A stretch of 58,973 bases of DNA, taken from Puniceicoccaceae bacterium K14 (GTDB lineage: Bacteria > Verrucomicrobiota > Verrucomicrobiia > Opitutales > Opitutaceae). The notes below the pieces were generated by a model. It ran no database searches. It was not told where the DNA came from and saw nothing but the letters and a program-made list of their open reading frames with translations. Location of the stretch: NCBI GenBank assembly GCA_022538095.1, contig JAKYXN010000035.1, positions 1 to 58,973 of the forward strand, read 5' to 3'. Positions within the stretch are counted from its first letter, which is position 1, and each line of letters opens with the position of its first letter. This document shows, piece by piece, positions 1 to 58,973 of this stretch. A program made the translations under genes and the position numbers.

Positions 1-51
1 TTTGTTCTTTATCATCGAAAACTTGATATAACTTTTGCATCCTATTGCAAA

Positions 52-489
52 TCAATTACTTGAGAACTTACACATTTTGTCCACACGGCCTAGAAACTTT
101 AATTTTTTGGTCGGCTTCTTCGGGACGTAAAACCCGCTGTCTTCTGCTGATTTAGTAAGGCGACTTTTGTCGTCTTTCTTGAACCCAGTGAAGCAAACCT
201 CCGAAAGATGCTCCGAGTTCCATTTATGAGGAATTCCAGTGTGGCTTTCTCTTCTTCGTTTTTTTGGCGGTGGGGAATTCGCTACGTGCCATTGTAGGCG
301 TGAATCTGCGATAGAAGAATCTTCGATAATCTCTAGGATTCGGTCTTTCCTAAATGTACGAACCTGATCCTTATCGGCGTCGTAGCACTGGAGGTAAACT
401 TCACCAAAGGGGATAACGTCCGAGATCGTTCTAAGTGTCACGCAGCCTAAAGCGTCACGATATATGAATTGGAGAGTTGTTTGGGGCAT
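52..489 (-). CDS. WYL-like / truncated BRCT-domain protein
   Basis: A 145-residue protein of unknown role. Residues 5-55 resemble a compact WYL-type beta-barrel: a Y-D-x-x-G segment, an R-x-I segment, then R-T-F-R-x-D-R-I near residues 44-51, which is the usual end of that fold. A basic linker (KKRRR, residues 76-80) follows. Residues 97-133 resemble the first half of a BRCT domain (C-F-T-G-F, then a helix, G-F-x-V and K-x-L-K-F-L). A complete BRCT would carry on for about 40 more residues, so the tail is missing. Just after K-F-L, another reading frame contains C-G-Q-N, close to the C-G-x-N motif that normally follows, which suggests decay by frameshift. WYL domains bind ligands or nucleic acid and BRCT domains bind phosphopeptides or DNA ends, so a DNA-metabolism role is a guess. 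The start is the ATG at 489. Confidence 0.5.
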   Translation of the reverse strand: MPQTTLQFIYRDALGCVTLRTISDVIPFGEVYLQCYDADKDQVRTFRKDRILEIIEDSSIADSRLQWHVANSPPPKKRRRESHTGIPHKWNSEHLSEVCFTGFKKDDKSRLTKSAEDSGFYVPKKPTKKLKFLGRVDKMCKFSSN

Positions 490-827
490 TTATTTTTTCT
501 TGGGCTAATAGTGTTATCATATAACTTTAAACTTCGTATAACACGAAAAGCTTTTGTGGCTCGTTCGAGTGATTTACTTCGCTTTTTGTCCGGTGAGCGA
601 TTGGGGAAGCTATGGGCTCATGGCGGAGGCTAGTCGGCGAGATGTTTGGCATTGGTTGATTAATGGGTCGATTATCATACATTATCAACTCATAATTCAG
701 TATTTATGCTTACTCTCTGTTGCGATTTCTCCTTTTGGAGTTGTTTCACTTGGGTGCTAATCTGCTTAGCCTTGGCGAGCGAAATTCGTGTTATGTGAAG
801 ATGACTTCATTGGTCCGGATTTGGGAC
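490..827. other. Intergenic region without a recognisable gene
   Basis: Short open frames exist here on both strands, but none has a recognisable domain, a signal peptide or a convincing start. I see no strong terminator or repeat. The A/T-rich stretch at about 485-545 probably carries the promoter of the minus-strand gene next to it. Confidence 0.5.
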
Positions 828-1616
828 TTAGTCTACCTTTTCTTTGCTTAAGCTATTTCGAGTGCTTGGAGCGGTTGAATGTGAGAAGAGCCATGGGTAG
901 ATGCCGGTTAGGGCGTTTTTAGGCGTACCGCCTTCGTAACTTTGAGTATAGGATTTGTTGTCGGCATAGACCTTCGCCCAGTTGTTATGGTCCCATTTGT
1001 CTATGAGGGTAAGGCGTGGAGTGGATCCGAGTAAGACAAGTTCGTCGTAGACTTGTTGAGACGCAGACGAGGGGACGATTTCGTCGGCTGTGCCATGTAT
1101 CATCCAGATGGGGATGTTTGTTATTTTGGAAATCGCATCTGCGTCACGGACTGCTGAAAGTGGGAGGGCAGCTGCCCAGCGGTTTGGGCGACTTGCGAGA
1201 GTAACGTAACAACCGCCTCCTCCAGCGGACATGCCTGTAATGTATGTACGATACGGGTCGATCGCGTAGGACCTTTCGATTTCGTCTACGAGAGCATTTA
1301 CAGAGTCTCCATCCCACCAACCCGATTGAGACTGAGGTGCAAGCACGATGGCAGCATAGGGAGACTCTGGTGATTGAGTTATATCGAGTAGCGGCTGAAT
1401 GTGCCGTTGAACCTGAAGCGTGTTGTCTGTTCCCTTTTCTCCGAGGCCTGCAAGGTAGACAATGAGAGGCAGCGGGGTTTCCCCGTTTGCTGGCACGAAT
1501 AGTCGGTATGGATAGGTGGACTGTCCAACAATGGAGTCTTCAAGGGGATCAACTGAAGCGCTGAGAGCGGAGGTGGCGAGTATTGCAGGAAAGAAAGTGC
1601 GAAGAATTTGGAGCAT
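828..1616 (-). CDS. Secreted alpha/beta-hydrolase esterase (PHB-depolymerase/feruloyl-esterase-like)
   Basis: About 262 residues from the ATG at 1616. That start gives a clean signal peptide (about 20 residues ending S-A-L-S-A-S). The frame stays open upstream to 1667, but the earlier start lies inside the terminator hairpin of the preceding gene and would spoil the signal peptide. The protein has the alpha/beta-hydrolase layout: a central I-V-Y-L-A-G strand, nucleophile Ser130 in G-M-S-A-G-G, probable acid Asp178 in H-G-T-A-D-E-I-V-P, and probable His210 in W-D-H-N-N-W. This pattern fits carbohydrate esterases such as CE1-like acetyl- or feruloyl-esterases and the short-chain PHB-depolymerase-like group. 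It follows the TonB receptor gene on the same strand, so removing acyl decorations from a polysaccharide outside the cytoplasm is plausible. The exact substrate cannot be read from sequence. Confidence 0.75.
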   Translation of the reverse strand: MLQILRTFFPAILATSALSASVDPLEDSIVGQSTYPYRLFVPANGETPLPLIVYLAGLGEKGTDNTLQVQRHIQPLLDITQSPESPYAAIVLAPQSQSGWWDGDSVNALVDEIERSYAIDPYRTYITGMSAGGGGCYVTLASRPNRWAAALPLSAVRDADAISKITNIPIWMIHGTADEIVPSSASQQVYDELVLLGSTPRLTLIDKWDHNNWAKVYADNKSYTQSYEGGTPKNALTGIYPWLFSHSTAPSTRNSLSKEKVD

Positions 1617-1652
1617 GGACGTCGTAGATTGATTGTTAAATGAAGAATACAG

Positions 1653-1684
1653 AAAAAAGCCCAGCATCGCTTGGATGCTAGGCT
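1653..1684 (-). terminator. Rho-independent terminator after the TonB receptor gene
   Basis: On the minus strand an 11-bp stem (AGCCTAGCATC paired with GATGCTGGGCT, one G-U pair) with a 5-nt loop is followed by six U residues. It lies 26 nt beyond the receptor stop codon. Confidence 0.85.
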
Positions 1685-1710
1685 TAGAGTAACTAAGAAA
1701 AATGTACTTA

Positions 1711-3921
1711 CTAGAATGTCACTTTCGTTGTGAATGAAAGAGTTCTTGGGTTGCCGCGACTTTGATTTGAAGGGAAGTAGAACTCGTCAGTCAAGTTGTT
1801 GATCGAGAGTGTGAAGTTGTATTTGATATCGTTGACTTTCTTATAGTATGAAACGAAGGCGTTCATAATTAAAGATGGATCAAACGTGAGGTCAGGCGTG
1901 CGGATTGTTTGTTGCTTATCCCCAGTGTAGTTGCCACCGCCTCCAAAGGAAAATCCTTTGAAGGATCCTTCTTTGATTTTATACTTCACCCAGAAATTGG
2001 CGAGGTGAGGACTGCTGTTCTCTAAGCGGTTGCCGACAAGCTCCGGTTTTTCATCGTTGCTTGAGACGTAGGCATCTAAATAGCTGTAAGATGCGTAGAG
2101 TTGAAGAGACTTAGTTGGTGACCAAATGATATCTGCTTCATACCCTTTACCTATTTCCTCCCCTGTTTGGGAGCTGACAAACCCAGTTGCTCCTGTGTTT
2201 TGATCCACAGTTAGGATACGTCTTACAATTCCGGTATTGAGTACTTCAAAGTTGGTAATCGTTGACGATACTTTCCCATCAAATGCGTCGATTTTGAATC
2301 CGATATCCATACCTTTTCCGATCATTGGATCGTAAGGCTCGATGGGTTCTCCGGGAAGTGTTTCCTTGTCTCCATTGATAGGGACAAATGATTTACTATA
2401 CGACGAGTAGAAGGATACCGAGTTGTTTATCTTCCACATTACTCCCAATTGAGGCGACAAGGCATCTGCTGGGTAGGGACCTGTGACAACGCCATCTAGT
2501 CGGTAATTAGTGATCGTATTTTCACTTTCACTATAACGAAGCCCTCCCAGAATTTTAAGTCGATTATCTACGGCAGAAATTTGATTTACGAGATATACCC
2601 CTTGAGCTTCTGAATCGACTTCTGCGTCATTTGTGGTGACCGTTAGTTCATCTATAGTGAAAGGAGTATCGAGATTCCAGGTTGAAGGATCCAAGAGGTC
2701 CCAATTGGGTAATTGTTCGCTGCTTGGGAGTTGATGCTGTGTGTTATGCTGTAGACTCTGCTGATGTTGAGCGCCGACAAGAACTGTCCAATCGAAATTC
2801 TCAAATTCGAATTCGCGGGTAGCTTCCATCTGAAATTGGTCTGTGCTACCTGCTTGTTGTTCGAACCGGACACGACGGTTTTGAGTGTGGCCATCGGTTA
2901 CCCAACCTACACCGGTAGCGAACTGATTCACTTTCCGTTTCTCGTGTTGATAAGCGAAGCGTCCATGCCACTCACCTGGGAGTTTTGTTTTGGCATCGAT
3001 TGTCAATGTTTCGAAATCGGAATTACGGTAGTCTTGATTACTGGCGTAGTTAAATGTCCGAGGCAAAGGCTCCCATTTCTCACCCAGACGTCCCCAGCCT
3101 GGCCAATCGTTAGGAACCATCATCACTGGTGGCGATTCCCGTCCTTCGTACTTTGTGTATTGAACGAGAATTGATGTATCTTTGTTAGGACGCCAATCTA
3201 TCGAAGGTGTGATTACGGTGGTGTTCCGCTCGCCACGATCGTAGAACTGCATCTTATTATCGTAGGCAGCAGTAATTCGGTAGTTGAGTCCGGTTGATTT
3301 GTCTTCGGATTGGATAAGGGGGCCTGTAGTGTCCAAATCAAGACGATACGCATCGTAACTTCCTAGACGGAGTTTGATTTCTGACCGTTGCGTTGGGAGT
3401 GGCTTTTTCGTGATGTAGTTTACGACTCCACCCGGTGAGAGTTGCCCGTAGAGAAGAGTGGAGGGGCCTTTGGCGACTTCCACACGTTCAATTTGCGATG
3501 CATCTACAAACGTATTTCCAGAGAGACCGTTCTGCAACGGAGTGCCGGAGTAAAACCCGCGGATGTTGTAGCGGGTGTTTCCGTTAGTAAATTCTGATGA
3601 TGCAGGCGTTACAGAAGGAGAATACTGAACGATGTCGGAGAGCTCAAGCGCGGAGATATCGTCTATGAATTCTTTGGTGAAAGCCTGAAGGCTGAGTGGT
3701 ATGTCCTTGAGGTTAACATTTGTTCTCGTTCCACTAACAGTGTTGGACGCTCGGTATCCATCGTCATCCGACGCTTGAACTTCAAAAGGCGAAAGGATGA
3801 ATACTTCGTCTTCTTCTGGTACCGTATCTAACGCTTGGGAAAAGGCTACCTGTGATATTAAGGCAGTCGCTATTCCCGCGATCTGACGATATCTGTAGTT
3901 CTTATATGGTGATAGTATCAT
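1711..3921 (-). CDS. TonB-dependent outer-membrane receptor (siderophore-receptor-like)
   Basis: A 736-residue outer-membrane transporter with a signal peptide over about residues 1-30. A probable TonB box follows (F-I-L-S-P-F-E-V near residue 41). The plug domain covers about residues 60-170, with L-K-D-I-P, Y-N-I-R-G-F, I-E-R-V-E-V-x-K-G-P and L-Y-G-Q-x-x-P-G-G-V-V-N motifs. A long 22-strand-type barrel domain ends in L-S-F-T-T-K-V-T-F with a C-terminal Phe, as needed for BAM-dependent insertion. The plug and barrel resemble the ferrichrome/pyoverdine receptor branch. In Opitutia such receptors without a SusD partner are common beside glycoside hydrolase genes, and the neighbours here point to import of an oligosaccharide, although a siderophore cannot be excluded. 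The gene has its own terminator and a palindromic operator-like site about 100 bp upstream. Confidence 0.9.
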   Translation of the reverse strand: MILSPYKNYRYRQIAGIATALISQVAFSQALDTVPEEDEVFILSPFEVQASDDDGYRASNTVSGTRTNVNLKDIPLSLQAFTKEFIDDISALELSDIVQYSPSVTPASSEFTNGNTRYNIRGFYSGTPLQNGLSGNTFVDASQIERVEVAKGPSTLLYGQLSPGGVVNYITKKPLPTQRSEIKLRLGSYDAYRLDLDTTGPLIQSEDKSTGLNYRITAAYDNKMQFYDRGERNTTVITPSIDWRPNKDTSILVQYTKYEGRESPPVMMVPNDWPGWGRLGEKWEPLPRTFNYASNQDYRNSDFETLTIDAKTKLPGEWHGRFAYQHEKRKVNQFATGVGWVTDGHTQNRRVRFEQQAGSTDQFQMEATREFEFENFDWTVLVGAQHQQSLQHNTQHQLPSSEQLPNWDLLDPSTWNLDTPFTIDELTVTTNDAEVDSEAQGVYLVNQISAVDNRLKILGGLRYSESENTITNYRLDGVVTGPYPADALSPQLGVMWKINNSVSFYSSYSKSFVPINGDKETLPGEPIEPYDPMIGKGMDIGFKIDAFDGKVSSTITNFEVLNTGIVRRILTVDQNTGATGFVSSQTGEEIGKGYEADIIWSPTKSLQLYASYSYLDAYVSSNDEKPELVGNRLENSSPHLANFWVKYKIKEGSFKGFSFGGGGNYTGDKQQTIRTPDLTFDPSLIMNAFVSYYKKVNDIKYNFTLSINNLTDEFYFPSNQSRGNPRTLSFTTKVTF

Positions 3922-4021
3922 AAGGGTATTAGTTGTTATGTTTGGGGAGGAGGATAAGAAATCTCCTCCATGCGAATCTTATTGATGGAGAATAACAGGC
4001 TTTTGACAAAGAACTGTCTGC

Positions 4022-4033
4022 TCAAGCGATTGA
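4022..4033 (-). promoter_or_regulatory. CG-centred palindrome, candidate LacI-family operator (site 1)
   Basis: Minus-strand sequence TCAATCGCTTGA, 101 bp upstream of the TonB receptor start and just downstream of the previous gene's terminator. It matches TCAANCGNTTGA, also found upstream of GH39 and GH1 in this window. A central CG in a 12-bp palindrome is characteristic of LacI-family operators. Which regulator binds is inferred only. Confidence 0.5.
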
Positions 4034-4065
4034 ATTTCGCTACTTCAGTGTACTTAAATGAAAAT

Positions 4066-4096
4066 TGAAAAGAGCCTCGGGTTTTCCTCGGCTCTT
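4066..4096 (-). terminator. Rho-independent terminator after the beta-helix/malectin gene
   Basis: Minus-strand hairpin with a 7-bp stem (AAGAGCC/GGCTCTT) and inner G-C pairing, followed by a U-rich tract. It separates the beta-helix gene (stop at 4131) from the receptor gene. Confidence 0.75.
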
Positions 4097-4130
4097 GTAG
4101 TGTTTTTCCTGAATCTAAGTCGAATCGCTA

Positions 4131-6923
4131 CTATTCGATTCGCTCGACCTGAATTCCGGATACGGCTGGATCGCCGGCACCGGTCACACGGGTGAAGTCG
4201 AGGTCGAGCATTCCATCGGAAATACTTAGGATGAAGTCTTTTTGCAGGGGACCGAGGTACCCATTTTCATCGAATATATCGAAACTGGGCAATGCGGTTT
4301 GACCTTCTATATCGACGTCGAACACACGACTTCCGCTTGTATGGGTTGCGTTTCGTTCGATGAAGAACAAGGAGACTCGATAGATTCCTGTCTCGAGTGG
4401 GAGTTCCCAGCTCATCTCTTCTCCATAAGACGCATCGTAGCGGTAATTTCCGAAGATATTATCGGGAGCTTCAGTCATATTGGTTCCTGCACTATTCCAA
4501 GACCAACTACCTGTTGTAAGTTGACTTGTTGATACGAGGAAAGGAGAGGGGGTGAGTTGGAGATCTTCTTCCCAGTCTGCCTCTGTATCTGTTTCATTGA
4601 TGCCGCCGGCATTGATTCGGTAGAGGGGCGATCCATTGGGAATCGCGTCGAGTTGATGGATTGCGATCGCATTGATTTGAGGATTTCCGGCGATCGAATC
4701 GAAATCAATATCGATTATTCCATCTGAAACTTCGATTATTGTAACATATTCGACTGGAGTATTGTAGCCGGTGCTGGCGACTAAATCGAGGGCGTCGAGG
4801 AAAATGTTTTCCTCAATTCGAACGTCGAAGACACGGTCTCCCGCTTCTGTTGCACTGCTACGTTCGTTGAAATACAGTCTGACCGCATACGTTCCGTTAG
4901 ACACTGGGAATTCCCACTGCATGGTATCTCCGTTAGAGGCATCGTAGCGATAGCATCCTAAAACATCGTTTGCTGCGGTTGTCGATTGAGATCCCTTCCA
5001 AAAATAGCTTCCTGTGGTTCTTGAGGAAGTACTTACTAAGTAAGAACTGGGTATGCTTTGCTTGTCTTGATCCCAATCTAAGTGGGTATCCGCTAGTAGG
5101 GGTCCGCCGCAGTTGATGCGATAGATTGGCGTTCCACCATCGCTTACGAACACTTCTCCAAAAACCTGGTCTGAGCGTGCATCAGTGATCGTGTAGTAGT
5201 ATAAACCTGCGGACAATCCAGTAAGTGAAAAATCACTTGGTCCGTGATCCCAGGCAATTGTGTATGGGCTGGTTCCTCCTTGCGGTTCTACTATGATTGA
5301 TCCATCTGCAGAATTTGCTAGCTCGGTACGCGCTGTTACGTTTGCTTTAAGTTCTGTAGGCTCGGTGATATAGATTGTTCGCTGAGTGCTTGTGCACGAC
5401 CTTCCAGATACTGTGACTGAGTAGATGCCAGCTGATAGCCCTGTGCGAGCTCTATCGGTGTTTCCATCTGACCAAAGGTAAGAGTAGGGCGCCGAGCGGC
5501 CTATGGGTGTAAGATCGATGTAGCCATCTGAATTCCCGAATATAGTCACATCCTCGAAGTCGACCCAGACTGATAGGTCACCATATTCGAAGGCGCCGGC
5601 ATCGTAGGAGGCTGCGCACGAACCTCTTGATGAGCGTCTTGACGAACGTTTGGATGATCTTCTGAATGGGCGACTATTGCCTTCTTTGTCGGATACAAGG
5701 CCCATAGTTGATAGGTCGACACCTACATCCAGCGCTGCAGAGCATGATCCGATTCTGTAGTCTCCGATCGATTCATTGATGAAGTCGAAGCTTGAGGTGT
5801 CGCGAGCGAATGCATTGCCTTCGATGGCAACGCTGACGTTGCTTCCATTTGTTTTCACCATATCGTAATTGGTGTCAGGGACGACCACGAGATTGTTTTT
5901 AAACTCTATTGCGGAGATCTCGTTGTAGCAGGTGAAACCTGTCTCGACTGGATTTATAATCGTATTGTTGTAAATTCTAACGAAACTTGGATCGAGGGTA
6001 TCATCACGATTGTCGCAGAATATTCCGTGTTCACCAGCATTTACGATCAGGTTGTTGGAAACTTCGTTGTTTCCGAGCCCTAGCATTACGATACCGATGG
6101 TTCCCGCATTCAAAATAGTATTACCATTGCACTTCCCGGTTGTTCCTTCACCGATTTGAATTCCGTTCTGTTGATAGAGTCGATTTGCGACGCCTGTTCC
6201 GTTTATATAATTGTTATAGATTTCAACGTCGGATGATCCGCTTCCAACTTGGATGCCATCCCAACCTGTTCGAAGGACTCGATTGTTAAAAACTCTGAGG
6301 CCTACAACATCGTGCGGGTAAATTGTTCCACAACCTTTATCGTATCCAGAATAAAAGGAGTTTCCGATGTACAGGGCCTCGCCTCCGACGTCATGGATAT
6401 AATTGTCATGTATGGATACGTCGTATTGAGTAAAGGTTCCTCGCTGTGCGGTGCCGTCGCATTGAGGGTCCGTCTTAGACATTATACCGGCGAATTTCAC
6501 ATTTGAGACTTCGATGAAGCAAATTTCGTAGTTGGTGCTCTCGTCGGCAGCTTCGATTCCGTGGTTACCAGAGTCCCAAATTTCTATGCCGTATATGAAA
6601 TTCGGATCACCATCTCCCCGAAGCTGAAAGTGAGAACTGTTGCCGATGAATATTGCCTCGCCTAGGCTGCTATTTCCAATGCGAACTTTCCCACCCGCGT
6701 TGACGAAAATGACGGGGTCGGTTTCGGTTCCTGCTACGTTGATGATTTTCAAGTAGGTGCGTTCGCCTGCTTCGATTCCTACGGTATCTCCGGGAAGGAC
6801 TCCTTCTGCGGCTGCATCGAAGGTAATCGTATTCGTTGGTATAAGATGGTCGTATATTTGCGCCCAGGTCAGCGGGGCGCAAAGAAGTATAGTTGCGATA
6901 GTTAAAATGTTTCTAAGTTTCAT
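4131..6923 (-). CDS. Secreted right-handed beta-helix protein with SprB-like repeats and two malectin domains
   Basis: A 930-residue exported protein (signal peptide ends near A-P-L-T-W-A-Q, residue 22). Residues about 30-410 form a right-handed parallel beta-helix with many N-N-x-I and G-I-x-V rungs (for example I-Y-N-N-Y-I-N and V-S-N-N-L-I-V), the fold of many polysaccharide lyases and surface adhesins. The helix ends in the common D-A-G-A-F-E-Y cap, but a run of R-S-S triplets interrupts it at about residues 414-430. Two SprB-like beta-sandwich repeats follow (about 450-595; T-G-L-S-A-G-I/L-Y motif). Two malectin-type carbohydrate-binding domains (about 597-750 and 765-928) carry Y-R-I-N-x-G-G, R-V-F-D-V and D-G-x-x-D-x-D-F motifs. 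The catalytic residues are not identifiable, so lyase activity is possible but unproven. It may be cotranscribed with GH39, 89 nt upstream. Confidence 0.75.
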   Translation of the reverse strand: MKLRNILTIATILLCAPLTWAQIYDHLIPTNTITFDAAAEGVLPGDTVGIEAGERTYLKIINVAGTETDPVIFVNAGGKVRIGNSSLGEAIFIGNSSHFQLRGDGDPNFIYGIEIWDSGNHGIEAADESTNYEICFIEVSNVKFAGIMSKTDPQCDGTAQRGTFTQYDVSIHDNYIHDVGGEALYIGNSFYSGYDKGCGTIYPHDVVGLRVFNNRVLRTGWDGIQVGSGSSDVEIYNNYINGTGVANRLYQQNGIQIGEGTTGKCNGNTILNAGTIGIVMLGLGNNEVSNNLIVNAGEHGIFCDNRDDTLDPSFVRIYNNTIINPVETGFTCYNEISAIEFKNNLVVVPDTNYDMVKTNGSNVSVAIEGNAFARDTSSFDFINESIGDYRIGSCSAALDVGVDLSTMGLVSDKEGNSRPFRRSSKRSSRRSSRGSCAASYDAGAFEYGDLSVWVDFEDVTIFGNSDGYIDLTPIGRSAPYSYLWSDGNTDRARTGLSAGIYSVTVSGRSCTSTQRTIYITEPTELKANVTARTELANSADGSIIVEPQGGTSPYTIAWDHGPSDFSLTGLSAGLYYYTITDARSDQVFGEVFVSDGGTPIYRINCGGPLLADTHLDWDQDKQSIPSSYLVSTSSRTTGSYFWKGSQSTTAANDVLGCYRYDASNGDTMQWEFPVSNGTYAVRLYFNERSSATEAGDRVFDVRIEENIFLDALDLVASTGYNTPVEYVTIIEVSDGIIDIDFDSIAGNPQINAIAIHQLDAIPNGSPLYRINAGGINETDTEADWEEDLQLTPSPFLVSTSQLTTGSWSWNSAGTNMTEAPDNIFGNYRYDASYGEEMSWELPLETGIYRVSLFFIERNATHTSGSRVFDVDIEGQTALPSFDIFDENGYLGPLQKDFILSISDGMLDLDFTRVTGAGDPAVSGIQVERIE

Positions 6924-7012
6924 ATGATTGGGTATTTACTGGGATGTAATATTTATGTATTCACTATTTTGAACAGATTGGCTCTGCCGAGGCTGAACCA
7001 TTCTGGAGGTAA

Positions 7013-8566
7013 TTAGGCTGGAATGAATTCCAGCAGGGCTAGGCCGGGGGCCTCCATGTTGAAGGTCGCGACGGTTTTGCCTTCGTTCTGAGAAAATTCG
7101 ATTGCAGAGCTAGATGCGCTGAGTGGGTTGACGCTATGTAGATCCGCGGTTTGAGCACGCGAGAGATAGTCGGGTGAGCCCAAGTCTCTCCAAAGCGTAA
7201 CGACGTTGTTTTCCTGGGAGTCGACTCGGTATAATTTACCGGGACGGGTCTGTGGTGGTAGGTCGACCGAGACTTTTAAGGAGCGAGTGGTTTCCTCTGG
7301 CTCGTGATCGTAGGAGTAGACAAGGATGTGGCCGGTGCCTTCGCTCGAGCGAGTGGCGATGGCGTGTGTGAAGCTGTCGAGTCCTTCTCCGGTTACGGCA
7401 ATGCGTTCAGTTCCGAGCATTTTCAAAAGTTGGAAGGCGTGGAAGGACGGCTTTCGCAGGCCTTGCATATTGAGCATTCCGTAGCCTCCGTAGAAGGCTT
7501 CGCGACCGTATCCAACTTGATCGTATATGTCGCTTAGACACCAATAGGCGAAGGCGTCGGCTTCTTGTGAGGCTTCTGAGAGGAGGCGTACGATGAAGGC
7601 GGCTTCGTTAGGAGTTTCGCGGGAACGGTCGACTCCGTGAAAGGATCTACCCCATTCGTTCCAATGGAGTTCGCCTTTGAATCCATAGCGATCGACCATT
7701 GCGCGCACGCCACGTATCACGCCGATCGCGCTGTTGGGTGACTTGCTGTTTTTATCTTCTTGCGGCCCGTCGAAAGGAGCGAGAGCGAGTTCTTCCGAAG
7801 CGTCGTTGTTGTAGATATGACCTATTAGGTAATCAGGCTGACAATTGTTGGCGTTTCCGAATTCGAATAGTTCGTCGATCCACTCTGCTCTTGCGCAAGA
7901 AGGGCCGCCTACTCGTAGGGTGGAATCGACAGATTTTATGGCACCATGGGTCACTTTCCAGAGCTTCATAAAGTCTTCCTTGGTTCCGCCCCAGAACCAG
8001 CCGAAGAGGTTAGGTTCGTTCCAGACTTCGAAAAGCCATTGTCGTACAATTTCGATTCCGTATCGATCAACCATGTGTTTTACGCTGTCGGATACGAGTT
8101 GCTCCCATTGCCGCCAATCATCGGGTGGGCTGGTTCGTGATTTACAAGTGAATACGGTTGTCGGACCAGAGGTCATCGCGCTGGGGATGAAGCTGGTGGT
8201 GAACATGGGCATCAACTGTCGGTCCTGGAGCGAGTCGATGATGTAGTCGACAATTTGCCAGTTGGTACGCGGGTCCGTCGATTCGTAGCCCATGAAAGAT
8301 CCTGGGCTTGACTGGAAAACTCGTAGTTCGTCGTCGTACATACCGACTGCTCGCACGTGGCGTCCGCCGAGTTCGCGTTGAGCGACTTCGAGCTGTTCTT
8401 GCATATCCCCTCTGACCATCCATCGAAATTGGTCTACGTTTAGCACGCCTTCCCAAGTATGTCGGAAAGGCGTAGTCGGTTGGTCCCAGGCCGGCGTTAT
8501 GTGAAGCGGGCGTTGCTGGCCGTTTTGCTGTGTTTGCTCTGTTTTTGAATTAGAGGGTGTAGTCAT
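7013..8566 (-). CDS. GH39-family glycosidase (beta-xylosidase-like)
   Basis: A 517-residue cytoplasmic enzyme without a signal peptide. It has a TIM-barrel core with the GH39 signature F-E-V-W-N-E-P-N-L, where Glu184 is the expected acid/base, and L-H-W-N-E-W-G, where Glu304 is the expected nucleophile. A beta-sandwich-like C-terminal part covers about residues 390-517. Length is normal for the family. GH39 enzymes are retaining beta-xylosidases, with alpha-L-iduronidases and some arabinosidases as relatives, so hydrolysis of short xylo- or arabino-oligosaccharides is the best guess. The AraC regulator gene lies immediately upstream on the same strand, and a CG-centred operator-like palindrome is 51 bp before the ATG. 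The first 20 residues are polar and Gln-rich and probably disordered. Confidence 0.85.
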   Translation of the reverse strand: MTTPSNSKTEQTQQNGQQRPLHITPAWDQPTTPFRHTWEGVLNVDQFRWMVRGDMQEQLEVAQRELGGRHVRAVGMYDDELRVFQSSPGSFMGYESTDPRTNWQIVDYIIDSLQDRQLMPMFTTSFIPSAMTSGPTTVFTCKSRTSPPDDWRQWEQLVSDSVKHMVDRYGIEIVRQWLFEVWNEPNLFGWFWGGTKEDFMKLWKVTHGAIKSVDSTLRVGGPSCARAEWIDELFEFGNANNCQPDYLIGHIYNNDASEELALAPFDGPQEDKNSKSPNSAIGVIRGVRAMVDRYGFKGELHWNEWGRSFHGVDRSRETPNEAAFIVRLLSEASQEADAFAYWCLSDIYDQVGYGREAFYGGYGMLNMQGLRKPSFHAFQLLKMLGTERIAVTGEGLDSFTHAIATRSSEGTGHILVYSYDHEPEETTRSLKVSVDLPPQTRPGKLYRVDSQENNVVTLWRDLGSPDYLSRAQTADLHSVNPLSASSSAIEFSQNEGKTVATFNMEAPGLALLEFIPA

Positions 8567-8616
8567 TCGCTAATACCCTTTTCGACTTTTGGCGAGAAGG
8601 TGAATCAGCTTGTCAT

Positions 8617-8628
8617 TCAATCGTTTGA
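8617..8628 (-). promoter_or_regulatory. CG-centred palindrome, candidate LacI-family operator (site 2)
   Basis: Minus-strand sequence TCAAACGATTGA in the gap between the AraC gene stop and the GH39 start. It fits the same TCAANCGNTTGA consensus as the sites upstream of the TonB receptor and GH1. Confidence 0.5.
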
Positions 8629-8638
8629 GGGGAGGACT

Positions 8639-9493
8639 TTAGCGACCGATAACACGTTGCCGGAAGTCGCGTGGAGAAGTTCCGAAGCGTCGTTTGAACG
8701 TACGTGAGAAGTGGAATTCGTCGCAAAAGCCAAGTGCTGCGGCGATCTCTTTGATTTGTAGGCGCCCTTGGTGGAGGAGGGCAGCAGAGCGATCGATGCG
8801 AGCGTCGAGTCGAAATTGTCCAGGGGAGAGGCCTACCTTGGCCCGAAAGCGTTTGCGGAAGTTTTCGTGGGACATGCCTAGTTTTTTGGCGACCGTTTGT
8901 GGGTCTAGCTCTGGAGTTGTTTCGAGGTCGCCTAGCATTTCGCAGGCTCGGTTGACCCACTCGTCGGTTGCGTTGTCCAGCTCCTCAGGTGTTTCTTGAT
9001 CGGCTAGGATTTCGGTTAGCGCAGAAACAAAGCGTGACACGATCACTTGGGGGGGCGTGCGGCGACGCATGTGGGCAGGGGGAATGATGCTGAAAAGGCG
9101 TCGAAACCAGTTGTTGGCATCGTTGGAATGATGGACGGGACGCAAGGGATCGAGTAAATTAGTTTGTTGCATGAGATCGAAGACTGGGCCTTCGAATTCG
9201 AACCAGAGCTCATCCCAAACTTCTCCAGCGGCGGTACCGCAGCCATGGGGTTTATCCGGGAAAGAGAAAAAGATATCGCCTGCTTTTACGGGCGTGAGTT
9301 GCTCTTCGATGTCTCGGTAGAATCCGCTTCCATTGAGGATGAGATTGAATGTGTAGTAGCTACGAATATGAGCCTTACCCGGCGGCATGCCGATTCCGAT
9401 TCCGCCCTGGTTGATGCCAGCAAGTCGGATCGTGCCAAGGGGTGAGTGGATGGGGCGCAGCAACAACCGCGTTTTTATTGTGTGGTCAATCAT
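8639..9493 (-). CDS. AraC-family transcriptional regulator
   Basis: About 284 residues from the ATG at 9493. The frame also opens at a GTG at 9526, but a TATAAA box at about 9533-9538 would leave that codon at the transcription start, so 9493 is preferred. The N-terminal half is an AraC-type cupin ligand-binding domain (Y-Y-T-F-N-L-I-L-x-G-x-G and G-D-I-F-F-S-F-P motifs). The C-terminal 100 residues hold the two helix-turn-helix units, with A-K-K-L-G-M-S followed by F-R-K-R-F, and I-K-E-I-A-A-A-L-G-F followed by F-S-R-T-F-K-R-R-F-G. Such proteins usually activate sugar-use genes when an inducer binds the cupin. It is divergent from a LacI gene and directly upstream of GH39, so both are likely targets. 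The ligand is unknown. Confidence 0.85.
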   Translation of the reverse strand: MIDHTIKTRLLLRPIHSPLGTIRLAGINQGGIGIGMPPGKAHIRSYYTFNLILNGSGFYRDIEEQLTPVKAGDIFFSFPDKPHGCGTAAGEVWDELWFEFEGPVFDLMQQTNLLDPLRPVHHSNDANNWFRRLFSIIPPAHMRRRTPPQVIVSRFVSALTEILADQETPEELDNATDEWVNRACEMLGDLETTPELDPQTVAKKLGMSHENFRKRFRAKVGLSPGQFRLDARIDRSAALLHQGRLQIKEIAAALGFCDEFHFSRTFKRRFGTSPRDFRQRVIGR

Positions 9494-9604
9494 TTGGCTG
9501 TGGGCTGAAGTAGTACCAAAAAACACATGTTTTATACCAGTTTGCCTATTCAGTTTATTCTTTAAAAAGGATATTATTCAAAAGTCAACAACCCCAAACA
9601 ACCC

Positions 9605-10645
9605 ATGTTTATCACCAATAAAGTTACGCAACGAGATATTGCCAAAGCTTGTAGTGTGCATGCTAGCACCATTTGTCTGGCTTTGAAAAATTCACCTTCT
9701 ATCCCAATTGAAACTCGCAAACGAATACAGCGCGAAGCAGCCAGGCTTGGCTATAGACCGAATGCGACGGCCCAGAATCTCGCATTTATGCGGCAAGATC
9801 GTAAAGGCGGTGGGACGCTTCCGATTGCTTGGATTAACCAGGAAGAAGAGCGTGATCACTGGCGGACGGATCCATCCGCGCGGATCTATTTTGAGGCATC
9901 GAGTCAGCGTGCAGCTGAGTTAGGCTACCATTTGGAGGATGTTTGGACGCGTGAACCAGGGATGCGTTTATCGCGAATCATTCAGATCCTTAAAGCTCGA
10001 GGGATAGAGCGGGTGATTTTTCCGGTGCATGGAGCGGTTGATCTTTCGATTTTATCTGAAGAATGGGGCGAATTTTCTACGGTTGGCTTGAATGACCATC
10101 GCCTGAGTGATCGGCTCGATTTAGTATGCGCTGATTATTACCAAAATGCGGCGACTATTCTCCGTCGTATAGAGCAACAAAATGGAGGCCGTATCGGTAT
10201 GATAATGACGCCAGAATTCGACGAATCAACAAATGGCTTGGTGCATAGTTGCCTCCTTCGTTTTCAGCGTAAATATACGCCTGATGAGCGGATTCCTGTT
10301 TGTTTTGTTGATGCTTCTGAAGACGGGAAAGAAAACTGTATCCAAGAGTGGATGCTACGGTATAGGCCCGATTCAATCATCTCTTACGATCCTTCGTTGA
10401 AAATCTTCGACAATTCGCTCACAGAAGGAAGAAATTGGTATCGTTGGCATGATCCTGAAGATCAAATGGCATTAGGCGCTTGTGATAGCGCGGCAGAAGC
10501 TGGAGTTGTTGCCGTTGAGTATGTGATCGAAAAGAGTCGTCGATACGATCGTGGCTTAGGCGAGGCGACTCATTTGCGTTTGATCAAAGGCGGGCGAAAA
10601 ACATCGCTTTTATCGCAGGTTGAACTTGAGTCGACCGGTACCTAG
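9605..10645 (+). CDS. LacI-family transcriptional regulator (first of two)
   Basis: 346 residues. Residues 5-55 are a LacI-type helix-turn-helix with hinge: V-T-Q-R-D-I-A-K-A, then H-A-S-T-I-C-L-A-L-K, ending in L-G-Y-R-P-N-A. The remainder is a periplasmic-binding-protein-like effector domain (R-G-I-E-R-V-I-F-P and G-G-R-I-G-M-I-M segments). It is related in sequence and layout to the second LacI gene at 17501; both have A-S/R-x-x-A-x-x-L-G-Y and L-S-R/Q-I-x-x-x-L-K/R-x-R-G-I motifs. No terminator separates it from the symporter gene 138 nt downstream, so they may share a transcript. It is the nearest candidate to bind the CG-centred palindromes of this region, but this is inference. Confidence 0.88.
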   Translation: MFITNKVTQRDIAKACSVHASTICLALKNSPSIPIETRKRIQREAARLGYRPNATAQNLAFMRQDRKGGGTLPIAWINQEEERDHWRTDPSARIYFEASSQRAAELGYHLEDVWTREPGMRLSRIIQILKARGIERVIFPVHGAVDLSILSEEWGEFSTVGLNDHRLSDRLDLVCADYYQNAATILRRIEQQNGGRIGMIMTPEFDESTNGLVHSCLLRFQRKYTPDERIPVCFVDASEDGKENCIQEWMLRYRPDSIISYDPSLKIFDNSLTEGRNWYRWHDPEDQMALGACDSAAEAGVVAVEYVIEKSRRYDRGLGEATHLRLIKGGRKTSLLSQVELESTGT

Positions 10646-10783
10646 AAACACATTTAGCAAGTTTGTATTAAATCTCCCTTTACCCTAATCCCTAACGAAT
10701 AAAAATGCGTTCATTTCTCCTCAAACCTTCAGTGGGTTTTCTATCACAGGCACACGTCTCTAGCAGTCCTGAGGGTTGTTTCT

Positions 10784-12166
10784 GTGAGTAATCATAATTT
10801 AGCTACGGATTCTTCCGAAGGAACGAGCCCCAAGTCTTGGAAGATTGGTACTCTCACTTACACAACTACTGGGTTGGTTGTGCTCTTTTGCTGGCTTTTG
10901 GCGGGAGACCTTGCTTGGTCGACCAAGGACCGGTCGGTCATGTGGGTCGTGCAGCTTTTGTTGAAAAAGTTCGAGGCCTCAGACACGGTTATCGGAATAT
11001 TTTTAGGAGGATTGCCGCATGGTTTGACTCTTTTGCTGATGCCAGTTGTGAGCTACCTTTCTGATCATCACCGAGGGCGATGGGGCAGGCGTATTCCGTT
11101 TCTTGCGATTTCCACACCGTTTACCGCTCTTTCGATTTTTGGTTTAGCATTTAGTCCCGAGCTCGGAACCTGGGCGCATTCATTGGCGGGTAGTTATTCA
11201 CCTGGGCTGAATAATACGATTTTGATAACGTTTGGCGTTTTTTGGACAATTTTCGAAGTTTCGACAATTATAGCCAATACAGTCTTTTTCGCTCTGATAA
11301 ATGATGTAGTGCCAAAGGAAGTACTCGGACGTTTTTACGGTCTCTTTCGGGCAGTCGGTCTTGGTATCGGAATTGCTTTTAATTATTGGCTTTTTGGTAA
11401 AGCAGAGACTCACTTTGCCTGGATTTTCATTGGGGTCGGAATTATTTATGCAGTCGGTTTTACAGCGCTTTGCTTGAAAGTTCGAGAGGGGGAGTATCCT
11501 GAACCAGAGATTCCCCGTAAGGCCGGAAAAGGTGTTTTGTCAGCGGTAAAGGACTACGGGAAAACGTGCTTAAGCCAGGGACTCTACTTGTGGATTTATG
11601 TAACTATCGCTTTTTCATGGATGGCGATTTGGGCGTGTAATTTGTTTAATGTCCTTTTCGCTAAGCAGTTAGAATTAGATATGGATACTTATGGTAAGTG
11701 CGTCGCTGCGAGCTTCGTTATATCGTTTGTTCTCTCTTATTTTGTAGGCGCTGCGGTGGATCGCGTTCATCCCTTGAGAATGTCAATTGCGACGATGGCC
11801 TTGTTTGGAGTGATAGCCCTTGCTGGAGGGTTCCTCGTTGATGATGCTGCGAGTTTTCGCATTTTGCTAATATCAATAAGCGTGAGTTCGGGCTTGTGGA
11901 TGACTGCGTCTGCGTCGATTACGATGCGTCTCTTTCCTCAGGCAAAATTTGCTCAATACGACTCGGTCCGTGGATTGATTACCAGCTTTGGTATGATGGC
12001 GATCAGTCCGATTCTTGGATTATTGCTCGATTTAAATGGGCACGACTACCGTTTGGCTTACTTTGTTGCAGGCGGTTTCGCGGTCTTGGCACTGGTGACG
12101 AGTTTTGTCGTGTATCGGAAATTTATGTTACTCGGCGGAGATGAGCATTATAAAGCTCCGGAGTGA
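10784..12166 (+). CDS. GPH/SLC45-type sugar:cation symporter (MFS)
   Basis: 460 residues with about 12 membrane segments. The cytoplasmic loop S-D-H-H-R-G-R-W-G-R-R-I-P-F at about residues 91-104 is the hallmark of the glycoside-pentoside-hexuronide / SLC45 sucrose-transporter group. These symporters bring di- and oligosaccharides across the inner membrane with protons or sodium. The start is a GTG at 10784 with a GAGGG stretch about 10 nt upstream. It lies between a LacI gene and the GH2 beta-mannosidase gene, so a manno-oligosaccharide or another beta-linked oligosaccharide is the likely cargo. Confidence 0.85.
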   Translation: MSNHNLATDSSEGTSPKSWKIGTLTYTTTGLVVLFCWLLAGDLAWSTKDRSVMWVVQLLLKKFEASDTVIGIFLGGLPHGLTLLLMPVVSYLSDHHRGRWGRRIPFLAISTPFTALSIFGLAFSPELGTWAHSLAGSYSPGLNNTILITFGVFWTIFEVSTIIANTVFFALINDVVPKEVLGRFYGLFRAVGLGIGIAFNYWLFGKAETHFAWIFIGVGIIYAVGFTALCLKVREGEYPEPEIPRKAGKGVLSAVKDYGKTCLSQGLYLWIYVTIAFSWMAIWACNLFNVLFAKQLELDMDTYGKCVAASFVISFVLSYFVGAAVDRVHPLRMSIATMALFGVIALAGGFLVDDAASFRILLISISVSSGLWMTASASITMRLFPQAKFAQYDSVRGLITSFGMMAISPILGLLLDLNGHDYRLAYFVAGGFAVLALVTSFVVYRKFMLLGGDEHYKAPE

Positions 12167-12244
12167 AATTCTCTATTTTTGTGTATCCATGTTATGAGTG
12201 TATTGGATTTGGCCGCATTTAAGAATTTCCTAAGTATTTCAAAT

Positions 12245-12263
12245 GGCTGTTAGGAAAACAGCC
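12245..12263 (+). other. Short hairpin in front of the GH2 gene
   Basis: A perfect 7-bp inverted repeat (GGCTGTT/AACAGCC, loop AGGAA) ends 19 nt before the GH2 start. No U-tract follows, so it is not a standard terminator. Its GGA-containing loop could affect ribosome loading. Role unknown. Confidence 0.35.
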
Positions 12264-12282
12264 GAACACTGAGTGTCTGATT

Positions 12283-14766
12283 ATGACTAAACACATTGAT
12301 TTAAGTAGTGAAGCGAATTGGACGTTTCGTGAAGCGCGTCCTAGAAAACCTTGGCTTCCAGCAATTGTGCCTGGTTGCGTACATACGGACTTGCTGAGAG
12401 CAGGTCAAATTGACGATCCGTTTTTTGGCACGAATGAACTTGAGCTCGGATGGATCGAGGATACGGACTGGGATTACCGTGGCGAATTGACGTTGAGCAA
12501 AGATGATTTGTCGGCGAATCGGATTGAATTGGTCGCAGATGGGCTCGATACGGTGGCAACGATTTCAGTCAATGGAAGTGAAGTCGCTCGAGTAGAAAAC
12601 ATGTTTGTTGGTTACCGCTGGGATGTCGGGGAATTGCTTCGACCCGGCCGCAATACGCTGTTGATCCGTTTTCACAGTGCGGGAGAATACGTGCGGACGA
12701 AACGGCTGAAGCACCGTGTATTCGAATTCAATGACCCAGTTGGAGGCTGTACGAAAATCCGGAAGGAGCAGTGTCAGTTCGGTTGGGACTGGGGCCCGCG
12801 TTTGGTAACGGCAGGGATCTGGGCGGGATTGCGGCTTGAGCTTTGGAACGAAAATCGACTGAAACATGTGCAATGCTTGCAGCGGCATGCGAAGGATGGT
12901 TCGGTTACCGTGATTTTGCAGCCCGAGCTTGCTCGAACGAATGCTCAGGTTGAATACGAGGCTAAGCTCTTACTTGAAGGGAAGCTTATTGCTAAATTTG
13001 AGAACTTAGAAGCACGCGTTGATGTGCCTGAGCTTTGGTGGCCCAACGGACATGGGGCACAGCCGCTTTATGAAATCGTATTGGTCGCTCGCGATTCTTT
13101 CGGAGAGGTTATCGGAAATTGGACCCGACGAATTGGGCTACGAACAATCGAGCTTGAACGGAAAAAAGACAAATGGGGCGAGAGCTTTCAGTTTTTAGTG
13201 AATGGGCGAGCGCTTTTCGCCAAAGGCGCTAACTGGATACCCGCTCATAGTTTTGTCGCCGGGCTAAAACGAGAGTCGTATGAACGCGATTTACGGGCGG
13301 CGATTCAAGCTAACATGAATATGATTCGTGTTTGGGGCGGAGGCGTGTACGAGGACGAGGCTTTTTACGATCTTTGCGATGAGCTCGGTCTACTCGTTTG
13401 GCAGGATTTCATGTTTGCCTGTTCTCTGTACCCGGGTGACCGGGCGTTTCAGAAAAGTGTAGCGGCTGAGGCTGAGTACCAAGTGAAGCGCTTGCATGAC
13501 CGAGCTTGCCTCGCTTTGTGGTGTGGCAATAACGAGATTTTTCAATTGAGGTCGGATCAGTTGGTCAAGTCCGGTAATAAGCGTGCCTACGATGCGCTTT
13601 TTCACGAGATTTTGCCTGAAGCGGTGACCGCTTTCGATGGCGCAACGAGTTACTGGCCAAGTTCTGCGTGGCGTGGCGATGGGGATAATTCTCATGAGGC
13701 TGGAGAGCGACGCGGCGATACGCATTTTTGGGATGTGTGGCATGCGCGTAAGCCAGTGAAGGCATACGAGAAGTGGGAGTTTAGGTTTTGTTCCGAGTTT
13801 GGAATGCAGAGCTATAGTTCGCCGGAAACCAACGCTACGTTTTGTCCACCTGAAGATAGCAATGTCTTTGGGCCTTCGATGGAAAACCATCAAAAGAACC
13901 CTGCGGGAAATCAGATAATTCTTGATTATGTATCGAGTCGATATCCGTATCCTAAAAATCAGGATGCGTTAATTCTTTTGTCTCAGCTTAATCAAGCGCA
14001 CTGTATGCAGACAGGTGTGGAACATTGGCGGCGTAATATGCCGCAATGTATGGGAGCTTTATATTGGCAATTGAATGATTGTTGGCCCGCTGCTTCGTGG
14101 AGTTCGATAGAGTTTACGGGACAATGGAAGGCTCTACATTTTTTGGCTCGTCGCTTTTTTGCTCCCGCTCTTGTGTCGGCTCATGTTACAGGCGAAGAGA
14201 CAATGGGGCTCGGAAATTATCGTAGCACATCTGTATCGACGGTAGATCTTTACACTGTGTATGATGCACCCGAACCCGCGGTCGGAGAAATGTCTTGGGA
14301 GCTCTGTCGCTTTGATGGGAAATGTATCCAAAATGGGAAGCGTAAGGTAGATTTGGAGTATGGAAAAAGCGTGCTCCAACGGACACTCGATTTCTCGGGA
14401 GTCTTAGAGTCTGAGGGACGAGATAATCTTTACCTTCGAATTGCCCTTTCTGTATCCGGGAATGTGGTGAGTGAGGAATCTGTATTCTTCACGCATCCAC
14501 GATTTTTGGCTTTGCCGCGGAAAAGCGCTAAAGTGGCGCTTCGCCGGTTAAGTGCAGGCAAAGTGAGTTTGACTTTCAATTCAGACGTATTTTTGCATCG
14601 CGTAAATTTCCAGATTGAGGGGACTTCCTTTGAGGCCTCGGATAATTACTTCGAACTCTACCCAGGAAAGCCAAAGACGATCACCGTATCCCATGATCCG
14701 GATGTAGCGATTAAGTCGCTACGAAACGCACTTAAAGTGAGTTCACTCGTTGATACGTATGAGTAA
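12283..14766 (+). CDS. GH2 beta-mannosidase
   Basis: 827 residues, the usual length for bacterial beta-mannosidases. The N-terminal jelly-roll domain has the family opening P-A-I-V-P-G-C-V-H-T-D-L and F-x-G-T-N-E. An immunoglobulin-like domain and a TIM barrel starting near residue 310 follow. The catalytic acid/base is Glu418 (W-C-G-N-N-E) and the nucleophile is Glu505 (S-E-F-G-M-Q-S), with R-V-W-G-G-G-V-Y-E earlier in the barrel. There is no signal peptide, so it acts in the cytoplasm, releasing mannose from the non-reducing ends of beta-1,4-manno-oligosaccharides. Its stop overlaps the start of the dehydrogenase gene by 8 nt, so the two are translationally coupled. Confidence 0.92.
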   Translation: MTKHIDLSSEANWTFREARPRKPWLPAIVPGCVHTDLLRAGQIDDPFFGTNELELGWIEDTDWDYRGELTLSKDDLSANRIELVADGLDTVATISVNGSEVARVENMFVGYRWDVGELLRPGRNTLLIRFHSAGEYVRTKRLKHRVFEFNDPVGGCTKIRKEQCQFGWDWGPRLVTAGIWAGLRLELWNENRLKHVQCLQRHAKDGSVTVILQPELARTNAQVEYEAKLLLEGKLIAKFENLEARVDVPELWWPNGHGAQPLYEIVLVARDSFGEVIGNWTRRIGLRTIELERKKDKWGESFQFLVNGRALFAKGANWIPAHSFVAGLKRESYERDLRAAIQANMNMIRVWGGGVYEDEAFYDLCDELGLLVWQDFMFACSLYPGDRAFQKSVAAEAEYQVKRLHDRACLALWCGNNEIFQLRSDQLVKSGNKRAYDALFHEILPEAVTAFDGATSYWPSSAWRGDGDNSHEAGERRGDTHFWDVWHARKPVKAYEKWEFRFCSEFGMQSYSSPETNATFCPPEDSNVFGPSMENHQKNPAGNQIILDYVSSRYPYPKNQDALILLSQLNQAHCMQTGVEHWRRNMPQCMGALYWQLNDCWPAASWSSIEFTGQWKALHFLARRFFAPALVSAHVTGEETMGLGNYRSTSVSTVDLYTVYDAPEPAVGEMSWELCRFDGKCIQNGKRKVDLEYGKSVLQRTLDFSGVLESEGRDNLYLRIALSVSGNVVSEESVFFTHPRFLALPRKSAKVALRRLSAGKVSLTFNSDVFLHRVNFQIEGTSFEASDNYFELYPGKPKTITVSHDPDVAIKSLRNALKVSSLVDTYE

Positions 14767-15781
14767 GAATCCCATTAACATGAATAAGCCTTCGGCTTTG
14801 TGTCTGATGGAACCTCAGATGTTTGAGGATCTTTTTTCAGAGGAGGACAAGGCCCGTTTAAACTCAATGCTCGATTTTTCTGAATCGCCGCTAGCTCCGA
14901 TCGATTTTGTTAATTCGGAACGTTTTTTCAATGACGTGGAAGTGATTGTCAGTACATGGGGACTGCCTCCGATGGATGATGCTTTTCTAAAGCGCTTTCC
15001 CGATCTGAAAATCTTATTGTACACTGCTGGTAGCGTTAAGGAAAAGGTGACCTCTGAGTCTTGGGATAGGCCGGTGCGCGTTGTGACTGCAGCTGCTGCG
15101 AATGCTGTGCCGGTAGCCGAATTTGCCTTTGCCCAAATTATTTTGGGGCTTAAGAATGTTTGGTCCGCAGCCGCGTTGACGCGTCGGGAGCAAGCGTTTG
15201 TCGCTGCTCCAACTCCAGCGGCTGGGACGTTTCACAGTACGGTAGCTTTGCTTGGATTAGGCCATATCGGCCAGATGGTAGCTTCCCGACTAAAGTCGCT
15301 TTCGGTAAATGTGTTGGCCTACGATTCTTGTATTGAAGAGTCAGTCGCTGCTGATTTAGGGGTTCAACTCTGCTCTATGGAAGATGCTTTTCGCTCAGCG
15401 GATGTAGTTAGCTGTCACTTACCGTTTTTGCCGGTGACATCGAAAGTGATCCGTCGTCAGCATTTTATGTCGATGAGGCCTCAGGCTGTCTTTTTGAATA
15501 CAGCGCGAGGTGAGGTGTTGGACGAGGGAGAATTATTTGATGCTCTACAAGAGCGACCCGATGTTACAGCGGTATTGGATGTGCTGCAGAGCGAAGCTCC
15601 CGGGTCCACGTCGCCCTTATTCGCTTTGCCAAATGCGGTGATTACTCCGCACATTGCTGGAAGTCTTGGGCGAGAGTGGCAACGATTGGGAGCAACGATC
15701 GTCGATGAAGCCGAGCGTTACGTCAGTGGGCAAACATTGCTCCATGAGTTGACGCTCGAGAAATCAAAAACCTCGGCCTAG
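14759..15781 (+). CDS. D-isomer-specific 2-hydroxyacid dehydrogenase
   Basis: About 340 residues from the ATG at 14759, inside the GH2 stop region (ATGAGTAA overlap). A TTG at 14750 is less likely. The Rossmann domain shows L-G-L-G-H-I-G near residue 162. Catalytic residues are visible as Arg in N-T-A-R-G-E-V, Glu in a later E-A-P segment, and His in I-T-P-H-I-A-G-S. The family reduces 2-keto acids to D-2-hydroxy acids with NAD(P)H (glyoxylate/hydroxypyruvate reductase, phosphoglycerate dehydrogenase and others). Coupling to a beta-mannosidase suggests a step in sugar or sugar-acid catabolism, but the substrate cannot be assigned. The stop codon TAG lies in the loop of the following terminator. 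Confidence 0.85.
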   Translation: MSKNPINMNKPSALCLMEPQMFEDLFSEEDKARLNSMLDFSESPLAPIDFVNSERFFNDVEVIVSTWGLPPMDDAFLKRFPDLKILLYTAGSVKEKVTSESWDRPVRVVTAAAANAVPVAEFAFAQIILGLKNVWSAAALTRREQAFVAAPTPAAGTFHSTVALLGLGHIGQMVASRLKSLSVNVLAYDSCIEESVAADLGVQLCSMEDAFRSADVVSCHLPFLPVTSKVIRRQHFMSMRPQAVFLNTARGEVLDEGELFDALQERPDVTAVLDVLQSEAPGSTSPLFALPNAVITPHIAGSLGREWQRLGATIVDEAERYVSGQTLLHELTLEKSKTSA

Positions 15782-15798
15782 GCGGCCGAGGCTTTTTT
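15771..15798. terminator. Bidirectional terminator between the dehydrogenase and GH1 genes
   Basis: Perfect 8-bp stem CCTCGGCC/GGCCGAGG with a 5-nt loop, followed by TTTTTT on the plus strand and an equivalent U-rich tract (from AAAAA at 15766-15770) on the minus strand. It serves the two convergent genes. The dehydrogenase stop codon is within the loop. Confidence 0.9.
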
Positions 15799-15804
15799 CA
15801 TTTG

Positions 15805-17202
15805 TTAAAGTACAGCATTGTGGCGAATGACCTCGGAATACCACGAGGCGCTCAGCTTGGGTGTGCGACGCTGCGTTTTGAAATCGGTGTGAACAATTCC
15901 AAAGCGCGAGGTGTATCCATCTGCCCATTCGAAATTGTCGATAAGTGACCATAGGAAGTATCCTGTAAGAGGAATGCCTTCTTCGATTGCGCGATGCACT
16001 GATTGTAAGTAGGTTCTCAAATATTGGCAACGATGCGTGTCGAGAATCTCGCTGTCGTAATCGCGTTCTGGGTGAGTCCAGCCGTGAATCACTTCTTGGG
16101 TGGTAGGCATCCCCGGCGCATCATGGTAGCCGACACCGTTCTCAGCGATTAACATTTCGTTAGGATTGTAGAGCTCGTGGCAAAAGCGGAGTCCCCAATA
16201 CATTGCTTGTGGAACGTGGTTTAGCCAATCTGCTTCCGCTCGCGGGAAGGCTTTCGGTAGCGGAAGGACCTCGGGTTTGTTGTCAGCGCCTACGCGTACG
16301 AAATGCCCTCGGTAGACGTTCAGTCCAAGGAAATCCATTGGTTGGGAAATTAGCTCCATTTCTTCTTCGGTAAAACGAGGAGCGTCTGCTCCGCATCGTT
16401 CCAAATAAGAATCTGGATACTTACCCGAGTAGATGGGAGCAAGCGTGTGTTCATTGATTTGAGCGAAGACTGCTTTGGCTGCTTCAATGTGCTCTGGTGT
16501 TTCTATGAACGGAACGATGATTTCCGGGTTGTGAACAAGTCCGACGCGTGCATCTGGACCACCGAGGTCTCGAACCGTTTTTACTGCGATCCCGTGGCAA
16601 ACCATGGCGTGATGAAACGCTTGGTTGACTACCTGAGAGGATTCTTTAGCGCCGGGAGCATGAAGTCCTAGCTTATATCCGTGGCCGATGAAGCCAGGGA
16701 TTTCATTGAGGGTGAACCAATTTTTGACACGATCTCCAAAAGTGGATACAACGATTTTTGCATAGGAGGAGAAGGCGTCGAGGATAGATCGTTCGCGCCA
16801 TCCGCCTTTGTCTTCGAGAACCTGGGGAAGGTCCCAGTGATAGAATGTGCACCAAGGCGTAATGTCGTTGGCGATCAGTTCGTCGATTAGGTTATTGTAG
16901 TAATCGAATCCTGCTTGATTGATCTCTCCGGTACCGTCTGGAATGAGACGTGTCCAGGCTAGTGAAAACCGATAGTGGCGGATTCCGAGTTTTGCCATGA
17001 GAGCGACGTCATCTTTGTAGAGATGGTAGTGATCGCAGGCAACCTCTGGGTTGAGGCCATCTTTGGTTGTTCCGGGCTTGGCTGCGAAAGTATCCCAAAT
17101 CGATGGACTTTTATTGTCCTCTGTAGTGGCGCCTTCGATTTGAGCGGCAGCGGTAGCTGTGCCCCAGACGAATCCGGGAGGGAATGAATAGTTTGAAGTC
17201 AT
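15805..17202 (-). CDS. GH1 beta-glucosidase
   Basis: 465 residues, normal for GH1. The N-terminal signature F-P-P-G-F-V-W-G-T-A-T-A-A-x-Q-I-E-G is clear. Acid/base Glu167 lies in T-L-N-E-I, where nearly all relatives have N-E-P, so the Pro after the Glu is replaced by Ile and followed by a Pro one place later. Nucleophile Glu354 lies in L-I-A-E-N-G-V-G. There is no signal peptide, so it acts in the cytoplasm on cellobiose, other beta-glucosides or related disaccharides. It is divergent from a LacI gene 298 bp away, and a CG-centred operator-like palindrome is 47 bp upstream, overlapping a possible -35 (TTGAGT). Confidence 0.92.
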   Translation of the reverse strand: MTSNYSFPPGFVWGTATAAAQIEGATTEDNKSPSIWDTFAAKPGTTKDGLNPEVACDHYHLYKDDVALMAKLGIRHYRFSLAWTRLIPDGTGEINQAGFDYYNNLIDELIANDITPWCTFYHWDLPQVLEDKGGWRERSILDAFSSYAKIVVSTFGDRVKNWFTLNEIPGFIGHGYKLGLHAPGAKESSQVVNQAFHHAMVCHGIAVKTVRDLGGPDARVGLVHNPEIIVPFIETPEHIEAAKAVFAQINEHTLAPIYSGKYPDSYLERCGADAPRFTEEEMELISQPMDFLGLNVYRGHFVRVGADNKPEVLPLPKAFPRAEADWLNHVPQAMYWGLRFCHELYNPNEMLIAENGVGYHDAPGMPTTQEVIHGWTHPERDYDSEILDTHRCQYLRTYLQSVHRAIEEGIPLTGYFLWSLIDNFEWADGYTSRFGIVHTDFKTQRRTPKLSASWYSEVIRHNAVL

Positions 17203-17248
17203 CTCATAGGGGATGCTCGGAAGAGTAGATTTTCAATTAACGCATCAC

Positions 17249-17260
17249 TCAACCGTTTGA
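17249..17260 (-). promoter_or_regulatory. CG-centred palindrome, candidate LacI-family operator (site 3)
   Basis: Minus-strand sequence TCAAACGGTTGA. Its last four bases form the start of a plausible -35 (TTGAGT) with a 17-bp spacer to TCTACT, so a bound repressor would block the GH1 promoter. It matches the two other TCAANCGNTTGA sites. Confidence 0.5.
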
Positions 17261-17500
17261 ATACATGAAACAGGTACGAAAGAGGCTTTATTCTTGGCAT
17301 TCTAGGCAATCATGAATTAAGGCGTAGGACTTTAATCTGCGTGATTGATTCGTCCTTTTTCGCGGCAGAGGATGCTTGTTTGAATAATAAATAGGGGGTG
17401 ATCTCTCGCTGTGGAATCACTCGAAAGATAAATCTAAACCTCGAACAGTCAAGAGCGTGTCTTATCTGTTTAAAATTCTGACCTTATTAACTGTATACCC

Positions 17501-18568
17501 ATGATTACACTACGAGATATTGCTATTGAAAGTGGTTATTCGAAGACGGCTGTCTGGTTGTCTCTTAAGGACAACCCTCGCATTCCAGAGAAAACTCGGA
17601 TGAAAATTAAGGAAGTAGCAAAAAACATCGGTTATAAGCCAAATGCCGCGTATGAGCAGATGTTGCGTCAAGTCCGTTTAGCGAAGGAAATCAGCTATCG
17701 CGCGACAGTGGCTTTGGTGCACGCCTTTGATATTCCTGATCCTGAGAAACGCAATCCGTATCATCGAGAACTGGTGAAGGGAGTTCGCAGTCAGGCCAAA
17801 AACTTAGGCTACGAGGTTGAGACGTTTTGGGCAAAACAGCCGAATATGCGAGGTGAGCGATTGAGCCAGATTTTGAGAAGCCGAGGTATTCGTGGAATTA
17901 TTGTGGCGCCTATGCCTACGCACCGTACCTTGGATCTTGATTGGGATAAGTTTGCCGCGGTTACGATAGGTCATTCTTTGACAGAGCCGAGGTTGAACTT
18001 AGTAGAAGTAAATAACCAGCAAGCAATGGCTTTGAGCCTTAAAAAATTGCATGAAAAGGGTTATCGAAAAATTGGGGTAGTGATGCGACCGGATCATGAG
18101 GATATTATGCGTTACGGGCTTTCTGTTCCTTATTTATGGATGCAATCTCAACTTAAGAAAGAAGATCGATCGGAAATTTTTCTAATAGACCCTTCGGATC
18201 CCTCTAGTTTCTTCGATTGGTTTGGTTCAAACAATTTCGAAGCGTTGGTAACAACACACACACATGTTGTGGATTGGTTAAAAAAGAGTGGGTATTCTAT
18301 TCCCGAAGATGTTGGGATCGTGTTTCCGACACCGGTTTACGAATACATGGATTATGCTCATGTAAATCAGATGCCTTATAATGTCGGGACGGCAGTTGTG
18401 GACATGCTGAATGCTCAGTTGAATAGAGACGAGTATGGCTGTCCGAGTAATCCTAAAGTTGCCTATACGGATGTAGACTGGTGTGAGGGGAACTCCCTGA
18501 GAACGATTGCAGATGTGGACGAGCGTGCTCTGTTGCAGAGTGTTTTTTATGGTGGCGAGGAATCTTGA
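17501..18568 (+). CDS. LacI-family transcriptional regulator (second of two)
   Basis: 355 residues. The DNA-binding part is residues 2-55 (T-L-R-D-I-A-I-E-S-G, then S-K-T-A-V-W-L-S-L-K, ending I-G-Y-K-P-N-A), followed by a type 1 periplasmic-binding-like effector domain with R-G-I-R-G-I-I-V-A-P and Y-R-K-I-G-V-V-M-R-P strands. It is divergent from GH1 and upstream of the arabinose operon, with about 620 bp in between. It could regulate either. The recognition helix (S-K-T-A-V-W-L-S) differs from that of the first LacI protein (H-A-S-T-I-C-L-A), so the two may read different operators. Confidence 0.88.
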   Translation: MITLRDIAIESGYSKTAVWLSLKDNPRIPEKTRMKIKEVAKNIGYKPNAAYEQMLRQVRLAKEISYRATVALVHAFDIPDPEKRNPYHRELVKGVRSQAKNLGYEVETFWAKQPNMRGERLSQILRSRGIRGIIVAPMPTHRTLDLDWDKFAAVTIGHSLTEPRLNLVEVNNQQAMALSLKKLHEKGYRKIGVVMRPDHEDIMRYGLSVPYLWMQSQLKKEDRSEIFLIDPSDPSSFFDWFGSNNFEALVTTHTHVVDWLKKSGYSIPEDVGIVFPTPVYEYMDYAHVNQMPYNVGTAVVDMLNAQLNRDEYGCPSNPKVAYTDVDWCEGNSLRTIADVDERALLQSVFYGGEES

Positions 18569-18884
18569 TATTTCCTCGTGCTGAGTTGCTAAATGTTGAT
18601 TTTGTGGGCCCGTTGATAAGCGGGTGAGAGCTCACTCGATTCGGATTTGGGCCTGCTTCTCAGATATTGCGACCCGCTGCGAGTGATACTCGTTTTATCG
18701 GATCCTTATTGGGCGTTTCGATTGTATGTTTGAATATTTCAGTTCTCTCGAGCAGGTCAGTCGATTTGATGAACTAGTACATCACCGAATCTTTTGATGA
18801 AAATGGATTTGAGTAGGAAGGTCTAGGGATCAGGCCAATGCCCCTCTTTAGAGCTGGTCTTTACGATAACTGTAATGGCGATTG

Positions 18885-18898
18885 TTGGTTTAACTAAA
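18885..18898 (+). promoter_or_regulatory. Imperfect copy of the TTGGTTTAACCAA palindrome
   Basis: TTGGTTTAACTAAA, one base off the perfect palindrome found 225 bp downstream. Two copies upstream of one operon suggest a paired operator, possibly with looping. Confidence 0.4.
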
Positions 18899-18948
18899 AC
18901 GTCCGGGCCGGCAGTTGTTTGGCTATTAGACTCACAGAAGTTACAATT

Positions 18949-19068
18949 ATGATCTCAACCATAGCTAATCATCGATTAGGGAAATTTAGCCCGAGCGAAT
19001 TCAATCAAGGTCTCGCTTTGAGTCTGCAGAATAGAGGCATCTTACTCACGGAGTTTTATTTAGTGTAA
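18949..19068 (+). CDS. Possible 39-residue leader peptide or small ORF
   Basis: An ATG-started frame of 39 codons ending in TAA, upstream of the palindrome and hairpin that precede araB. The peptide begins M-I-S-T-I-A-N-H-R and ends L-L-T-E-F-Y-L-V. I do not recognise it, it contains no arabinose-related codon run, and there is no strong ribosome binding site. It may be a leader peptide, a decayed gene end or chance. Confidence 0.25.
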   Translation: MISTIANHRLGKFSPSEFNQGLALSLQNRGILLTEFYLV

Positions 19069-19109
19069 ATGATCCCGTATGGACAATTTTTTTAGTAGTG
19101 GAATGTAGG

Positions 19110-19124
19110 TTTGGTTTAACCAAA
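19110..19124 (+). promoter_or_regulatory. Perfect 15-bp palindrome, candidate arabinose operator
   Basis: TTTGGTT-T-AACCAAA, a perfect 7+1+7 inverted repeat, 65 bp upstream of araB, with a near-copy at 18885. It probably binds a repressor or activator of the arabinose operon. It differs from the CG-centred sites of the GH genes, so a different regulator is likely. Confidence 0.5.
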
Positions 19125-19152
19125 GCCTGTTCTCAATTGGAGAGCAGGCTTT
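19122..19152 (+). terminator. Strong hairpin in the araB leader (terminator or attenuator)
   Basis: A 13-bp stem (AAAGCCTGTTCTC paired with GAGAGCAGGCTTT, one G-U pair) with a 5-nt loop, ending in four T residues. It lies 37 nt before the araB start and partly overlaps the palindrome. The U-tract is short, so termination may be partial. It would end any transcript that begins upstream, such as one carrying the small frame at 18949. Confidence 0.55.
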
Positions 19153-19189
19153 TGAAAAAAAACTTTATTTTGGATACTTGTAAGAGATT

Positions 19190-20884
19190 ATGGCATATAC
19201 GATTGGCGTAGATTATGGTAGCAATTCGGTGAGGAGCATCGTGGTGCGATGCTGCGATGGAGTAGAGTTGGGAGTGTCGGTGTATGCCTATCCTTCGGGA
19301 GAAGCAGGTATTTTGCTCGACAAGAATGACCATAACTTGGCGAGGCAGCACCCAGGAGACTACCTCGAAGGAATCAGGCGAACAGTGCGAGAGGCTGTTC
19401 TTCTCGCAACGAAAGCTGATCAGTCATTCTCAGCGGATAGAGTTGTCGGAATTGGTGTAGATTCGACAGGTTCCAGTCCGATTCCAGTGGATGCGAATAA
19501 TATGGCTTTGGCATTGAAGCCAGAATGGAGAGGTAATTGGGATGCAGAGTGTTGGTTGTGGAAGGATCATACTAGCTTCAAGGAAGCTGCGCGAATTACT
19601 GCGCTCTGTGCCGAGCATCGTCCAGAATACATCGCTAAGTGTGGAAACCAATATTCGTCCGAGTGGTTTTGGGCGAAGATATGGCATTGCTTAAACGTGG
19701 CTCCAGAAGTATTTGATAATGCTTACAGCTGGGTAGAGTTTTGTGATTGGATTCCCTCTGTGTTATCAGGGGTACGCGACCCTCACGCAGTCAAACGAGG
19801 GATCTGCGCAGCGGGTCACAAAGCTTTGTATTCAAATGATTGGGGAGGATTGCCGGACGAAGAATTCCTTGCTATGCTCGACCCCAAGTTGGCTGCGTTG
19901 CGGGGTCGTTTGTATGATCAAGCTTACGACGCTAGCGAACCAGCTGGATTTCTATCTGGAGAATGGAGCGATGCTCTTGGTTTGCCCATGGGTATTCCAA
20001 TCGCGATAGGAGCGTTTGATGTTCATTATGGATCTATAGGTTCGGGGATAGAAGAAGGTGTATTCGTAAAGGTGATAGGAACTTCCACTTGCGATTGTGG
20101 TGTGGTTAAATCAGATACGAATTTAGCTGATATCCCGGGTGTATGTGGCGTTGTGGACGGTTCAATCTTACCCGGATATTTTGGAATCGAAGCGGGGCAA
20201 TCAGCTGTAGGCGACATTTTTGCCTGGTTCGTTAAATCTGTTTGTCGAGGAGACGATGCACTGCATGCAGAGTTGACTGAAGAGGCGAATCGAATGAAGC
20301 CGGGTGAGAGCGGCTTGTTGGCATTGGATTGGAACAATGGAAACCGTACTGTTTTGGTAGATCCCTTGCTTACGGGGGCATTGATTGGGCAGACTCTCCA
20401 TACTTCTCAAGCAGAGATCTATAGAGCTTTGATTGAAGCAACAGCTTTTGGAGCTCGGATGATAATGGAACGAATCGAGTCGCATGGCGTGCCTATTGAA
20501 CGGCTTGTTTGCACAGGGGGCATCGCTGAAAAGAACCCAATGCTTATGCAAATTTATGCGGATGTGTGTGGACGAGAAATAAGAATTTCTCAGAGTGAGC
20601 AAACGTGCGCCTTAGGTTCTGCGATCGTTGCAGCTGTTCTTGCGAGTAGTGAGAAAGGTGGGTTCGACGATTTTGAAGGAGCTCAGGCAGCGATGTCGCA
20701 CTTGAAGGAAAAGGCGTACGCGCCAATTCCCGAAAACCAGGAGATTTATGAGTCGCTCTTTTCTTTGTATAGAAAAATTCATGACTCGTTTGGCGGAGTA
20801 GAGGTCAGTGACTTGGGGAGAGTTATGAAAGATCTCCTGTCGCTAAAAGAAAAAGTGCGAATGAACTCACTTGAGTTGGTCTAG
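19190..20884 (+). CDS. araB: Ribulokinase
   Basis: 564 residues, FGGY-family carbohydrate kinase. The N-terminal G-V-D-Y-G-S-N-S-V-R phosphate loop, the G-I-G-V-D-S-T-G-S-S-P motif (residues about 87-97) and the FGGY signature region with V-C-T-G-G-I-A-E-K-N-P are all present. Length and motif set match AraB rather than xylulokinase. It phosphorylates L-ribulose to L-ribulose 5-phosphate in the cytoplasm. It is the first gene of araB-araA-araD (gaps 14 and 39 nt), preceded by a palindrome and a hairpin that probably control expression. Confidence 0.93.
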   Translation: MAYTIGVDYGSNSVRSIVVRCCDGVELGVSVYAYPSGEAGILLDKNDHNLARQHPGDYLEGIRRTVREAVLLATKADQSFSADRVVGIGVDSTGSSPIPVDANNMALALKPEWRGNWDAECWLWKDHTSFKEAARITALCAEHRPEYIAKCGNQYSSEWFWAKIWHCLNVAPEVFDNAYSWVEFCDWIPSVLSGVRDPHAVKRGICAAGHKALYSNDWGGLPDEEFLAMLDPKLAALRGRLYDQAYDASEPAGFLSGEWSDALGLPMGIPIAIGAFDVHYGSIGSGIEEGVFVKVIGTSTCDCGVVKSDTNLADIPGVCGVVDGSILPGYFGIEAGQSAVGDIFAWFVKSVCRGDDALHAELTEEANRMKPGESGLLALDWNNGNRTVLVDPLLTGALIGQTLHTSQAEIYRALIEATAFGARMIMERIESHGVPIERLVCTGGIAEKNPMLMQIYADVCGREIRISQSEQTCALGSAIVAAVLASSEKGGFDDFEGAQAAMSHLKEKAYAPIPENQEIYESLFSLYRKIHDSFGGVEVSDLGRVMKDLLSLKEKVRMNSLELV

Positions 20885-20898
20885 GTGGTATTTAAGAT

Positions 20899-22428
20899 AT
20901 GGATAATTCAGTAAAAAATAGGTCGAGCCTTGAGCTTTGGTTTGTTACGGGAAGTCAGTGCTTGTATGGTGAAGAAACCTTAAAGCAGGTGGCAGACAAT
21001 TCGAAGGAAATCGCAGAAGGATTGAATGCTTCGGATTATATTCCGGTTAAAATTGTTTTCAAATGCATTGGAGAGTCACCGGAGTCCATTCGCGAAGTGT
21101 GCTCTTTGGCTAACAATACGGAGGCTTGCATCGGACTCGTTATTTGGTGTCACACATTCTCACCGGCAAAGATGTGGATTGGTGGACTAAGCATACTGAG
21201 CAAGCCGTTTGCCCATTTGCATACTCAGTTTAATCGCGATTTGCCTTGGGGCGAAATCGATATGGATTACATGAATCTGCATCAATCGGCTCACGGAGAC
21301 CGGGAGTTTGGATTTATGTGTTCGCGAATGCGCTTAGAGCGAAAGGTCATTGTCGGTCATTGGCAAGATGAGGAAGTGCAGCAACGCCTTGGAAATTGGG
21401 CTAGAGCAGCCAAGGGGTGGCATGCTTTGCAGGGAGCGAACGTTTGTCGTATCGGCGATAACATGCGCGAAGTGGCTGTTACGGAGGGTGACAAAGTAGC
21501 TGCGGAATCGCGTTTTGGATATTCAGTAAATGGATATGGAGTAGGGGAACTGGCCTCTTTTGTGAATGATGTACGGGATGAGGAAGTAGATGAGCTATGC
21601 GCCATCTATCAAAGTGAGTATACCCTGGAACCTAGTTTATTAAAAGGAGGTTCTCGTCACGAGTCGGTGCGAGATGCGGCTCGAATCGAACTTGGATTGA
21701 GGAACTTTTTGAAAGATAAGGGAGCTATTGCTTTCACCACGACTTTCGAGGATTTAGTAGGTTTAAAGCAACTACCTGGGATCGCCGTACAACGTCTTAT
21801 GGGCGATGGATATGGGTTTGGCGCGGAAGGCGATTGGAAAACCGCAGCGTTGGTTTACATGATGAAAGTCATGACTGAGGACCTACACGGTGGCACTTCG
21901 TTTATGGAGGACTATACGTATCACCTTCATCCAAGCGGGAATAAGGTTCTAGGCTCTCATATGTTGGAAGTTTGCCCGAGTATCGCGGAGACTAAACCAA
22001 GCCTTGAGGTGCATCCATTGGGTATCGGTGGAAAGGAGGACCCAGCTCGTTTGGTCTTTGATGTTTCAGCCGGGGATGCTGTTAACGCAACGATTGTTGA
22101 TTTGGGGAATCGCTTTCGGATGATTGTGAATGAGGTAGAAATTGTCCTTCCAGAAAACCCAATGCCCAAGCTTCCAGTGGCGAGAGCTGTGTGGAAGGCG
22201 AAGCCTGATTTCAAAACGTCGGCGGCTTCGTGGATTTATTCAGGCGGTTCTCATCACCCCGTATTAAGCAAAGCAGCTACAAGCGAGATGCTCCAAGATT
22301 TTGCTGATATCGCAGGTATCGAAATGGTATTGATTGATGGTGAGGCTTCGGTTGCTGGGGTGCGAAAGGATCTTCGAGTGAACGAGGTTTATTATCACAT
22401 GAATAGGGGAAGTTCTTTTGCAGGGTAG
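20899..22428 (+). CDS. araA: L-arabinose isomerase
   Basis: 509 residues. It opens [14 protein letters not shown], the typical AraA start. Active-site elements are visible: Glu in F-G-A-E-G-D-W-K, Glu in F-M-E-D-Y-T-Y, and metal-binding His in G-S-H-M-L-E-V-C-P and S-G-G-S-H-H-P. It converts L-arabinose to L-ribulose, the first step of the pathway, and uses a divalent metal (Mn2+). It is placed between araB and araD in one operon. No arabinose transporter is adjacent, so uptake presumably uses the nearby symporters or genes elsewhere. Confidence 0.95.
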
Positions 22429-22467
22429 GAAGGTTCGAGTTTCTGTAGAGGAAAGAATATTACAATT

Positions 22468-23199
22468 ATGAGCAATTACCAATCGTTGAAGGAAGAATGT
22501 TACGAAGCGAACCGGAAGCTATGGCAGTTGGGAATTGTCGACTTAACCTTCGGTAATGTTTCTATAGCGGATCGCTCAAAAAATGTGTTGGCAATTAAGC
22601 CGAGTGGTGTCGAGTACGATGCCTTAAATCCTCAAGACATCGTTGTGCTGCAACTCGATGCAGAGCCAAATAGTAAATGTAAGTTAGATTTGGATGTGGT
22701 GAAAATCGAAGGCGCTCTACGTCCTTCATCGGATACACCCACTCATATGCGCCTTTACCAGGCGTTTGGAAGTATCGGGGCGGTTGTTCATACCCATTCG
22801 CGAAATGCGACTGCGTATGCTCAGGCGGGAATTGCCATTCCGTGTTTGGGAACAACGCATGCGGATTATTTTCAAGGAGAAGTCCCGGTCACACGCCCGA
22901 TTTCAGAGATAGAAATTGAACGTCATTATGAATGGGAAACTGCCAATGTCATCGTGGAACGGTTTAGTCAGCTTGATCCGAATCGAGTAAACGCAGTGCT
23001 TTTCCACGGCCATGCTCCCTTTATCTGGGGAGACAGTGGTGCGAAGGCAGTAGAAAATGCGTTTGCCTTGGAAGTCATTGCGGAAATGGCGATGAAGGCC
23101 AAGCAATTGAATCCAGCGGGAGATTCACTTTCACAAGCGCAATTGAATAAGCACTACTTCCGAAAACACGGTGCAACAGCCTATTATGGGCAGCCATGA
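22468..23199 (+). CDS. araD: L-ribulose-5-phosphate 4-epimerase
   Basis: 243 residues of the class II aldolase fold. Visible elements: T-F-G-N-V-S near residue 27, K-P-S-G-V-x-Y, the S-S-D-T-P-T-H segment, zinc-binding V-V-H-T-H-S, and F-H-G-H-A-P-F with the third zinc His. It makes D-xylulose 5-phosphate, feeding arabinose carbon into the pentose phosphate pathway. Last gene of the operon, 39 nt after araA. No clear U-tract terminator follows at once; a hairpin repeat element lies about 90 nt downstream. Confidence 0.93.
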   Translation: MSNYQSLKEECYEANRKLWQLGIVDLTFGNVSIADRSKNVLAIKPSGVEYDALNPQDIVVLQLDAEPNSKCKLDLDVVKIEGALRPSSDTPTHMRLYQAFGSIGAVVHTHSRNATAYAQAGIAIPCLGTTHADYFQGEVPVTRPISEIEIERHYEWETANVIVERFSQLDPNRVNAVLFHGHAPFIWGDSGAKAVENAFALEVIAEMAMKAKQLNPAGDSLSQAQLNKHYFRKHGATAYYGQP

Positions 23200-23285
23200 T
23201 AAGCATCTGTGAGGTTTTTAGGAACCGCTAATGGACGCGAATAATTTAGGGGCTAATCAATGTGGTAGGAGGGCGATTTTTGTAA

Positions 23286-23362
23286 GGCCTCAGTTTTTCG
23301 TATCCCTCAAATGTCGCTACGCTCGGAAGGCTGAGTGCCTCGAACTACAACGGCACTCAGCG
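23286..23362 (-). repeat. Hairpin-bearing repeat element, copy A (inverted relative to copy B)
   Basis: About 77 bp. A 50-bp core running from CTCAGC to ACTGAGGCC (read on the minus strand) matches copy B at 24599 in 43 of 50 positions by eye. At its end is a perfect 10-bp hairpin (GCTGAGTGCC/GGCACTCAGC, 12-nt loop). It lies just after the stop of the PEP-CTERM gene and may also end its transcript. Confidence 0.65.
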
Positions 23363-23375
23363 TGATGACTATAAG

Positions 23376-24233
23376 TCAGGCATGGTTGGTCTTGTTATTC
23401 TTCCTGAAGCGCCCTGCCAAAATGAGCAGCACGGCCGCTCCAGTCATAGCAATGGTCGAAGGCTCGGGAACCGCCAACAAGTTTAAGGATCCGTTCCAAG
23501 TGGAACTTGGAACGAAGTTGAAGGTTTCTTGAACACCGCCAAAGGTCAAAGTGAAGGGGGTGGAAACATTCAAGGTAAAATCGCTCAAGTACAAAGTGTC
23601 GCCTGCATTATAGCCATTGCCGAAGTTATCAGCTATGAAATTGATGGTGGAATCTCCAAGAGCGTTAATCGTACCCATTTCTCCGCCAGAGAAATTGAAA
23701 GTCGAACTGCCTCTTGTGCTGAGAGATGCGATCGATCCGCCGGTCTGGTTGAAAGTCGAATTGCCGAACGTGTAGGCCTCATTGTTGATCTGACCGCCGC
23801 TCTGGTTGAAAGTCGATGTGGCGTGTGTGTTGACCTCGTTGATCTGACCGTCGCTCTGGTTGAAAGTCGATGTGTCGCGTGTGTTGATCTGGTTGATCTG
23901 ACCGCCGATCTGGTTGAAAGTCGAATTGTCGAACGTGTTGGCCTCATTGTTGATCTGACCGCCGCTCTGATTGAAAGTCGAATTGCCGTTCGTACCGGCT
24001 AGGTTGATCGTACCGCCGATCTGGTTGAAAGTCGAATCGTCGAAGATATCGGCACTGCTGATCGCCCCGCTGCTCTGGTTGATCGTCGAATCGTCGTTTG
24101 CGCTTACGATGCTGTAATTCGTGGTGACGTTAGCGGTTTCTGTGCCGGTAGTGTAGAGTAGTTGGGCAGAGAGCGATGACGTGAAGGTGAGGACCGCCGC
24201 GGCAGCCAATGCAGAGATCAGTCTTTTTTTCAT
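23376..24233 (-). CDS. PEP-CTERM surface protein with tandem repeats
   Basis: 285 residues. Signal peptide at residues 1-23, then about eight copies of an 18- or 19-residue unit with core S-T-F-N-Q-x-G-G-x-I. A C-terminal PEP-CTERM sorting signal follows: V-P-E-P-S-T near residue 255, a hydrophobic helix, and a basic tail with G-R-F-R-K-N. PEP-CTERM proteins are exported, cut by exosortase and associated with exopolysaccharide or the cell surface. The units are Asn/Ser/Thr/Gly-rich and probably form a regular beta-strand stack. No exosortase gene is in the window. The gene lies between inverted copies of a hairpin repeat. Confidence 0.85.
   Translation of the reverse strand: MKKRLISALAAAAVLTFTSSLSAQLLYTTGTETANVTTNYSIVSANDDSTINQSSGAISSADIFDDSTFNQIGGTINLAGTNGNSTFNQSGGQINNEANTFDNSTFNQIGGQINQINTRDTSTFNQSDGQINEVNTHATSTFNQSGGQINNEAYTFGNSTFNQTGGSIASLSTRGSSTFNFSGGEMGTINALGDSTINFIADNFGNGYNAGDTLYLSDFTLNVSTPFTLTFGGVQETFNFVPSSTWNGSLNLLAVPEPSTIAMTGAAVLLILAGRFRKNNKTNHA
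23740..24095 (-). repeat. Tandem coding repeats, 54/57-bp period
   Basis: Inside the PEP-CTERM gene, the motif ctggttgaaagtcga (plus-strand reading) or a close variant recurs at about 23745, 23802, 23856, 23910, 23967, 24021 and 24075, with spacings of 57, 54, 54, 57, 54 and 54 bp. All are multiples of three, so copy-number change would keep the frame. Confidence 0.85.
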
Positions 24234-24315
24234 TTTAGAAGTGGTTTCTAGCCGAGTCGGCTTGAGAACAAGTCGTCAAACCATCGAAAATATTTATTCG
24301 CTCTATTTCACGCTG

Positions 24316-24531
24316 TCAACACCGTTCCTCCTTCGCTTGAGGACTGGGATGCTGAATGTGCTGTGTACGTACGGGAAGGCAACGTTCGCAGATTTCCTTG
24401 ATGTGGCGGTGGTCTGTTCCGCAGGAGCCTCCTATACTCGTGAGGTTTGGGAGCTTTTTGTGGAGTTCTCTGATTTGTTAGGCGAGTCCGGAGTCTAATT
24501 CTGTGCATTCGTCGAGCTGCGCGTGACTGCA
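24316..24531 (-). pseudogene. Remnant of a homocysteine S-methyltransferase C-terminus
   Basis: Reading the minus strand from 24531 gives C-S-H-A-Q-L-D-E-C-T-E-L-D-S-G-L-A, a stop, then I-R-E-L-H-K-K-L-P-N-L and I-G-G-S-C-G-T-D-H-R-H-I-K-E-I. This is the order at the end of homocysteine/betaine-homocysteine methyltransferases: the N-C-S-H-x-x-L-D-E motif, then L-P-N followed by G-G-C-C-G-T-D-x-R-H-I. At least two in-frame stops interrupt it (a TAA directly before C-S-H and another before Q-I-R-E-L). The zinc-binding C-C pair reads S-C. No intact upstream part is visible. It is a decayed fragment next to a hairpin repeat. Confidence 0.7.
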
Positions 24532-24598
24532 TTATGCTAGCGAAGATAGTGTGACATTTATTTCCTGATACAGAAAATCGGTTTTGTATCGGTCAAAT

Positions 24599-24674
24599 GT
24601 TGCTAGGCTCGAACTGCAACGGCTCTCAGCGTTCCGAGCATAGCGACACTTGAGGTAATCGAAACACTGAGGCC
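24599..24674 (+). repeat. Hairpin-bearing repeat element, copy B
   Basis: Inverted partner of copy A. The 50-bp core CTCAGC...ACTGAGGCC is shared. The short hairpin segment at its end is in the opposite orientation to that of copy A (loop CTCGAACTGCAAC here against its reverse complement there). It lies 20 nt beyond the stop of the alginate-lyase-like gene and may act as a terminator. Confidence 0.65.
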
Positions 24675-24693
24675 CTGCGACTTTTGCTTTCCT

Positions 24694-25899
24694 TCAGTTC
24701 GGAATGTTGATAAACTCTTCGAGCTTGGGTGTTTTCCAGCCGATGCTTTTTAAGGTTTTCTTCATCTCTTTGTCTCCGTAAATTGCATATGCGATGTGGA
24801 GGGTTTCGGCAAAGCGTTCTGGCTCCCAAGCGGTGATTTGTTGATAAGGCCAGTTATTTTCTTTGGTTGTGTAGGGGAGAAGGAAATCGATAGCGTCTTT
24901 CATGGATCCGCTGTCTTCGCCTTTGATTAGTGTAATATCTTTATCGATATGCGAGACCATGCGAGCGATTCGGAAGAAGTACTTTATGTTCTCCACACAG
25001 TAGTTCCAGCCCTTGGTACGTTCAAGTTCTTCTGGTTGGGCTCCGTCGGTTTTTATCTGGCTGTAGATACGCTCGATTGTGTAATAATCTAGAATTGTCT
25101 TAACGAGATTGATACGGTCTGTGTAGAGAGCGAGGCTGATTACCTGCATATCGTACGATGTGCCGTGATTGTTGGCAGAGCTTCTCTCGGTTTCGCCGAA
25201 GGGATGAGCGAGAAGCCAGTCGAGGAAATCCTGCATCCATGTTTGTAACGCTTGATCGTCCGTGTCGGTCCAAGAAGAAGAGCCCTCAAGGAGGCCGATA
25301 GAATCAATTAGCAGACAGAAGCGGCGAGTCCCGATGATGCCGCCTGCTTTTCCGAGGTTGCGTCCACGAATCATTTGACCGTGGTTTATGTTAGGATTCA
25401 TTTTGGTCTCTTCTTCCAGAAACCAAGTTTTGATAAGGCGGCTTGCGAAGGCGGCGTATTGTTCGTCGCCGCTGAAGTAATATGCTCTGGAGAGGTATCC
25501 GACTTCCTCAATCATTGCTTCGATGGGCTTGCGGTCAGATACTTCATCGCGCTCTGGATTGGTTTTGCCATCGTGGCGGATGTAGGGGAGTCCGTCTGCT
25601 TTGGACGGATCTGGCCACCAGTAAGGGCTGAGGCTGAAATAGTCGTGAATGTCTCCGCTTGGGGGAAGGTGGTCTGTATCTGTAACGCTGTATACTTGGC
25701 CCTTCTCGATAATGTTGTCGGCGGTGTCGTAGAGCTCCTTCAAGTCATCTGCATAGAGGTAGTTGGGGTTGGATGCATTTTCTTGCACTTTGGCCAGGTT
25801 ATCTGGATTTAGCATGAAAACTCGAGGAGAGTCGGAATTAGCATTGGCCCAGGCTACGCTTCCGATAAGAGCGAATGTGAGGAAATTAAGTACACGCAT
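24694..25899 (-). CDS. Secreted alginate-lyase-superfamily enzyme (PL5/PL38-like)
   Basis: 401 residues with a signal peptide (about 20 residues ending W-A-N-A). The mature part matches the alpha/alpha-toroid alginate lyase domain: P-Y-W-W-P-D-P near residue 95, N-x-N-H-G-Q-M-I-R-G-R-N near residue 170, and N-N-H-G-T-S-Y-D near residue 244, which supplies the likely catalytic His/Tyr pair. Family members cleave uronate polymers (alginate, glucuronan) by beta-elimination. The N-N-H-G-x-x-Y form is nearer to the PL38-type branch than to classical PL5, so substrate prediction is uncertain. It probably acts in the periplasm. It is divergent from an MFS transporter that may carry its product. Confidence 0.8.
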   Translation of the reverse strand: MRVLNFLTFALIGSVAWANANSDSPRVFMLNPDNLAKVQENASNPNYLYADDLKELYDTADNIIEKGQVYSVTDTDHLPPSGDIHDYFSLSPYWWPDPSKADGLPYIRHDGKTNPERDEVSDRKPIEAMIEEVGYLSRAYYFSGDEQYAAFASRLIKTWFLEEETKMNPNINHGQMIRGRNLGKAGGIIGTRRFCLLIDSIGLLEGSSSWTDTDDQALQTWMQDFLDWLLAHPFGETERSSANNHGTSYDMQVISLALYTDRINLVKTILDYYTIERIYSQIKTDGAQPEELERTKGWNYCVENIKYFFRIARMVSHIDKDITLIKGEDSGSMKDAIDFLLPYTTKENNWPYQQITAWEPERFAETLHIAYAIYGDKEMKKTLKSIGWKTPKLEEFINIPN

Positions 25900-26027
25900 A
25901 TTGAGAAATTAGGGAATTTTGAGTAATAATTATTAAGTCGAGTGAGTTGTCGGTGAACTTAGGAAAGGCTATGATTTAGCACAAGTTGGTAATTCGATAT
26001 GACTGAATTCCTTATTGTTAGCTAGAA

Positions 26028-26067
26028 GTTCGACACTCACTTTCTTAATTTGTTCTGATTGTCGAAC
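26028..26067. promoter_or_regulatory. Inverted repeat between the lyase and MFS genes
   Basis: Perfect 8-bp arms GTTCGACA and TGTCGAAC separated by 24 bp, in the divergent promoter region 34 bp before the MFS start. It could be a regulator site or two half-sites. The regulator is unknown. Confidence 0.35.
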
Positions 26068-26100
26068 AGGCCTGGGACATTGCGTTGAAACTATTGATTA

Positions 26101-27246
26101 ATGAAATTGCTATCCAAACTGTCGCTCGCCCGTGGGGCTTCTTTGCTTCAAGTATCTACGATTGGGCTGTTTAATGTCTATGAGGTAGCTCAAATGTCAG
26201 CCCAAGGATTACCGGGTAAAACGATTGGACTTCTTCTTGCGATTGAAAATGGGCTATTGCTAGTGAGTGGGGCACTTTGGGGGTGGGTTGCTGATAGGTA
26301 TGGGTGTTACCGACAGCTCGTGATGGGAAGCGCCTTGGTACTAGCGTTTACTCTGTTTTGGCTATCTAGTGCGGAATCGGTTTTCAATTTTACGGTGTAT
26401 GCAGTCCTACGTGGCGTATCGATGACTGCAATGATGACTGTTATGCCTGCTCTGGCTATGGCCAATTTGAAAGAACTGGGACCGGGGAAAAGCTATAGTA
26501 AGTATCGGGTTTTTGGATCTATTGGCTTTATGATTGGCACAGCGATTCTGCCAATATTCTTTGACAGCATTACTTCGATTTTGCGAGCGGCGTCTTTAAT
26601 TCTGCCGTTTTCACTTATATTTATAATGGGTTTAGAGAATCCAGAGCTTGAAGAAAAGAGTGTAGAATTGTCCAAGAAGAGCAAGGTCTTGCCGGCGGTG
26701 GTATGGTGGTACTTGGCGGCCAATTTTATTGTGAGCTTCACTGAACCAGGTAATTTGGGCTTCCTTAATGATTATGTTATAGGTTTGGGTGGCTCTCCTA
26801 AACTCATTGGATGGTATTCTGGAATGACGGGCTTTATTGCTCTTATTTCCTTGCCATTAATGGGAAAATGGGTGGATGCCAGGGGAGTAAAGTGGGTAAT
26901 CGTTTTTGGGTTTTTGTCTCAAGTGTTGAGACCTTTATCGATTTCTTTGATACCAGATCCAAATTGGTTATGGGCCTCTCATGTGTTCCACTTTTTTGGG
27001 TGGGCAGGGCGAGAAGTCGGTAGCATTGTATTTATGACGATGCTACTAGGAGAGCGCCGAAGGGCGGTTGCGGTGTCGCTCGTTGTCACAATCCGTACCG
27101 CTGGGGTGATGGTAGGGTCATACTTTATGGGTACTTGGGCAGACGCGGTGGGGTATCAGTTAATGTTCCAACGCGTCTTTTTCGTCGCGTGCTTGAGCTT
27201 ACCTTTACTTTATATCGCTCTAAGAAAGAGTGATGCTAGGGACTAA
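26101..27246 (+). CDS. MFS transporter (LacY/nucleoside-symporter-like)
   Basis: 381 residues with about 11-12 hydrophobic helices. The loop after helix 2 reads G-W-V-A-D-R-Y-G, the classic MFS motif A, and a second-half copy reads G-K-W-V-D-A-R-G. The R-V-F-G-S-I-G-F segment near residue 139 is typical of the MFS_1_like / LacY-related group. It is divergent from the alginate-lyase-like gene, so import of unsaturated uronates or oligosaccharides is possible. Its stop overlaps by 3 nt the stop of the convergent kinase gene, with no terminator in between. Confidence 0.8.
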   Translation: MKLLSKLSLARGASLLQVSTIGLFNVYEVAQMSAQGLPGKTIGLLLAIENGLLLVSGALWGWVADRYGCYRQLVMGSALVLAFTLFWLSSAESVFNFTVYAVLRGVSMTAMMTVMPALAMANLKELGPGKSYSKYRVFGSIGFMIGTAILPIFFDSITSILRAASLILPFSLIFIMGLENPELEEKSVELSKKSKVLPAVVWWYLAANFIVSFTEPGNLGFLNDYVIGLGGSPKLIGWYSGMTGFIALISLPLMGKWVDARGVKWVIVFGFLSQVLRPLSISLIPDPNWLWASHVFHFFGWAGREVGSIVFMTMLLGERRRAVAVSLVVTIRTAGVMVGSYFMGTWADAVGYQLMFQRVFFVACLSLPLLYIALRKSDARD

Positions 27247-29675
27247 GCCTTTTTGTTTAGGAGTTCTGCAAGCTTTAAGTTGAGTACATCGAGTGGTAGT
27301 GGTTTACCCAGTACTTCATCGATGTTTGCCGGCATTTCTCCCGTCTCCTTGATGAGGTCGCCAAAGCCTGTTACCATGAATATTGGAACGTGTGGCTTTG
27401 CTTTTTTCATCTCAGCGGCGAGTTGATCTCCGCTCATTCCTGGCATCGCTCTATCAGTGATAACCAGATCGTACTCGTGAGATTTGAATTGTTCTAATGC
27501 CGATTTCGGTTCAGCGAAATTGTCCACCACATGCCCGCCGCTTCCGAGAAGTTCCGAGATTACTTCGAGGAGGACTTCTTCGTCGTCGACGAGGAGGATT
27601 TTGAGGGATTGGTTTTTAATTTGAGTGTGCTCTGCTTCTTGTTCGACTTTGCGTTCTGGGGCGTGAGCAGGGAGACTGATTGTAATGTCGGTGCCTTTTC
27701 CTTGTTGGCTGTCGACATTGAATTGGCCTCCATGTCTTTGGATAACACCCATGACAATCGAAAGACCGAGTCCTGTTCCTAGCTTACCTTTGGTTGTGTA
27801 GAAAGGGTCGAGGCATTTGCTTTTGACCTCTTCTGACATACCGTGTCCCGTGTCGCTCACTTTGATTCGAACGGTATCGGCAACATCTTCAATGTTGATA
27901 GAAATGGTTCCGTTTTCGTCCATAGCGTCGACCGCGTTGATTACGAGATTTGTGAGTACTTGGCGAAGCTCTGATTCGTTTCCACGAATGCAGCGTTTGG
28001 ATTCGCATGAATCCAATAATTGAATACTAACTCCTCTGGCTTCTGCTTGATTTTTCCAGCGATGGCGTGTGAGTTCTCTGACTTGGAGGGAGAGATCGTG
28101 TGGGTTGATCTCACTGAATTCATCTTTGTTGCTTTGAGAGCGGTAGAATTCGCGAAGTCGACCAACGACTGAAGCGCCATCTTGCGCCGCTACTTGAATT
28201 TTTTGTAGATAGGCTATGAGCTTCGCTTCGTCTCGACTGTCGGCGGGGATAGTCAATAGGAGCTCCGAAAATCCGAGAATTGGGGCGAGAAGGTTATTGA
28301 AATCGTGCGCGATGCCGCTAGCCATTTGGCCGAGAGCTCGTAGGTTCTCTTGCTGGATAACAGCCTTTTGAGTTTCTTTTAAATCGTTGAGTGCGGATTG
28401 TAACTCGTTGTTTTTATCGTGAAGGTCTAGGGCTGCTTTTTTGGCTTCGGTAGCGTCTTGCAGGATTGCGATGAAGTGGTTGGTGTTCCCATTTTCATCG
28501 GTAATAGGGTAGAGCTGAGTTTTGCTCCAGAATGTATTTTTATCTTTACGGTAGAAGAGGATATCTACGGCGTGCTCTATCTCCTCACTGAGTGCGTTTT
28601 CTATCGATAGAGAAGCGTGAGCATTGGTTTTTAGGCCATTCAAAAAGTTTATTTTTCCTCCGATAACACTATTTCCTGTGTATTGCGTGAGTTCTTCGAA
28701 GGCTTTGTTTACATAGCTTATGCGGAAATTTTGGCCAGATTTTGATAATACAATTACGCTATCGCTGATCAATTCGACGCTGACCTTTAAGAGTTCAGCG
28801 GGAATGCTGGACGATTGGATGGTAATATTTTTGGCATTAAGAGAAATCTTGTTCTCGTGGTCGTCAAACTTTGTAGTGGCAAGGATCGACTGCGTCTTTT
28901 TGGATGCTGACTCTACTCTTAAAACTGTAGTTTGCGGTATTTGATCTTCGACCGTCTTGCTAATGAAAGCATCCGCTTTGGTCTGGTCTTTTTTGATTGT
29001 TAGAGACTGAAGAGATTTGTTCTTAAAATCTTCGATCTTATATCCAGTGGAGTCTTCCCAGTATTGGTTAGCGGATACAAATTTCCCATTTTTGTCATGG
29101 ATTGATGAGAGGGTATAACTATGAGGAAAAAGTTGTTTGCTTGGATAGTCTTCGTGTATGATCGCTTTGACTACGATCTTTGATTCTGACGGTTCGGTTG
29201 AGATGAAAAGAGGTGTTGACTTCAGGTTGAGCTCAACTGCAGGTTTGTTTTTTCGGGGTAGGGTCGCTCGAAAAGTATCTTCTGTGGGCTCTTGAGTGAG
29301 ATTGCCAAGCCATGCTTTGATTTCAGTCTTCTCCTGAATCAAATCGAATATATTTTTATCTCGTAGTTGGTTTGAGGTGTACCCCCATACATTTTCGCTA
29401 CCCGCAGTGTTATCCAAAAAAGTTCCTGATCCATCGATTAGAGAATAGGAAGCGTTTTCGCCTGGCATGGCGAGTGATTGGAAAAATTTCCAATTTACGA
29501 GTGGCTCGAGAGAAGATTGTTCAGCTGATCTACGGCGGTCATTGCCCAAATCGATTGATTTGATATCTTCAGGCCGTTTGCTGGTTGAGCGATTGTCGTT
29601 CGAAATTTGTTTATTTTGAGATGCGCGGGGCATGCTTGTTCCGTCCGTGGTTTTTCCATTTGAGCGAAAATCCAT
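27243..29675 (-). CDS. Hybrid sensor histidine kinase with PAS domains and receiver
   Basis: 810 residues, no membrane segment seen. Residues 1-60 are polar and disordered. Two or three PAS-like domains cover about 65-420 (for example A-N-Q-Y-W-E-D-S-T-G-Y and Y-V-N-K-A-F-E-E-L-T). A coiled coil leads to a HisKA-type domain with His about 457 in G-I-A-H-D-F-N-N-L-L. The ATPase domain has D-T-G-H-G-M and G-T-G-L-G-L-S-I. The C-terminal receiver has phospho-Asp about 736 in I-T-D-R-A-M-P-G. The H-D-F-N-N form of the H-box is typical of cytoplasmic NtrB-like hybrid kinases. The response regulator gene lies upstream on the same strand, 124 nt away. The signal is unknown. Confidence 0.9.
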   Translation of the reverse strand: MDFRSNGKTTDGTSMPRASQNKQISNDNRSTSKRPEDIKSIDLGNDRRRSAEQSSLEPLVNWKFFQSLAMPGENASYSLIDGSGTFLDNTAGSENVWGYTSNQLRDKNIFDLIQEKTEIKAWLGNLTQEPTEDTFRATLPRKNKPAVELNLKSTPLFISTEPSESKIVVKAIIHEDYPSKQLFPHSYTLSSIHDKNGKFVSANQYWEDSTGYKIEDFKNKSLQSLTIKKDQTKADAFISKTVEDQIPQTTVLRVESASKKTQSILATTKFDDHENKISLNAKNITIQSSSIPAELLKVSVELISDSVIVLSKSGQNFRISYVNKAFEELTQYTGNSVIGGKINFLNGLKTNAHASLSIENALSEEIEHAVDILFYRKDKNTFWSKTQLYPITDENGNTNHFIAILQDATEAKKAALDLHDKNNELQSALNDLKETQKAVIQQENLRALGQMASGIAHDFNNLLAPILGFSELLLTIPADSRDEAKLIAYLQKIQVAAQDGASVVGRLREFYRSQSNKDEFSEINPHDLSLQVRELTRHRWKNQAEARGVSIQLLDSCESKRCIRGNESELRQVLTNLVINAVDAMDENGTISINIEDVADTVRIKVSDTGHGMSEEVKSKCLDPFYTTKGKLGTGLGLSIVMGVIQRHGGQFNVDSQQGKGTDITISLPAHAPERKVEQEAEHTQIKNQSLKILLVDDEEVLLEVISELLGSGGHVVDNFAEPKSALEQFKSHEYDLVITDRAMPGMSGDQLAAEMKKAKPHVPIFMVTGFGDLIKETGEMPANIDEVLGKPLPLDVLNLKLAELLNKKA

Positions 29676-29685
29676 TTAGCTCAAT

Positions 29686-29716
29686 GCCACGCCAAGCTTA
29701 GGGGGCCGGGCGTGGC
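29686..29716 (-). other. GC-rich hairpin between response regulator and kinase genes
   Basis: Perfect 8-bp inverted repeat GCCACGCC/GGCGTGGC with a 15-nt loop, 11 nt upstream of the kinase start on the minus strand. No U-tract. It could limit translation or stabilise an mRNA end. Confidence 0.4.
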
Positions 29717-29725
29717 TGGAATGAA

Positions 29726-29752
29726 AATCTGTTTCGTTAGGTGAAACGGATT
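29726..29752. terminator. Hairpin downstream of the response regulator gene
   Basis: 10-bp stem AATCTGTTTC/GAAACGGATT (one G-U pair) with a 7-nt loop, flanked by GTTTTTTAATT on one side and a shorter U-rich stretch on the minus-strand side. It could reduce readthrough from the response regulator into the kinase gene. Confidence 0.5.
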
Positions 29753-29799
29753 GTTTTTTAATTAAAAGAACGTGAGGCCGAGGAATAGGATTTTCGGAC

Positions 29800-30438
29800 T
29801 TAGTTCAGTGAAATGAGATCGTTTTTAATAGCATAGCGAGTAAGAGCGGCGACATCGTGCAAGTTGAGCTTGCGCATGATGTTTGTACGGTGGTTATCCA
29901 CTGTACGTACGCTAATACTTAGCTTAGAGGCGATTTCTTTGGTGGAATAGCTTTCAGCCACGAGTTGAAGGATTTGCTTCTCTCTGTCTGAGAGAGGAAT
30001 TTCGCTAGAACCTGTATCTGGATTGATGATTAGAGAGCGCATTACGCTAGCCATCTTAGGGCCGATGAACGTACCGCCACCGGAGATGATATCTAATGCT
30101 TTCTTGAACTCATCGAAACCATCCATTTTGTCGACGTATCCTTGAGCTCCAGCGGAGAGTAGTTCACGGATATTTGCAGAACTCGCTCTACCAGAGAATA
30201 CGAGAACTTTAATACCAGGGACATGCAGCGTGAGGCCGCGTAGTACTTCCGTACCGCTTAGTTCAGGGAGACCGACATCCAAGATGACGATTTCAGGTTT
30301 TAACTTGATGCATCCTTGCAATCCTTCTTCGCCCGTACCGAAAGATCCAACAATATCGTATCCTGGTAACATAGAGATAAACTCCGATACCATTTCTCTA
30401 ATTGCTGTTTGATCTTCTATAATTACGACGCTTTTCAT
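29800..30438 (-). CDS. NarL/FixJ-family response regulator
   Basis: About 212 residues from the ATG at 30438. An AGGAAG ribosome site lies just upstream, and this start puts the receiver at the N-terminus (M-K-S-V-V-I-I-E-D). The frame opens further up at 30468, which is less likely. The phospho-acceptor is Asp54 in V-I-L-D-V-G-L-P-E. A LuxR-type helix-turn-helix covers about residues 147-210 (L-S-D-R-E-K-Q-I-L-Q-L-V, S-T-K-E-I-A-x-K-L, V-D-N-H-R-T-N-I-M). The hybrid kinase gene downstream is its probable partner. Targets are unknown. Confidence 0.9.
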   Translation of the reverse strand: MKSVVIIEDQTAIREMVSEFISMLPGYDIVGSFGTGEEGLQGCIKLKPEIVILDVGLPELSGTEVLRGLTLHVPGIKVLVFSGRASSANIRELLSAGAQGYVDKMDGFDEFKKALDIISGGGTFIGPKMASVMRSLIINPDTGSSEIPLSDREKQILQLVAESYSTKEIASKLSISVRTVDNHRTNIMRKLNLHDVAALTRYAIKNDLISLN

Positions 30439-30642
30439 ATTTTGAACTTCCTGTTGCTGCCTTATCATACGGCTAGAGGGGAGTTTTCTTAAGCGCCTTT
30501 GTTTCGTGAGCTCATCATAGAAGCTTTTTAACCTCAGGTTTTTTAATTTTTCCGTGAGTAAAAAATTGGATTGTGGACTAGGTTCGAGGTACTGGCATGG
30601 AAAGCCGTTTTACCCTAGCTGGGATGAAGGGGAGGTTTTTTG

Positions 30643-30680
30643 CAAAAAAGAAGACGGACCCCAGAGTAAATCCGGAGCCC
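30643..30680 (-). terminator. Terminator of the actin-like gene
   Basis: Minus-strand 10-bp RNA stem (GGGCTCCGGA with TCTGGGGTCC, three G-U pairs) with a 5-nt loop, followed by GTCTTCTTTTTTG. It is 77 nt beyond the stop codon. Confidence 0.7.
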
Positions 30681-30756
30681 GCCATCCTATTCCTGCACCA
30701 CAAAAAACGTGGAAAACTTCAGGTATGAACCAAACTAAACAACTAACTAATTGATA

Positions 30757-31878
30757 CTAACTAAGAAGATTTTGCCATTGGCGTTCTTTTGCTTGAGAAG
30801 CAGCCTTCATTGCGCCTGAGGCAACGTGCGACTTATATTCTTCTCCAATGCTTAGTACGCTGCAGCCTTCGAAGCCTTCTTCGGTGAGAAGAGACTGAAG
30901 AGCTTTATCAAAGCCTTTGATGTTACTGCCACCGCCGGTAACGATGATGTTTTTCAATAAATCTGGGATACTGTCGGGATCCGCTCTTACGATTAGCTGG
31001 CGAACCGCCTCGTAAACTTTGTTGAGAAGTGTATCACAAGCGGTGCCAACGGGTTCGGCTACTTCGAGCTTTTTGATCTTACCACCAATCATGACAGGGG
31101 CAAGGATGCTGCTCTTGGCGCCTTGAACGAAGGAGTGCTTCTCCTTGATTTCGCGGCACTTGCTGATGGAAATTTGGCAATCTGGATATTTTGCGAGGAT
31201 TTCTTCCTGAATGGCGTTGTCCACTGCGTCACCTGCAATCGAGAAACTGATTTGGTCATCGCCAGAAGGGTAGTAGCCTTGGATAAGGCAGACGTCTGTT
31301 GATCCCGCGCCAATATCGACGAAAATCGAATTACAAACTGGGTCTACGTAAGAATCCTTCAAGAGACTCTTTTCTTCGCGGCTGCCGAGAGCGGCTAGGA
31401 AGGGTTCTGGGATGAGGATTACTTTGTCGAAAATACCGGTGACTGCGAGGCGAACATTTTCGCGAGACGCGGCATCTGCGTTTGCAGGCATTCCGATTAC
31501 GGCGCGCGTTTCTTGTCCTTGTGGGATATTTGCGATTTCCTTGAGATGAATAAGGAAGTCACGAGTGGCATCCATGTCGGAAACAACACCTTCCTTGAGT
31601 GGCTGTACCAAGTTGAGATGCAACTTGTACTTGATCGCCATTTGACCAAAGAGAACTTTAGAATCTCCCGGAATGATTCCTGGAAGGATACCTTCGGTTG
31701 TGTAGCCCACTATGGAAGGGATGATCTCTGTATTGAGGATTTTGCCGCTCTGTTGATCGGCAACTTGGATGCACGTAGTATTTGTTCCGAGGTCGAGACC
31801 TACGATCAACGGGCTGCTCTTCGCTGGCCCGGCTTTTGTTTTTGCCTTAGTGGCTGTCTTTCTTGCTGTTGTTGTCAT
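30757..31878 (-). CDS. MreB/MamK-like actin-family filament protein
   Basis: 373 residues with the actin-fold nucleotide site: phosphate-1 loop V-G-L-D-L-G-T-N-T-T (residues 26-35), phosphate-2 loop F-V-D-I-G-A-G-S-T-D-V (186-196) and adenosine loop I-I-V-T-G-G-G-S-N-I-K-G-F (311-323). The first 23 residues are a Lys/Thr/Ala-rich tail absent from MreB and could bind membrane, DNA or a partner. The sequence is closer to the MamK / bacterial-actin side branch than to cell-shape MreB, and there are no mreC/mreD genes beside it. An unrecognised helical protein is encoded 52 nt upstream in the same orientation. Expected role: ATP-dependent cytoplasmic filaments for positioning or scaffolding. The specific cargo is unknown. 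Confidence 0.8.
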   Translation of the reverse strand: MTTTARKTATKAKTKAGPAKSSPLIVGLDLGTNTTCIQVADQQSGKILNTEIIPSIVGYTTEGILPGIIPGDSKVLFGQMAIKYKLHLNLVQPLKEGVVSDMDATRDFLIHLKEIANIPQGQETRAVIGMPANADAASRENVRLAVTGIFDKVILIPEPFLAALGSREEKSLLKDSYVDPVCNSIFVDIGAGSTDVCLIQGYYPSGDDQISFSIAGDAVDNAIQEEILAKYPDCQISISKCREIKEKHSFVQGAKSSILAPVMIGGKIKKLEVAEPVGTACDTLLNKVYEAVRQLIVRADPDSIPDLLKNIIVTGGGSNIKGFDKALQSLLTEEGFEGCSVLSIGEEYKSHVASGAMKAASQAKERQWQNLLS

Positions 31879-31930
31879 TTTGTGGCGGTTTACTAATAAG
31901 GATGTTCTATTTTACTGAGGTTACTGGCTT

Positions 31931-32509
31931 TTAAATTAAGGCTTCGTCGATACCGTAGCGGTCGATGCTTTCAGCGATGTCTTCGATATCTACTAGGTTA
32001 TCGGCAATATCCTCAGATTCTCTAATCTGAACAGAATCAATCATATCGCTGATATTTGTAATGCCTATGCGCTCGCCCGTAAGCTTGGAATTCCCGTAGT
32101 TCGGATTGACCCATGAGCTAGCGTTCGCATCGCTATCGCGTTCACTCCGTTTTTGGTTGAAACTGGATATATAAAGGGATCGGTACTTGGCTGCGACTTT
32201 CGCCTCTACTTGGGGAATGATCTGCTTCACCAGCGTCTCTTTGAGCATTTTTTGTAGGCGAACGCTTTGGTCAACGATGGCTTGCTCACGTTCGAACATG
32301 TCTCGTAGGTCTGCTTTCGCGTCTTCGCGCAAGGCAGTGGGCAATATCTGTATCCACGCCTTTATAAGAGAAGGGAGCTCTTCTTTAATGATGCGCTTTG
32401 AATCGTTTACTCGATTCTTCTTGTGGTAGATGCACGCAGTACGGAATCGCTCGACGATGAGATTCCATCGTTTCTCTGCTCTATCAGTGACTTTGTTGGA
32501 TGCGATCAT
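31931..32509 (-). CDS. Helical protein of unknown function, partner of the actin-like protein
   Basis: 192 residues, no signal peptide or membrane segment. Residues 1-115 are predicted by eye to be almost entirely helical and rich in charge (R-A-E-K-R-W, K-A-D-L-R-D-M-F-E-R-E-Q, V-E-A-K-V-A-A-K-Y), so a coiled coil or helical bundle is likely. Residues 118-150 look disordered (S/N/G/D-rich). The tail is acidic with repeated I-E/D-D-I-A/I-D-S elements, the kind of peptide that could bind a filament. I recognise no family. It is the first gene of a two-gene unit with the actin-like gene, so a filament regulator, nucleator or cargo adaptor is a reasonable hypothesis. Confidence 0.6.
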   Translation of the reverse strand: MIASNKVTDRAEKRWNLIVERFRTACIYHKKNRVNDSKRIIKEELPSLIKAWIQILPTALREDAKADLRDMFEREQAIVDQSVRLQKMLKETLVKQIIPQVEAKVAAKYRSLYISSFNQKRSERDSDANASSWVNPNYGNSKLTGERIGITNISDMIDSVQIRESEDIADNLVDIEDIAESIDRYGIDEALI

Positions 32510-32526
32510 AGATTGTCGCAGTCCTA

Positions 32527-32543
32527 AGCCTTAAATGTGCCAA
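32527..32543 (-). promoter_or_regulatory. Candidate sigma-54 promoter of the actin-like operon
   Basis: Minus-strand TTGGCACATTTAAGGCT matches the -24/-12 consensus TTGGCACrnnnnTTGCw, with GG and GC correctly spaced by 12. The predicted start would lie only a few bases before the ATG at 32509, which weakens the call. Confidence 0.35.
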
Positions 32544-32557
32544 CTTAGTTTTGTGTT

Positions 32558-32574
32558 TTGTAAGTCGCTTACAA
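32558..32574. promoter_or_regulatory. Perfect 17-bp palindrome upstream of the actin-like operon
   Basis: TTGTAAG-TCG-CTTACAA, a perfect 7+3+7 inverted repeat 49 bp before the first gene and just upstream of the sigma-54-like element. It could be an operator or activator site. Confidence 0.45.
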
Positions 32575-32714
32575 TCAGTAGATAAAAATTATAAACCTAC
32601 GGGTGAGGTCGTGCGATTTCCGGAAAATGGATATAAATTGCCTACCTTGAAACAACGGAATTGGGGTGTGTTGGGGCGCTCAGAGAGCTGGGGCCCTACT
32701 ATTTTTGCCCAGTG

Positions 32715-33395
32715 CTATTCGAATTGTTGCTTGAAGGCTGCTAGTTCTGCCTCAATGGCGTCGATTTTTCCGGCTTGTGCGGCAATTATTGCCTCCAGCT
32801 TTTGCAAACGTTCCTCAGCTTCTTGGGGGAGCTGCACAGCCACGCTGACTTTCATTGGCTCCGCTGTGTTTGATTCTTCGATCTCAGTTAACTCAGTCAA
32901 AGTATGGCAATAACGGTGATCTTTGCGGCCGGGTTGTTTCGGCAATTGCCTAACGAGGGCGTAAGGCTCAAGGGCTAATTGGTCCAAGTGTTCGCGAACG
33001 ACTTCAACACTTGGAATCGCCTGCATGCGCTCACAACGCCCGCGGAGTTCGCCAGGTGTTTGTGGCCCGCGAATAAGGAGCTCGGTTAAAATGGCTCTTT
33101 GCGAGGGGCTAACTTTCCATTGGGACTCGAAGGAGTGCTTGTATTTTAGGACTCGGGAGTCAGCCGTTTTAGTGAGCGTGAGCAATTTCTTGAGTCGCAG
33201 CGCTTCTAAGGCTGGGTTAACCTCCGCTTCTTCCAATTCCATAACCGGGAAGCGATTGGACTTTTGGTTGCAGGCGTTGATGAGGCTGTTGAGGGAAAGC
33301 GGGTAATTGTCCGGAGTTGTTACTTCCTTCTCACACAGGCATCCCAAGATGCGGGCTTCGATGATTGAAAGTTGGATATCTGCGTCTTCGTTCAT
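32715..33395 (-). CDS. YceH-family (UPF0502/DUF480) protein
   Basis: 226 residues. The opening E-A-R-I-L-G-C-L-C-E-K-E-V-T-T-P-D-N-Y-P-L-S is diagnostic of the YceH family, followed by two winged-helix-like units (L-N-S-L-I-N-A-C-N-Q-K-S-N-R and G-P-Q-T-P-G-E-L-R-G-R). A C-terminal coiled coil (E-E-R-L-Q-K-L-E-A-I-I-A) covers about 195-225. The fold suggests DNA binding, but the function is not established. It is a single-gene unit, divergent from the type II secretion cluster. Confidence 0.88.
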   Translation of the reverse strand: MNEDADIQLSIIEARILGCLCEKEVTTPDNYPLSLNSLINACNQKSNRFPVMELEEAEVNPALEALRLKKLLTLTKTADSRVLKYKHSFESQWKVSPSQRAILTELLIRGPQTPGELRGRCERMQAIPSVEVVREHLDQLALEPYALVRQLPKQPGRKDHRYCHTLTELTEIEESNTAEPMKVSVAVQLPQEAEERLQKLEAIIAAQAGKIDAIEAELAAFKQQFE

Positions 33396-33590
33396 TTGTT
33401 GGAAAATTTAGGGCTTTCGGTTTGAATCGTATTTTAAAGTAGCGGCTTTAAACAGATCACAAAAAAGAATCAGCAAAAAAGATGAAACCTATAGCGAGAT
33501 TTCGCGTCATTGATGGTTGTTAGGTCTTTACTCTTTAAGTATTTCCCTAGTATCTAGCTTAGATTTTTAACCCTGAATGAATTTAGAAGC

Positions 33591-34031
33591 ATGTTTGTAA
33601 GTAAGAAGAAAACGCAATTTCGCGCAAACAAGTCAGGTATGACTTTGATCGAAATCGTATTGGTGATCGCCTTGATTGTTGCGATTTTGGGATTTGCAGT
33701 AGGAAACCTCGGAAATATCTTTGGCAATCAGCAAGTGAAGTTAGCGTCTTTGACGGTGAAGGATACTTATGATCTTCCGCTCACGACTTATCGAGTAGAC
33801 ATGGGTTCCTATCCTAACACTGCTCTCGGCCTTAAAGCTCTCATCACAAAACCGCAGAATGATCGTGGTCGCTGGAGAGGACCGTATTTGAAGGACGAAG
33901 AAAAATTAATCGACCCGTGGGGTAATCCTTATCAGTATGTTTCTCCAGGAACGCATAATAAAACTGGATACGATCTTTCTTCTTGGGGGCCAGATGGCGT
34001 TGCATCAGGAGATGACATTAAAAACTGGTAG
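33591..34031 (+). CDS. gspG: Type II secretion major pseudopilin GspG
   Basis: 146 residues. The prepilin leader K-S-G is cut before M-T-L-I-E, giving Glu at mature position 5. A hydrophobic helix follows, then the GspG-type C-terminal fold with L-G-L-K-A-L, G-P-Y-L-K, D-P-W-G-N-P-Y-Q-Y and S-W-G-P-D-G (calcium-site region). It is the main subunit of the pseudopilus that pushes folded proteins through the secretin. The strong terminator right after it suggests extra transcripts of this gene alone, matching its need for more copies. Confidence 0.92.
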   Translation: MFVSKKKTQFRANKSGMTLIEIVLVIALIVAILGFAVGNLGNIFGNQQVKLASLTVKDTYDLPLTTYRVDMGSYPNTALGLKALITKPQNDRGRWRGPYLKDEEKLIDPWGNPYQYVSPGTHNKTGYDLSSWGPDGVASGDDIKNW

Positions 34032-34048
34032 GATGCGAATCAGTCGAA

Positions 34049-34077
34049 AGGCGAGCTAAGCGTAGTTCGCCTTTTTT
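34049..34077 (+). terminator. Terminator after gspG
   Basis: 9-bp stem AGGCGAGCT/AGTTCGCCT (one G-U pair), 6-nt loop, then TTTTT. It likely lowers expression of the downstream gsp genes relative to gspG. Confidence 0.85.
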
Positions 34078-34113
34078 ATCTTAATTTACCCAGTCGTTTT
34101 TAAATACGTGCGA

Positions 34114-34629
34114 ATGTTGAAACATAGAAACCAAGGATTTTCCTTGGTCGAGGTTTTGTTAGTGATCGCTTTGATCGCAATGTTTGTCGGCACTATTGTT
34201 GTGAATGTGCAAGGCATGTTCCATCGCAGTGAAATCAATTCGGTTGAGGATGGATTTTGGCAAGCGGTAGATAAGGCGAAACAAAATTCAGTTTTTCAGC
34301 AGCGTAAGTATCGGCTTTTCTTCGACGAAGAATTGAGAGCGTTTAAGATTGTATCCGGCGAAATGGAGGAGGTGTTTGGCTTTGACCTAGGTCCTTTGGC
34401 TGAAGAGATGCACTTGGAAGTGAGATTTACGGAAAAGATGCCTGACAATGGTTCGAAGCTAATTGGGGGGCGTCGGATCTCGGATCGTGAAATAGAGAAA
34501 GTGCTTTTCTATCCAGATGGAACCTGTACGCCTTTTTCGGTGACGATGGATATATCTGAATACAGTACCCAATACGATATAGATCCTTGGACGGCTGCTC
34601 CGTTAGTGCCCGAAGAGAATAGGCGATGA
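34114..34629 (+). CDS. gspH: Type II secretion minor pseudopilin GspH
   Basis: About 171 residues from the ATG at 34114; an in-frame GTG at 34108 is possible. Prepilin site N-Q-G cut before F-S-L-V-E-V (Glu at +5) and a long hydrophobic helix. The globular part has the loose beta-rich GspH form. It is assigned by position after gspG and by size. It overlaps gspI by an ATGA junction. Confidence 0.75.
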   Translation: MLKHRNQGFSLVEVLLVIALIAMFVGTIVVNVQGMFHRSEINSVEDGFWQAVDKAKQNSVFQQRKYRLFFDEELRAFKIVSGEMEEVFGFDLGPLAEEMHLEVRFTEKMPDNGSKLIGGRRISDREIEKVLFYPDGTCTPFSVTMDISEYSTQYDIDPWTAAPLVPEENRR

Positions 34630-35096
34630 GAGCAACACCATATATAAAATCAGGTTTCACTATGCTGGAGGTGGTGATCTCGTTGGCTTTGTTCGCTTTG
34701 GGAGTCTCTGTTTTGTCTTCGGCGTACATCAATGTGTTGAATTCGTTGGATCGCTTGCAGGTAGATCAACATTTGGAGCAAGACATGGCTTTGATTCGCC
34801 GGGTCGCTTTGATGATTGGCGAAATAGATGAATTTGAAAAAGGGGGCGAAGTCCCGACAGCGAACTACGGAATGGTGGAGTGGCGTGGTGAATATGAAGA
34901 GACCTTGATCGCTGATTTGTTTAAGGTCACTTTGACCGTGTTTGTTCCGGATGAGGAAGAACGAGAGGAACAAGAGATTACGCAGGTTTTGTATTTAACA
35001 CGCCCGAATTGGTCGGACCCGGTTGAGCGAGAGAAATTACGAGAAGATTCGCGTGAGCGTTTCGAGCGTGAACAGCTGAGGAGGGATCGTTCGTAG
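34626..35096 (+). CDS. gspI: Type II secretion minor pseudopilin GspI
   Basis: 156 residues. Prepilin site K-S-G before F-T-M-L-E-V, then S-L-A-L-F-A-L-G as in GspI. The C-terminal 30 residues are strongly charged (R-E-K-L-R-E-D-S-R-E-R). It forms the pseudopilus tip with GspJ and GspK. Identity is from order and prepilin signature; the globular domain is divergent. Confidence 0.75.
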   Translation: MRATPYIKSGFTMLEVVISLALFALGVSVLSSAYINVLNSLDRLQVDQHLEQDMALIRRVALMIGEIDEFEKGGEVPTANYGMVEWRGEYEETLIADLFKVTLTVFVPDEEEREEQEITQVLYLTRPNWSDPVEREKLREDSRERFEREQLRRDRS

Positions 35097-35101
35097 GCGA
35101 T

Positions 35102-35800
35102 ATGTATTCAAATTCGAATACTATTAGAGGTTGCAAGAGCGGGTTCACTTTGATTGAGGTGACCTTGGCCACTTTTGTGGGAGCGACAATAATGGTCGCT
35201 GCGATATCGTTTATGCTTTCGATGGGTTCACTTTGGGGATTTGGCAACGATGCTAGATTGTACCGTAAGCATGTTCGGGGGGTGTCGCGTTTTATTGAGA
35301 ACTCCTTTCAGTCGACTGGGTTTAAGTTTATCGAAGAATCTGAAGAGGAGGAGAGTACCGAAAATGCGGAGGAAGGTGTTTATTGGGGAACTTGGGGAGA
35401 ACGCACTGCACGATCGGAAGAGTTTTTATCTTTTGAAATCGATGAGACTCCCGGGGTTTTGATTTGGCCTACAATTCCTTTGCCTCAGGTTGTGTGCTCA
35501 CTGGAAGTGGATCGTAGGCAAGGGTTGTTTTTACTTTGGCGTTCTCGTTTGGAGGAAGATTTTGAGGAAGAGGACCCTCGTCGCACCTTGTTGTCTCCAT
35601 TTGTAGTGGAGATGAAATACCATTACTACGAGGGCGATTTCGATGATGGGGAGTGGACAGTGGAGGATGAGCCGGAGACTGAGACGGATGGATCTTTGAT
35701 ACTGCCGGATCAAATCGAACTAGTTTTTGAATACAAAGGTGAGCGTTTGAGTCGCCGCATAGTTATTCCAAGCGTTTTTGAGGGGGTTCCAGTTTTTTAG
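35102..35800 (+). CDS. gspJ: Type II secretion minor pseudopilin GspJ
   Basis: 232 residues. Prepilin site C-K-S-G before F-T-L-I-E-V and a hydrophobic helix to about residue 42. The globular region is very acidic (E-S-E-E-E-E-S and E-D-F-E-E-E-D-P). The sequence L-I-L-P-D-Q-I-E-L-V-F-E-Y near the end is typical of GspJ-like pseudopilins. It is part of the tip complex. Gaps of 5 nt from gspI and 2 nt to gspK place it in the operon. Confidence 0.78.
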   Translation: MYSNSNTIRGCKSGFTLIEVTLATFVGATIMVAAISFMLSMGSLWGFGNDARLYRKHVRGVSRFIENSFQSTGFKFIEESEEEESTENAEEGVYWGTWGERTARSEEFLSFEIDETPGVLIWPTIPLPQVVCSLEVDRRQGLFLLWRSRLEEDFEEEDPRRTLLSPFVVEMKYHYYEGDFDDGEWTVEDEPETETDGSLILPDQIELVFEYKGERLSRRIVIPSVFEGVPVF

Positions 35801-35802
35801 CC

Positions 35803-36840
35803 ATGAGGTGGAGCAAGTCGCAGTCTAAAACGTCGCCTAAGCGAGGGTCCGTAATTTTGTTGATCCTTATGCTGATAACGGTCGTGTCTTACTTGTTGAT
35901 ACGATTTATCGAACGAGCGGGAGTCGAAGTACAGACAGAGGGGTATTACACGCAACGTGATAATCTACGGCGAGACGCGTGGTCGATGATGGAGGTAGCG
36001 ATTGCTGTTTTGGCAGATGTTAAGGAGATTGAGGGCTCGCTTTACTCTCCAGCTCAGGGGTGGGGGAATCCGTTGTCTTATGCTGAGGTAGAGCCGCCAG
36101 AGGGACTCCAAGTGAGCTTTAACTTCATAGACGAAAGCGCCAAGGTTGGGATCAATCAGTTGGATGAAGCGTCGCTCTTTTTACTGTTTGATGAAATGGA
36201 GTTCGAGCCAGATGAGAGTCAAGAATTGAGCGATGTTCTGTTGGATTGGATAGATGAGGACGACGACGCTCGGATTGATGGAGCGGAGTCGCGTGACTAT
36301 AGCACGAGCGAGTTGGAAATGAACCCGGCTAATGCCGAGTTGGAGTCTTTGGAGGAATTGAAGTATTTGATTCTGTTCGACGAATTGTTTTTCGATGAAA
36401 ATGGGGATCCGAATGCTAAATTTCGAAGGTTAGAGCAATCTCTCACAGTACATGAAATTGAGAGTGTGAACATCAATGCCGCTTCTGATTTAGCTTTGAG
36501 AAGTTTAGTAGGCTTGAGCGAAACAGCGACTGAAAACGTACGCGAGTATTTGAATGGTGACGATGAGATCCCGAATACGGCTGACGATAATTACTTCGAA
36601 TCTGCGGATGAGTTGGCTTCGATTGCGGCGGGTGTAGACGAAGGGATTTCCGTGGATTTTCAAATTAGTGTATTGACGATCGAAGTCACTGTGCAACAAG
36701 GAGGAGGTTCATATACCCTAATTGGCACCATCACTACAGAATCAACCGCTTCCGTGGAAACATCGGATGGCGAAAGTAATATCGAATATCCTTTTCTTTT
36801 TCTTGAGATAAGGGAACGACCCGGTATCGATGTGCTCTAA
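35803..36840 (+). CDS. gspK: Type II secretion minor pseudopilin GspK
   Basis: 345 residues. Basic N-terminus, then G-S-V-I-L-L-I-L-M-L without the Glu5 of other pseudopilins, as usual for GspK. The large lumenal domain includes a helix-hairpin-helix-like S-V-N-I-N-A-A-S segment near residue 222 and an acidic D-W-I-D-E-D-D-D-A-R-I-D-G-A-E metal-binding-like loop near residue 150, both typical of GspK. It caps the pseudopilus. Confidence 0.88.
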   Translation: MRWSKSQSKTSPKRGSVILLILMLITVVSYLLIRFIERAGVEVQTEGYYTQRDNLRRDAWSMMEVAIAVLADVKEIEGSLYSPAQGWGNPLSYAEVEPPEGLQVSFNFIDESAKVGINQLDEASLFLLFDEMEFEPDESQELSDVLLDWIDEDDDARIDGAESRDYSTSELEMNPANAELESLEELKYLILFDELFFDENGDPNAKFRRLEQSLTVHEIESVNINAASDLALRSLVGLSETATENVREYLNGDDEIPNTADDNYFESADELASIAAGVDEGISVDFQISVLTIEVTVQQGGGSYTLIGTITTESTASVETSDGESNIEYPFLFLEIRERPGIDVL

Positions 36841-36866
36841 CCCATTTAGTAAAGCTACTATAAACT

Positions 36867-38021
36867 ATGGCAGATAACCTCAGCGCCCTTTCTCAAAAAG
36901 AGATTCAGATGCTTGTCCCGCTTGATTCGGATGTAGTTTCTGGACATCTGTTTTTTTGCCGCCGCATCGAGTTGCCGGAGGGATTGGAGAATTCTGAAAT
37001 CGCCGGAGTGATCGAACTCGAGCTTGATAAGCTGTCTCCATTTCCTGTGGAGCATTTGCATTTCGGCTACTTGGTGGATGTCGCGATGAAGTACGCGTGG
37101 GTTTACGCCTCGTACAAAAAGCGCGTTGAAAATGAACGGGCTAAAAAATGGGAGAGCTTGGATTGGGCGACGACTGATTATGCGATCGGTTTGGTAGCAG
37201 AATCTAGTTCTAAGTCTCCTTTGGTTTTAGTGACGCCCGACAGCTTGGTGTGCTTGCAGTTTGATGAGCTTTCGGAATTACCGAGCTCGTTTCGTGCTAA
37301 AACTCGTTTGTTGGGTGAAGATGACCCAAGCATGGATGACCAAATAGCGAGCTTTGCTACTGAACTTGGAATCAGGCCATCTTATCGCACCTGGGAGGTA
37401 GCTCCTCAAATTAACCAAACCGGACAGACTCTTGTACTAGAGGCTACCGATCGCAGTTCGGGGGCTCAAATTTGCCAGAGAGTGTTGCGTTCGCGCTCAT
37501 GGAGTATGGATATTCGCGACAGCGCGGTCATTTCCAAAGTACAGAACGAAGAGCGTCGTAACTATGTTTTGTGGAAGGTCGTTCTGGGGGTGATGATTTT
37601 ACTTGCTCTGTTAATCGTTGGCGAACTGGCATTTGGAGGAGCTGTGGGCTACAGAAATATGCGTGAGGAGTGGAACGCAAACAACGAACCGCAGGTCGAG
37701 GAAATATTGTCTATGCAGTCGACCATCGCGGAGTTAAATAATTTTAAGGAGTCAGATTTAGTGCCTTTTGAAATGCTGGCTGCGATTAATCCTTACCTGG
37801 ATAAGAACGATAATCTTTTGACGCGAGTTGAAACGGACGGTCCCAATGCTTTAATCGTAGATGGTGAGGCCAACAACATTTCGGCAAGAAACTCTTACAA
37901 GTCTCGCTTAGAGGGCTTTGGAAAAGTCGAGGGTGTAGAGATCTTAAGTTCTCGTACCACGCAAAGAGGAACGGAGTACTCGTTGAGGATTCTTTTTAGG
38001 GAAGGGCAGATTACAAGATGA
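36867..38021 (+). CDS. gspL: GspL-like type II secretion assembly protein
   Basis: 384 residues. The N-terminal cytoplasmic part resembles the PilM/GspL actin-like fold (E-L-D-K-L-S-P-F-P-V-E at about residue 51). A single membrane helix (V-V-L-G-V-M-I-L-L-A-L-L-I-V) lies near residues 237-254, followed by a periplasmic ferredoxin-like part. GspL anchors the GspE ATPase to the inner membrane and pairs with GspM. It overlaps the next gene by ATGA. The sequence is divergent, and the call rests on topology and order. Confidence 0.78.
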   Translation: MADNLSALSQKEIQMLVPLDSDVVSGHLFFCRRIELPEGLENSEIAGVIELELDKLSPFPVEHLHFGYLVDVAMKYAWVYASYKKRVENERAKKWESLDWATTDYAIGLVAESSSKSPLVLVTPDSLVCLQFDELSELPSSFRAKTRLLGEDDPSMDDQIASFATELGIRPSYRTWEVAPQINQTGQTLVLEATDRSSGAQICQRVLRSRSWSMDIRDSAVISKVQNEERRNYVLWKVVLGVMILLALLIVGELAFGGAVGYRNMREEWNANNEPQVEEILSMQSTIAELNNFKESDLVPFEMLAAINPYLDKNDNLLTRVETDGPNALIVDGEANNISARNSYKSRLEGFGKVEGVEILSSRTTQRGTEYSLRILFREGQITR

Positions 38022-38596
38022 GTGGAAATAGCATGACCTTAAAAGAACGTTCCCGAGCAAGTGGAGCAATGATTCGCAACCGTTTTTTCCATCTCACTGC
38101 TCGCGAAAAAGTTTTGCTGCTCTTGGTAGTAGGCGTGGTCTTGTACTTCTGGTTTACCAATCAATGGGAACGCCACGATAGGATGTTCTCGCGGATATCT
38201 CTTTTGAACCATGAGGGGAGTCGTCAAGCGGAAGTCATTTCAGAAGGTCCGTCATCGATTCAAGAATACGAACGTGCAATTTCGGAAGTGAATTTTGAGG
38301 AGTTACCTTCCCGCGAAGAGGCCAACGGATTTATCGATAGCCTCATTCGAAAATACGGCTTCCAAAATTTTACGTTGAGTGATCCAGCTTCTGATTACGG
38401 AGCTCCACTCTCTTTCCACACGTTCCGCCTAGATGTTCGAAAGGCAGACTTTGAGACGCTGATAGACTTTACCCACGAACTGCAAAGCACTTTAACTTAT
38501 GTAACCCTGCTGAAGACAACGATCAAGGCCCAGGCCTCCGATCCTTCTCAGCTAAATGCAAACTTTGAACTAAGATCCATCGAATATACACCATGA
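38018..38596 (+). CDS. gspM: GspM-like type II secretion protein
   Basis: 192 residues. A cytoplasmic segment of about 28 residues contains L-T-A-R-E-K-V-L-L-L (the L-S-x-R-E-R/K motif seen in GspM/PilN relatives), followed by one membrane helix and a periplasmic domain. GspM binds GspL. It is translationally coupled to gspL and gspD through ATGA overlaps at both ends. Confidence 0.75.
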   Translation: MSGNSMTLKERSRASGAMIRNRFFHLTAREKVLLLLVVGVVLYFWFTNQWERHDRMFSRISLLNHEGSRQAEVISEGPSSIQEYERAISEVNFEELPSREEANGFIDSLIRKYGFQNFTLSDPASDYGAPLSFHTFRLDVRKADFETLIDFTHELQSTLTYVTLLKTTIKAQASDPSQLNANFELRSIEYTP

Positions 38597-40818
38597 AGTT
38601 TTCGATAAAGAACCCAATTCGTATCCTTATATTTTTTACGCTAATTGCCCCTTTGTGGACGCTTCCGGACCTTGTTGCTCAAGAATCTGAAGAAGTCGAG
38701 GAGACCCTAGATAAACTCGTTTTTCGCGGTACGAAATTGGAGGGTGTCTTGCAAATGTTAGAAATGCGGACTGGGCGAGCAGTGCTTCGGCCGCAAGCCT
38801 TGCCTACCCCCGAGTTTACATTCGATAGCCAAGTTCCCCTAACAAACGAGGAGGCAATTGTCGCTATTGAGAGTTTGCTTAGTTTGAACGGCATTGGTGT
38901 AGCTCCTCAAGGAGAGAAATTTTTGATTGTGGTGCCGATTGATGCCGTTCGTACTGAAGCCCCAGAGTTGGTCATTGGCTCCTTGGCAGATCGCGAACCA
39001 AGTAATAAAGTGGTGAGCAAACTTTTTCGTCTCGAGTATTTGGATTCGCAAACATTTCAGCAGCAAATTCAGCCGTTTTTGAGTCCGCGCTTTAATCAGA
39101 TAATTCCATTCCAAAACTCTAATGCGGTGATCGTCACGGATACTGTAAGAAACTTGCAGCGTTTGGAGTATGTAGTTTCTGAAGTCGATAAGCCAAGCCG
39201 GCTAAATATTGAAACGCGTTTCTACACTTTGAGCTATGCTCAAGCGAGCGAAGTATCTGATCATATCCAGTCATTTATAGATGCAGCTAGGAATAGTTTC
39301 GGTACGAATAACAATAATCAACAACGAGGAAATAACCGAAACAATAACGGGAATGCTCCTGCCCCTGTACAAGCAGCTGTGCCTGCAGGTGACGGATCAA
39401 TCCCCGCACAGATCCTGTTCGGCTCCAATACGGCAATCTCTTCCGATGATCGCACAAATCAAATTATCATAATGACAGAACCGTCGAATCTTAAGTTTTT
39501 CGACGACATTATTGCTAAATTGGATATTAAGGCGGACCCGAGCACGCGTATTGAGGTGATCGCTCTGAAGCATGCGGATGCAGTCGAAGTGGCATCTCTT
39601 TTGACAGATGTTGTTTCTGGCCGTACCAGCGGAGAAAGAGGAGATAGGTCAACTGCCAACTCTAACACAAGTGCCCGTGATCGAGTGACAGGCGTTCCTC
39701 GCACTGCGACGACGCCACGAACGGTCCAGCCAAACACAACTCCTCAAACAAGGACTCCTTCAGCAGACGGAGAATCGAGCGATAGTCAATTCAGTGACTT
39801 CATGACAATTATCGCTGATGAGCGTAGTAATGCCCTTGTTATCTCAGGTACACGTGGAGATTTAGAAATTATACGAGAGTTGGTTAGTCGAATTGATGTA
39901 TTGCTCGCTCAAGTGCAAATCGAAGTCATTTTGGTGGACGTAACTCTGTCAAATTCGAGGACCCGAGGAATTGATGCATTTGGCGGAACCTTTACACAAG
40001 GAACAGGGACCGCGGGCGACGAGATAGTTATTGGTGATAACGGGTTCAATCTTTTAGGTTTGGGGCTGGGGGGCAGTAGTTTTACCATCAATGATGGCGA
40101 CTTTTCTGATGTATTTGTGAACTTAGTTTTAAACACTGCACAAACGGATTCTGATGTAACAGTGGTTTCTCGACCTAATATTGTAACGACGCACAATAAA
40201 GAGGCCACTGTGATTGTAGGGCAATCAGTTCCGGTGATTTCCAGCACACAATCTACTCTGGATAGTTCTGACAACACGAGAAATTCGTTTACGTTTGAGG
40301 AAATTGCGTTGGAACTGAAAGTAAAGCCCTTGATTGGTCCCAATAATGTGATTCAGTTAGAAATTGAGCAAACGTTTGATGAAGTCATAAGTGCAGATCC
40401 GGATATCGCTGGAGGCAACCCGGTTATCGGTCGAAGAGAGGCATCTTCGTTCGTGAGCGTTAAGGATGGTGAGTTAATCATACTGGGTGGCTTGCAACGG
40501 GAGCTTAGTTCAAAGAGCAAAGGAAAAACAGCGATTCTAGGAGATATACCATTTATCGGTGGTTTTTTGTTCGGATCACGTAGCAAGCAGAATGATACTT
40601 CTGAGCTAATGCTATTTATCCGTCCTAGTATAATGAGGACGACCGATGCGGTGAATGAGAAAGCCTACGACGCCGTTCAAAATCTCAGCGAAGCTGAACG
40701 AGTGAATCGCATATTATATCCTTCGGAGGAACAAATTGAAGAGGTTGAAGAAACTCCTAAAAAGAAGAAGGGTTGGTTCCGCCTCGATGGGAAAAAAGAT
40801 ACCGAAGGTGAAAACTAG
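38593..40818 (+). CDS. gspD: Type II secretion secretin GspD
   Basis: 741 residues with a signal peptide (about 28 residues ending L-V-A-Q). The N0-like domain covers about 38-115, followed by N1-N3 repeats (R-L-E-Y-L-D-S, F-Y-T-L-S-Y-A-Q-A-S-E-V, I-A-L-K-H-A-D-A-V-E-V-A-S-L-L). The secretin core is about 415-690, with V-P-V-I-S-S and the closing E-L-M-L-F-I-R-P-S-I. Two low-complexity linkers are present: an Asn-rich one at about 235-255 and a Thr/Pro-rich one at about 350-395. The acidic/basic tail after residue 710 (E-E-T-P-K-K-K-K-G) could be the pilotin or outer-membrane targeting region. It forms the outer-membrane exit pore. Confidence 0.9.
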   Translation: MKFSIKNPIRILIFFTLIAPLWTLPDLVAQESEEVEETLDKLVFRGTKLEGVLQMLEMRTGRAVLRPQALPTPEFTFDSQVPLTNEEAIVAIESLLSLNGIGVAPQGEKFLIVVPIDAVRTEAPELVIGSLADREPSNKVVSKLFRLEYLDSQTFQQQIQPFLSPRFNQIIPFQNSNAVIVTDTVRNLQRLEYVVSEVDKPSRLNIETRFYTLSYAQASEVSDHIQSFIDAARNSFGTNNNNQQRGNNRNNNGNAPAPVQAAVPAGDGSIPAQILFGSNTAISSDDRTNQIIIMTEPSNLKFFDDIIAKLDIKADPSTRIEVIALKHADAVEVASLLTDVVSGRTSGERGDRSTANSNTSARDRVTGVPRTATTPRTVQPNTTPQTRTPSADGESSDSQFSDFMTIIADERSNALVISGTRGDLEIIRELVSRIDVLLAQVQIEVILVDVTLSNSRTRGIDAFGGTFTQGTGTAGDEIVIGDNGFNLLGLGLGGSSFTINDGDFSDVFVNLVLNTAQTDSDVTVVSRPNIVTTHNKEATVIVGQSVPVISSTQSTLDSSDNTRNSFTFEEIALELKVKPLIGPNNVIQLEIEQTFDEVISADPDIAGGNPVIGRREASSFVSVKDGELIILGGLQRELSSKSKGKTAILGDIPFIGGFLFGSRSKQNDTSELMLFIRPSIMRTTDAVNEKAYDAVQNLSEAERVNRILYPSEEQIEEVEETPKKKKGWFRLDGKKDTEGEN

Positions 40819-40848
40819 TTTCTTTTGAGCAATCAAACTTTGACTCCA

Positions 40849-41445
40849 ATGAAAAACAGAAAACATACGCATACGGCCTTCGTTTTGATGTTAGCATTGG
40901 TTTGGGCTGCCTTGTGCCCTTTGATTTTTGCAAAGGAAGTTGAATCTCCCTTTGAGCGGCCCAAGGTAGTGGAAGCTCCCAAGCAAAATACAACGCCTGC
41001 TCCGAATCCATTGGACCATATGGAATTTGATGGATACATGAGCATGCAAGGGAAGACGATGATCAGCTTATACGATCGGAAGGAACGTCGTAGTTATTGG
41101 GTTGAGCTCAATACAAAGAATCAAGAAGGCTTTGAAGTTTCAAACTTTCAACAAGGTGGAGGGAATGGAGACTCCGTGCTTCTCAGGCATGGCGGGAAAT
41201 CAAAGAGTATCCAATTGAAGAACTCTGATATCTTGACTTTAGCGACGCCTGCGGCTCCGACTAATTCAAACGCTAATTCGAATCGGAAAACACCGGCTCG
41301 GGCGTCTGCCAATAATAACATCGCAAAAGAGTCAGATGAAGAAGTCCGTGAGCGTATGAAGCGAGTCGCGGAGGAGATTCGCCGCCGTCGGGCGATGAGA
41401 CGCTCGTTGGTGGATGGCAAAGAGAATCAAGACTCCTCGAAATAA
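40849..41445 (+). CDS. Secreted protein of unknown function in the T2SS cluster (possible GspC substitute)
   Basis: About 198 residues from the ATG at 40849, chosen because it gives a normal signal peptide (M-K-N-R-K-H, hydrophobic core, cleavage near L-I-F-A-K). A TTG at 40825 is possible. The middle (about 50-135) looks like a small beta-domain (D-G-Y-M-S-M-Q-G-K, S-L-Y-D-R-K-E-R-R-S-Y-W-V-E-L). The C-terminus is a highly basic helix (R-E-R-M-K-R-V-A-E-E-I-R-R-R-R). No gspC is present in the cluster, and GspC has a small beta homology domain that binds GspD. This protein, encoded between gspD and gspE, could fill part of that role, but no homology to GspC is visible. Confidence 0.55.
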   Translation: MKNRKHTHTAFVLMLALVWAALCPLIFAKEVESPFERPKVVEAPKQNTTPAPNPLDHMEFDGYMSMQGKTMISLYDRKERRSYWVELNTKNQEGFEVSNFQQGGGNGDSVLLRHGGKSKSIQLKNSDILTLATPAAPTNSNANSNRKTPARASANNNIAKESDEEVRERMKRVAEEIRRRRAMRRSLVDGKENQDSSK

Positions 41446-41454
41446 TTTTTTAGA

Positions 41455-43158
41455 ATGGCACTTTTGACAACGAATATTGTTTCTAACTTCAAATTGGATG
41501 AAGAGCAGGAGGCTAAGCTTTCCGAAGCTCGTAGAGGGGATCGCTTGGATACACTCGGACAACTTTTAGGAAAAAATATTGAGGAGACCTTGTCTGCGGT
41601 TAGCAAATACGCTGATTTACCAATCGTTTCTTACGAGCTATTCGATTTGAAGCGACTTCCATCTATTCCTGTGCGTATCCTTCATGAGTTTCATTGCGTA
41701 CCTATCGTAAATGAGGACGAAGAAGTCGAGACGGCGGAGCAAACGGAGAAGTTAGTTTTGGCGACTAGTTGGCCAGTGGACGATGTCATGGATGATTGGA
41801 TATTCGCAGCATGTGGCATTCGGCCAGAGTGGAGGCTTTCAAATCCGGAACGTATTTCAAAGTTTATCACTCAAAATTTGGGAGTGGGATCTGAGAGCTT
41901 GGATGAGTCGTTCGATTTGGATGTCGATGTCGTGCAAACTGACGCTGAAGAAGAAGAGGATGAGGATGCGGCGATTATTCGTTTCGTAAACGAAGTCTTC
42001 AATCAGGCGATCAATGATGGAGCGACGGATATCCATTTCGAGCCTATGGAAGATTCTCTGCGGATTCGTTATCGCATTGATGGTTTACTCGTTTCGGTTC
42101 CGGTTCCTGAGAATTTGTTGAAATTCCAAAGTGCCATTGTCTCTCGATTGAAGATTATGGCGAAGCTAAATATTTCTGAGCGACGTTTGCCGCAGGATGG
42201 TCGCATAAACCACCGAATCGGCGATACTAATTTGGATATTCGTCTCTCAACAATGCCTGTCATGTATGGAGAGAGCATTAGCTTACGTTTACTTAACAAG
42301 AAGAGCACGCCGTTGAGTTTAGGCCAACTTGGAATGTCTGATTCAGATCAGGCAAAAGTGGATCGTGTATTGAACCTTCCATACGGAATTGTATTGGTTA
42401 CTGGGCCGACAGGTGCGGGTAAGTCGACTTCATTGAATGCGTTTATTCGCAAGATTAATTCTGAAGATCGTCGGATCATTACGGTAGAAGATCCAATTGA
42501 GTACGAGGTTCCGGGGGTTAATCAGATACAGGTGAAGTCCGAGATTGGCTTTAGTTTTCCTGAAGCTTTGCGACATGTTCTGCGCCAAGACCCGAATGTG
42601 ATTATGGTCGGGGAAATTCGTGACCAGGAGACTGCTGAGATTGCGATACAAGCCTCACTTACAGGTCACTTGGTATTCAGTACTCTGCATACGAATGACT
42701 CCGCTGGAGCAATTACGCGACTTACCGATATGGGAATCGAACCGTTTTTGATTGCATCGGGTGTCGAAATGGTAATCGCCCAACGTCTACTCCGTAGAAT
42801 GTGTTCAGATTGTAGCACTATGGTTCCGGTTGACCCAGCCAAGCTTCAAGATGCTTTGCAGGTGTTGGACTTGGATGTATCGTTAGCGAATGGTGTAACT
42901 GAATTGCCGGTCTCAACTGGTTGCGAGACGTGTCGAGGGCTTGGGTACAAAGGACGTGTTGGTATTTACGAATTGATGCGAGTGAACGAGAAGATGCATG
43001 ACCCAATCGTTGAACGAGCGGCAGCGCCAGTTTTGCGAGAAATTGGACGCGAAACCGGAATGGTAACACTGGGGCAGTCTGGTTGGGAGCTCGTGCAAAA
43101 GAGAATCACCACGCTGGATGAAGTCGTCCGAACTATTTCAGTAAAGGAAGGCGTTTAG
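41455..43158 (+). CDS. gspE: Type II secretion ATPase GspE
   Basis: 567 residues. The MshEN-like N-terminal domain covers about 20-150, followed by an acidic linker and the ATPase core. Walker A is G-P-T-G-A-G-K-S-T (about 317-325), the Asp box is I-I-T-V-E-D-P-I-E, Walker B is V-I-M-V-G-E-I-R-D-Q-E-T-A, and the His box is S-T-L-H-T-N-D. The zinc-binding C-x-x-C pairs are R-M-C-S-D-C and G-C-E-T-C-R-G-L-G-Y-K-G-R. It powers pseudopilus assembly from the cytoplasm. Followed by gspF after 16 nt. Confidence 0.93.
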   Translation: MALLTTNIVSNFKLDEEQEAKLSEARRGDRLDTLGQLLGKNIEETLSAVSKYADLPIVSYELFDLKRLPSIPVRILHEFHCVPIVNEDEEVETAEQTEKLVLATSWPVDDVMDDWIFAACGIRPEWRLSNPERISKFITQNLGVGSESLDESFDLDVDVVQTDAEEEEDEDAAIIRFVNEVFNQAINDGATDIHFEPMEDSLRIRYRIDGLLVSVPVPENLLKFQSAIVSRLKIMAKLNISERRLPQDGRINHRIGDTNLDIRLSTMPVMYGESISLRLLNKKSTPLSLGQLGMSDSDQAKVDRVLNLPYGIVLVTGPTGAGKSTSLNAFIRKINSEDRRIITVEDPIEYEVPGVNQIQVKSEIGFSFPEALRHVLRQDPNVIMVGEIRDQETAEIAIQASLTGHLVFSTLHTNDSAGAITRLTDMGIEPFLIASGVEMVIAQRLLRRMCSDCSTMVPVDPAKLQDALQVLDLDVSLANGVTELPVSTGCETCRGLGYKGRVGIYELMRVNEKMHDPIVERAAAPVLREIGRETGMVTLGQSGWELVQKRITTLDEVVRTISVKEGV

Positions 43159-43174
43159 CCTAGGATTTCGAGCA

Positions 43175-44431
43175 ATGCCTATCTTTACCTACAAAGCGAA
43201 GAGCTCTAACGGAAAAACGAGTTCTGGAGAAATTGAGGCAGCGAGCCGTAAGTTGGCTTTGCAGAGGCTTTCTTCGCGTGGGTTACGCCCCCTTGTTATC
43301 ACTGAGAAATCTGGAGATTCTGAAAAGGGTGGGGCAAAGAACCCTTTTTCTTCTCTATTTTCGTCCGGCCAGTCTCAGGAGACGATCGCCAAGTCTTTAA
43401 ACAAGAAAATAGCGCTTCCTTTTCTGACTTCGATTAAGGAGCTGCTTGCCTGTGGTATCCAAGCTGGGGATGCGCTTCGCATGCTGAGCGTACGTTTGAA
43501 TGATCCCCGCCAGAAATGTTTAGCCAATTTGCTTTGGGATGATCTGCGCCAGGGGCGTTCTTTGTCGGAAGCCTTGAAGAATCAACCAGCAGTTTTTGAA
43601 GAAAGCGCTGTCAATTTGATCGAAGCTGGCGAGGCGACAGGGAGCTTGAATATGGTGCTTGATCGTATCGTTAGCAATATGGAAGCGCGTAAGGCAATCC
43701 AATCGAAGCTGGCGTCGGCTCTAGCATATCCATTGGTACTGATTTTGATTTGTATTGGTCTGGTCTTGTTGTTCTTGTTTTACCTCCTTCCGAAGATCCA
43801 AGATTTGCTCGATTCGTTGGGAAGTGACCTTCCGTTGCCGACTCGTATTTTGATTGGAATGTCTGAGTTTATGTTGAGCTACGGTTGGATTATCGGTCTC
43901 GGTATGATAGCTGGAGTTGTCGCAACTATTACTTGGAGAAAGACGACGAAAGGCCGCTTAGCGTTTGACGCAATAATTCTAAGGATTCCTGGGTTGGGTC
44001 GTTTTTTGAGGGATACGCAAGTGTTGAAAGTAACACAGACACTTTCCCTATTACTCGAAAACGGGATTACTATGGTACAGTCGCTGCAAATGACAGAGCG
44101 ATCTGTTTCAAATATGTCGATGCGGGAGCGATTTATAGAGGCTCGTGGCAAAGTTGTGGAAGGGGCCACTTTATCCTCGGCATTCAAATCGACTGACTAC
44201 TTCGATGACATGGTGTTGGATATTTTTACGGTGGGCGAGAATACTGGAAACATTGTGCCAGGTCTTAAGCAAATGACGAGTCAGTATAATGAGGCGATTG
44301 ACCGATTTATAAAAGCCTTTTTGGGTTCGATTTCGATTGGAGTATTAATGATTGCGTTTGGGTTTGTCGCTTTAATCGCCTACGGAATTATCTCTAGTGT
44401 CTTTCAGTTGAGTGCTGGGCTTTCAGTTTAA
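43175..44431 (+). CDS. gspF: Type II secretion inner-membrane platform GspF
   Basis: 418 residues. The N-terminus F-T-Y-K-A-K-S-S-N-G-K opens the protein, followed by two T2SSF domains (about 85-210 and 290-410) with three main membrane helices (about 183-210, 231-253, 387-412). N-L-I-E-A-G-E-A-T-G-S-L and D-I-F-T-V-G-E-N-T-G-N-I are the matching motifs of the two halves. It is the inner-membrane core around which the pseudopilus assembles. Last recognisable gene of the gsp cluster. Confidence 0.92.
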   Translation: MPIFTYKAKSSNGKTSSGEIEAASRKLALQRLSSRGLRPLVITEKSGDSEKGGAKNPFSSLFSSGQSQETIAKSLNKKIALPFLTSIKELLACGIQAGDALRMLSVRLNDPRQKCLANLLWDDLRQGRSLSEALKNQPAVFEESAVNLIEAGEATGSLNMVLDRIVSNMEARKAIQSKLASALAYPLVLILICIGLVLLFLFYLLPKIQDLLDSLGSDLPLPTRILIGMSEFMLSYGWIIGLGMIAGVVATITWRKTTKGRLAFDAIILRIPGLGRFLRDTQVLKVTQTLSLLLENGITMVQSLQMTERSVSNMSMRERFIEARGKVVEGATLSSAFKSTDYFDDMVLDIFTVGENTGNIVPGLKQMTSQYNEAIDRFIKAFLGSISIGVLMIAFGFVALIAYGIISSVFQLSAGLSV

Positions 44432-44524
44432 GGAACGGAGAAATTCACCTTCGAAGGAAAGAAGTAGTTGATGAATCCTTGTTTAGCCGCCTTAGTTTTC
44501 AATTTTTAGAACGCCCCCTCATTC

Positions 44525-45757
44525 ATGCCGCCTAGCATTCGAATAGCCATACGCTTCCTACTCGCTAAAAAACGCTCAATGTTCATGAGCTTGGGTGGAA
44601 TCGCATTTGGTGTGGGGTTCTTTATTGTTACGCTTGCCCAAGTAAGTGGCTTCGAGGAGTTTTTTATTCAAACGATTCTAGGGACTGATGGGGCGGTTCG
44701 GATTGAAGACAGGTTTCAAAGTACTTTGGCTTCTGTTAGAAGTAACTCCCCGTTCGCTGACAATCGTAGCCAACGTAAATACATTGAAGGAGTCGAGAAT
44801 CCTGACGAGATAATCGAAGCTTTAACTGCTGTTCCAAATGTCGCAGGAACGTCTGTTGTCCTCAAAGATAGCGCCTCTATTGATAGTCCGCTTCGAAGCA
44901 GCCGTATTCAAGTGTATGGCATAATTGCAAGCGACCATATCGGAGTTTCTCAGCTCGAAGGGCAAATAAGAATGGGAAGCATTCAGCGTTTTCAAGAGAC
45001 CCCAACTGGCATAATCATAGGGGCTAAGGTTGCGGATAGAATAAAGGCTCACGTAGGCGATTCTGTGATTATTCGAGTAGGAGATCAGCAAAATCGGTAT
45101 CGAGTAAGTGGAATTTTTGAAACGGGTGTTTCAGATATCGATAAAGTCCGTGTCTTTATGCATTTGGGGCAAGCTCGTTCCCTTTTTAAAAAGCCGCATG
45201 GAGTGAGTTTTATTCAAGTTAGTTTGTTTGATAGAGATCGGGCTAGGGAAGATGCTGAGACGATTGAAAACATAACATCTCACATTGCTTCCGCGTGGCA
45301 AGACCGAGAAAAAAGTTGGTTGGAAGTTTTTCGGGCATTTAAAATTACCGGTTCGATTATGGTATCCACAATAATCTTAATTTCAGGTCTTGGCATGTTC
45401 AATACACTGGCAATGATTGTAATGGAGAAGACCCGGGAAATCGCGATATTGCGATCTATGGGCTATACGCGTCAGGATATTTCGAATGTTTTTTTATGGC
45501 AGGGAGCTGTTGTTCTTGTTGTAGGCACGATTTTAGGGTTCCTCCTGGGTGCGGCTATAACGTATGGAATTTCATCGGTGCCCTTGCGAATTCGAGGCAT
45601 TTTTTCAACCGATAACTTTGTCGTGAACTGGTCGATAATGCACTACGTCTATGCTGGTGTTACCGCTTCTATAATTGTTATGCTATCTAGCTTGTTGCCG
45701 GCTCGCCGAGCTGCTCGTTTGGTTCCAGGTGATGTTATCAGAGGGACATCGTCATGA
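44525..45757 (+). CDS. ABC transporter permease, LolC/LolE-type
   Basis: 410 residues with the FtsX/MacB/LolCE topology: helix at about 19-42, a large periplasmic domain (about 45-270), then three C-terminal helices (about 277-300, 325-352, 376-396). F-L-L-A-K-K-R near the N-terminus and E-K-T-R-E-I-A-I-L-R-S-M-G-Y (coupling motif) are diagnostic. Together with the ATPase gene that overlaps it by ATGA, it probably forms a homodimeric transporter that releases lipoproteins from the inner membrane, or a related mechanotransmitter. It is 93 nt after gspF. Confidence 0.85.
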   Translation: MPPSIRIAIRFLLAKKRSMFMSLGGIAFGVGFFIVTLAQVSGFEEFFIQTILGTDGAVRIEDRFQSTLASVRSNSPFADNRSQRKYIEGVENPDEIIEALTAVPNVAGTSVVLKDSASIDSPLRSSRIQVYGIIASDHIGVSQLEGQIRMGSIQRFQETPTGIIIGAKVADRIKAHVGDSVIIRVGDQQNRYRVSGIFETGVSDIDKVRVFMHLGQARSLFKKPHGVSFIQVSLFDRDRAREDAETIENITSHIASAWQDREKSWLEVFRAFKITGSIMVSTIILISGLGMFNTLAMIVMEKTREIAILRSMGYTRQDISNVFLWQGAVVLVVGTILGFLLGAAITYGISSVPLRIRGIFSTDNFVVNWSIMHYVYAGVTASIIVMLSSLLPARRAARLVPGDVIRGTSS

Positions 45758-46479
45758 GTGAAGTTCTTTCGCATGATCCGACTGTGGCGCTTGAGTGCCG
45801 AGGGTTAGAAAAATATTTGGGAGAGGGCGCGTCTCAAGTTCATGTGTTGCGGGGAGTAGATTTGCAGCTCAAAAGGGGAGAAGTCGTAGCGATTGTAGGC
45901 CCTTCTGGCTGTGGCAAGAGTACTTTGTTATACTTGCTAGGTCTATTGGATCGCCAAGATGGCGGACATATTATTGTAAGCGGGGAGGAGGCACCTTTGG
46001 ATCAAGATGGTGTTCATACTCGGATGCGTTGTCGCAATATCGGGTTTGTTTTCCAATTTCACTTTTTGCTCCCAGAGTTCTCGGCTTTGGAAAATGTAAT
46101 CCTGCCAATGCGTAAGTTGGGTGTTCTTTCTGCGAAAGAAATGAAAGACCGGGCTCAGTCTTTATTGGACGAGGTCGGCTTGGGTGAAAAATCTATGCGC
46201 TTGCCGTCGCAACTTTCAGGCGGTGAGCAACAAAGGGTGGCGATTGCTCGGTCCCTAGCAAATAAGCCCCATGTGCTCTTGGCTGACGAGCCGACCGGGA
46301 ATTTGGATATTAAAAACTCGATCCGTATTTTTGATCTTCTTACAAAGGTTGCCCGAGAGAACGATCAGGCAACCTTAGTTGTTACTCACAACCCCGATTT
46401 GGCACAACGTTGTGACCGTATTTTGAAAATGGAAGACGGTCTGATTGTTAGCGAAGAACGGCTAAACGACGCTCGTTAG
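45754..46479 (+). CDS. lolD: ABC transporter ATP-binding protein, LolD-type
   Basis: 241 residues. Walker [10 protein letters not shown] (about 49-57), Q-loop F-V-F-Q-F-H, signature L-S-G-G-E-Q-Q-R, Walker [11 protein letters not shown], and switch His in V-V-T-H-N. The [10 protein letters not shown] segment is typical of LolD/MacB ATPases. It is coupled to the permease gene by a 4-nt overlap. Its 3' end overlaps the convergent SDR gene by 18 nt. Confidence 0.88.
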
Positions 46480-47232
46480 CCCACCGTCTACGAATACGAG
46501 CTGTCCGTTTATAAAAGAAGAAGCAGGGGAGGCTAGGAAAACGGCTAATCCTTGTAGTTCTTCTGGCTTGCCCCAACGCCCTGCTGGAGTGCGACCACAG
46601 ATCCAGCTATCGAATTTCTCGTCGTTTTTGAGAGCTTGGGTCATTTCTGTTTCGAAATACCCAGGACCTATTGAGTTTATTTGAATATTGTCCTTGGCCC
46701 ATTCACCGGCCATGGCTCGAGTTAGCATTTTCAAGCCACCTTTAGCGGCGGCATAATTGCCTGTAGTCGGTCTCGCAAGGTCGCTCATGAGCGAACAAAT
46801 ATTGATGATTTTGCCACCGCCATTTTCGATCATTTGTTTAACAACCAGTCGCGAAAGCAAAAAGGCTGCGGTCAAGTTTGTGTCGATGACGGTTTTAAAC
46901 GCATCCAAAGGCATTTCAGCGAGCGGGTACCTTTGGTGTATGCCAGCGTTGTTTAGCAGAATATCGATCTGCCCGTTTTCTTCGATGGCTTTGTCAATTC
47001 CTGCCGAAGCGCTTGCTTCGTCTGTGATGTCGAATGCGGCGGCGGAAGCGGAGAGTCCGCTTTCTTTTAACCGAGCTGCGACTGCCTCGACCGCTTGGCT
47101 GTTTCTTCCATTGAGAATCACATGGGCTCCTGCTTCGGCGAAACCAGTTGCCATTGAAAGCCCTAGTCCGCGATAGCCACCGCTGATTAAGGCTGTCTTC
47201 CCTTGGAGTGAAAATTTGGTTAAGATCGACAT
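46462..47232 (-). CDS. SDR-family dehydrogenase (gluconate 5-dehydrogenase-like)
   Basis: 256 residues, classical SDR. Cofactor motif G-G-Y-R-G-L-G (residues 18-24), N-N-A-G near 92, catalytic Ser in I-C-S-L-M-S, and Y-A-A-A-K-G for the Tyr/Lys pair. The stretch S-D-L-A-R-P-T-T-G-N-Y-A-A-A-K-G-G-L-K-M is strongly reminiscent of gluconate 5-dehydrogenase and 2-deoxy-gluconate dehydrogenase, which interconvert gluconate and keto-gluconates. Substrate not certain. It stands apart from the sugar genes. A weak match to the CG-centred operator (TGCATCGTTTGA) occurs about 70 bp upstream. Confidence 0.8.
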   Translation of the reverse strand: MSILTKFSLQGKTALISGGYRGLGLSMATGFAEAGAHVILNGRNSQAVEAVAARLKESGLSASAAAFDITDEASASAGIDKAIEENGQIDILLNNAGIHQRYPLAEMPLDAFKTVIDTNLTAAFLLSRLVVKQMIENGGGKIINICSLMSDLARPTTGNYAAAKGGLKMLTRAMAGEWAKDNIQINSIGPGYFETEMTQALKNDEKFDSWICGRTPAGRWGKPEELQGLAVFLASPASSFINGQLVFVDGGLTSVV

Positions 47233-47533
47233 TCCCAGACGCTAAAATTTTTGGGAACAGAAGCAAGGGAGGGTTTCTTATAGGTGCGCGCTATTTGCTT
47301 TTGCATCGTTTGAGCTTCTTATTGTTTCGGATGTGATTGGTAAAGAGAACTAAACTTTACAAATAACTGCCGATAACCTCTGACTGATGCCAGTAGCTCG
47401 TAACCAACTCCTTAACTCGTTTGAATTCAGAAAAAATACATTCTATAAGGAAATTAAATGCCGAGTTATTAAAAATCTAATAACAAGTGGAATGGAAGTC
47501 ATTGATAACAAATTTTTATTTGCTATTTAAAAA
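47233..47533 (+). promoter_or_regulatory. Regulatory region of the alternative complex III operon
   Basis: About 300 bp between divergent genes. It contains the palindrome GTTATTA-aaaatc-TAATAAC at 47465-47484 and, 17 bp further, a possible -35 TTGATA (47502-47507) and -10 TATTTA (47524-47529) with a 16-bp spacer. Such a promoter would start transcription almost at the ATG at 47534, giving a leaderless message. Another inverted repeat (GTAAAG/CTTTAC) lies at 47340-47360. Nothing else was recognised. Confidence 0.4.
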
Positions 47534-47770
47534 ATGATACCTTCACTCCCGACTGACTCTATATTGACTAACCAACGACCAGTGAGTTCCAACAATTCCC
47601 GCAAATCATTTCTAGTAGGTATCACAGCTGCAATCGCAGCTGTTGTTGCTCTGCCAAGGTTCTTGTTAAAAGGTAAGCCGAAACAGGTAGCTGTTCAGGC
47701 TCCAACGGCTAAGTTCGCCTTAAAACAGGATCCCAAAGTTGTATCCCGCAAAGATTCACGCTTTGTGTGA
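47534..47770 (+). CDS. Small membrane-anchored protein at the head of the ACIII operon
   Basis: 78 residues. A polar N-terminus is followed by N-S-R-K-S-F-L-V-G and a hydrophobic helix (about 28-40), then a Lys/Gln-rich tail. The arrangement resembles a twin-arginine-type leader with only one Arg (S-R-K-S-F-L), or a simple single-pass membrane anchor. No family recognised. It ends 34 nt before actA in the same orientation, and no other promoter is obvious, so it is probably cotranscribed. It may be a small accessory subunit or assembly factor. Confidence 0.5.
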   Translation: MIPSLPTDSILTNQRPVSSNNSRKSFLVGITAAIAAVVALPRFLLKGKPKQVAVQAPTAKFALKQDPKVVSRKDSRFV

Positions 47771-47804
47771 TTCGCAGGTTTAATCGCGAAAACGCCTTTC
47801 TGCT

Positions 47805-48461
47805 ATGTCCAAAGTGTTTCCCAAGTGGTTTAACGCGCTTCCACTAAAGATAATCATATTCTTGGCTGTCTTTGTGGTAACGATAGTTTCTGGAGTCACG
47901 TATTATGCGACTCCTAAGTACACGCGAGTTGGTTACCAACCCGCTCAGCCGGTGCCTTACGACCACAGCTTTCACGTTGGTGAGCTTGGTTTGGATTGCC
48001 GCTACTGCCATAGTAAGGTGGATCAGTCAGGGCACGCCAATGTTCCGGCCAGCTCCACGTGTATGAACTGTCACAGTATTTTGAAGACTGATAGCGAATT
48101 GCTCGAGCCAGTTCGCGCATCTTACGAATCAGGTGAGCCAGTGCCTTGGGTGCGTATTCACCAGGTGCCTGACTACGTTTACTTCAATCACGAAGTTCAC
48201 GTTAATCGAGGTGTTTCTTGTGTCGAGTGTCACGGACAGGTGAATGAAATGGTTGAAGTGAGCCATGAAAAGTCTTTCAGCATGGGCTTCTGTCTCGATT
48301 GTCACCGTCACCCTGAGGAGCACGTTCGTCCTGTTGACGAAGTATTCAATTTAGACTGGGAACATCCAGGAGGTATCAAAGGCCAAATCGCCGACGGGGA
48401 GAAATTCGTCGACGAATGGAATATCAACCCACCACAAAGCTGCTCAGGCTGCCACCGATGA
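47805..48461 (+). CDS. actA: Alternative complex III subunit ActA, pentahaem cytochrome c
   Basis: 218 residues. One N-terminal membrane helix (about 15-33), then five C-x-x-C-H haem c sites at about residues 65-69, 86-90, 139-143, 163-167 and 213-217. ActA carries electrons from the quinol/iron-sulphur part of alternative complex III toward the monohaem subunit and acceptor on the outer face of the inner membrane. Five haems and the F-N-H-E-V-H motif fit the family. Its stop overlaps the start of actB by ATGA. Confidence 0.9.
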   Translation: MSKVFPKWFNALPLKIIIFLAVFVVTIVSGVTYYATPKYTRVGYQPAQPVPYDHSFHVGELGLDCRYCHSKVDQSGHANVPASSTCMNCHSILKTDSELLEPVRASYESGEPVPWVRIHQVPDYVYFNHEVHVNRGVSCVECHGQVNEMVEVSHEKSFSMGFCLDCHRHPEEHVRPVDEVFNLDWEHPGGIKGQIADGEKFVDEWNINPPQSCSGCHR

Positions 48462-51400
48462 AACCAACAAGCTCAAACTCTCACTCTTCAATGGCAGAAC
48501 AAAACTCTGGCCCACGTTATTGGCGTAGTTTAGATGATCTGGCGCAAACGCCGGAATTCATCGATCAGGTAAACCGTGAGTTCGGTCCTGAGGCTTCGGA
48601 AATGAACGAAGTCGATCGTCGTCATTTCATGAAAATTATGGCAGCGTCCTTTGCTCTTGGTGGTATTGGATTCTCTGGTTGCCGTCGCCCAGAAGCTCAT
48701 ATTCTTCCTCATTCCAAGGCCCCTGAGCACTTGGTTCCAGGTGAAGCTCTTTACTACGCATCCTCTTTTTCGGTACGCGGTGAAAGTGTACCCGTGTTGG
48801 TAGAAACGCACACAGGCCGTCCTACTAAACTAGAGGGCAACAAAACATATACACCTTATAATGGTGGCACGACAGGTAAAGCCCAGGCGTCCATCTTAGA
48901 GCTGTACGACCCAGATCGTTCCACACGCCACCAAAAAGGAGATGTGACACTATCGGATGCTGCTGTTGAAGACTTTATTGTCAGTCTCCGCAGCAAGCTT
49001 GCTGAAGAGGGTGGATCAGGTGCGGCTGTGTTGACTGAAAAGTCTTCTTCGCCCACTCGCCTTCGTTTGAAGAAGGCTTTCAAGGCAGCGTATCCAGAAG
49101 CAGTTTGGGCTGAGTACGAGCCAGTAGCGGTTGACAATGCAGCTAAAGCCGCCGCAGCGGTTGTAGGTCCGAATCTTTTACCACGCTACGACTTTACTCA
49201 CGCGAAGCGCATTTTGAGCGTTGCAGGTGATTTCCTCGGCGAGGATCAAGGTCATCTCATGTTCACAAAACAGTTTGCGGATACGCGTCGTGTTCGTTCA
49301 ACGAAAGATGAGATGAATCGCCTCTATATTGTAGAGAGTAATTTCTCTTCGACTGGGGCAATGGCGGATCACCGCAAACGTTTGGCTCCAGGGCAAATGA
49401 TGTCCTTCTTGGCTGCTTTGGCACTTGAGTTGGAGCTCGGGGTTGAAGGCAACGAACTAAAACCGATTCTTACTCCGCTAGCTGATTCTCTTGATACAGC
49501 AACACGTGAATGGATTTCCAAGTGCGCTGTTGATCTGGCTCACCACAAGGGTGAAAGTGCAGTTTATCTCGGATCTGATCTTTCTCCTGAGGCTCAAGCA
49601 CTTGGATTGTTGATCAACGAGAAGTTGGGCAACTTAAGCAAGACGCTCAATTTTGTAGAAGTAGATGCAGATGCCTCCGCTTCGATCGACGAGTTAGCGA
49701 AAGCGATCGAGTCCGGTGAAATCAACACTCTTGTAATTTCTGGCGGAAACCCAGTTTACAATGCCCCAGCCGGTCTCGGCTTTGGCGATTTACTTGAAAA
49801 AGTAGAGACAGTTGTTCGCCTCGGTTACTACTTCGATGAGACTTCTAGTAAGTCGAGCTACCACATCAGCCAAGCTCACTTCCTTGAGTCTTGGGGAGAT
49901 GGAAGAACTTACAAAGGCGACGTGGTCGCTCAGCAACCGATGATTTTGCCATTATTCAATGGTCTATCGGAAATCGAACTGCTGGCACGCTTCGTCGGAG
50001 CGAAAAACACAGATGGTCACAGTCAAGTAGTTGAAACTTTTGGCGGCGCCTCGCGCATATTTGATAAGTTCCTACACGACGGCTACAAAGCGGACTCGTC
50101 GTATACCGCAGTTCGATCCCTCGTTTCGGGCGTTAAGGTTGCGAATTTTATTGTTGGATACGAAGCGCCAGCCGCGACAAGTAAAGACAGCTTGGAAGTA
50201 TTGTTTGTTAACGATTCTTCAGTAGATGACGGTCGCTATTGCAACAATGGTTGGTTGCAAGAATGTCCGGATCCAATGACCAAACTGACTTGGGACAACG
50301 CTATTTTAGTAAGCCCAATGTTAGCCGAAGAGCTTCAGATTGTAGCTTCTGATTCTCTGGTCCAAGTCGCTCGCAAAAACCCGAACAAGGTTAAGGACGG
50401 GCGCGTTTTTGCTCCAGTTGCGACAATTTCAGTCGGAGGCAAGTCGATTACCGGTGCGATTCAGATTATGCCAGGGTTGGACAACTTCACAGTTGTTTTG
50501 CCGCTCGGTTATGGACGCCAAGTCATTGGTAACGTTGGAAAGGGAAGTGGCTTTGATGCTTACCAAATCCGAGTAAATGACACTTCTTATGCGTCGGGCG
50601 CAACCATTGAGCTAACCGGTGAAGAATACCAGTTAGCAAGCACGCAAGAGCACTGGTCGATGGAAGGTCGCGCGATTATTCGCGAGGCAAACAAGGATTA
50701 TTATAAGAAGTCTCCTGATTGGGTAGCCGGTATGGGAATGGAATCACATTCTCCTGCGGTTTACGGCAAGGATAAGAAAATGCCGACCCAGCAGAAGGTC
50801 ACTGAAACGCCACGAGGCGGTTCAATGTACGAGCATCCAGATTTGGATGGTACGCATCAGTGGGGAATGAACATCGATTTGAACGTGTGTACTGGCTGTA
50901 ACGCCTGTGTTATTGCGTGTCAGAGCGAAAACAACATTCCCATCGTAGGACGCGATCAAGTCCGACGTGGACGTGAAATGCATTGGATCCGTATGGACCG
51001 TTACTTCTCATCTGGTCTGGCGAACAATGAGATTCCAAAGGATCCACAAGTCAATTTGCAGCCAATCGCTTGTATGCATTGTGAGACTGCGCCGTGTGAA
51101 ACTGTTTGCCCTGTAAATGCGACGGTTCACGACGAAGAAGGCCTTAATACAATGGCGTACAACCGCTGTATCGGTACTCGCTACTGTGCAAATAACTGCC
51201 CGTATAAAGTACGCCGATTTAACTTTTTTGATTACCAGCAACGCAACAAGGATAAGCTTTACCTAGGACCTTTAGCCCCGAAGGGAATGCCAGAGCTTAC
51301 TCAAATGGCTCAAAACCCGGATGTTTCCGTTCGTATGCGTGGTGTGATGGAAAAATGTACATACTGTGTGCAGCGCATCAACCAAGCTAAGATCGAGCAA

Positions 51401-51811
51401 AAGGCTAAGGCAAAGGACAGTAACGATGTTAAGGTTCCAGACGGGACTATCCAGACAGCTTGTTCACAGGTTTGCGCAACTGACGCTATCGTATTCGGAG
51501 ATATTAGCGATCCCGAGAGCGAAGTGGCTAAGCTCCGCGAAAACGAGCTCAACTACGGTGTTCTTGGATACCTGAACGTTCGTCCTCGCACAACTTACTT
51601 GGCTAAGTTGCGTAATCCAAATCCGGAAATGCCAGACTATTCAAAGCTGCCACTTTCCAAAATGGAGTACAACTTGCAATCTTACGGCGATCCAGCAGGC
51701 CACACCGGCCATCACGGTTCGCACGGAGATCACGATTCACATGATTCCCATTCCGATCACGGACATGACTCTCACTCTGAAGCGAAAAATGATCACGGAG
51801 GTTCCCACTAA
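48458..51811 (+). CDS. actB: Alternative complex III subunit ActB (fused molybdopterin-like and iron-sulphur parts)
   Basis: About 1117 residues from the ATG at 48458, which overlaps the actA stop; 48491 is an alternative. A twin-arginine motif D-R-R-H-F-M-K at residues 54-59 precedes a hydrophobic stretch ending in F-S-G-C (Cys75, lipobox-like). Residues about 85-740 match the molybdopterin oxidoreductase fold, which in ActB lacks the cofactor. Residues about 805-1010 are the iron-sulphur domain with four cysteine clusters ([37 protein letters not shown], and C-T-Y-C). The last 35 residues are His/Asp/Ser-rich and may bind metal. It is the peripheral electron-transfer subunit of ACIII. Confidence 0.92.
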
Positions 51812-53223
51812 TGGCTAGCGCTCACTCAAGCTCCTCTGAGCCAAAACCAGCAATCCTCGCGGAAGTAAATCCGGTTGATATCCCACGCGCTGCGATGGTT
51901 GATAACAACCGTAGCTTTAATTGGATTACAGAAAAAATCTGCGGTATTATCGAAGAAAAGACACCAACTTGGTGGTGGGTGCTTTTCATCATAGCGTGCT
52001 GTACGGCTTCATTCACGCTTTTCGGGCTCGTCTACTTGGTTTCGACCGGTGTCGGTGTTTGGGGATTGGCCAATCCTGTTAACTGGGGTTGGGCGATTGT
52101 AAATTTCGTATTCTGGATTGGTATCGGCCACGCGGGTACACTGATTTCCGCGATTCTTTGTCTCTTAAGACAAAAGTGGCGTACGTCCATTAACCGCGCT
52201 GCGGAAGCGATGACGATCTTCGCGGTTGTGTGTGCTGGTTTATTCCCGGTATTCCACGTTGGTCGTGTTTGGCTCGCTTGGTTTTTGTTCCCACTTCCCA
52301 ATGCAAATGCGATCTGGCCAAACTTCCGTTCAGCTCTTCTTTGGGACGTATTCGCGGTATCCACATACGGTACTGTATCCGTTCTTTTCTGGTATGTTGG
52401 ACTTTTACCTGACTTGGCGACGATTCGCGATCGCTGTACTTCTAAGGTAAAGCAAGTTCTTTACGGTTTCTTCGCACTGGGGTGGAGAGGTTCTAACCGC
52501 CACTGGAGAAACTACGAAATGTGTTACTTGCTCCTCGCAGGTCTCTCTACGCCGCTCGTACTTTCGGTACACACAATCGTATCCTTTGACTTCGCGATCT
52601 CTTTGGTCCCTGGGTGGCACACTACGATTTTCCCACCGTACTTCGTTGCGGGCGCGATCTTCTCCGGATTCGGAATGGTTTTGACGCTTATGCTTCCACT
52701 AAGAGCGGTTTACCGTTTGGAAGATTTGATTACTCAATACCACATCGACTGTATGACCAAGATCGTCTTGGCGACTGGTACTATGGTTGGTTACGCATAC
52801 GGGATGGAGTTCTTCATCGCTGCTTACGGTGCGAACGACTTCGAAATTTTCGCCTTCGTAAACCGTGCTTTCGGTAACTACGCTTGGGCGTACTGGATAA
52901 TGATCTCTTGTAATGTTATTTCTCCGCAGTTCTTCTGGTTTAAGTCGATTCGCGAGAACACAACACTTGTTTGGATCATCTCTATCTTTGTGAATGTGGG
53001 AATGTGGTTCGAGCGATTTGTAATTACTGTTACATCACTCTCACGTGACTTCGTACCATCCAGCTGGGGCTACTATTCGCCGACAGTGGTTGATATCTTC
53101 ACATATCTCGGAACGTTCGGTTTATTCTCCGTGCTATTCCTCCTCTTCATCCGCTTCCTTCCGCTGATGGCAATGGCCGAAATAAAGGCTGTTACTCCAC
53201 AAGCGGATCCGCATCACCATTAA
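51811..53223 (+). CDS. actC: Alternative complex III subunit ActC, NrfD-like quinol-binding membrane protein
   Basis: 470 residues with about ten membrane helices in the NrfD fold. Motifs include [16 protein letters not shown] near residue 105 and [12 protein letters not shown] between helices. ActC binds menaquinol at the periplasmic side and contacts the iron-sulphur part of ActB. The C-terminus ends in H-H-H. Its ATG overlaps the last base of the actB stop. Confidence 0.92.
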
Positions 53224-53248
53224 TCTTTAAAGGCTAGAATTTCGACAA

Positions 53249-53779
53249 ATGGCGAAAAAATACGGACTCATCGCTAAATTCGACACCCCCGCAGATATTA
53301 TGCACGCTGCGGAGAAGGTGAGAGACGCCGGCTATAAGCAATGGGATGTTATCACCCCGTTTCCAATCCATGGAATGGACCCAGCAATGGGGCTTAAACG
53401 GTCAATCGTCCCACGTTTCACTATCGTAGGTGGTACTCTCGGATTCACTACAGGTATGAGTATGATTTGGTTTACCAACGCATACGACTACAAGATTCTC
53501 ATCGGTGGTAAGCCACTCTTCAGCCCGATGTTTGCCTTCCCGGTATCGTACGAATTGACAATTCTTTTCTCTGCGTTCGCAAGTATCGCAGGTATGTTCA
53601 TTATGAACAAATTGCCAATGCACTACCATCCGATGCTCAAGCATAAGGAAGTCGCAGCTAGCTCAGACGATAAGTTTTTCCTTTATATCGAAACCGCGGA
53701 TCCTCAATACAGCGAGGAAAGCACACGATCGCTTCTAGAAAGCCTCAATCCAGTAGAAATTGACGAACTAGACGACTAA
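53249..53779 (+). CDS. actD: Alternative complex III subunit ActD
   Basis: 176 residues, matching the DUF3341 family of ActD: A-K-F-D-T-P-A-D-I-M-H-A-A-E-K-V-R-D-A-G-Y, then W-D-V-I-T-P-F-P-I-H-G-M-D, followed by two membrane helices (about 60-80 and 98-118). ActD is a small cytoplasmic/membrane subunit joining ActC and ActF. Gap of 25 nt from actC. Confidence 0.92.
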   Translation: MAKKYGLIAKFDTPADIMHAAEKVRDAGYKQWDVITPFPIHGMDPAMGLKRSIVPRFTIVGGTLGFTTGMSMIWFTNAYDYKILIGGKPLFSPMFAFPVSYELTILFSAFASIAGMFIMNKLPMHYHPMLKHKEVAASSDDKFFLYIETADPQYSEESTRSLLESLNPVEIDELDD

Positions 53780-53783
53780 GACA

Positions 53784-54392
53784 ATGCGTTACGTATATCT
53801 AATATTTTTCCTTTTCGTCTTTGCGGCGATTTCGATCCTCGGGTTCCGCGGCAGCAAGACAACCAAGCCACCTCTTGAAGTCTTTTCAGACATGGACCGC
53901 ATGCCGAAGTACATGCCCCAAGGAGAGAGTAGCTTTTTCTCAGACGGTCGCACCGACCGTTTGCCAGTTGATGGAACAGTGGCACGTGGCACATTCCACG
54001 AAGACGAGTACCTGGCTACTGGTAAAGTAGGTGGAGATTTCGGATCCGGTTTTCCACTCCCTGTTACTAACGAACTTATGGAGCGCGGCCAGGAACGCTA
54101 TGACATCTATTGCACAGTTTGCCACGGAGCGGCTGGCGACGGTAATAGTATGACGAAAAAGTATGGCATGCTAGCTGTCGCTGATCTTACTACTCAGCGA
54201 ATCGCAGATTACACAGAAGGCAATATTTACGACGTTATCGCGAATGGTCGTAACACGATGTTACCCTACGCAGATAAGCTTTCGGTAGAAGATCGTTGGG
54301 CTGTTGTCCTTTACGTTCGTGCCTTGCAACGTGCCGCAACTGGTTCCGTTGAAGATTTAACACCATCTCAGAAGGAGGAGCTCGGACTATGA
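53784..54392 (+). CDS. actE: Alternative complex III subunit ActE, monohaem cytochrome c
   Basis: 202 residues. N-terminal membrane helix or signal anchor (about 3-20). The characteristic D-M-x-x-M-P-K-Y segment near residue 36 precedes a single C-T-V-C-H haem site at about residue 111. A probable Met ligand lies in N-T-M-L-P-Y. It is the electron exit subunit of ACIII. Ends with an ATGA overlap into actF, which has a strong AGGAGG ribosome site inside this gene at 54373-54378. Confidence 0.9.
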   Translation: MRYVYLIFFLFVFAAISILGFRGSKTTKPPLEVFSDMDRMPKYMPQGESSFFSDGRTDRLPVDGTVARGTFHEDEYLATGKVGGDFGSGFPLPVTNELMERGQERYDIYCTVCHGAAGDGNSMTKKYGMLAVADLTTQRIADYTEGNIYDVIANGRNTMLPYADKLSVEDRWAVVLYVRALQRAATGSVEDLTPSQKEELGL

Positions 54393-55639
54393 GCTCGCAA
54401 GCTACGACCTCAAATATCGCAATGAACCAAGACGCGTCACTGCCTAACCCGAAAAAGTGGTTAACAATTGGAGCCATCGGGCTTCTCATCTCCCTAGTCG
54501 GTCTAATATCTAGTCCGATCGGAGCGTACTCCTATCTGGTGTCTGTTCTTTTTGTGTCCTCGATTGCGATCGGGATGCTGTTTCTAGTGCTAATTCACCA
54601 CATCTTCGATGCGGGATGGTCCACAGTTGTTCGCCGCCAAGCGGAGAATTTCTTATCAGTGGTTCCGTATTTGGGATTCTTGTTCATACCGTTGTTTTTG
54701 ATGACGATGAAGGACAATGGCCTTATCTGGATTTGGATGGATGATACTGCCTCACTCCATGGTCATGGAACTGTGGGAGAGGATGTTCTCTACTTGAAGA
54801 AAACATGGTGGTTGAACGAAACGTTCTTCTGGATTCGTGCTATCATATGTTTTGGATCCTGGGCCTTTTTCGCTCGTGCACTGAGGAAGCATTCCTTTTC
54901 ACAAGATTCCGATGGTAAAGCCGAGCATACCTTCGCTTGCCGTAAGCTAGCAGCAGGTGGATTGGTTGTTGTCGCGCTTACTTGGTCATGCGCTGCCTTT
55001 GATTGGATCATGGGACTAGAGTACCATTGGTTCTCTACGATGTTTGGTGTTTGGTTCTTCGCAAATGCGATGCGTGCCGCACTCGCAGTATTGGTATTGA
55101 CCTGTACTTACTTGGTCGCAAAGGGACCTCTCAAGGGAATCTTTAACAATAAGCACCTCCACGATTTAACTACGCTTTCCTTTGCATTCTGTGTTTTCTG
55201 GGCATACATCAGTTTTTCTCAGTATTTCTTGATATGGAATGGCAACATTCCGGAAGAAACATTCTGGTTTAACTATAGAGAAGAGGGGATTTACTTCTAT
55301 ATCGGAATGTTCCTTGTATTTGGACACTTCCTATTCCCGTTCCTTTTCTTGCTACAGTTCAAACTCAAGACTGCCCACGCAAGCGCTCGATTCATTTGCT
55401 GCTGGATTCTGTTCATGCAGTTGTTTGACCTTTACTACAATATCTTACCTTCACTGAAAGACTCACATGGTGAGCCTTACCAAATGTTCTCTAGTCCGCT
55501 AAATTTTGTTTGGTTTATTTCAGGAATCGTTGGTGTCGTTGGTATTCTCCTTTGGGCATACTGGACGAGCTTCAACAAGGTGAAGATCATTCCAATCCGA
55601 GATCCACGTATCACGGAATCACTCAACCACAGCCACTAA
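54389..55639 (+). CDS. actF: Alternative complex III subunit ActF, NrfD-like membrane protein
   Basis: 416 residues with about ten hydrophobic helices in the NrfD-like fold, a paralogue of ActC as in other ACIII operons. H-H-I-F-D-A-G-W-S-T-V-V-R-R-Q-A-E near residue 70 and F-D-W-I-M-G-L-E-Y-H-W-F-S-T-M-F-G near residue 208 are typical. It has a role in complex stability and possible proton movement. Confidence 0.9.
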   Translation: MSSQATTSNIAMNQDASLPNPKKWLTIGAIGLLISLVGLISSPIGAYSYLVSVLFVSSIAIGMLFLVLIHHIFDAGWSTVVRRQAENFLSVVPYLGFLFIPLFLMTMKDNGLIWIWMDDTASLHGHGTVGEDVLYLKKTWWLNETFFWIRAIICFGSWAFFARALRKHSFSQDSDGKAEHTFACRKLAAGGLVVVALTWSCAAFDWIMGLEYHWFSTMFGVWFFANAMRAALAVLVLTCTYLVAKGPLKGIFNNKHLHDLTTLSFAFCVFWAYISFSQYFLIWNGNIPEETFWFNYREEGIYFYIGMFLVFGHFLFPFLFLLQFKLKTAHASARFICCWILFMQLFDLYYNILPSLKDSHGEPYQMFSSPLNFVWFISGIVGVVGILLWAYWTSFNKVKIIPIRDPRITESLNHSH

Positions 55640-55651
55640 TAAAAGATCAAG

Positions 55652-55918
55652 ATGGCGGATACACCCACACGTAGTTCTTTTCCGACAGTAATCGCAATTA
55701 TCGGAGCCTTTGCAGTCTTCATCGTTCTTTTGAGTTTCAAGTACGGCACTGAAGACTCTTCCACTGAAGAAGTGGTCGAACGGCCATCGCTTGCAGAGCA
55801 CGAAGCTGAAGCCACTGCCTTGCTTGGTGGTGCAAAGGTAATTGACGCCGCAAACGGAAAAGTTCGTTTACCGATTGATCGAGCGATGCAGCTCGTAGTC
55901 GCAGAAAATTCTAAATAG
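55652..55918 (+). CDS. Small single-pass membrane protein between actF and the CcoN-like gene
   Basis: 88 residues: a short N-terminus, a membrane helix at about 12-29, an acidic stretch (S-S-T-E-E-V-V-E), then a short C-terminal region with V-R-L-P-I-D-R-A-M-Q-L-V. No family recognised with certainty. Gaps of 12 nt before and 31 nt after place it firmly in the operon. It could be a linker subunit that holds the ACIII and CcoN-like parts together, but this is inference. Confidence 0.65.
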   Translation: MADTPTRSSFPTVIAIIGAFAVFIVLLSFKYGTEDSSTEEVVERPSLAEHEAEATALLGGAKVIDAANGKVRLPIDRAMQLVVAENSK

Positions 55919-55949
55919 TATTTTTTGCGAAAAACAAAACTGAAGTTCC

Positions 55950-57431
55950 ATGAACTTGATCTCTAACATTTGCTCAACCCTTTGTCCTCAACTTGAGGAT
56001 GGGGAAGAGGCACGCCAAACCGAAAGGGCTATTGATGCATCTTTGCGATTCCCAACTTTGGGACTCATCAAGGGGGCAGCAGTCTGGCTCGTCATCGCCT
56101 TGGCGTTTGGTATCGTCTCTTTTATCAAATTAGTTTCGCCCGATTTTATGGGTGATTCTGCAACCTTTACGTACGGGAAGGTGGTACCCGCTTTTTGGAA
56201 TGCTTTGGTCTATGGATTCGCTTTCAATGGTGGTCTTGCGTGCGCTACTTGGACAATTGGACGACTTACCGGAAAAGCGACAGGACTAAATATTACTCTC
56301 GTAATTGGAATCATTGCTTGGAATTTCAGCGTATTGTTTGGGCTTGGGGGAATTTTCTGGGGAGATCAGACTCCTTTTAGCCTACTGGAATTTCCCCCGT
56401 ATGCGGCTTACATGTTGTTGGCCTCTTTCGCTTTGATTGGGTTTTGGGCCTTAAAGACTTTTAATAAACGTATTTTTCGCAGCACTTTTGCGGCACAGTG
56501 GCATCTTGTCGCAGCAGTTTTCGCTTTTATTTGGATTTTGAGTGTCGCTATAATCATGCTTTATTGTGCACCTGTCCAAGGCGTTTTCCAAGGTCTTGTT
56601 GCAGCCTGGTACTCTAGCAATTTGCTAGGACTTGTGTTGTTCCCAATGACGTTCGCCGCACTTTACTATTTTATTCCAAAGGTGTTTGGTACGCCCATCG
56701 TAGGTTATCGTTATAGCGGGATCGCCTTTTGGACGTGGATGCTTTTTACCGCGTTTTCTGGTCCGGCTGCTCTTGTAAACGGGCCTGTTCCATTTTGGGT
56801 AAGCAGTATTGGCGTATTGGCTACGTTTGGATTGTTGATGCCAACTACTACGCTATCAATTCAATTTTTGAGTTCTCTACTGGGGAATTTTAGTAATATT
56901 TGGAAAACCATTGCTGGCCGGTTCCTTTTGATCGGGGCACTTTCATTCACCTTGTATTCATTACTGAGCATTTATGCTTCTTGGAGGATGACTAATGAGG
57001 TTATTCAATTTTCTCTCTTCGATTCTGGTCTAATGATCCTCGGATTGCTCGGTTTTGTCGGGATGACGCTCATTGGTGGCATGTATTATATATTGCCCCG
57101 AATAGTGAATAAGTCTCTGCCTTCTAATATAATTGACCTACAATTTTGGGCACAAAGCTTCGGCTTAATTCTTATGGTAGGTAGCTTGCTTTACGGTGGC
57201 TATCAGCAAGGTGCTCTTTTAAATGGTAGCAGTGACTCTTCTTTAGTCACTATCCTTACAGTTTCTCAATCATTCCTTTTTGTAACTATCCTAGGCGCAG
57301 TGTTCTATCTTTTTGGTGCCGTCGCGTTTATGGTTTCATACATTTGGGTGACGCTTTCAAGCCGCAGTGAAACTGAGAAATCCGCGGAATTGGTAAAAGC
57401 CTCATCTGATTTGGAGTATAGCGCATCATGA
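55950..57431 (+). CDS. CcoN-like (cbb3 oxidase subunit I) protein lacking all metal-ligand histidines
   Basis: 493 residues with about 12 membrane helices, clearly aligned with cbb3 CcoN (A-W-Y-x-x-N, Y-Y-F-I-P-K, G-P-x-x-L-x-x-x-P-V-P-x-W, I-G-G-M-Y-Y-I-L-P-R). The ligand positions are replaced: Phe82 for the helix-II haem b His (V-V-P-A-F-W-N-A-L), Ser223 for a CuB His (W-Y-S-S-N against W-Y-x-H-N), Ala273 and Ala274 for the CuB His pair (G-P-A-A-L), and Leu356 and Asp358 for the haem b3 and haem b His (L-F-D-S-G against H-V-H-S-G). The catalytic Tyr position is Thr267. The only His is His185. The frame is intact and the gene is coupled to the CcoO-like gene by ATGA, so it is not a decaying pseudogene. 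It cannot bind these metals as an oxidase and is probably a structural scaffold for cytochrome c subunits. Confidence 0.88.
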   Translation: MNLISNICSTLCPQLEDGEEARQTERAIDASLRFPTLGLIKGAAVWLVIALAFGIVSFIKLVSPDFMGDSATFTYGKVVPAFWNALVYGFAFNGGLACATWTIGRLTGKATGLNITLVIGIIAWNFSVLFGLGGIFWGDQTPFSLLEFPPYAAYMLLASFALIGFWALKTFNKRIFRSTFAAQWHLVAAVFAFIWILSVAIIMLYCAPVQGVFQGLVAAWYSSNLLGLVLFPMTFAALYYFIPKVFGTPIVGYRYSGIAFWTWMLFTAFSGPAALVNGPVPFWVSSIGVLATFGLLMPTTTLSIQFLSSLLGNFSNIWKTIAGRFLLIGALSFTLYSLLSIYASWRMTNEVIQFSLFDSGLMILGLLGFVGMTLIGGMYYILPRIVNKSLPSNIIDLQFWAQSFGLILMVGSLLYGGYQQGALLNGSSDSSLVTILTVSQSFLFVTILGAVFYLFGAVAFMVSYIWVTLSSRSETEKSAELVKASSDLEYSAS

Positions 57432-58054
57432 ATCGCGGTCCTTTTATTTTCATCGGTCTTTTCATAATCCTCGCTCTTTCGTGGGCGTACACGCTGGACC
57501 GCCCACAGGCTGAAAGCGGAAAGCTTTCACCAATCGGTTCTAGTTCTGAGCGAATGCCGAGAGAAACGGTTGGTTTAGCAGCCAAAGGCAAAGAAGTTTA
57601 CCAAGAAATGGGCTGTATTGCTTGTCACACACAACAAGTTCGTTTCGAGTCTGGATCCGATATCGCTCGGGGATGGGGAGAGCGTCAAAGCGTCGCTCGC
57701 GATTATATAGACCAAAATCCTGTTTTGTTAGGACATAACCGTATCGGCTCAGATCTTACGAATGTTGGTTTGCGTTACGAAGAAGCTGACGTTCTTCATC
57801 AACTTTTCTATAACCCACGTATTTCATCTTCTAAGTCTAACATGCCATCGTATTCGTTCCTCTACGAAGAACGAAAGATAATTGGTCAGGCTTCTGACAA
57901 TGCTCTGGTATTGCCGGACGAGTATGCTCCTGAAGAAGGAATGGAAATCGTTCCAACAAGCAAAGCCAACGCACTTGTAGCCTATATGCTATCACTCAAG
58001 GCCGACTACGATTTGGTTGAAGCTCCTAGTTTAAAGAAAGTTGATCTCAAGTGA
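57428..58054 (+). CDS. ccoO: CcoO-like monohaem cytochrome c
   Basis: 208 residues. N-terminal membrane helix (about 5-22), one haem site C-I-A-C-H near residue 63, followed by the CcoO-typical T-Q-Q-V-R, R-G-W-G, S-V-A-R-D-Y, R-I-G-S-D-L-T-N-V-G-x-R and the Met ligand region N-M-P-S-Y. In cbb3 oxidases CcoO sits against CcoN and passes electrons to haem b. Here the partner CcoN-like protein has no haem ligands, although this subunit keeps its own. Overlaps the previous and next genes by 4 nt each. Confidence 0.88.
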   Translation: MNRGPFIFIGLFIILALSWAYTLDRPQAESGKLSPIGSSSERMPRETVGLAAKGKEVYQEMGCIACHTQQVRFESGSDIARGWGERQSVARDYIDQNPVLLGHNRIGSDLTNVGLRYEEADVLHQLFYNPRISSSKSNMPSYSFLYEERKIIGQASDNALVLPDEYAPEEGMEIVPTSKANALVAYMLSLKADYDLVEAPSLKKVDLK

Positions 58055-58704
58055 ACGACGATAATCAACAAAACGAAAACTTGCCAGGTTTAGACCAAGG
58101 TAAGGCGAACGATGAAAGCCTCGTTAAGACTCATGCTCGTATTCGGAGAGAATACGTAGAAGGTTCCCCCGTTGCATTTTTCACTGCAATCGCTCTCATC
58201 CTTGTACTGACTTTCAGCTTTTTCTACATACGCCGTTACATGGCAGGTTTTGATGACCAGATGTACCTGACTGACCGCGAGCATATTGCTCAGTTCAAAG
58301 CATATGATACGGGCGAAGTTGTAGTGGCAGGCCCAGACGGAGCTAAGCTTTACCAGCAACAGTGTGTCGCATGTCACCAAGCGACTGGCCTAGGATTAGC
58401 AGGGGCTTTTCCTCCTCTCGCTGGCTCTGATTGGGTAACAGGAGGAGATGGTAATGTTCCAATTCGCGTCCTCTTAGCCGGATTGACAGGTCCTGTAAGC
58501 GTGAATGGCGAATCCTATAACGGAGCTATGCCAGCTTTTGGCCCAGTTTGGGATGATGAGCATATTGCTGCCGTTGTATCTTACATTCGCCAAGAGTGGG
58601 ACAACGGCGCTTCCGAAGTTACTCCTGAGCAGGTCAGTGAGATTCGTAGCGAAATCGGTAGCCGTGGAAATTGGACTGAAGACGAAATTCGAGCGTTCTT
58701 CTAA
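58051..58704 (+). CDS. CcoP-like monohaem cytochrome c
   Basis: 217 residues from a GTG start overlapping the ccoO stop. A soluble N-terminus of about 40 residues and one membrane helix (about 45-62) precede a cytochrome c domain with one C-V-A-C-H site near residue 106. A Met ligand lies in G-A-M-P-A-F-G near residue 154. The architecture matches CcoP with one haem domain instead of two, or the membrane-bound cytochrome of similar complexes. It probably accepts electrons from ActE/CcoO and hands them on. Last gene of the operon, followed by a terminator. Confidence 0.8.
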   Translation: MNDDNQQNENLPGLDQGKANDESLVKTHARIRREYVEGSPVAFFTAIALILVLTFSFFYIRRYMAGFDDQMYLTDREHIAQFKAYDTGEVVVAGPDGAKLYQQQCVACHQATGLGLAGAFPPLAGSDWVTGGDGNVPIRVLLAGLTGPVSVNGESYNGAMPAFGPVWDDEHIAAVVSYIRQEWDNGASEVTPEQVSEIRSEIGSRGNWTEDEIRAFF

Positions 58705-58728
58705 AACTCAATTGCTTAAAGAATTTTC

Positions 58729-58836
58729 TCAAAACGCTGTATGTTTTTCGTGCGGCGTTTTTTTATTTAATTTGTATTGAGCTACGATTTTCGAAATTTC
58801 GTTTACGTCAGTACCTTTGATGTGGCCCATTGTTCC
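58729..58836 (-). pseudogene. Possible C-terminal gene fragment cut by an IS66 element
   Basis: Reading the minus strand from the IS edge gives G-T-M-G-H-I-K-G-T-D-V-N-E-I-S-K-I-V-A-Q-Y-K-L-N, with codons like those of the neighbouring respiratory genes. It resembles the tail of a small cytochrome c domain (Met ligand, then a final helix), but this is too short to be sure. The stop is at the far end of the operon terminator, which is odd, so the original stop may be lost. Confidence 0.3.
58731..58764 (+). terminator. Terminator of the ACIII/cbb3-like operon
   Basis: AAAACGC pairs with GCGTTTT around a 17-nt loop and is followed by more T residues (GCGTTTTTTTA). It lies 27 nt after the last stop codon. 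Confidence 0.7.
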
Positions 58837-58857
58837 GTAAGCGTCCGGCGTAGAGCA
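58837..58857 (+). mobile_element. Left end of an IS66-family insertion sequence
   Basis: The sequence begins GTAAGCGTCCGG, and IS66-family elements characteristically start with GTAAGCG. The tnpB frame begins 58 bp further in. The 8 bp before it (ATTGTTCC, 58829-58836) would be the expected target duplication. The other end is outside the window. Confidence 0.7.
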
Positions 58858-58894
58858 TGTTGTTTTTGAATCTTTGACTTGATATTCTGTGTGG

Positions 58895-58973
58895 ATGTCT
58901 CGAATCGAAACGGATCGCTGCTACGTCTACTCCGGCGTAGTGGACTTGCGAAAGGGAGCCGACAGCTTGTGTG
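58895..58973 (+). CDS. tnpB: IS66 family accessory protein TnpB (partial, runs off the window)
   Basis: The first 26 codons of the IS66 second ORF. The residues Y-V-Y-S-G-V-V-D-L-R-K-G-A-D-S-L-C match the start of TnpB (Y-x-G-x-x-D-x-R-K-G-x-x-G/S-L). TnpB is needed for transposition with TnpC. No tnpA precedes it, so this IS seems to be a variant that starts directly with tnpB. The gene is cut by the window end. Confidence 0.8.
   Translation, partial: MSRIETDRCYVYSGVVDLRKGADSLC

Follow-up and report, generated by a model that had tools for sequence, protein, structure and literature searches.

A CcoN-like protein devoid of its haem and copper ligands, encoded in the alternative complex III operon of Puniceicoccaceae bacterium K14 and many of its relatives

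The 58,973-nucleotide stretch of DNA from Puniceicoccaceae bacterium K14 analyzed here (the window) carries one tight operon in which the genes of an alternative complex III (ACIII), actABCDEF, are followed by a small open reading frame and by three genes resembling ccoN, ccoO and ccoP of cbb3-type oxidases. The CcoN-like product, encoded at 55950..57431 on the plus strand, lacks every residue that would bind haem b, haem b3 or CuB, from which we infer that it binds no metal; by any known chemistry of heme-copper oxidases, such a protein is predicted to be no oxygen reductase. With some reserve, we favor the view that this ligand-less N protein belongs to an enlarged ACIII as a pseudo-oxidase subunit, serving as a metal-free scaffold for two cytochromes c through which electrons reach a separate oxidase.

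The gene forms an open frame of 493 codons with an ATG start, just as an earlier note on this DNA had read it, and the overall CcoN-like character proposed there is borne out by two kinds of evidence: Pfam COX1 covers residues 42-451 (E 2e-26, 93.3 bits, cut-off 34.8), and a phmmer search of the PDB (E ≤1) returns five distinct sequences (9g6b, 8smr, 9g83, 3mk7/5djq and 6xkw; E 4.6e-22 to 7.4e-13), which are named cbb3-type subunit N/I or cytochrome-c oxidase and whose CcoN chains align over residues 44-472. As a reference for the ligand columns we used the canonical CcoN-CcoO fusion of the same genome, which has all ligands (L002), together with relatives. Relative to L002, H61 is replaced by F82, H208 by S223, Y252 by T267, H258 by A273, H259 by A274, H346 by L361 and H348 by I363; following the cbb3/aa3 literature, we take F82 and I363 to occupy the haem b positions, L361 that of haem b3, and S223, A273 and A274 those of CuB, while T267 stands in the column of the active-site tyrosine. 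The claim of the earlier note that all six ligands are replaced therefore stands, as do its F82, S223, A273, A274 and Thr267, the last in the alignment with L002 and relatives; its Leu356 and Asp358 are five residues off and are really Leu361 and Ile363, which leaves the conclusion of ligand loss unchanged. The whole protein contains one histidine, also as described before. In the PDB alignments, too, the ligand columns hold non-ligand residues, and a mis-register of these columns is ruled out by those alignments, by the CcoN of the same genome and by 110 relatives. The NCBIfam ccoN model (TIGR00780) scores the protein at 111 bits and hence below its equivalog cut-off of 583, which is not decisive by itself because three act-linked CcoN proteins with all ligands score just 225-250 bits. 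An AlphaFold prediction from two rows gave a mean pLDDT of 39.9, so that retention of the fold is read from the sequence.

All genes of the operon lie on the plus strand. Pfam identifies ActC, ActD and ActE and, through its Fer4 portion, ActB; the names of ActA and ActF follow from their position and content. The putative pentahaem cytochrome c ActA (47805..48461, 218 aa) has five CxxCH motifs, and homologues with five CxxCH likewise precede ActB in related operons. ActB, the molybdopterin-like and Fe-S subunit (48416..51811), shows C-terminal Fer4 matches and takes the same place in relatives; its reading frame overlaps that of ActA and its start codon is approximate. It is followed by the NrfD-like membrane subunit ActC (51811..53223; PF03916, E 4.5e-23), ActD (53249..53779; PF11821, E 4.8e-65), the monohaem cytochrome c ActE (53784..54392; PF13442, E 1.4e-12, one CxxCH) and a second NrfD-like membrane subunit, ActF (54389..55639, 416 aa), which has no Pfam match above cut-off and whose position is conserved in relatives. 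The small reading frame between actF and the N gene (55652..55918, 88 aa) has no NCBIfam match; L004 and L035-L038 have a 52-57% identical counterpart in the corresponding position. By eye, the product seems to have a single membrane anchor, and near its C-terminus it shares the motif RLxIDRAxxLVV with L004. Downstream of the N gene lie a CcoO-like monohaem cytochrome c (57428..58054; FixO PF02433, E 2.5e-16, one CxxCH) and, last in the operon and 269 bases before the end of the contig, a CcoP-like monohaem cytochrome c (58051..58704; PF13442, E 9.5e-13, one CxxCH), on which the ccoP model TIGR00782 reaches 43 bits, under its cut-off of 180. The module resembles cbb3 oxidase (3mk7) in the near full-length homology of its N subunit, in the N-O-P order and in its c-type cytochrome partners, the monohaem CcoO being matched by the FixO hit and the single CxxCH; it differs in that N has neither haem and CuB ligands nor the active-site tyrosine and in that the CcoP-like partner has one CxxCH. 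Judged from the operon only, the N protein and the CcoO- and CcoP-like cytochromes would be bound subunits of ACIII. A few kb upstream of the operon (33591-44431) lies a run of genes that by eye resemble those for prepilins and for type II secretion/type IV pilus components.

Searches with the protein found matches in 175 of 273 genomes of the order Opitutales, in 238 of 252 of the family and in 31 of 115 drawn from the phylum, counts that include matches to canonical CcoN. From these we compared 110 distinct act-type Opitutales proteins, a non-random sample of up to 30 best hits per search and others hand-chosen across genera, which favors the clade of the window. Their ligand state is bimodal: 37 have the complete set of six histidines and the tyrosine (HHYHHHH), one has six of these seven residues, and 72 have at most three. 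Among the ligand-less 72, none of the seven residues is kept in 37 proteins, one in 29, two in four and three in two; both haem b histidines are kept in 0 of 72 and all three CuB histidines in one. The only near-intermediate among the 110, L076 (G455:C80:7490-8989), reads HHYSHHH, one CuB histidine having become serine. The neighbors around N are the same with and without ligands, in gene content at the 110 loci and in order among the loci listed, and at least one act gene lies on the same locus for 109 of the 110 proteins. L104 (G307:C1:3323200-3333600) is a second act-type CcoN; it retains all seven residues and lies in an open frame of 999 codons. Around it we found no act, ccoO-like or ccoP-like match, and no act gene within 4.5 kb. 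A CoxB or CoxC match was found at none of the 110 loci, most of which span just 4-20 kb.

The group nearest to the window protein, 45-53% identical to it, is ligand-less throughout. It consists of 21 distinct proteins including the window's own, and one of its members comes from the Opitutales MAG OFTM265 (L004). A sequencing or assembly error is ruled out by this shared state, and a conserved ligand-free clade of the kind that the earlier note had asked about is indeed present. The same note had considered that homologues with ligands might expose the window copy as a single decayed gene: such homologues exist (37 of 110), and the window copy is not a lone decayed gene. Across lineages the replacements at the seven columns vary, reading for instance FEAADVQ, FGSASVY, QQGRHQQ, ANTSRRW or SESSHFV.

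The same ligand loss seems to have been repeated many times among related bacteria. When a tree is built from the neighboring genes, with N excluded, the ligand state needs at least 13 changes, both with 100 rows and with a hand-picked subset of 50, and a count that permits losses only gives 18 to 25, depending on the root. One single old loss is ruled out on this tree (AU p 1.4e-8), by a test that held the ligand-less rows together and is compatible with gene exchange between operons. Owing to the shortness of the loci, many rows of the neighbor-gene tree are less than half filled, and the tree is subject to warnings about long branches and composition. The trees omit nine near-duplicate ligand-less rows; L104 is absent from the neighbor-gene tree as it has no act neighbors, and L076, with six of seven residues, was counted as full in the trees and in the comparison of CcoO and CcoP. 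The N gene's own tree requires just four changes, or six on a hand-picked subset of 50 rows under a mixture model from which the pocket columns were dropped. On it, ligand-less rows tend to have longer branches, and the gap between the two trees may be due either to long branches attracting each other or to N having been exchanged between operons. The latter points to a different history, in which one or a few ancient losses were followed by recombination of full and ligand-less alleles. We regard this as unlikely, yet as deserving serious weight: besides the low change count of the N tree, the ligand-less L090/L091 have N proteins nearer to other ligand-less ones, whereas their neighboring genes group with L019/L049, full copies from the same genus. 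Against it, long ligand-less branches can draw together on their own, the seven-column replacements differ among lineages, and local losses appear on both trees, L130 beside L129 and L039/L044 beside L047. Recombination would concern the history and not the function of the protein, and can be combined with a scaffold role.

Ligand loss in CcoN has apparently also occurred, and repeatedly, outside the lineage of the window. Three genomes of the same class outside Opitutales (G527, G537 and G554) have three PF02461 (pmoA/amoA) matches each and a size of 2.3-2.5 Mb, and a passage of PMC8498564 gives 2.2-2.5 Mbp for verrucomicrobial methanotrophs; it is the gene content that suggests a link between the three and named methanotroph strains. 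Their operon runs from the act genes (in the stretch read for G554 just ActE and ActF) through the small reading frame, N with SESSHFV at the seven columns, CcoO and CcoP to CoxA, CoxC and CoxB. Two further genomes outside the order have a ligand-less N, G500 with HNSQRYH and G548 with HSGNKFL, the latter with ccoO/ccoP followed by genes for CoxA, CoxC and CoxB. In all four genomes with this linkage the CoxB beside N-ccoO-ccoP is devoid of CxxCH, and linkage of ligand-less N to aa3 genes was seen only in these four, all outside Opitutales. In G554 (L181, 10979-17546), a run of genes that look nos-like by eye lies between actF and the small reading frame before N, as though the act-NOP-cox unit tolerated or recruited another respiratory acceptor; a passage of PMC11102522 places nos genes likewise in Methylacidiphilum caldifontis IT6.

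The search with the window protein yields one match each in G527, G537 and G554, namely the ligand-less N. Each genome has two other COX1 matches of 429-437 bits, one of them the CoxA-like protein beside N. Proteins of 559-561 residues with VGFHHQY and GHFH, two in G527, two in G554 and one in G537, are by eye taken for ba3-type and would be nearer to CoxA than to CcoN. One protein of 465-476 residues in each genome, containing GHHYFWIG, is NorB-like by eye; the corresponding genes, which encode GHHYFWIG and WVVHLWVE, lie in L180 (G527), L182 (G554) and L194 (G537), in the first two cases preceded by a monohaem cytochrome gene, and neither the cytochrome/NorB pair of L180 nor the NorB-like protein of L182 has an NCBIfam match at E 1e-5. 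A second CcoN was looked for among the COX1 matches of the three genomes and none was found, so that the 'cbb3-type oxidase' of the literature would be the ligand-less gene.

In the window genome itself, another contig carries an aa3 operon for a dihaem cytochrome c, a CoxB without CxxCH, CoxA, CoxC and CoxD, and elsewhere there is a ccoNO-ccoP operon with all ligands, its ccoP followed by genes that by eye resemble ccoG and ccoI. Each of the 58 family genomes from which a ligand-less copy was extracted has another COX1 match with E 8.1e-87 or better, the value for the window's own ligand-less N being 8.3e-27. Two or more COX1 matches are likewise present in every one of the 18 family genomes sampled in which the copy is full or six-of-seven, so that having other oxidases is no mark of either class. 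G438, from a ligand-less genus and 85% complete, has a 279-residue N fragment and a single COX1 match (9.6e-16). In G298 (g96), 96% complete, we likewise observed a single COX1 match (4.1e-73), by its score perhaps the act-linked copy with full ligands, which may then be the sole heme-copper oxidase there.

These observations suggest the following course of events. A C-family (cbb3-like) oxygen reductase would have been the ancestor, and its ccoNOP-like genes would have joined the act operon. CcoN would then have shed the residues that bind haem b, haem b3 and CuB, with the membrane fold and the CcoO- and CcoP-like cytochromes c being retained. Most likely, the N protein now acts as a membrane scaffold that holds the two monohaem cytochromes against ACIII, and electrons would flow from menaquinol via ActB, ActA and ActE to the CcoO/CcoP hemes and on to a separate acceptor, in the main an aa3 oxidase with a CoxB that lacks a cytochrome c domain. 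We infer both the physical complex and the electron route from gene content and arrangement, the strongest pointer to the route being the linkage of ligand-less N, O, P and CoxA in the methanotroph-like genomes and G548.

The scaffold may instead be a conductor: the old CcoN channels could pass protons or ions and so help ACIII to move protons, with no redox chemistry in N itself. Such a role would fit the pattern of conservation, in that 61 of the 154 columns that are ≥95% conserved in full copies are kept at ≥95% in the clade of the window, with polar residues among them (D29, K60, N84, E147, Q183, N224, K244, R324 and R384); a conserved polar core is also expected of a scaffold, and we consider proton conduction improbable.

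The partner cytochromes bear on the proposed relay. The CxxCH of the CcoO-like protein is kept at 72 of 72 ligand-less loci and at all 36 full loci with a match (two full loci have no match), that of the CcoP-like protein at 72 of 72 and 35 of 35, respectively (three without). At five CcoO columns a single residue that is present in 94-100% of full operons drops to ≤52% in ligand-less ones, namely R, T, M, W and H at positions 100, 105, 106, 124 and 128 of the extract, whose numbering begins two residues before the protein start; the C, C and H of CxxCH remain at 100% in ligand-less operons. Drift of this kind beside a kept CxxCH would be expected if the step from CcoO to haem b is gone and the cytochrome still works, and our guess is that the drifting columns face haem b. 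A CcoO methionine column, taken for the axial haem ligand, is at 100% in full versus 81% in ligand-less operons, for which reason not every relay is surely intact. The N and cytochrome genes are adjacent and overlap, which would also suit an assembly or regulatory factor that acts outside the working complex in CcoO/CcoP folding, haem attachment or oxygen sensing. This reading appears slightly less probable still than proton conduction: the arrangement is that of the structural module ccoN-ccoO-ccoP and the genes are linked in many families of the order, and nothing requires an assembly factor to have the core of an oxidase.

More doubtful again is a role in which N has gained new residues for holding a different cofactor or metal. 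One to three of the six histidines are retained in 35 of the 72 ligand-less copies; even so, the sole histidine of the window protein is absent from L004, and the replacements differ between lineages.

Selection on the gene was estimated as Nei-Gojobori dN/dS for the 45 closest pairs among those passing a word filter, all of them relatives of the window protein, whose own nearest relative is 53% identical; single values are rough because dS exceeds 1 in several pairs or could not be computed. Among the pairs listed, dN/dS is 0.04-0.23 for close ligand-less pairs, about 0.04-0.10 within the clade of the window, and 0.03-0.26 for full-ligand pairs. No internal stop codon occurs in any N match listed from the searches of order and family, and the open frames and dN/dS of relatives rule out a pseudogene. 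A decayed gene heading for loss, to which the longer branches of ligand-less lineages on the gene's own tree might point, is highly improbable given these values, the uninterrupted frames and a gene neighborhood conserved in many genera. The proposal of the earlier note that the protein was kept as a non-catalytic platform gains support from the ligand-free clade and from the low dN/dS it had called for; the platform role itself is presumed, and the other option named in the note, a proton/quinone-related membrane part, may likewise be compatible with the data.

ACIII beside C-type oxidase genes in Opitutaceae and methanotrophs is already in print, according to a passage of PMC8498564 that cites Refojo 2010. 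A 'cbb3-type oxidase' beside ACIII in verrucomicrobial methanotrophs appears in passages of PMC8498564, PMC6688271 and PMC11102522, which by description concern the same locus, and a passage of PMC10205796 names the cbb3 type only for these methanotrophs. As far as those passages go, the loci were published as cbb3 oxidase, whereas CcoN is ligand-less in the lineage of the window and in the three pmoA-bearing genomes. Supercomplexes of ACIII and an oxidase with direct electron transfer have been reported, and ACIII is described as feeding caa3/aa3 oxidases directly in Rhodothermus marinus and Flavobacterium johnsoniae (passages of PMC5928083 and PMC8552683). The likeness to our case is the delivery of electrons from ACIII to an aa3-type oxidase, which here is proposed from gene content; the difference is that in these supercomplexes a cytochrome c domain together with ActE/ActA forms the bridge, and the passages mention no CcoN-like subunit. 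An earlier description of a ligand-less CcoN was found neither by searches of an open-licence library, which covers the field in part and leaves most subscription journals outside, nor in the passages cited above or in those of PMC13274419, PMC5615132, PMC8407424, PMC8115632 and PMC5492636.

Returning to the scaffold as the preferred role, we give an even chance to the conjunction that the ACIII of Opitutales and verrucomicrobial methanotrophs has at least nine subunits, with a metal-free oxidase-fold cytochrome platform in many lineages, that the core was disarmed in at least a dozen of them, and that the 'ACIII-linked cbb3' of Methylacidiphilum is no oxidase. If this holds, the high oxygen affinity credited to that enzyme must come from elsewhere, which bears on respiratory models of verrucomicrobial methanotrophs that count a cbb3 oxidase beside ACIII. 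It would reveal a conserved and probably repeatedly evolved non-oxidase branch that homology-based annotation has hidden, and related pairs of operons with and without the metal site would make the structural and catalytic roles of CcoN separable. Finally, it suggests how ACIII could feed an oxidase that itself lacks a cytochrome c domain.
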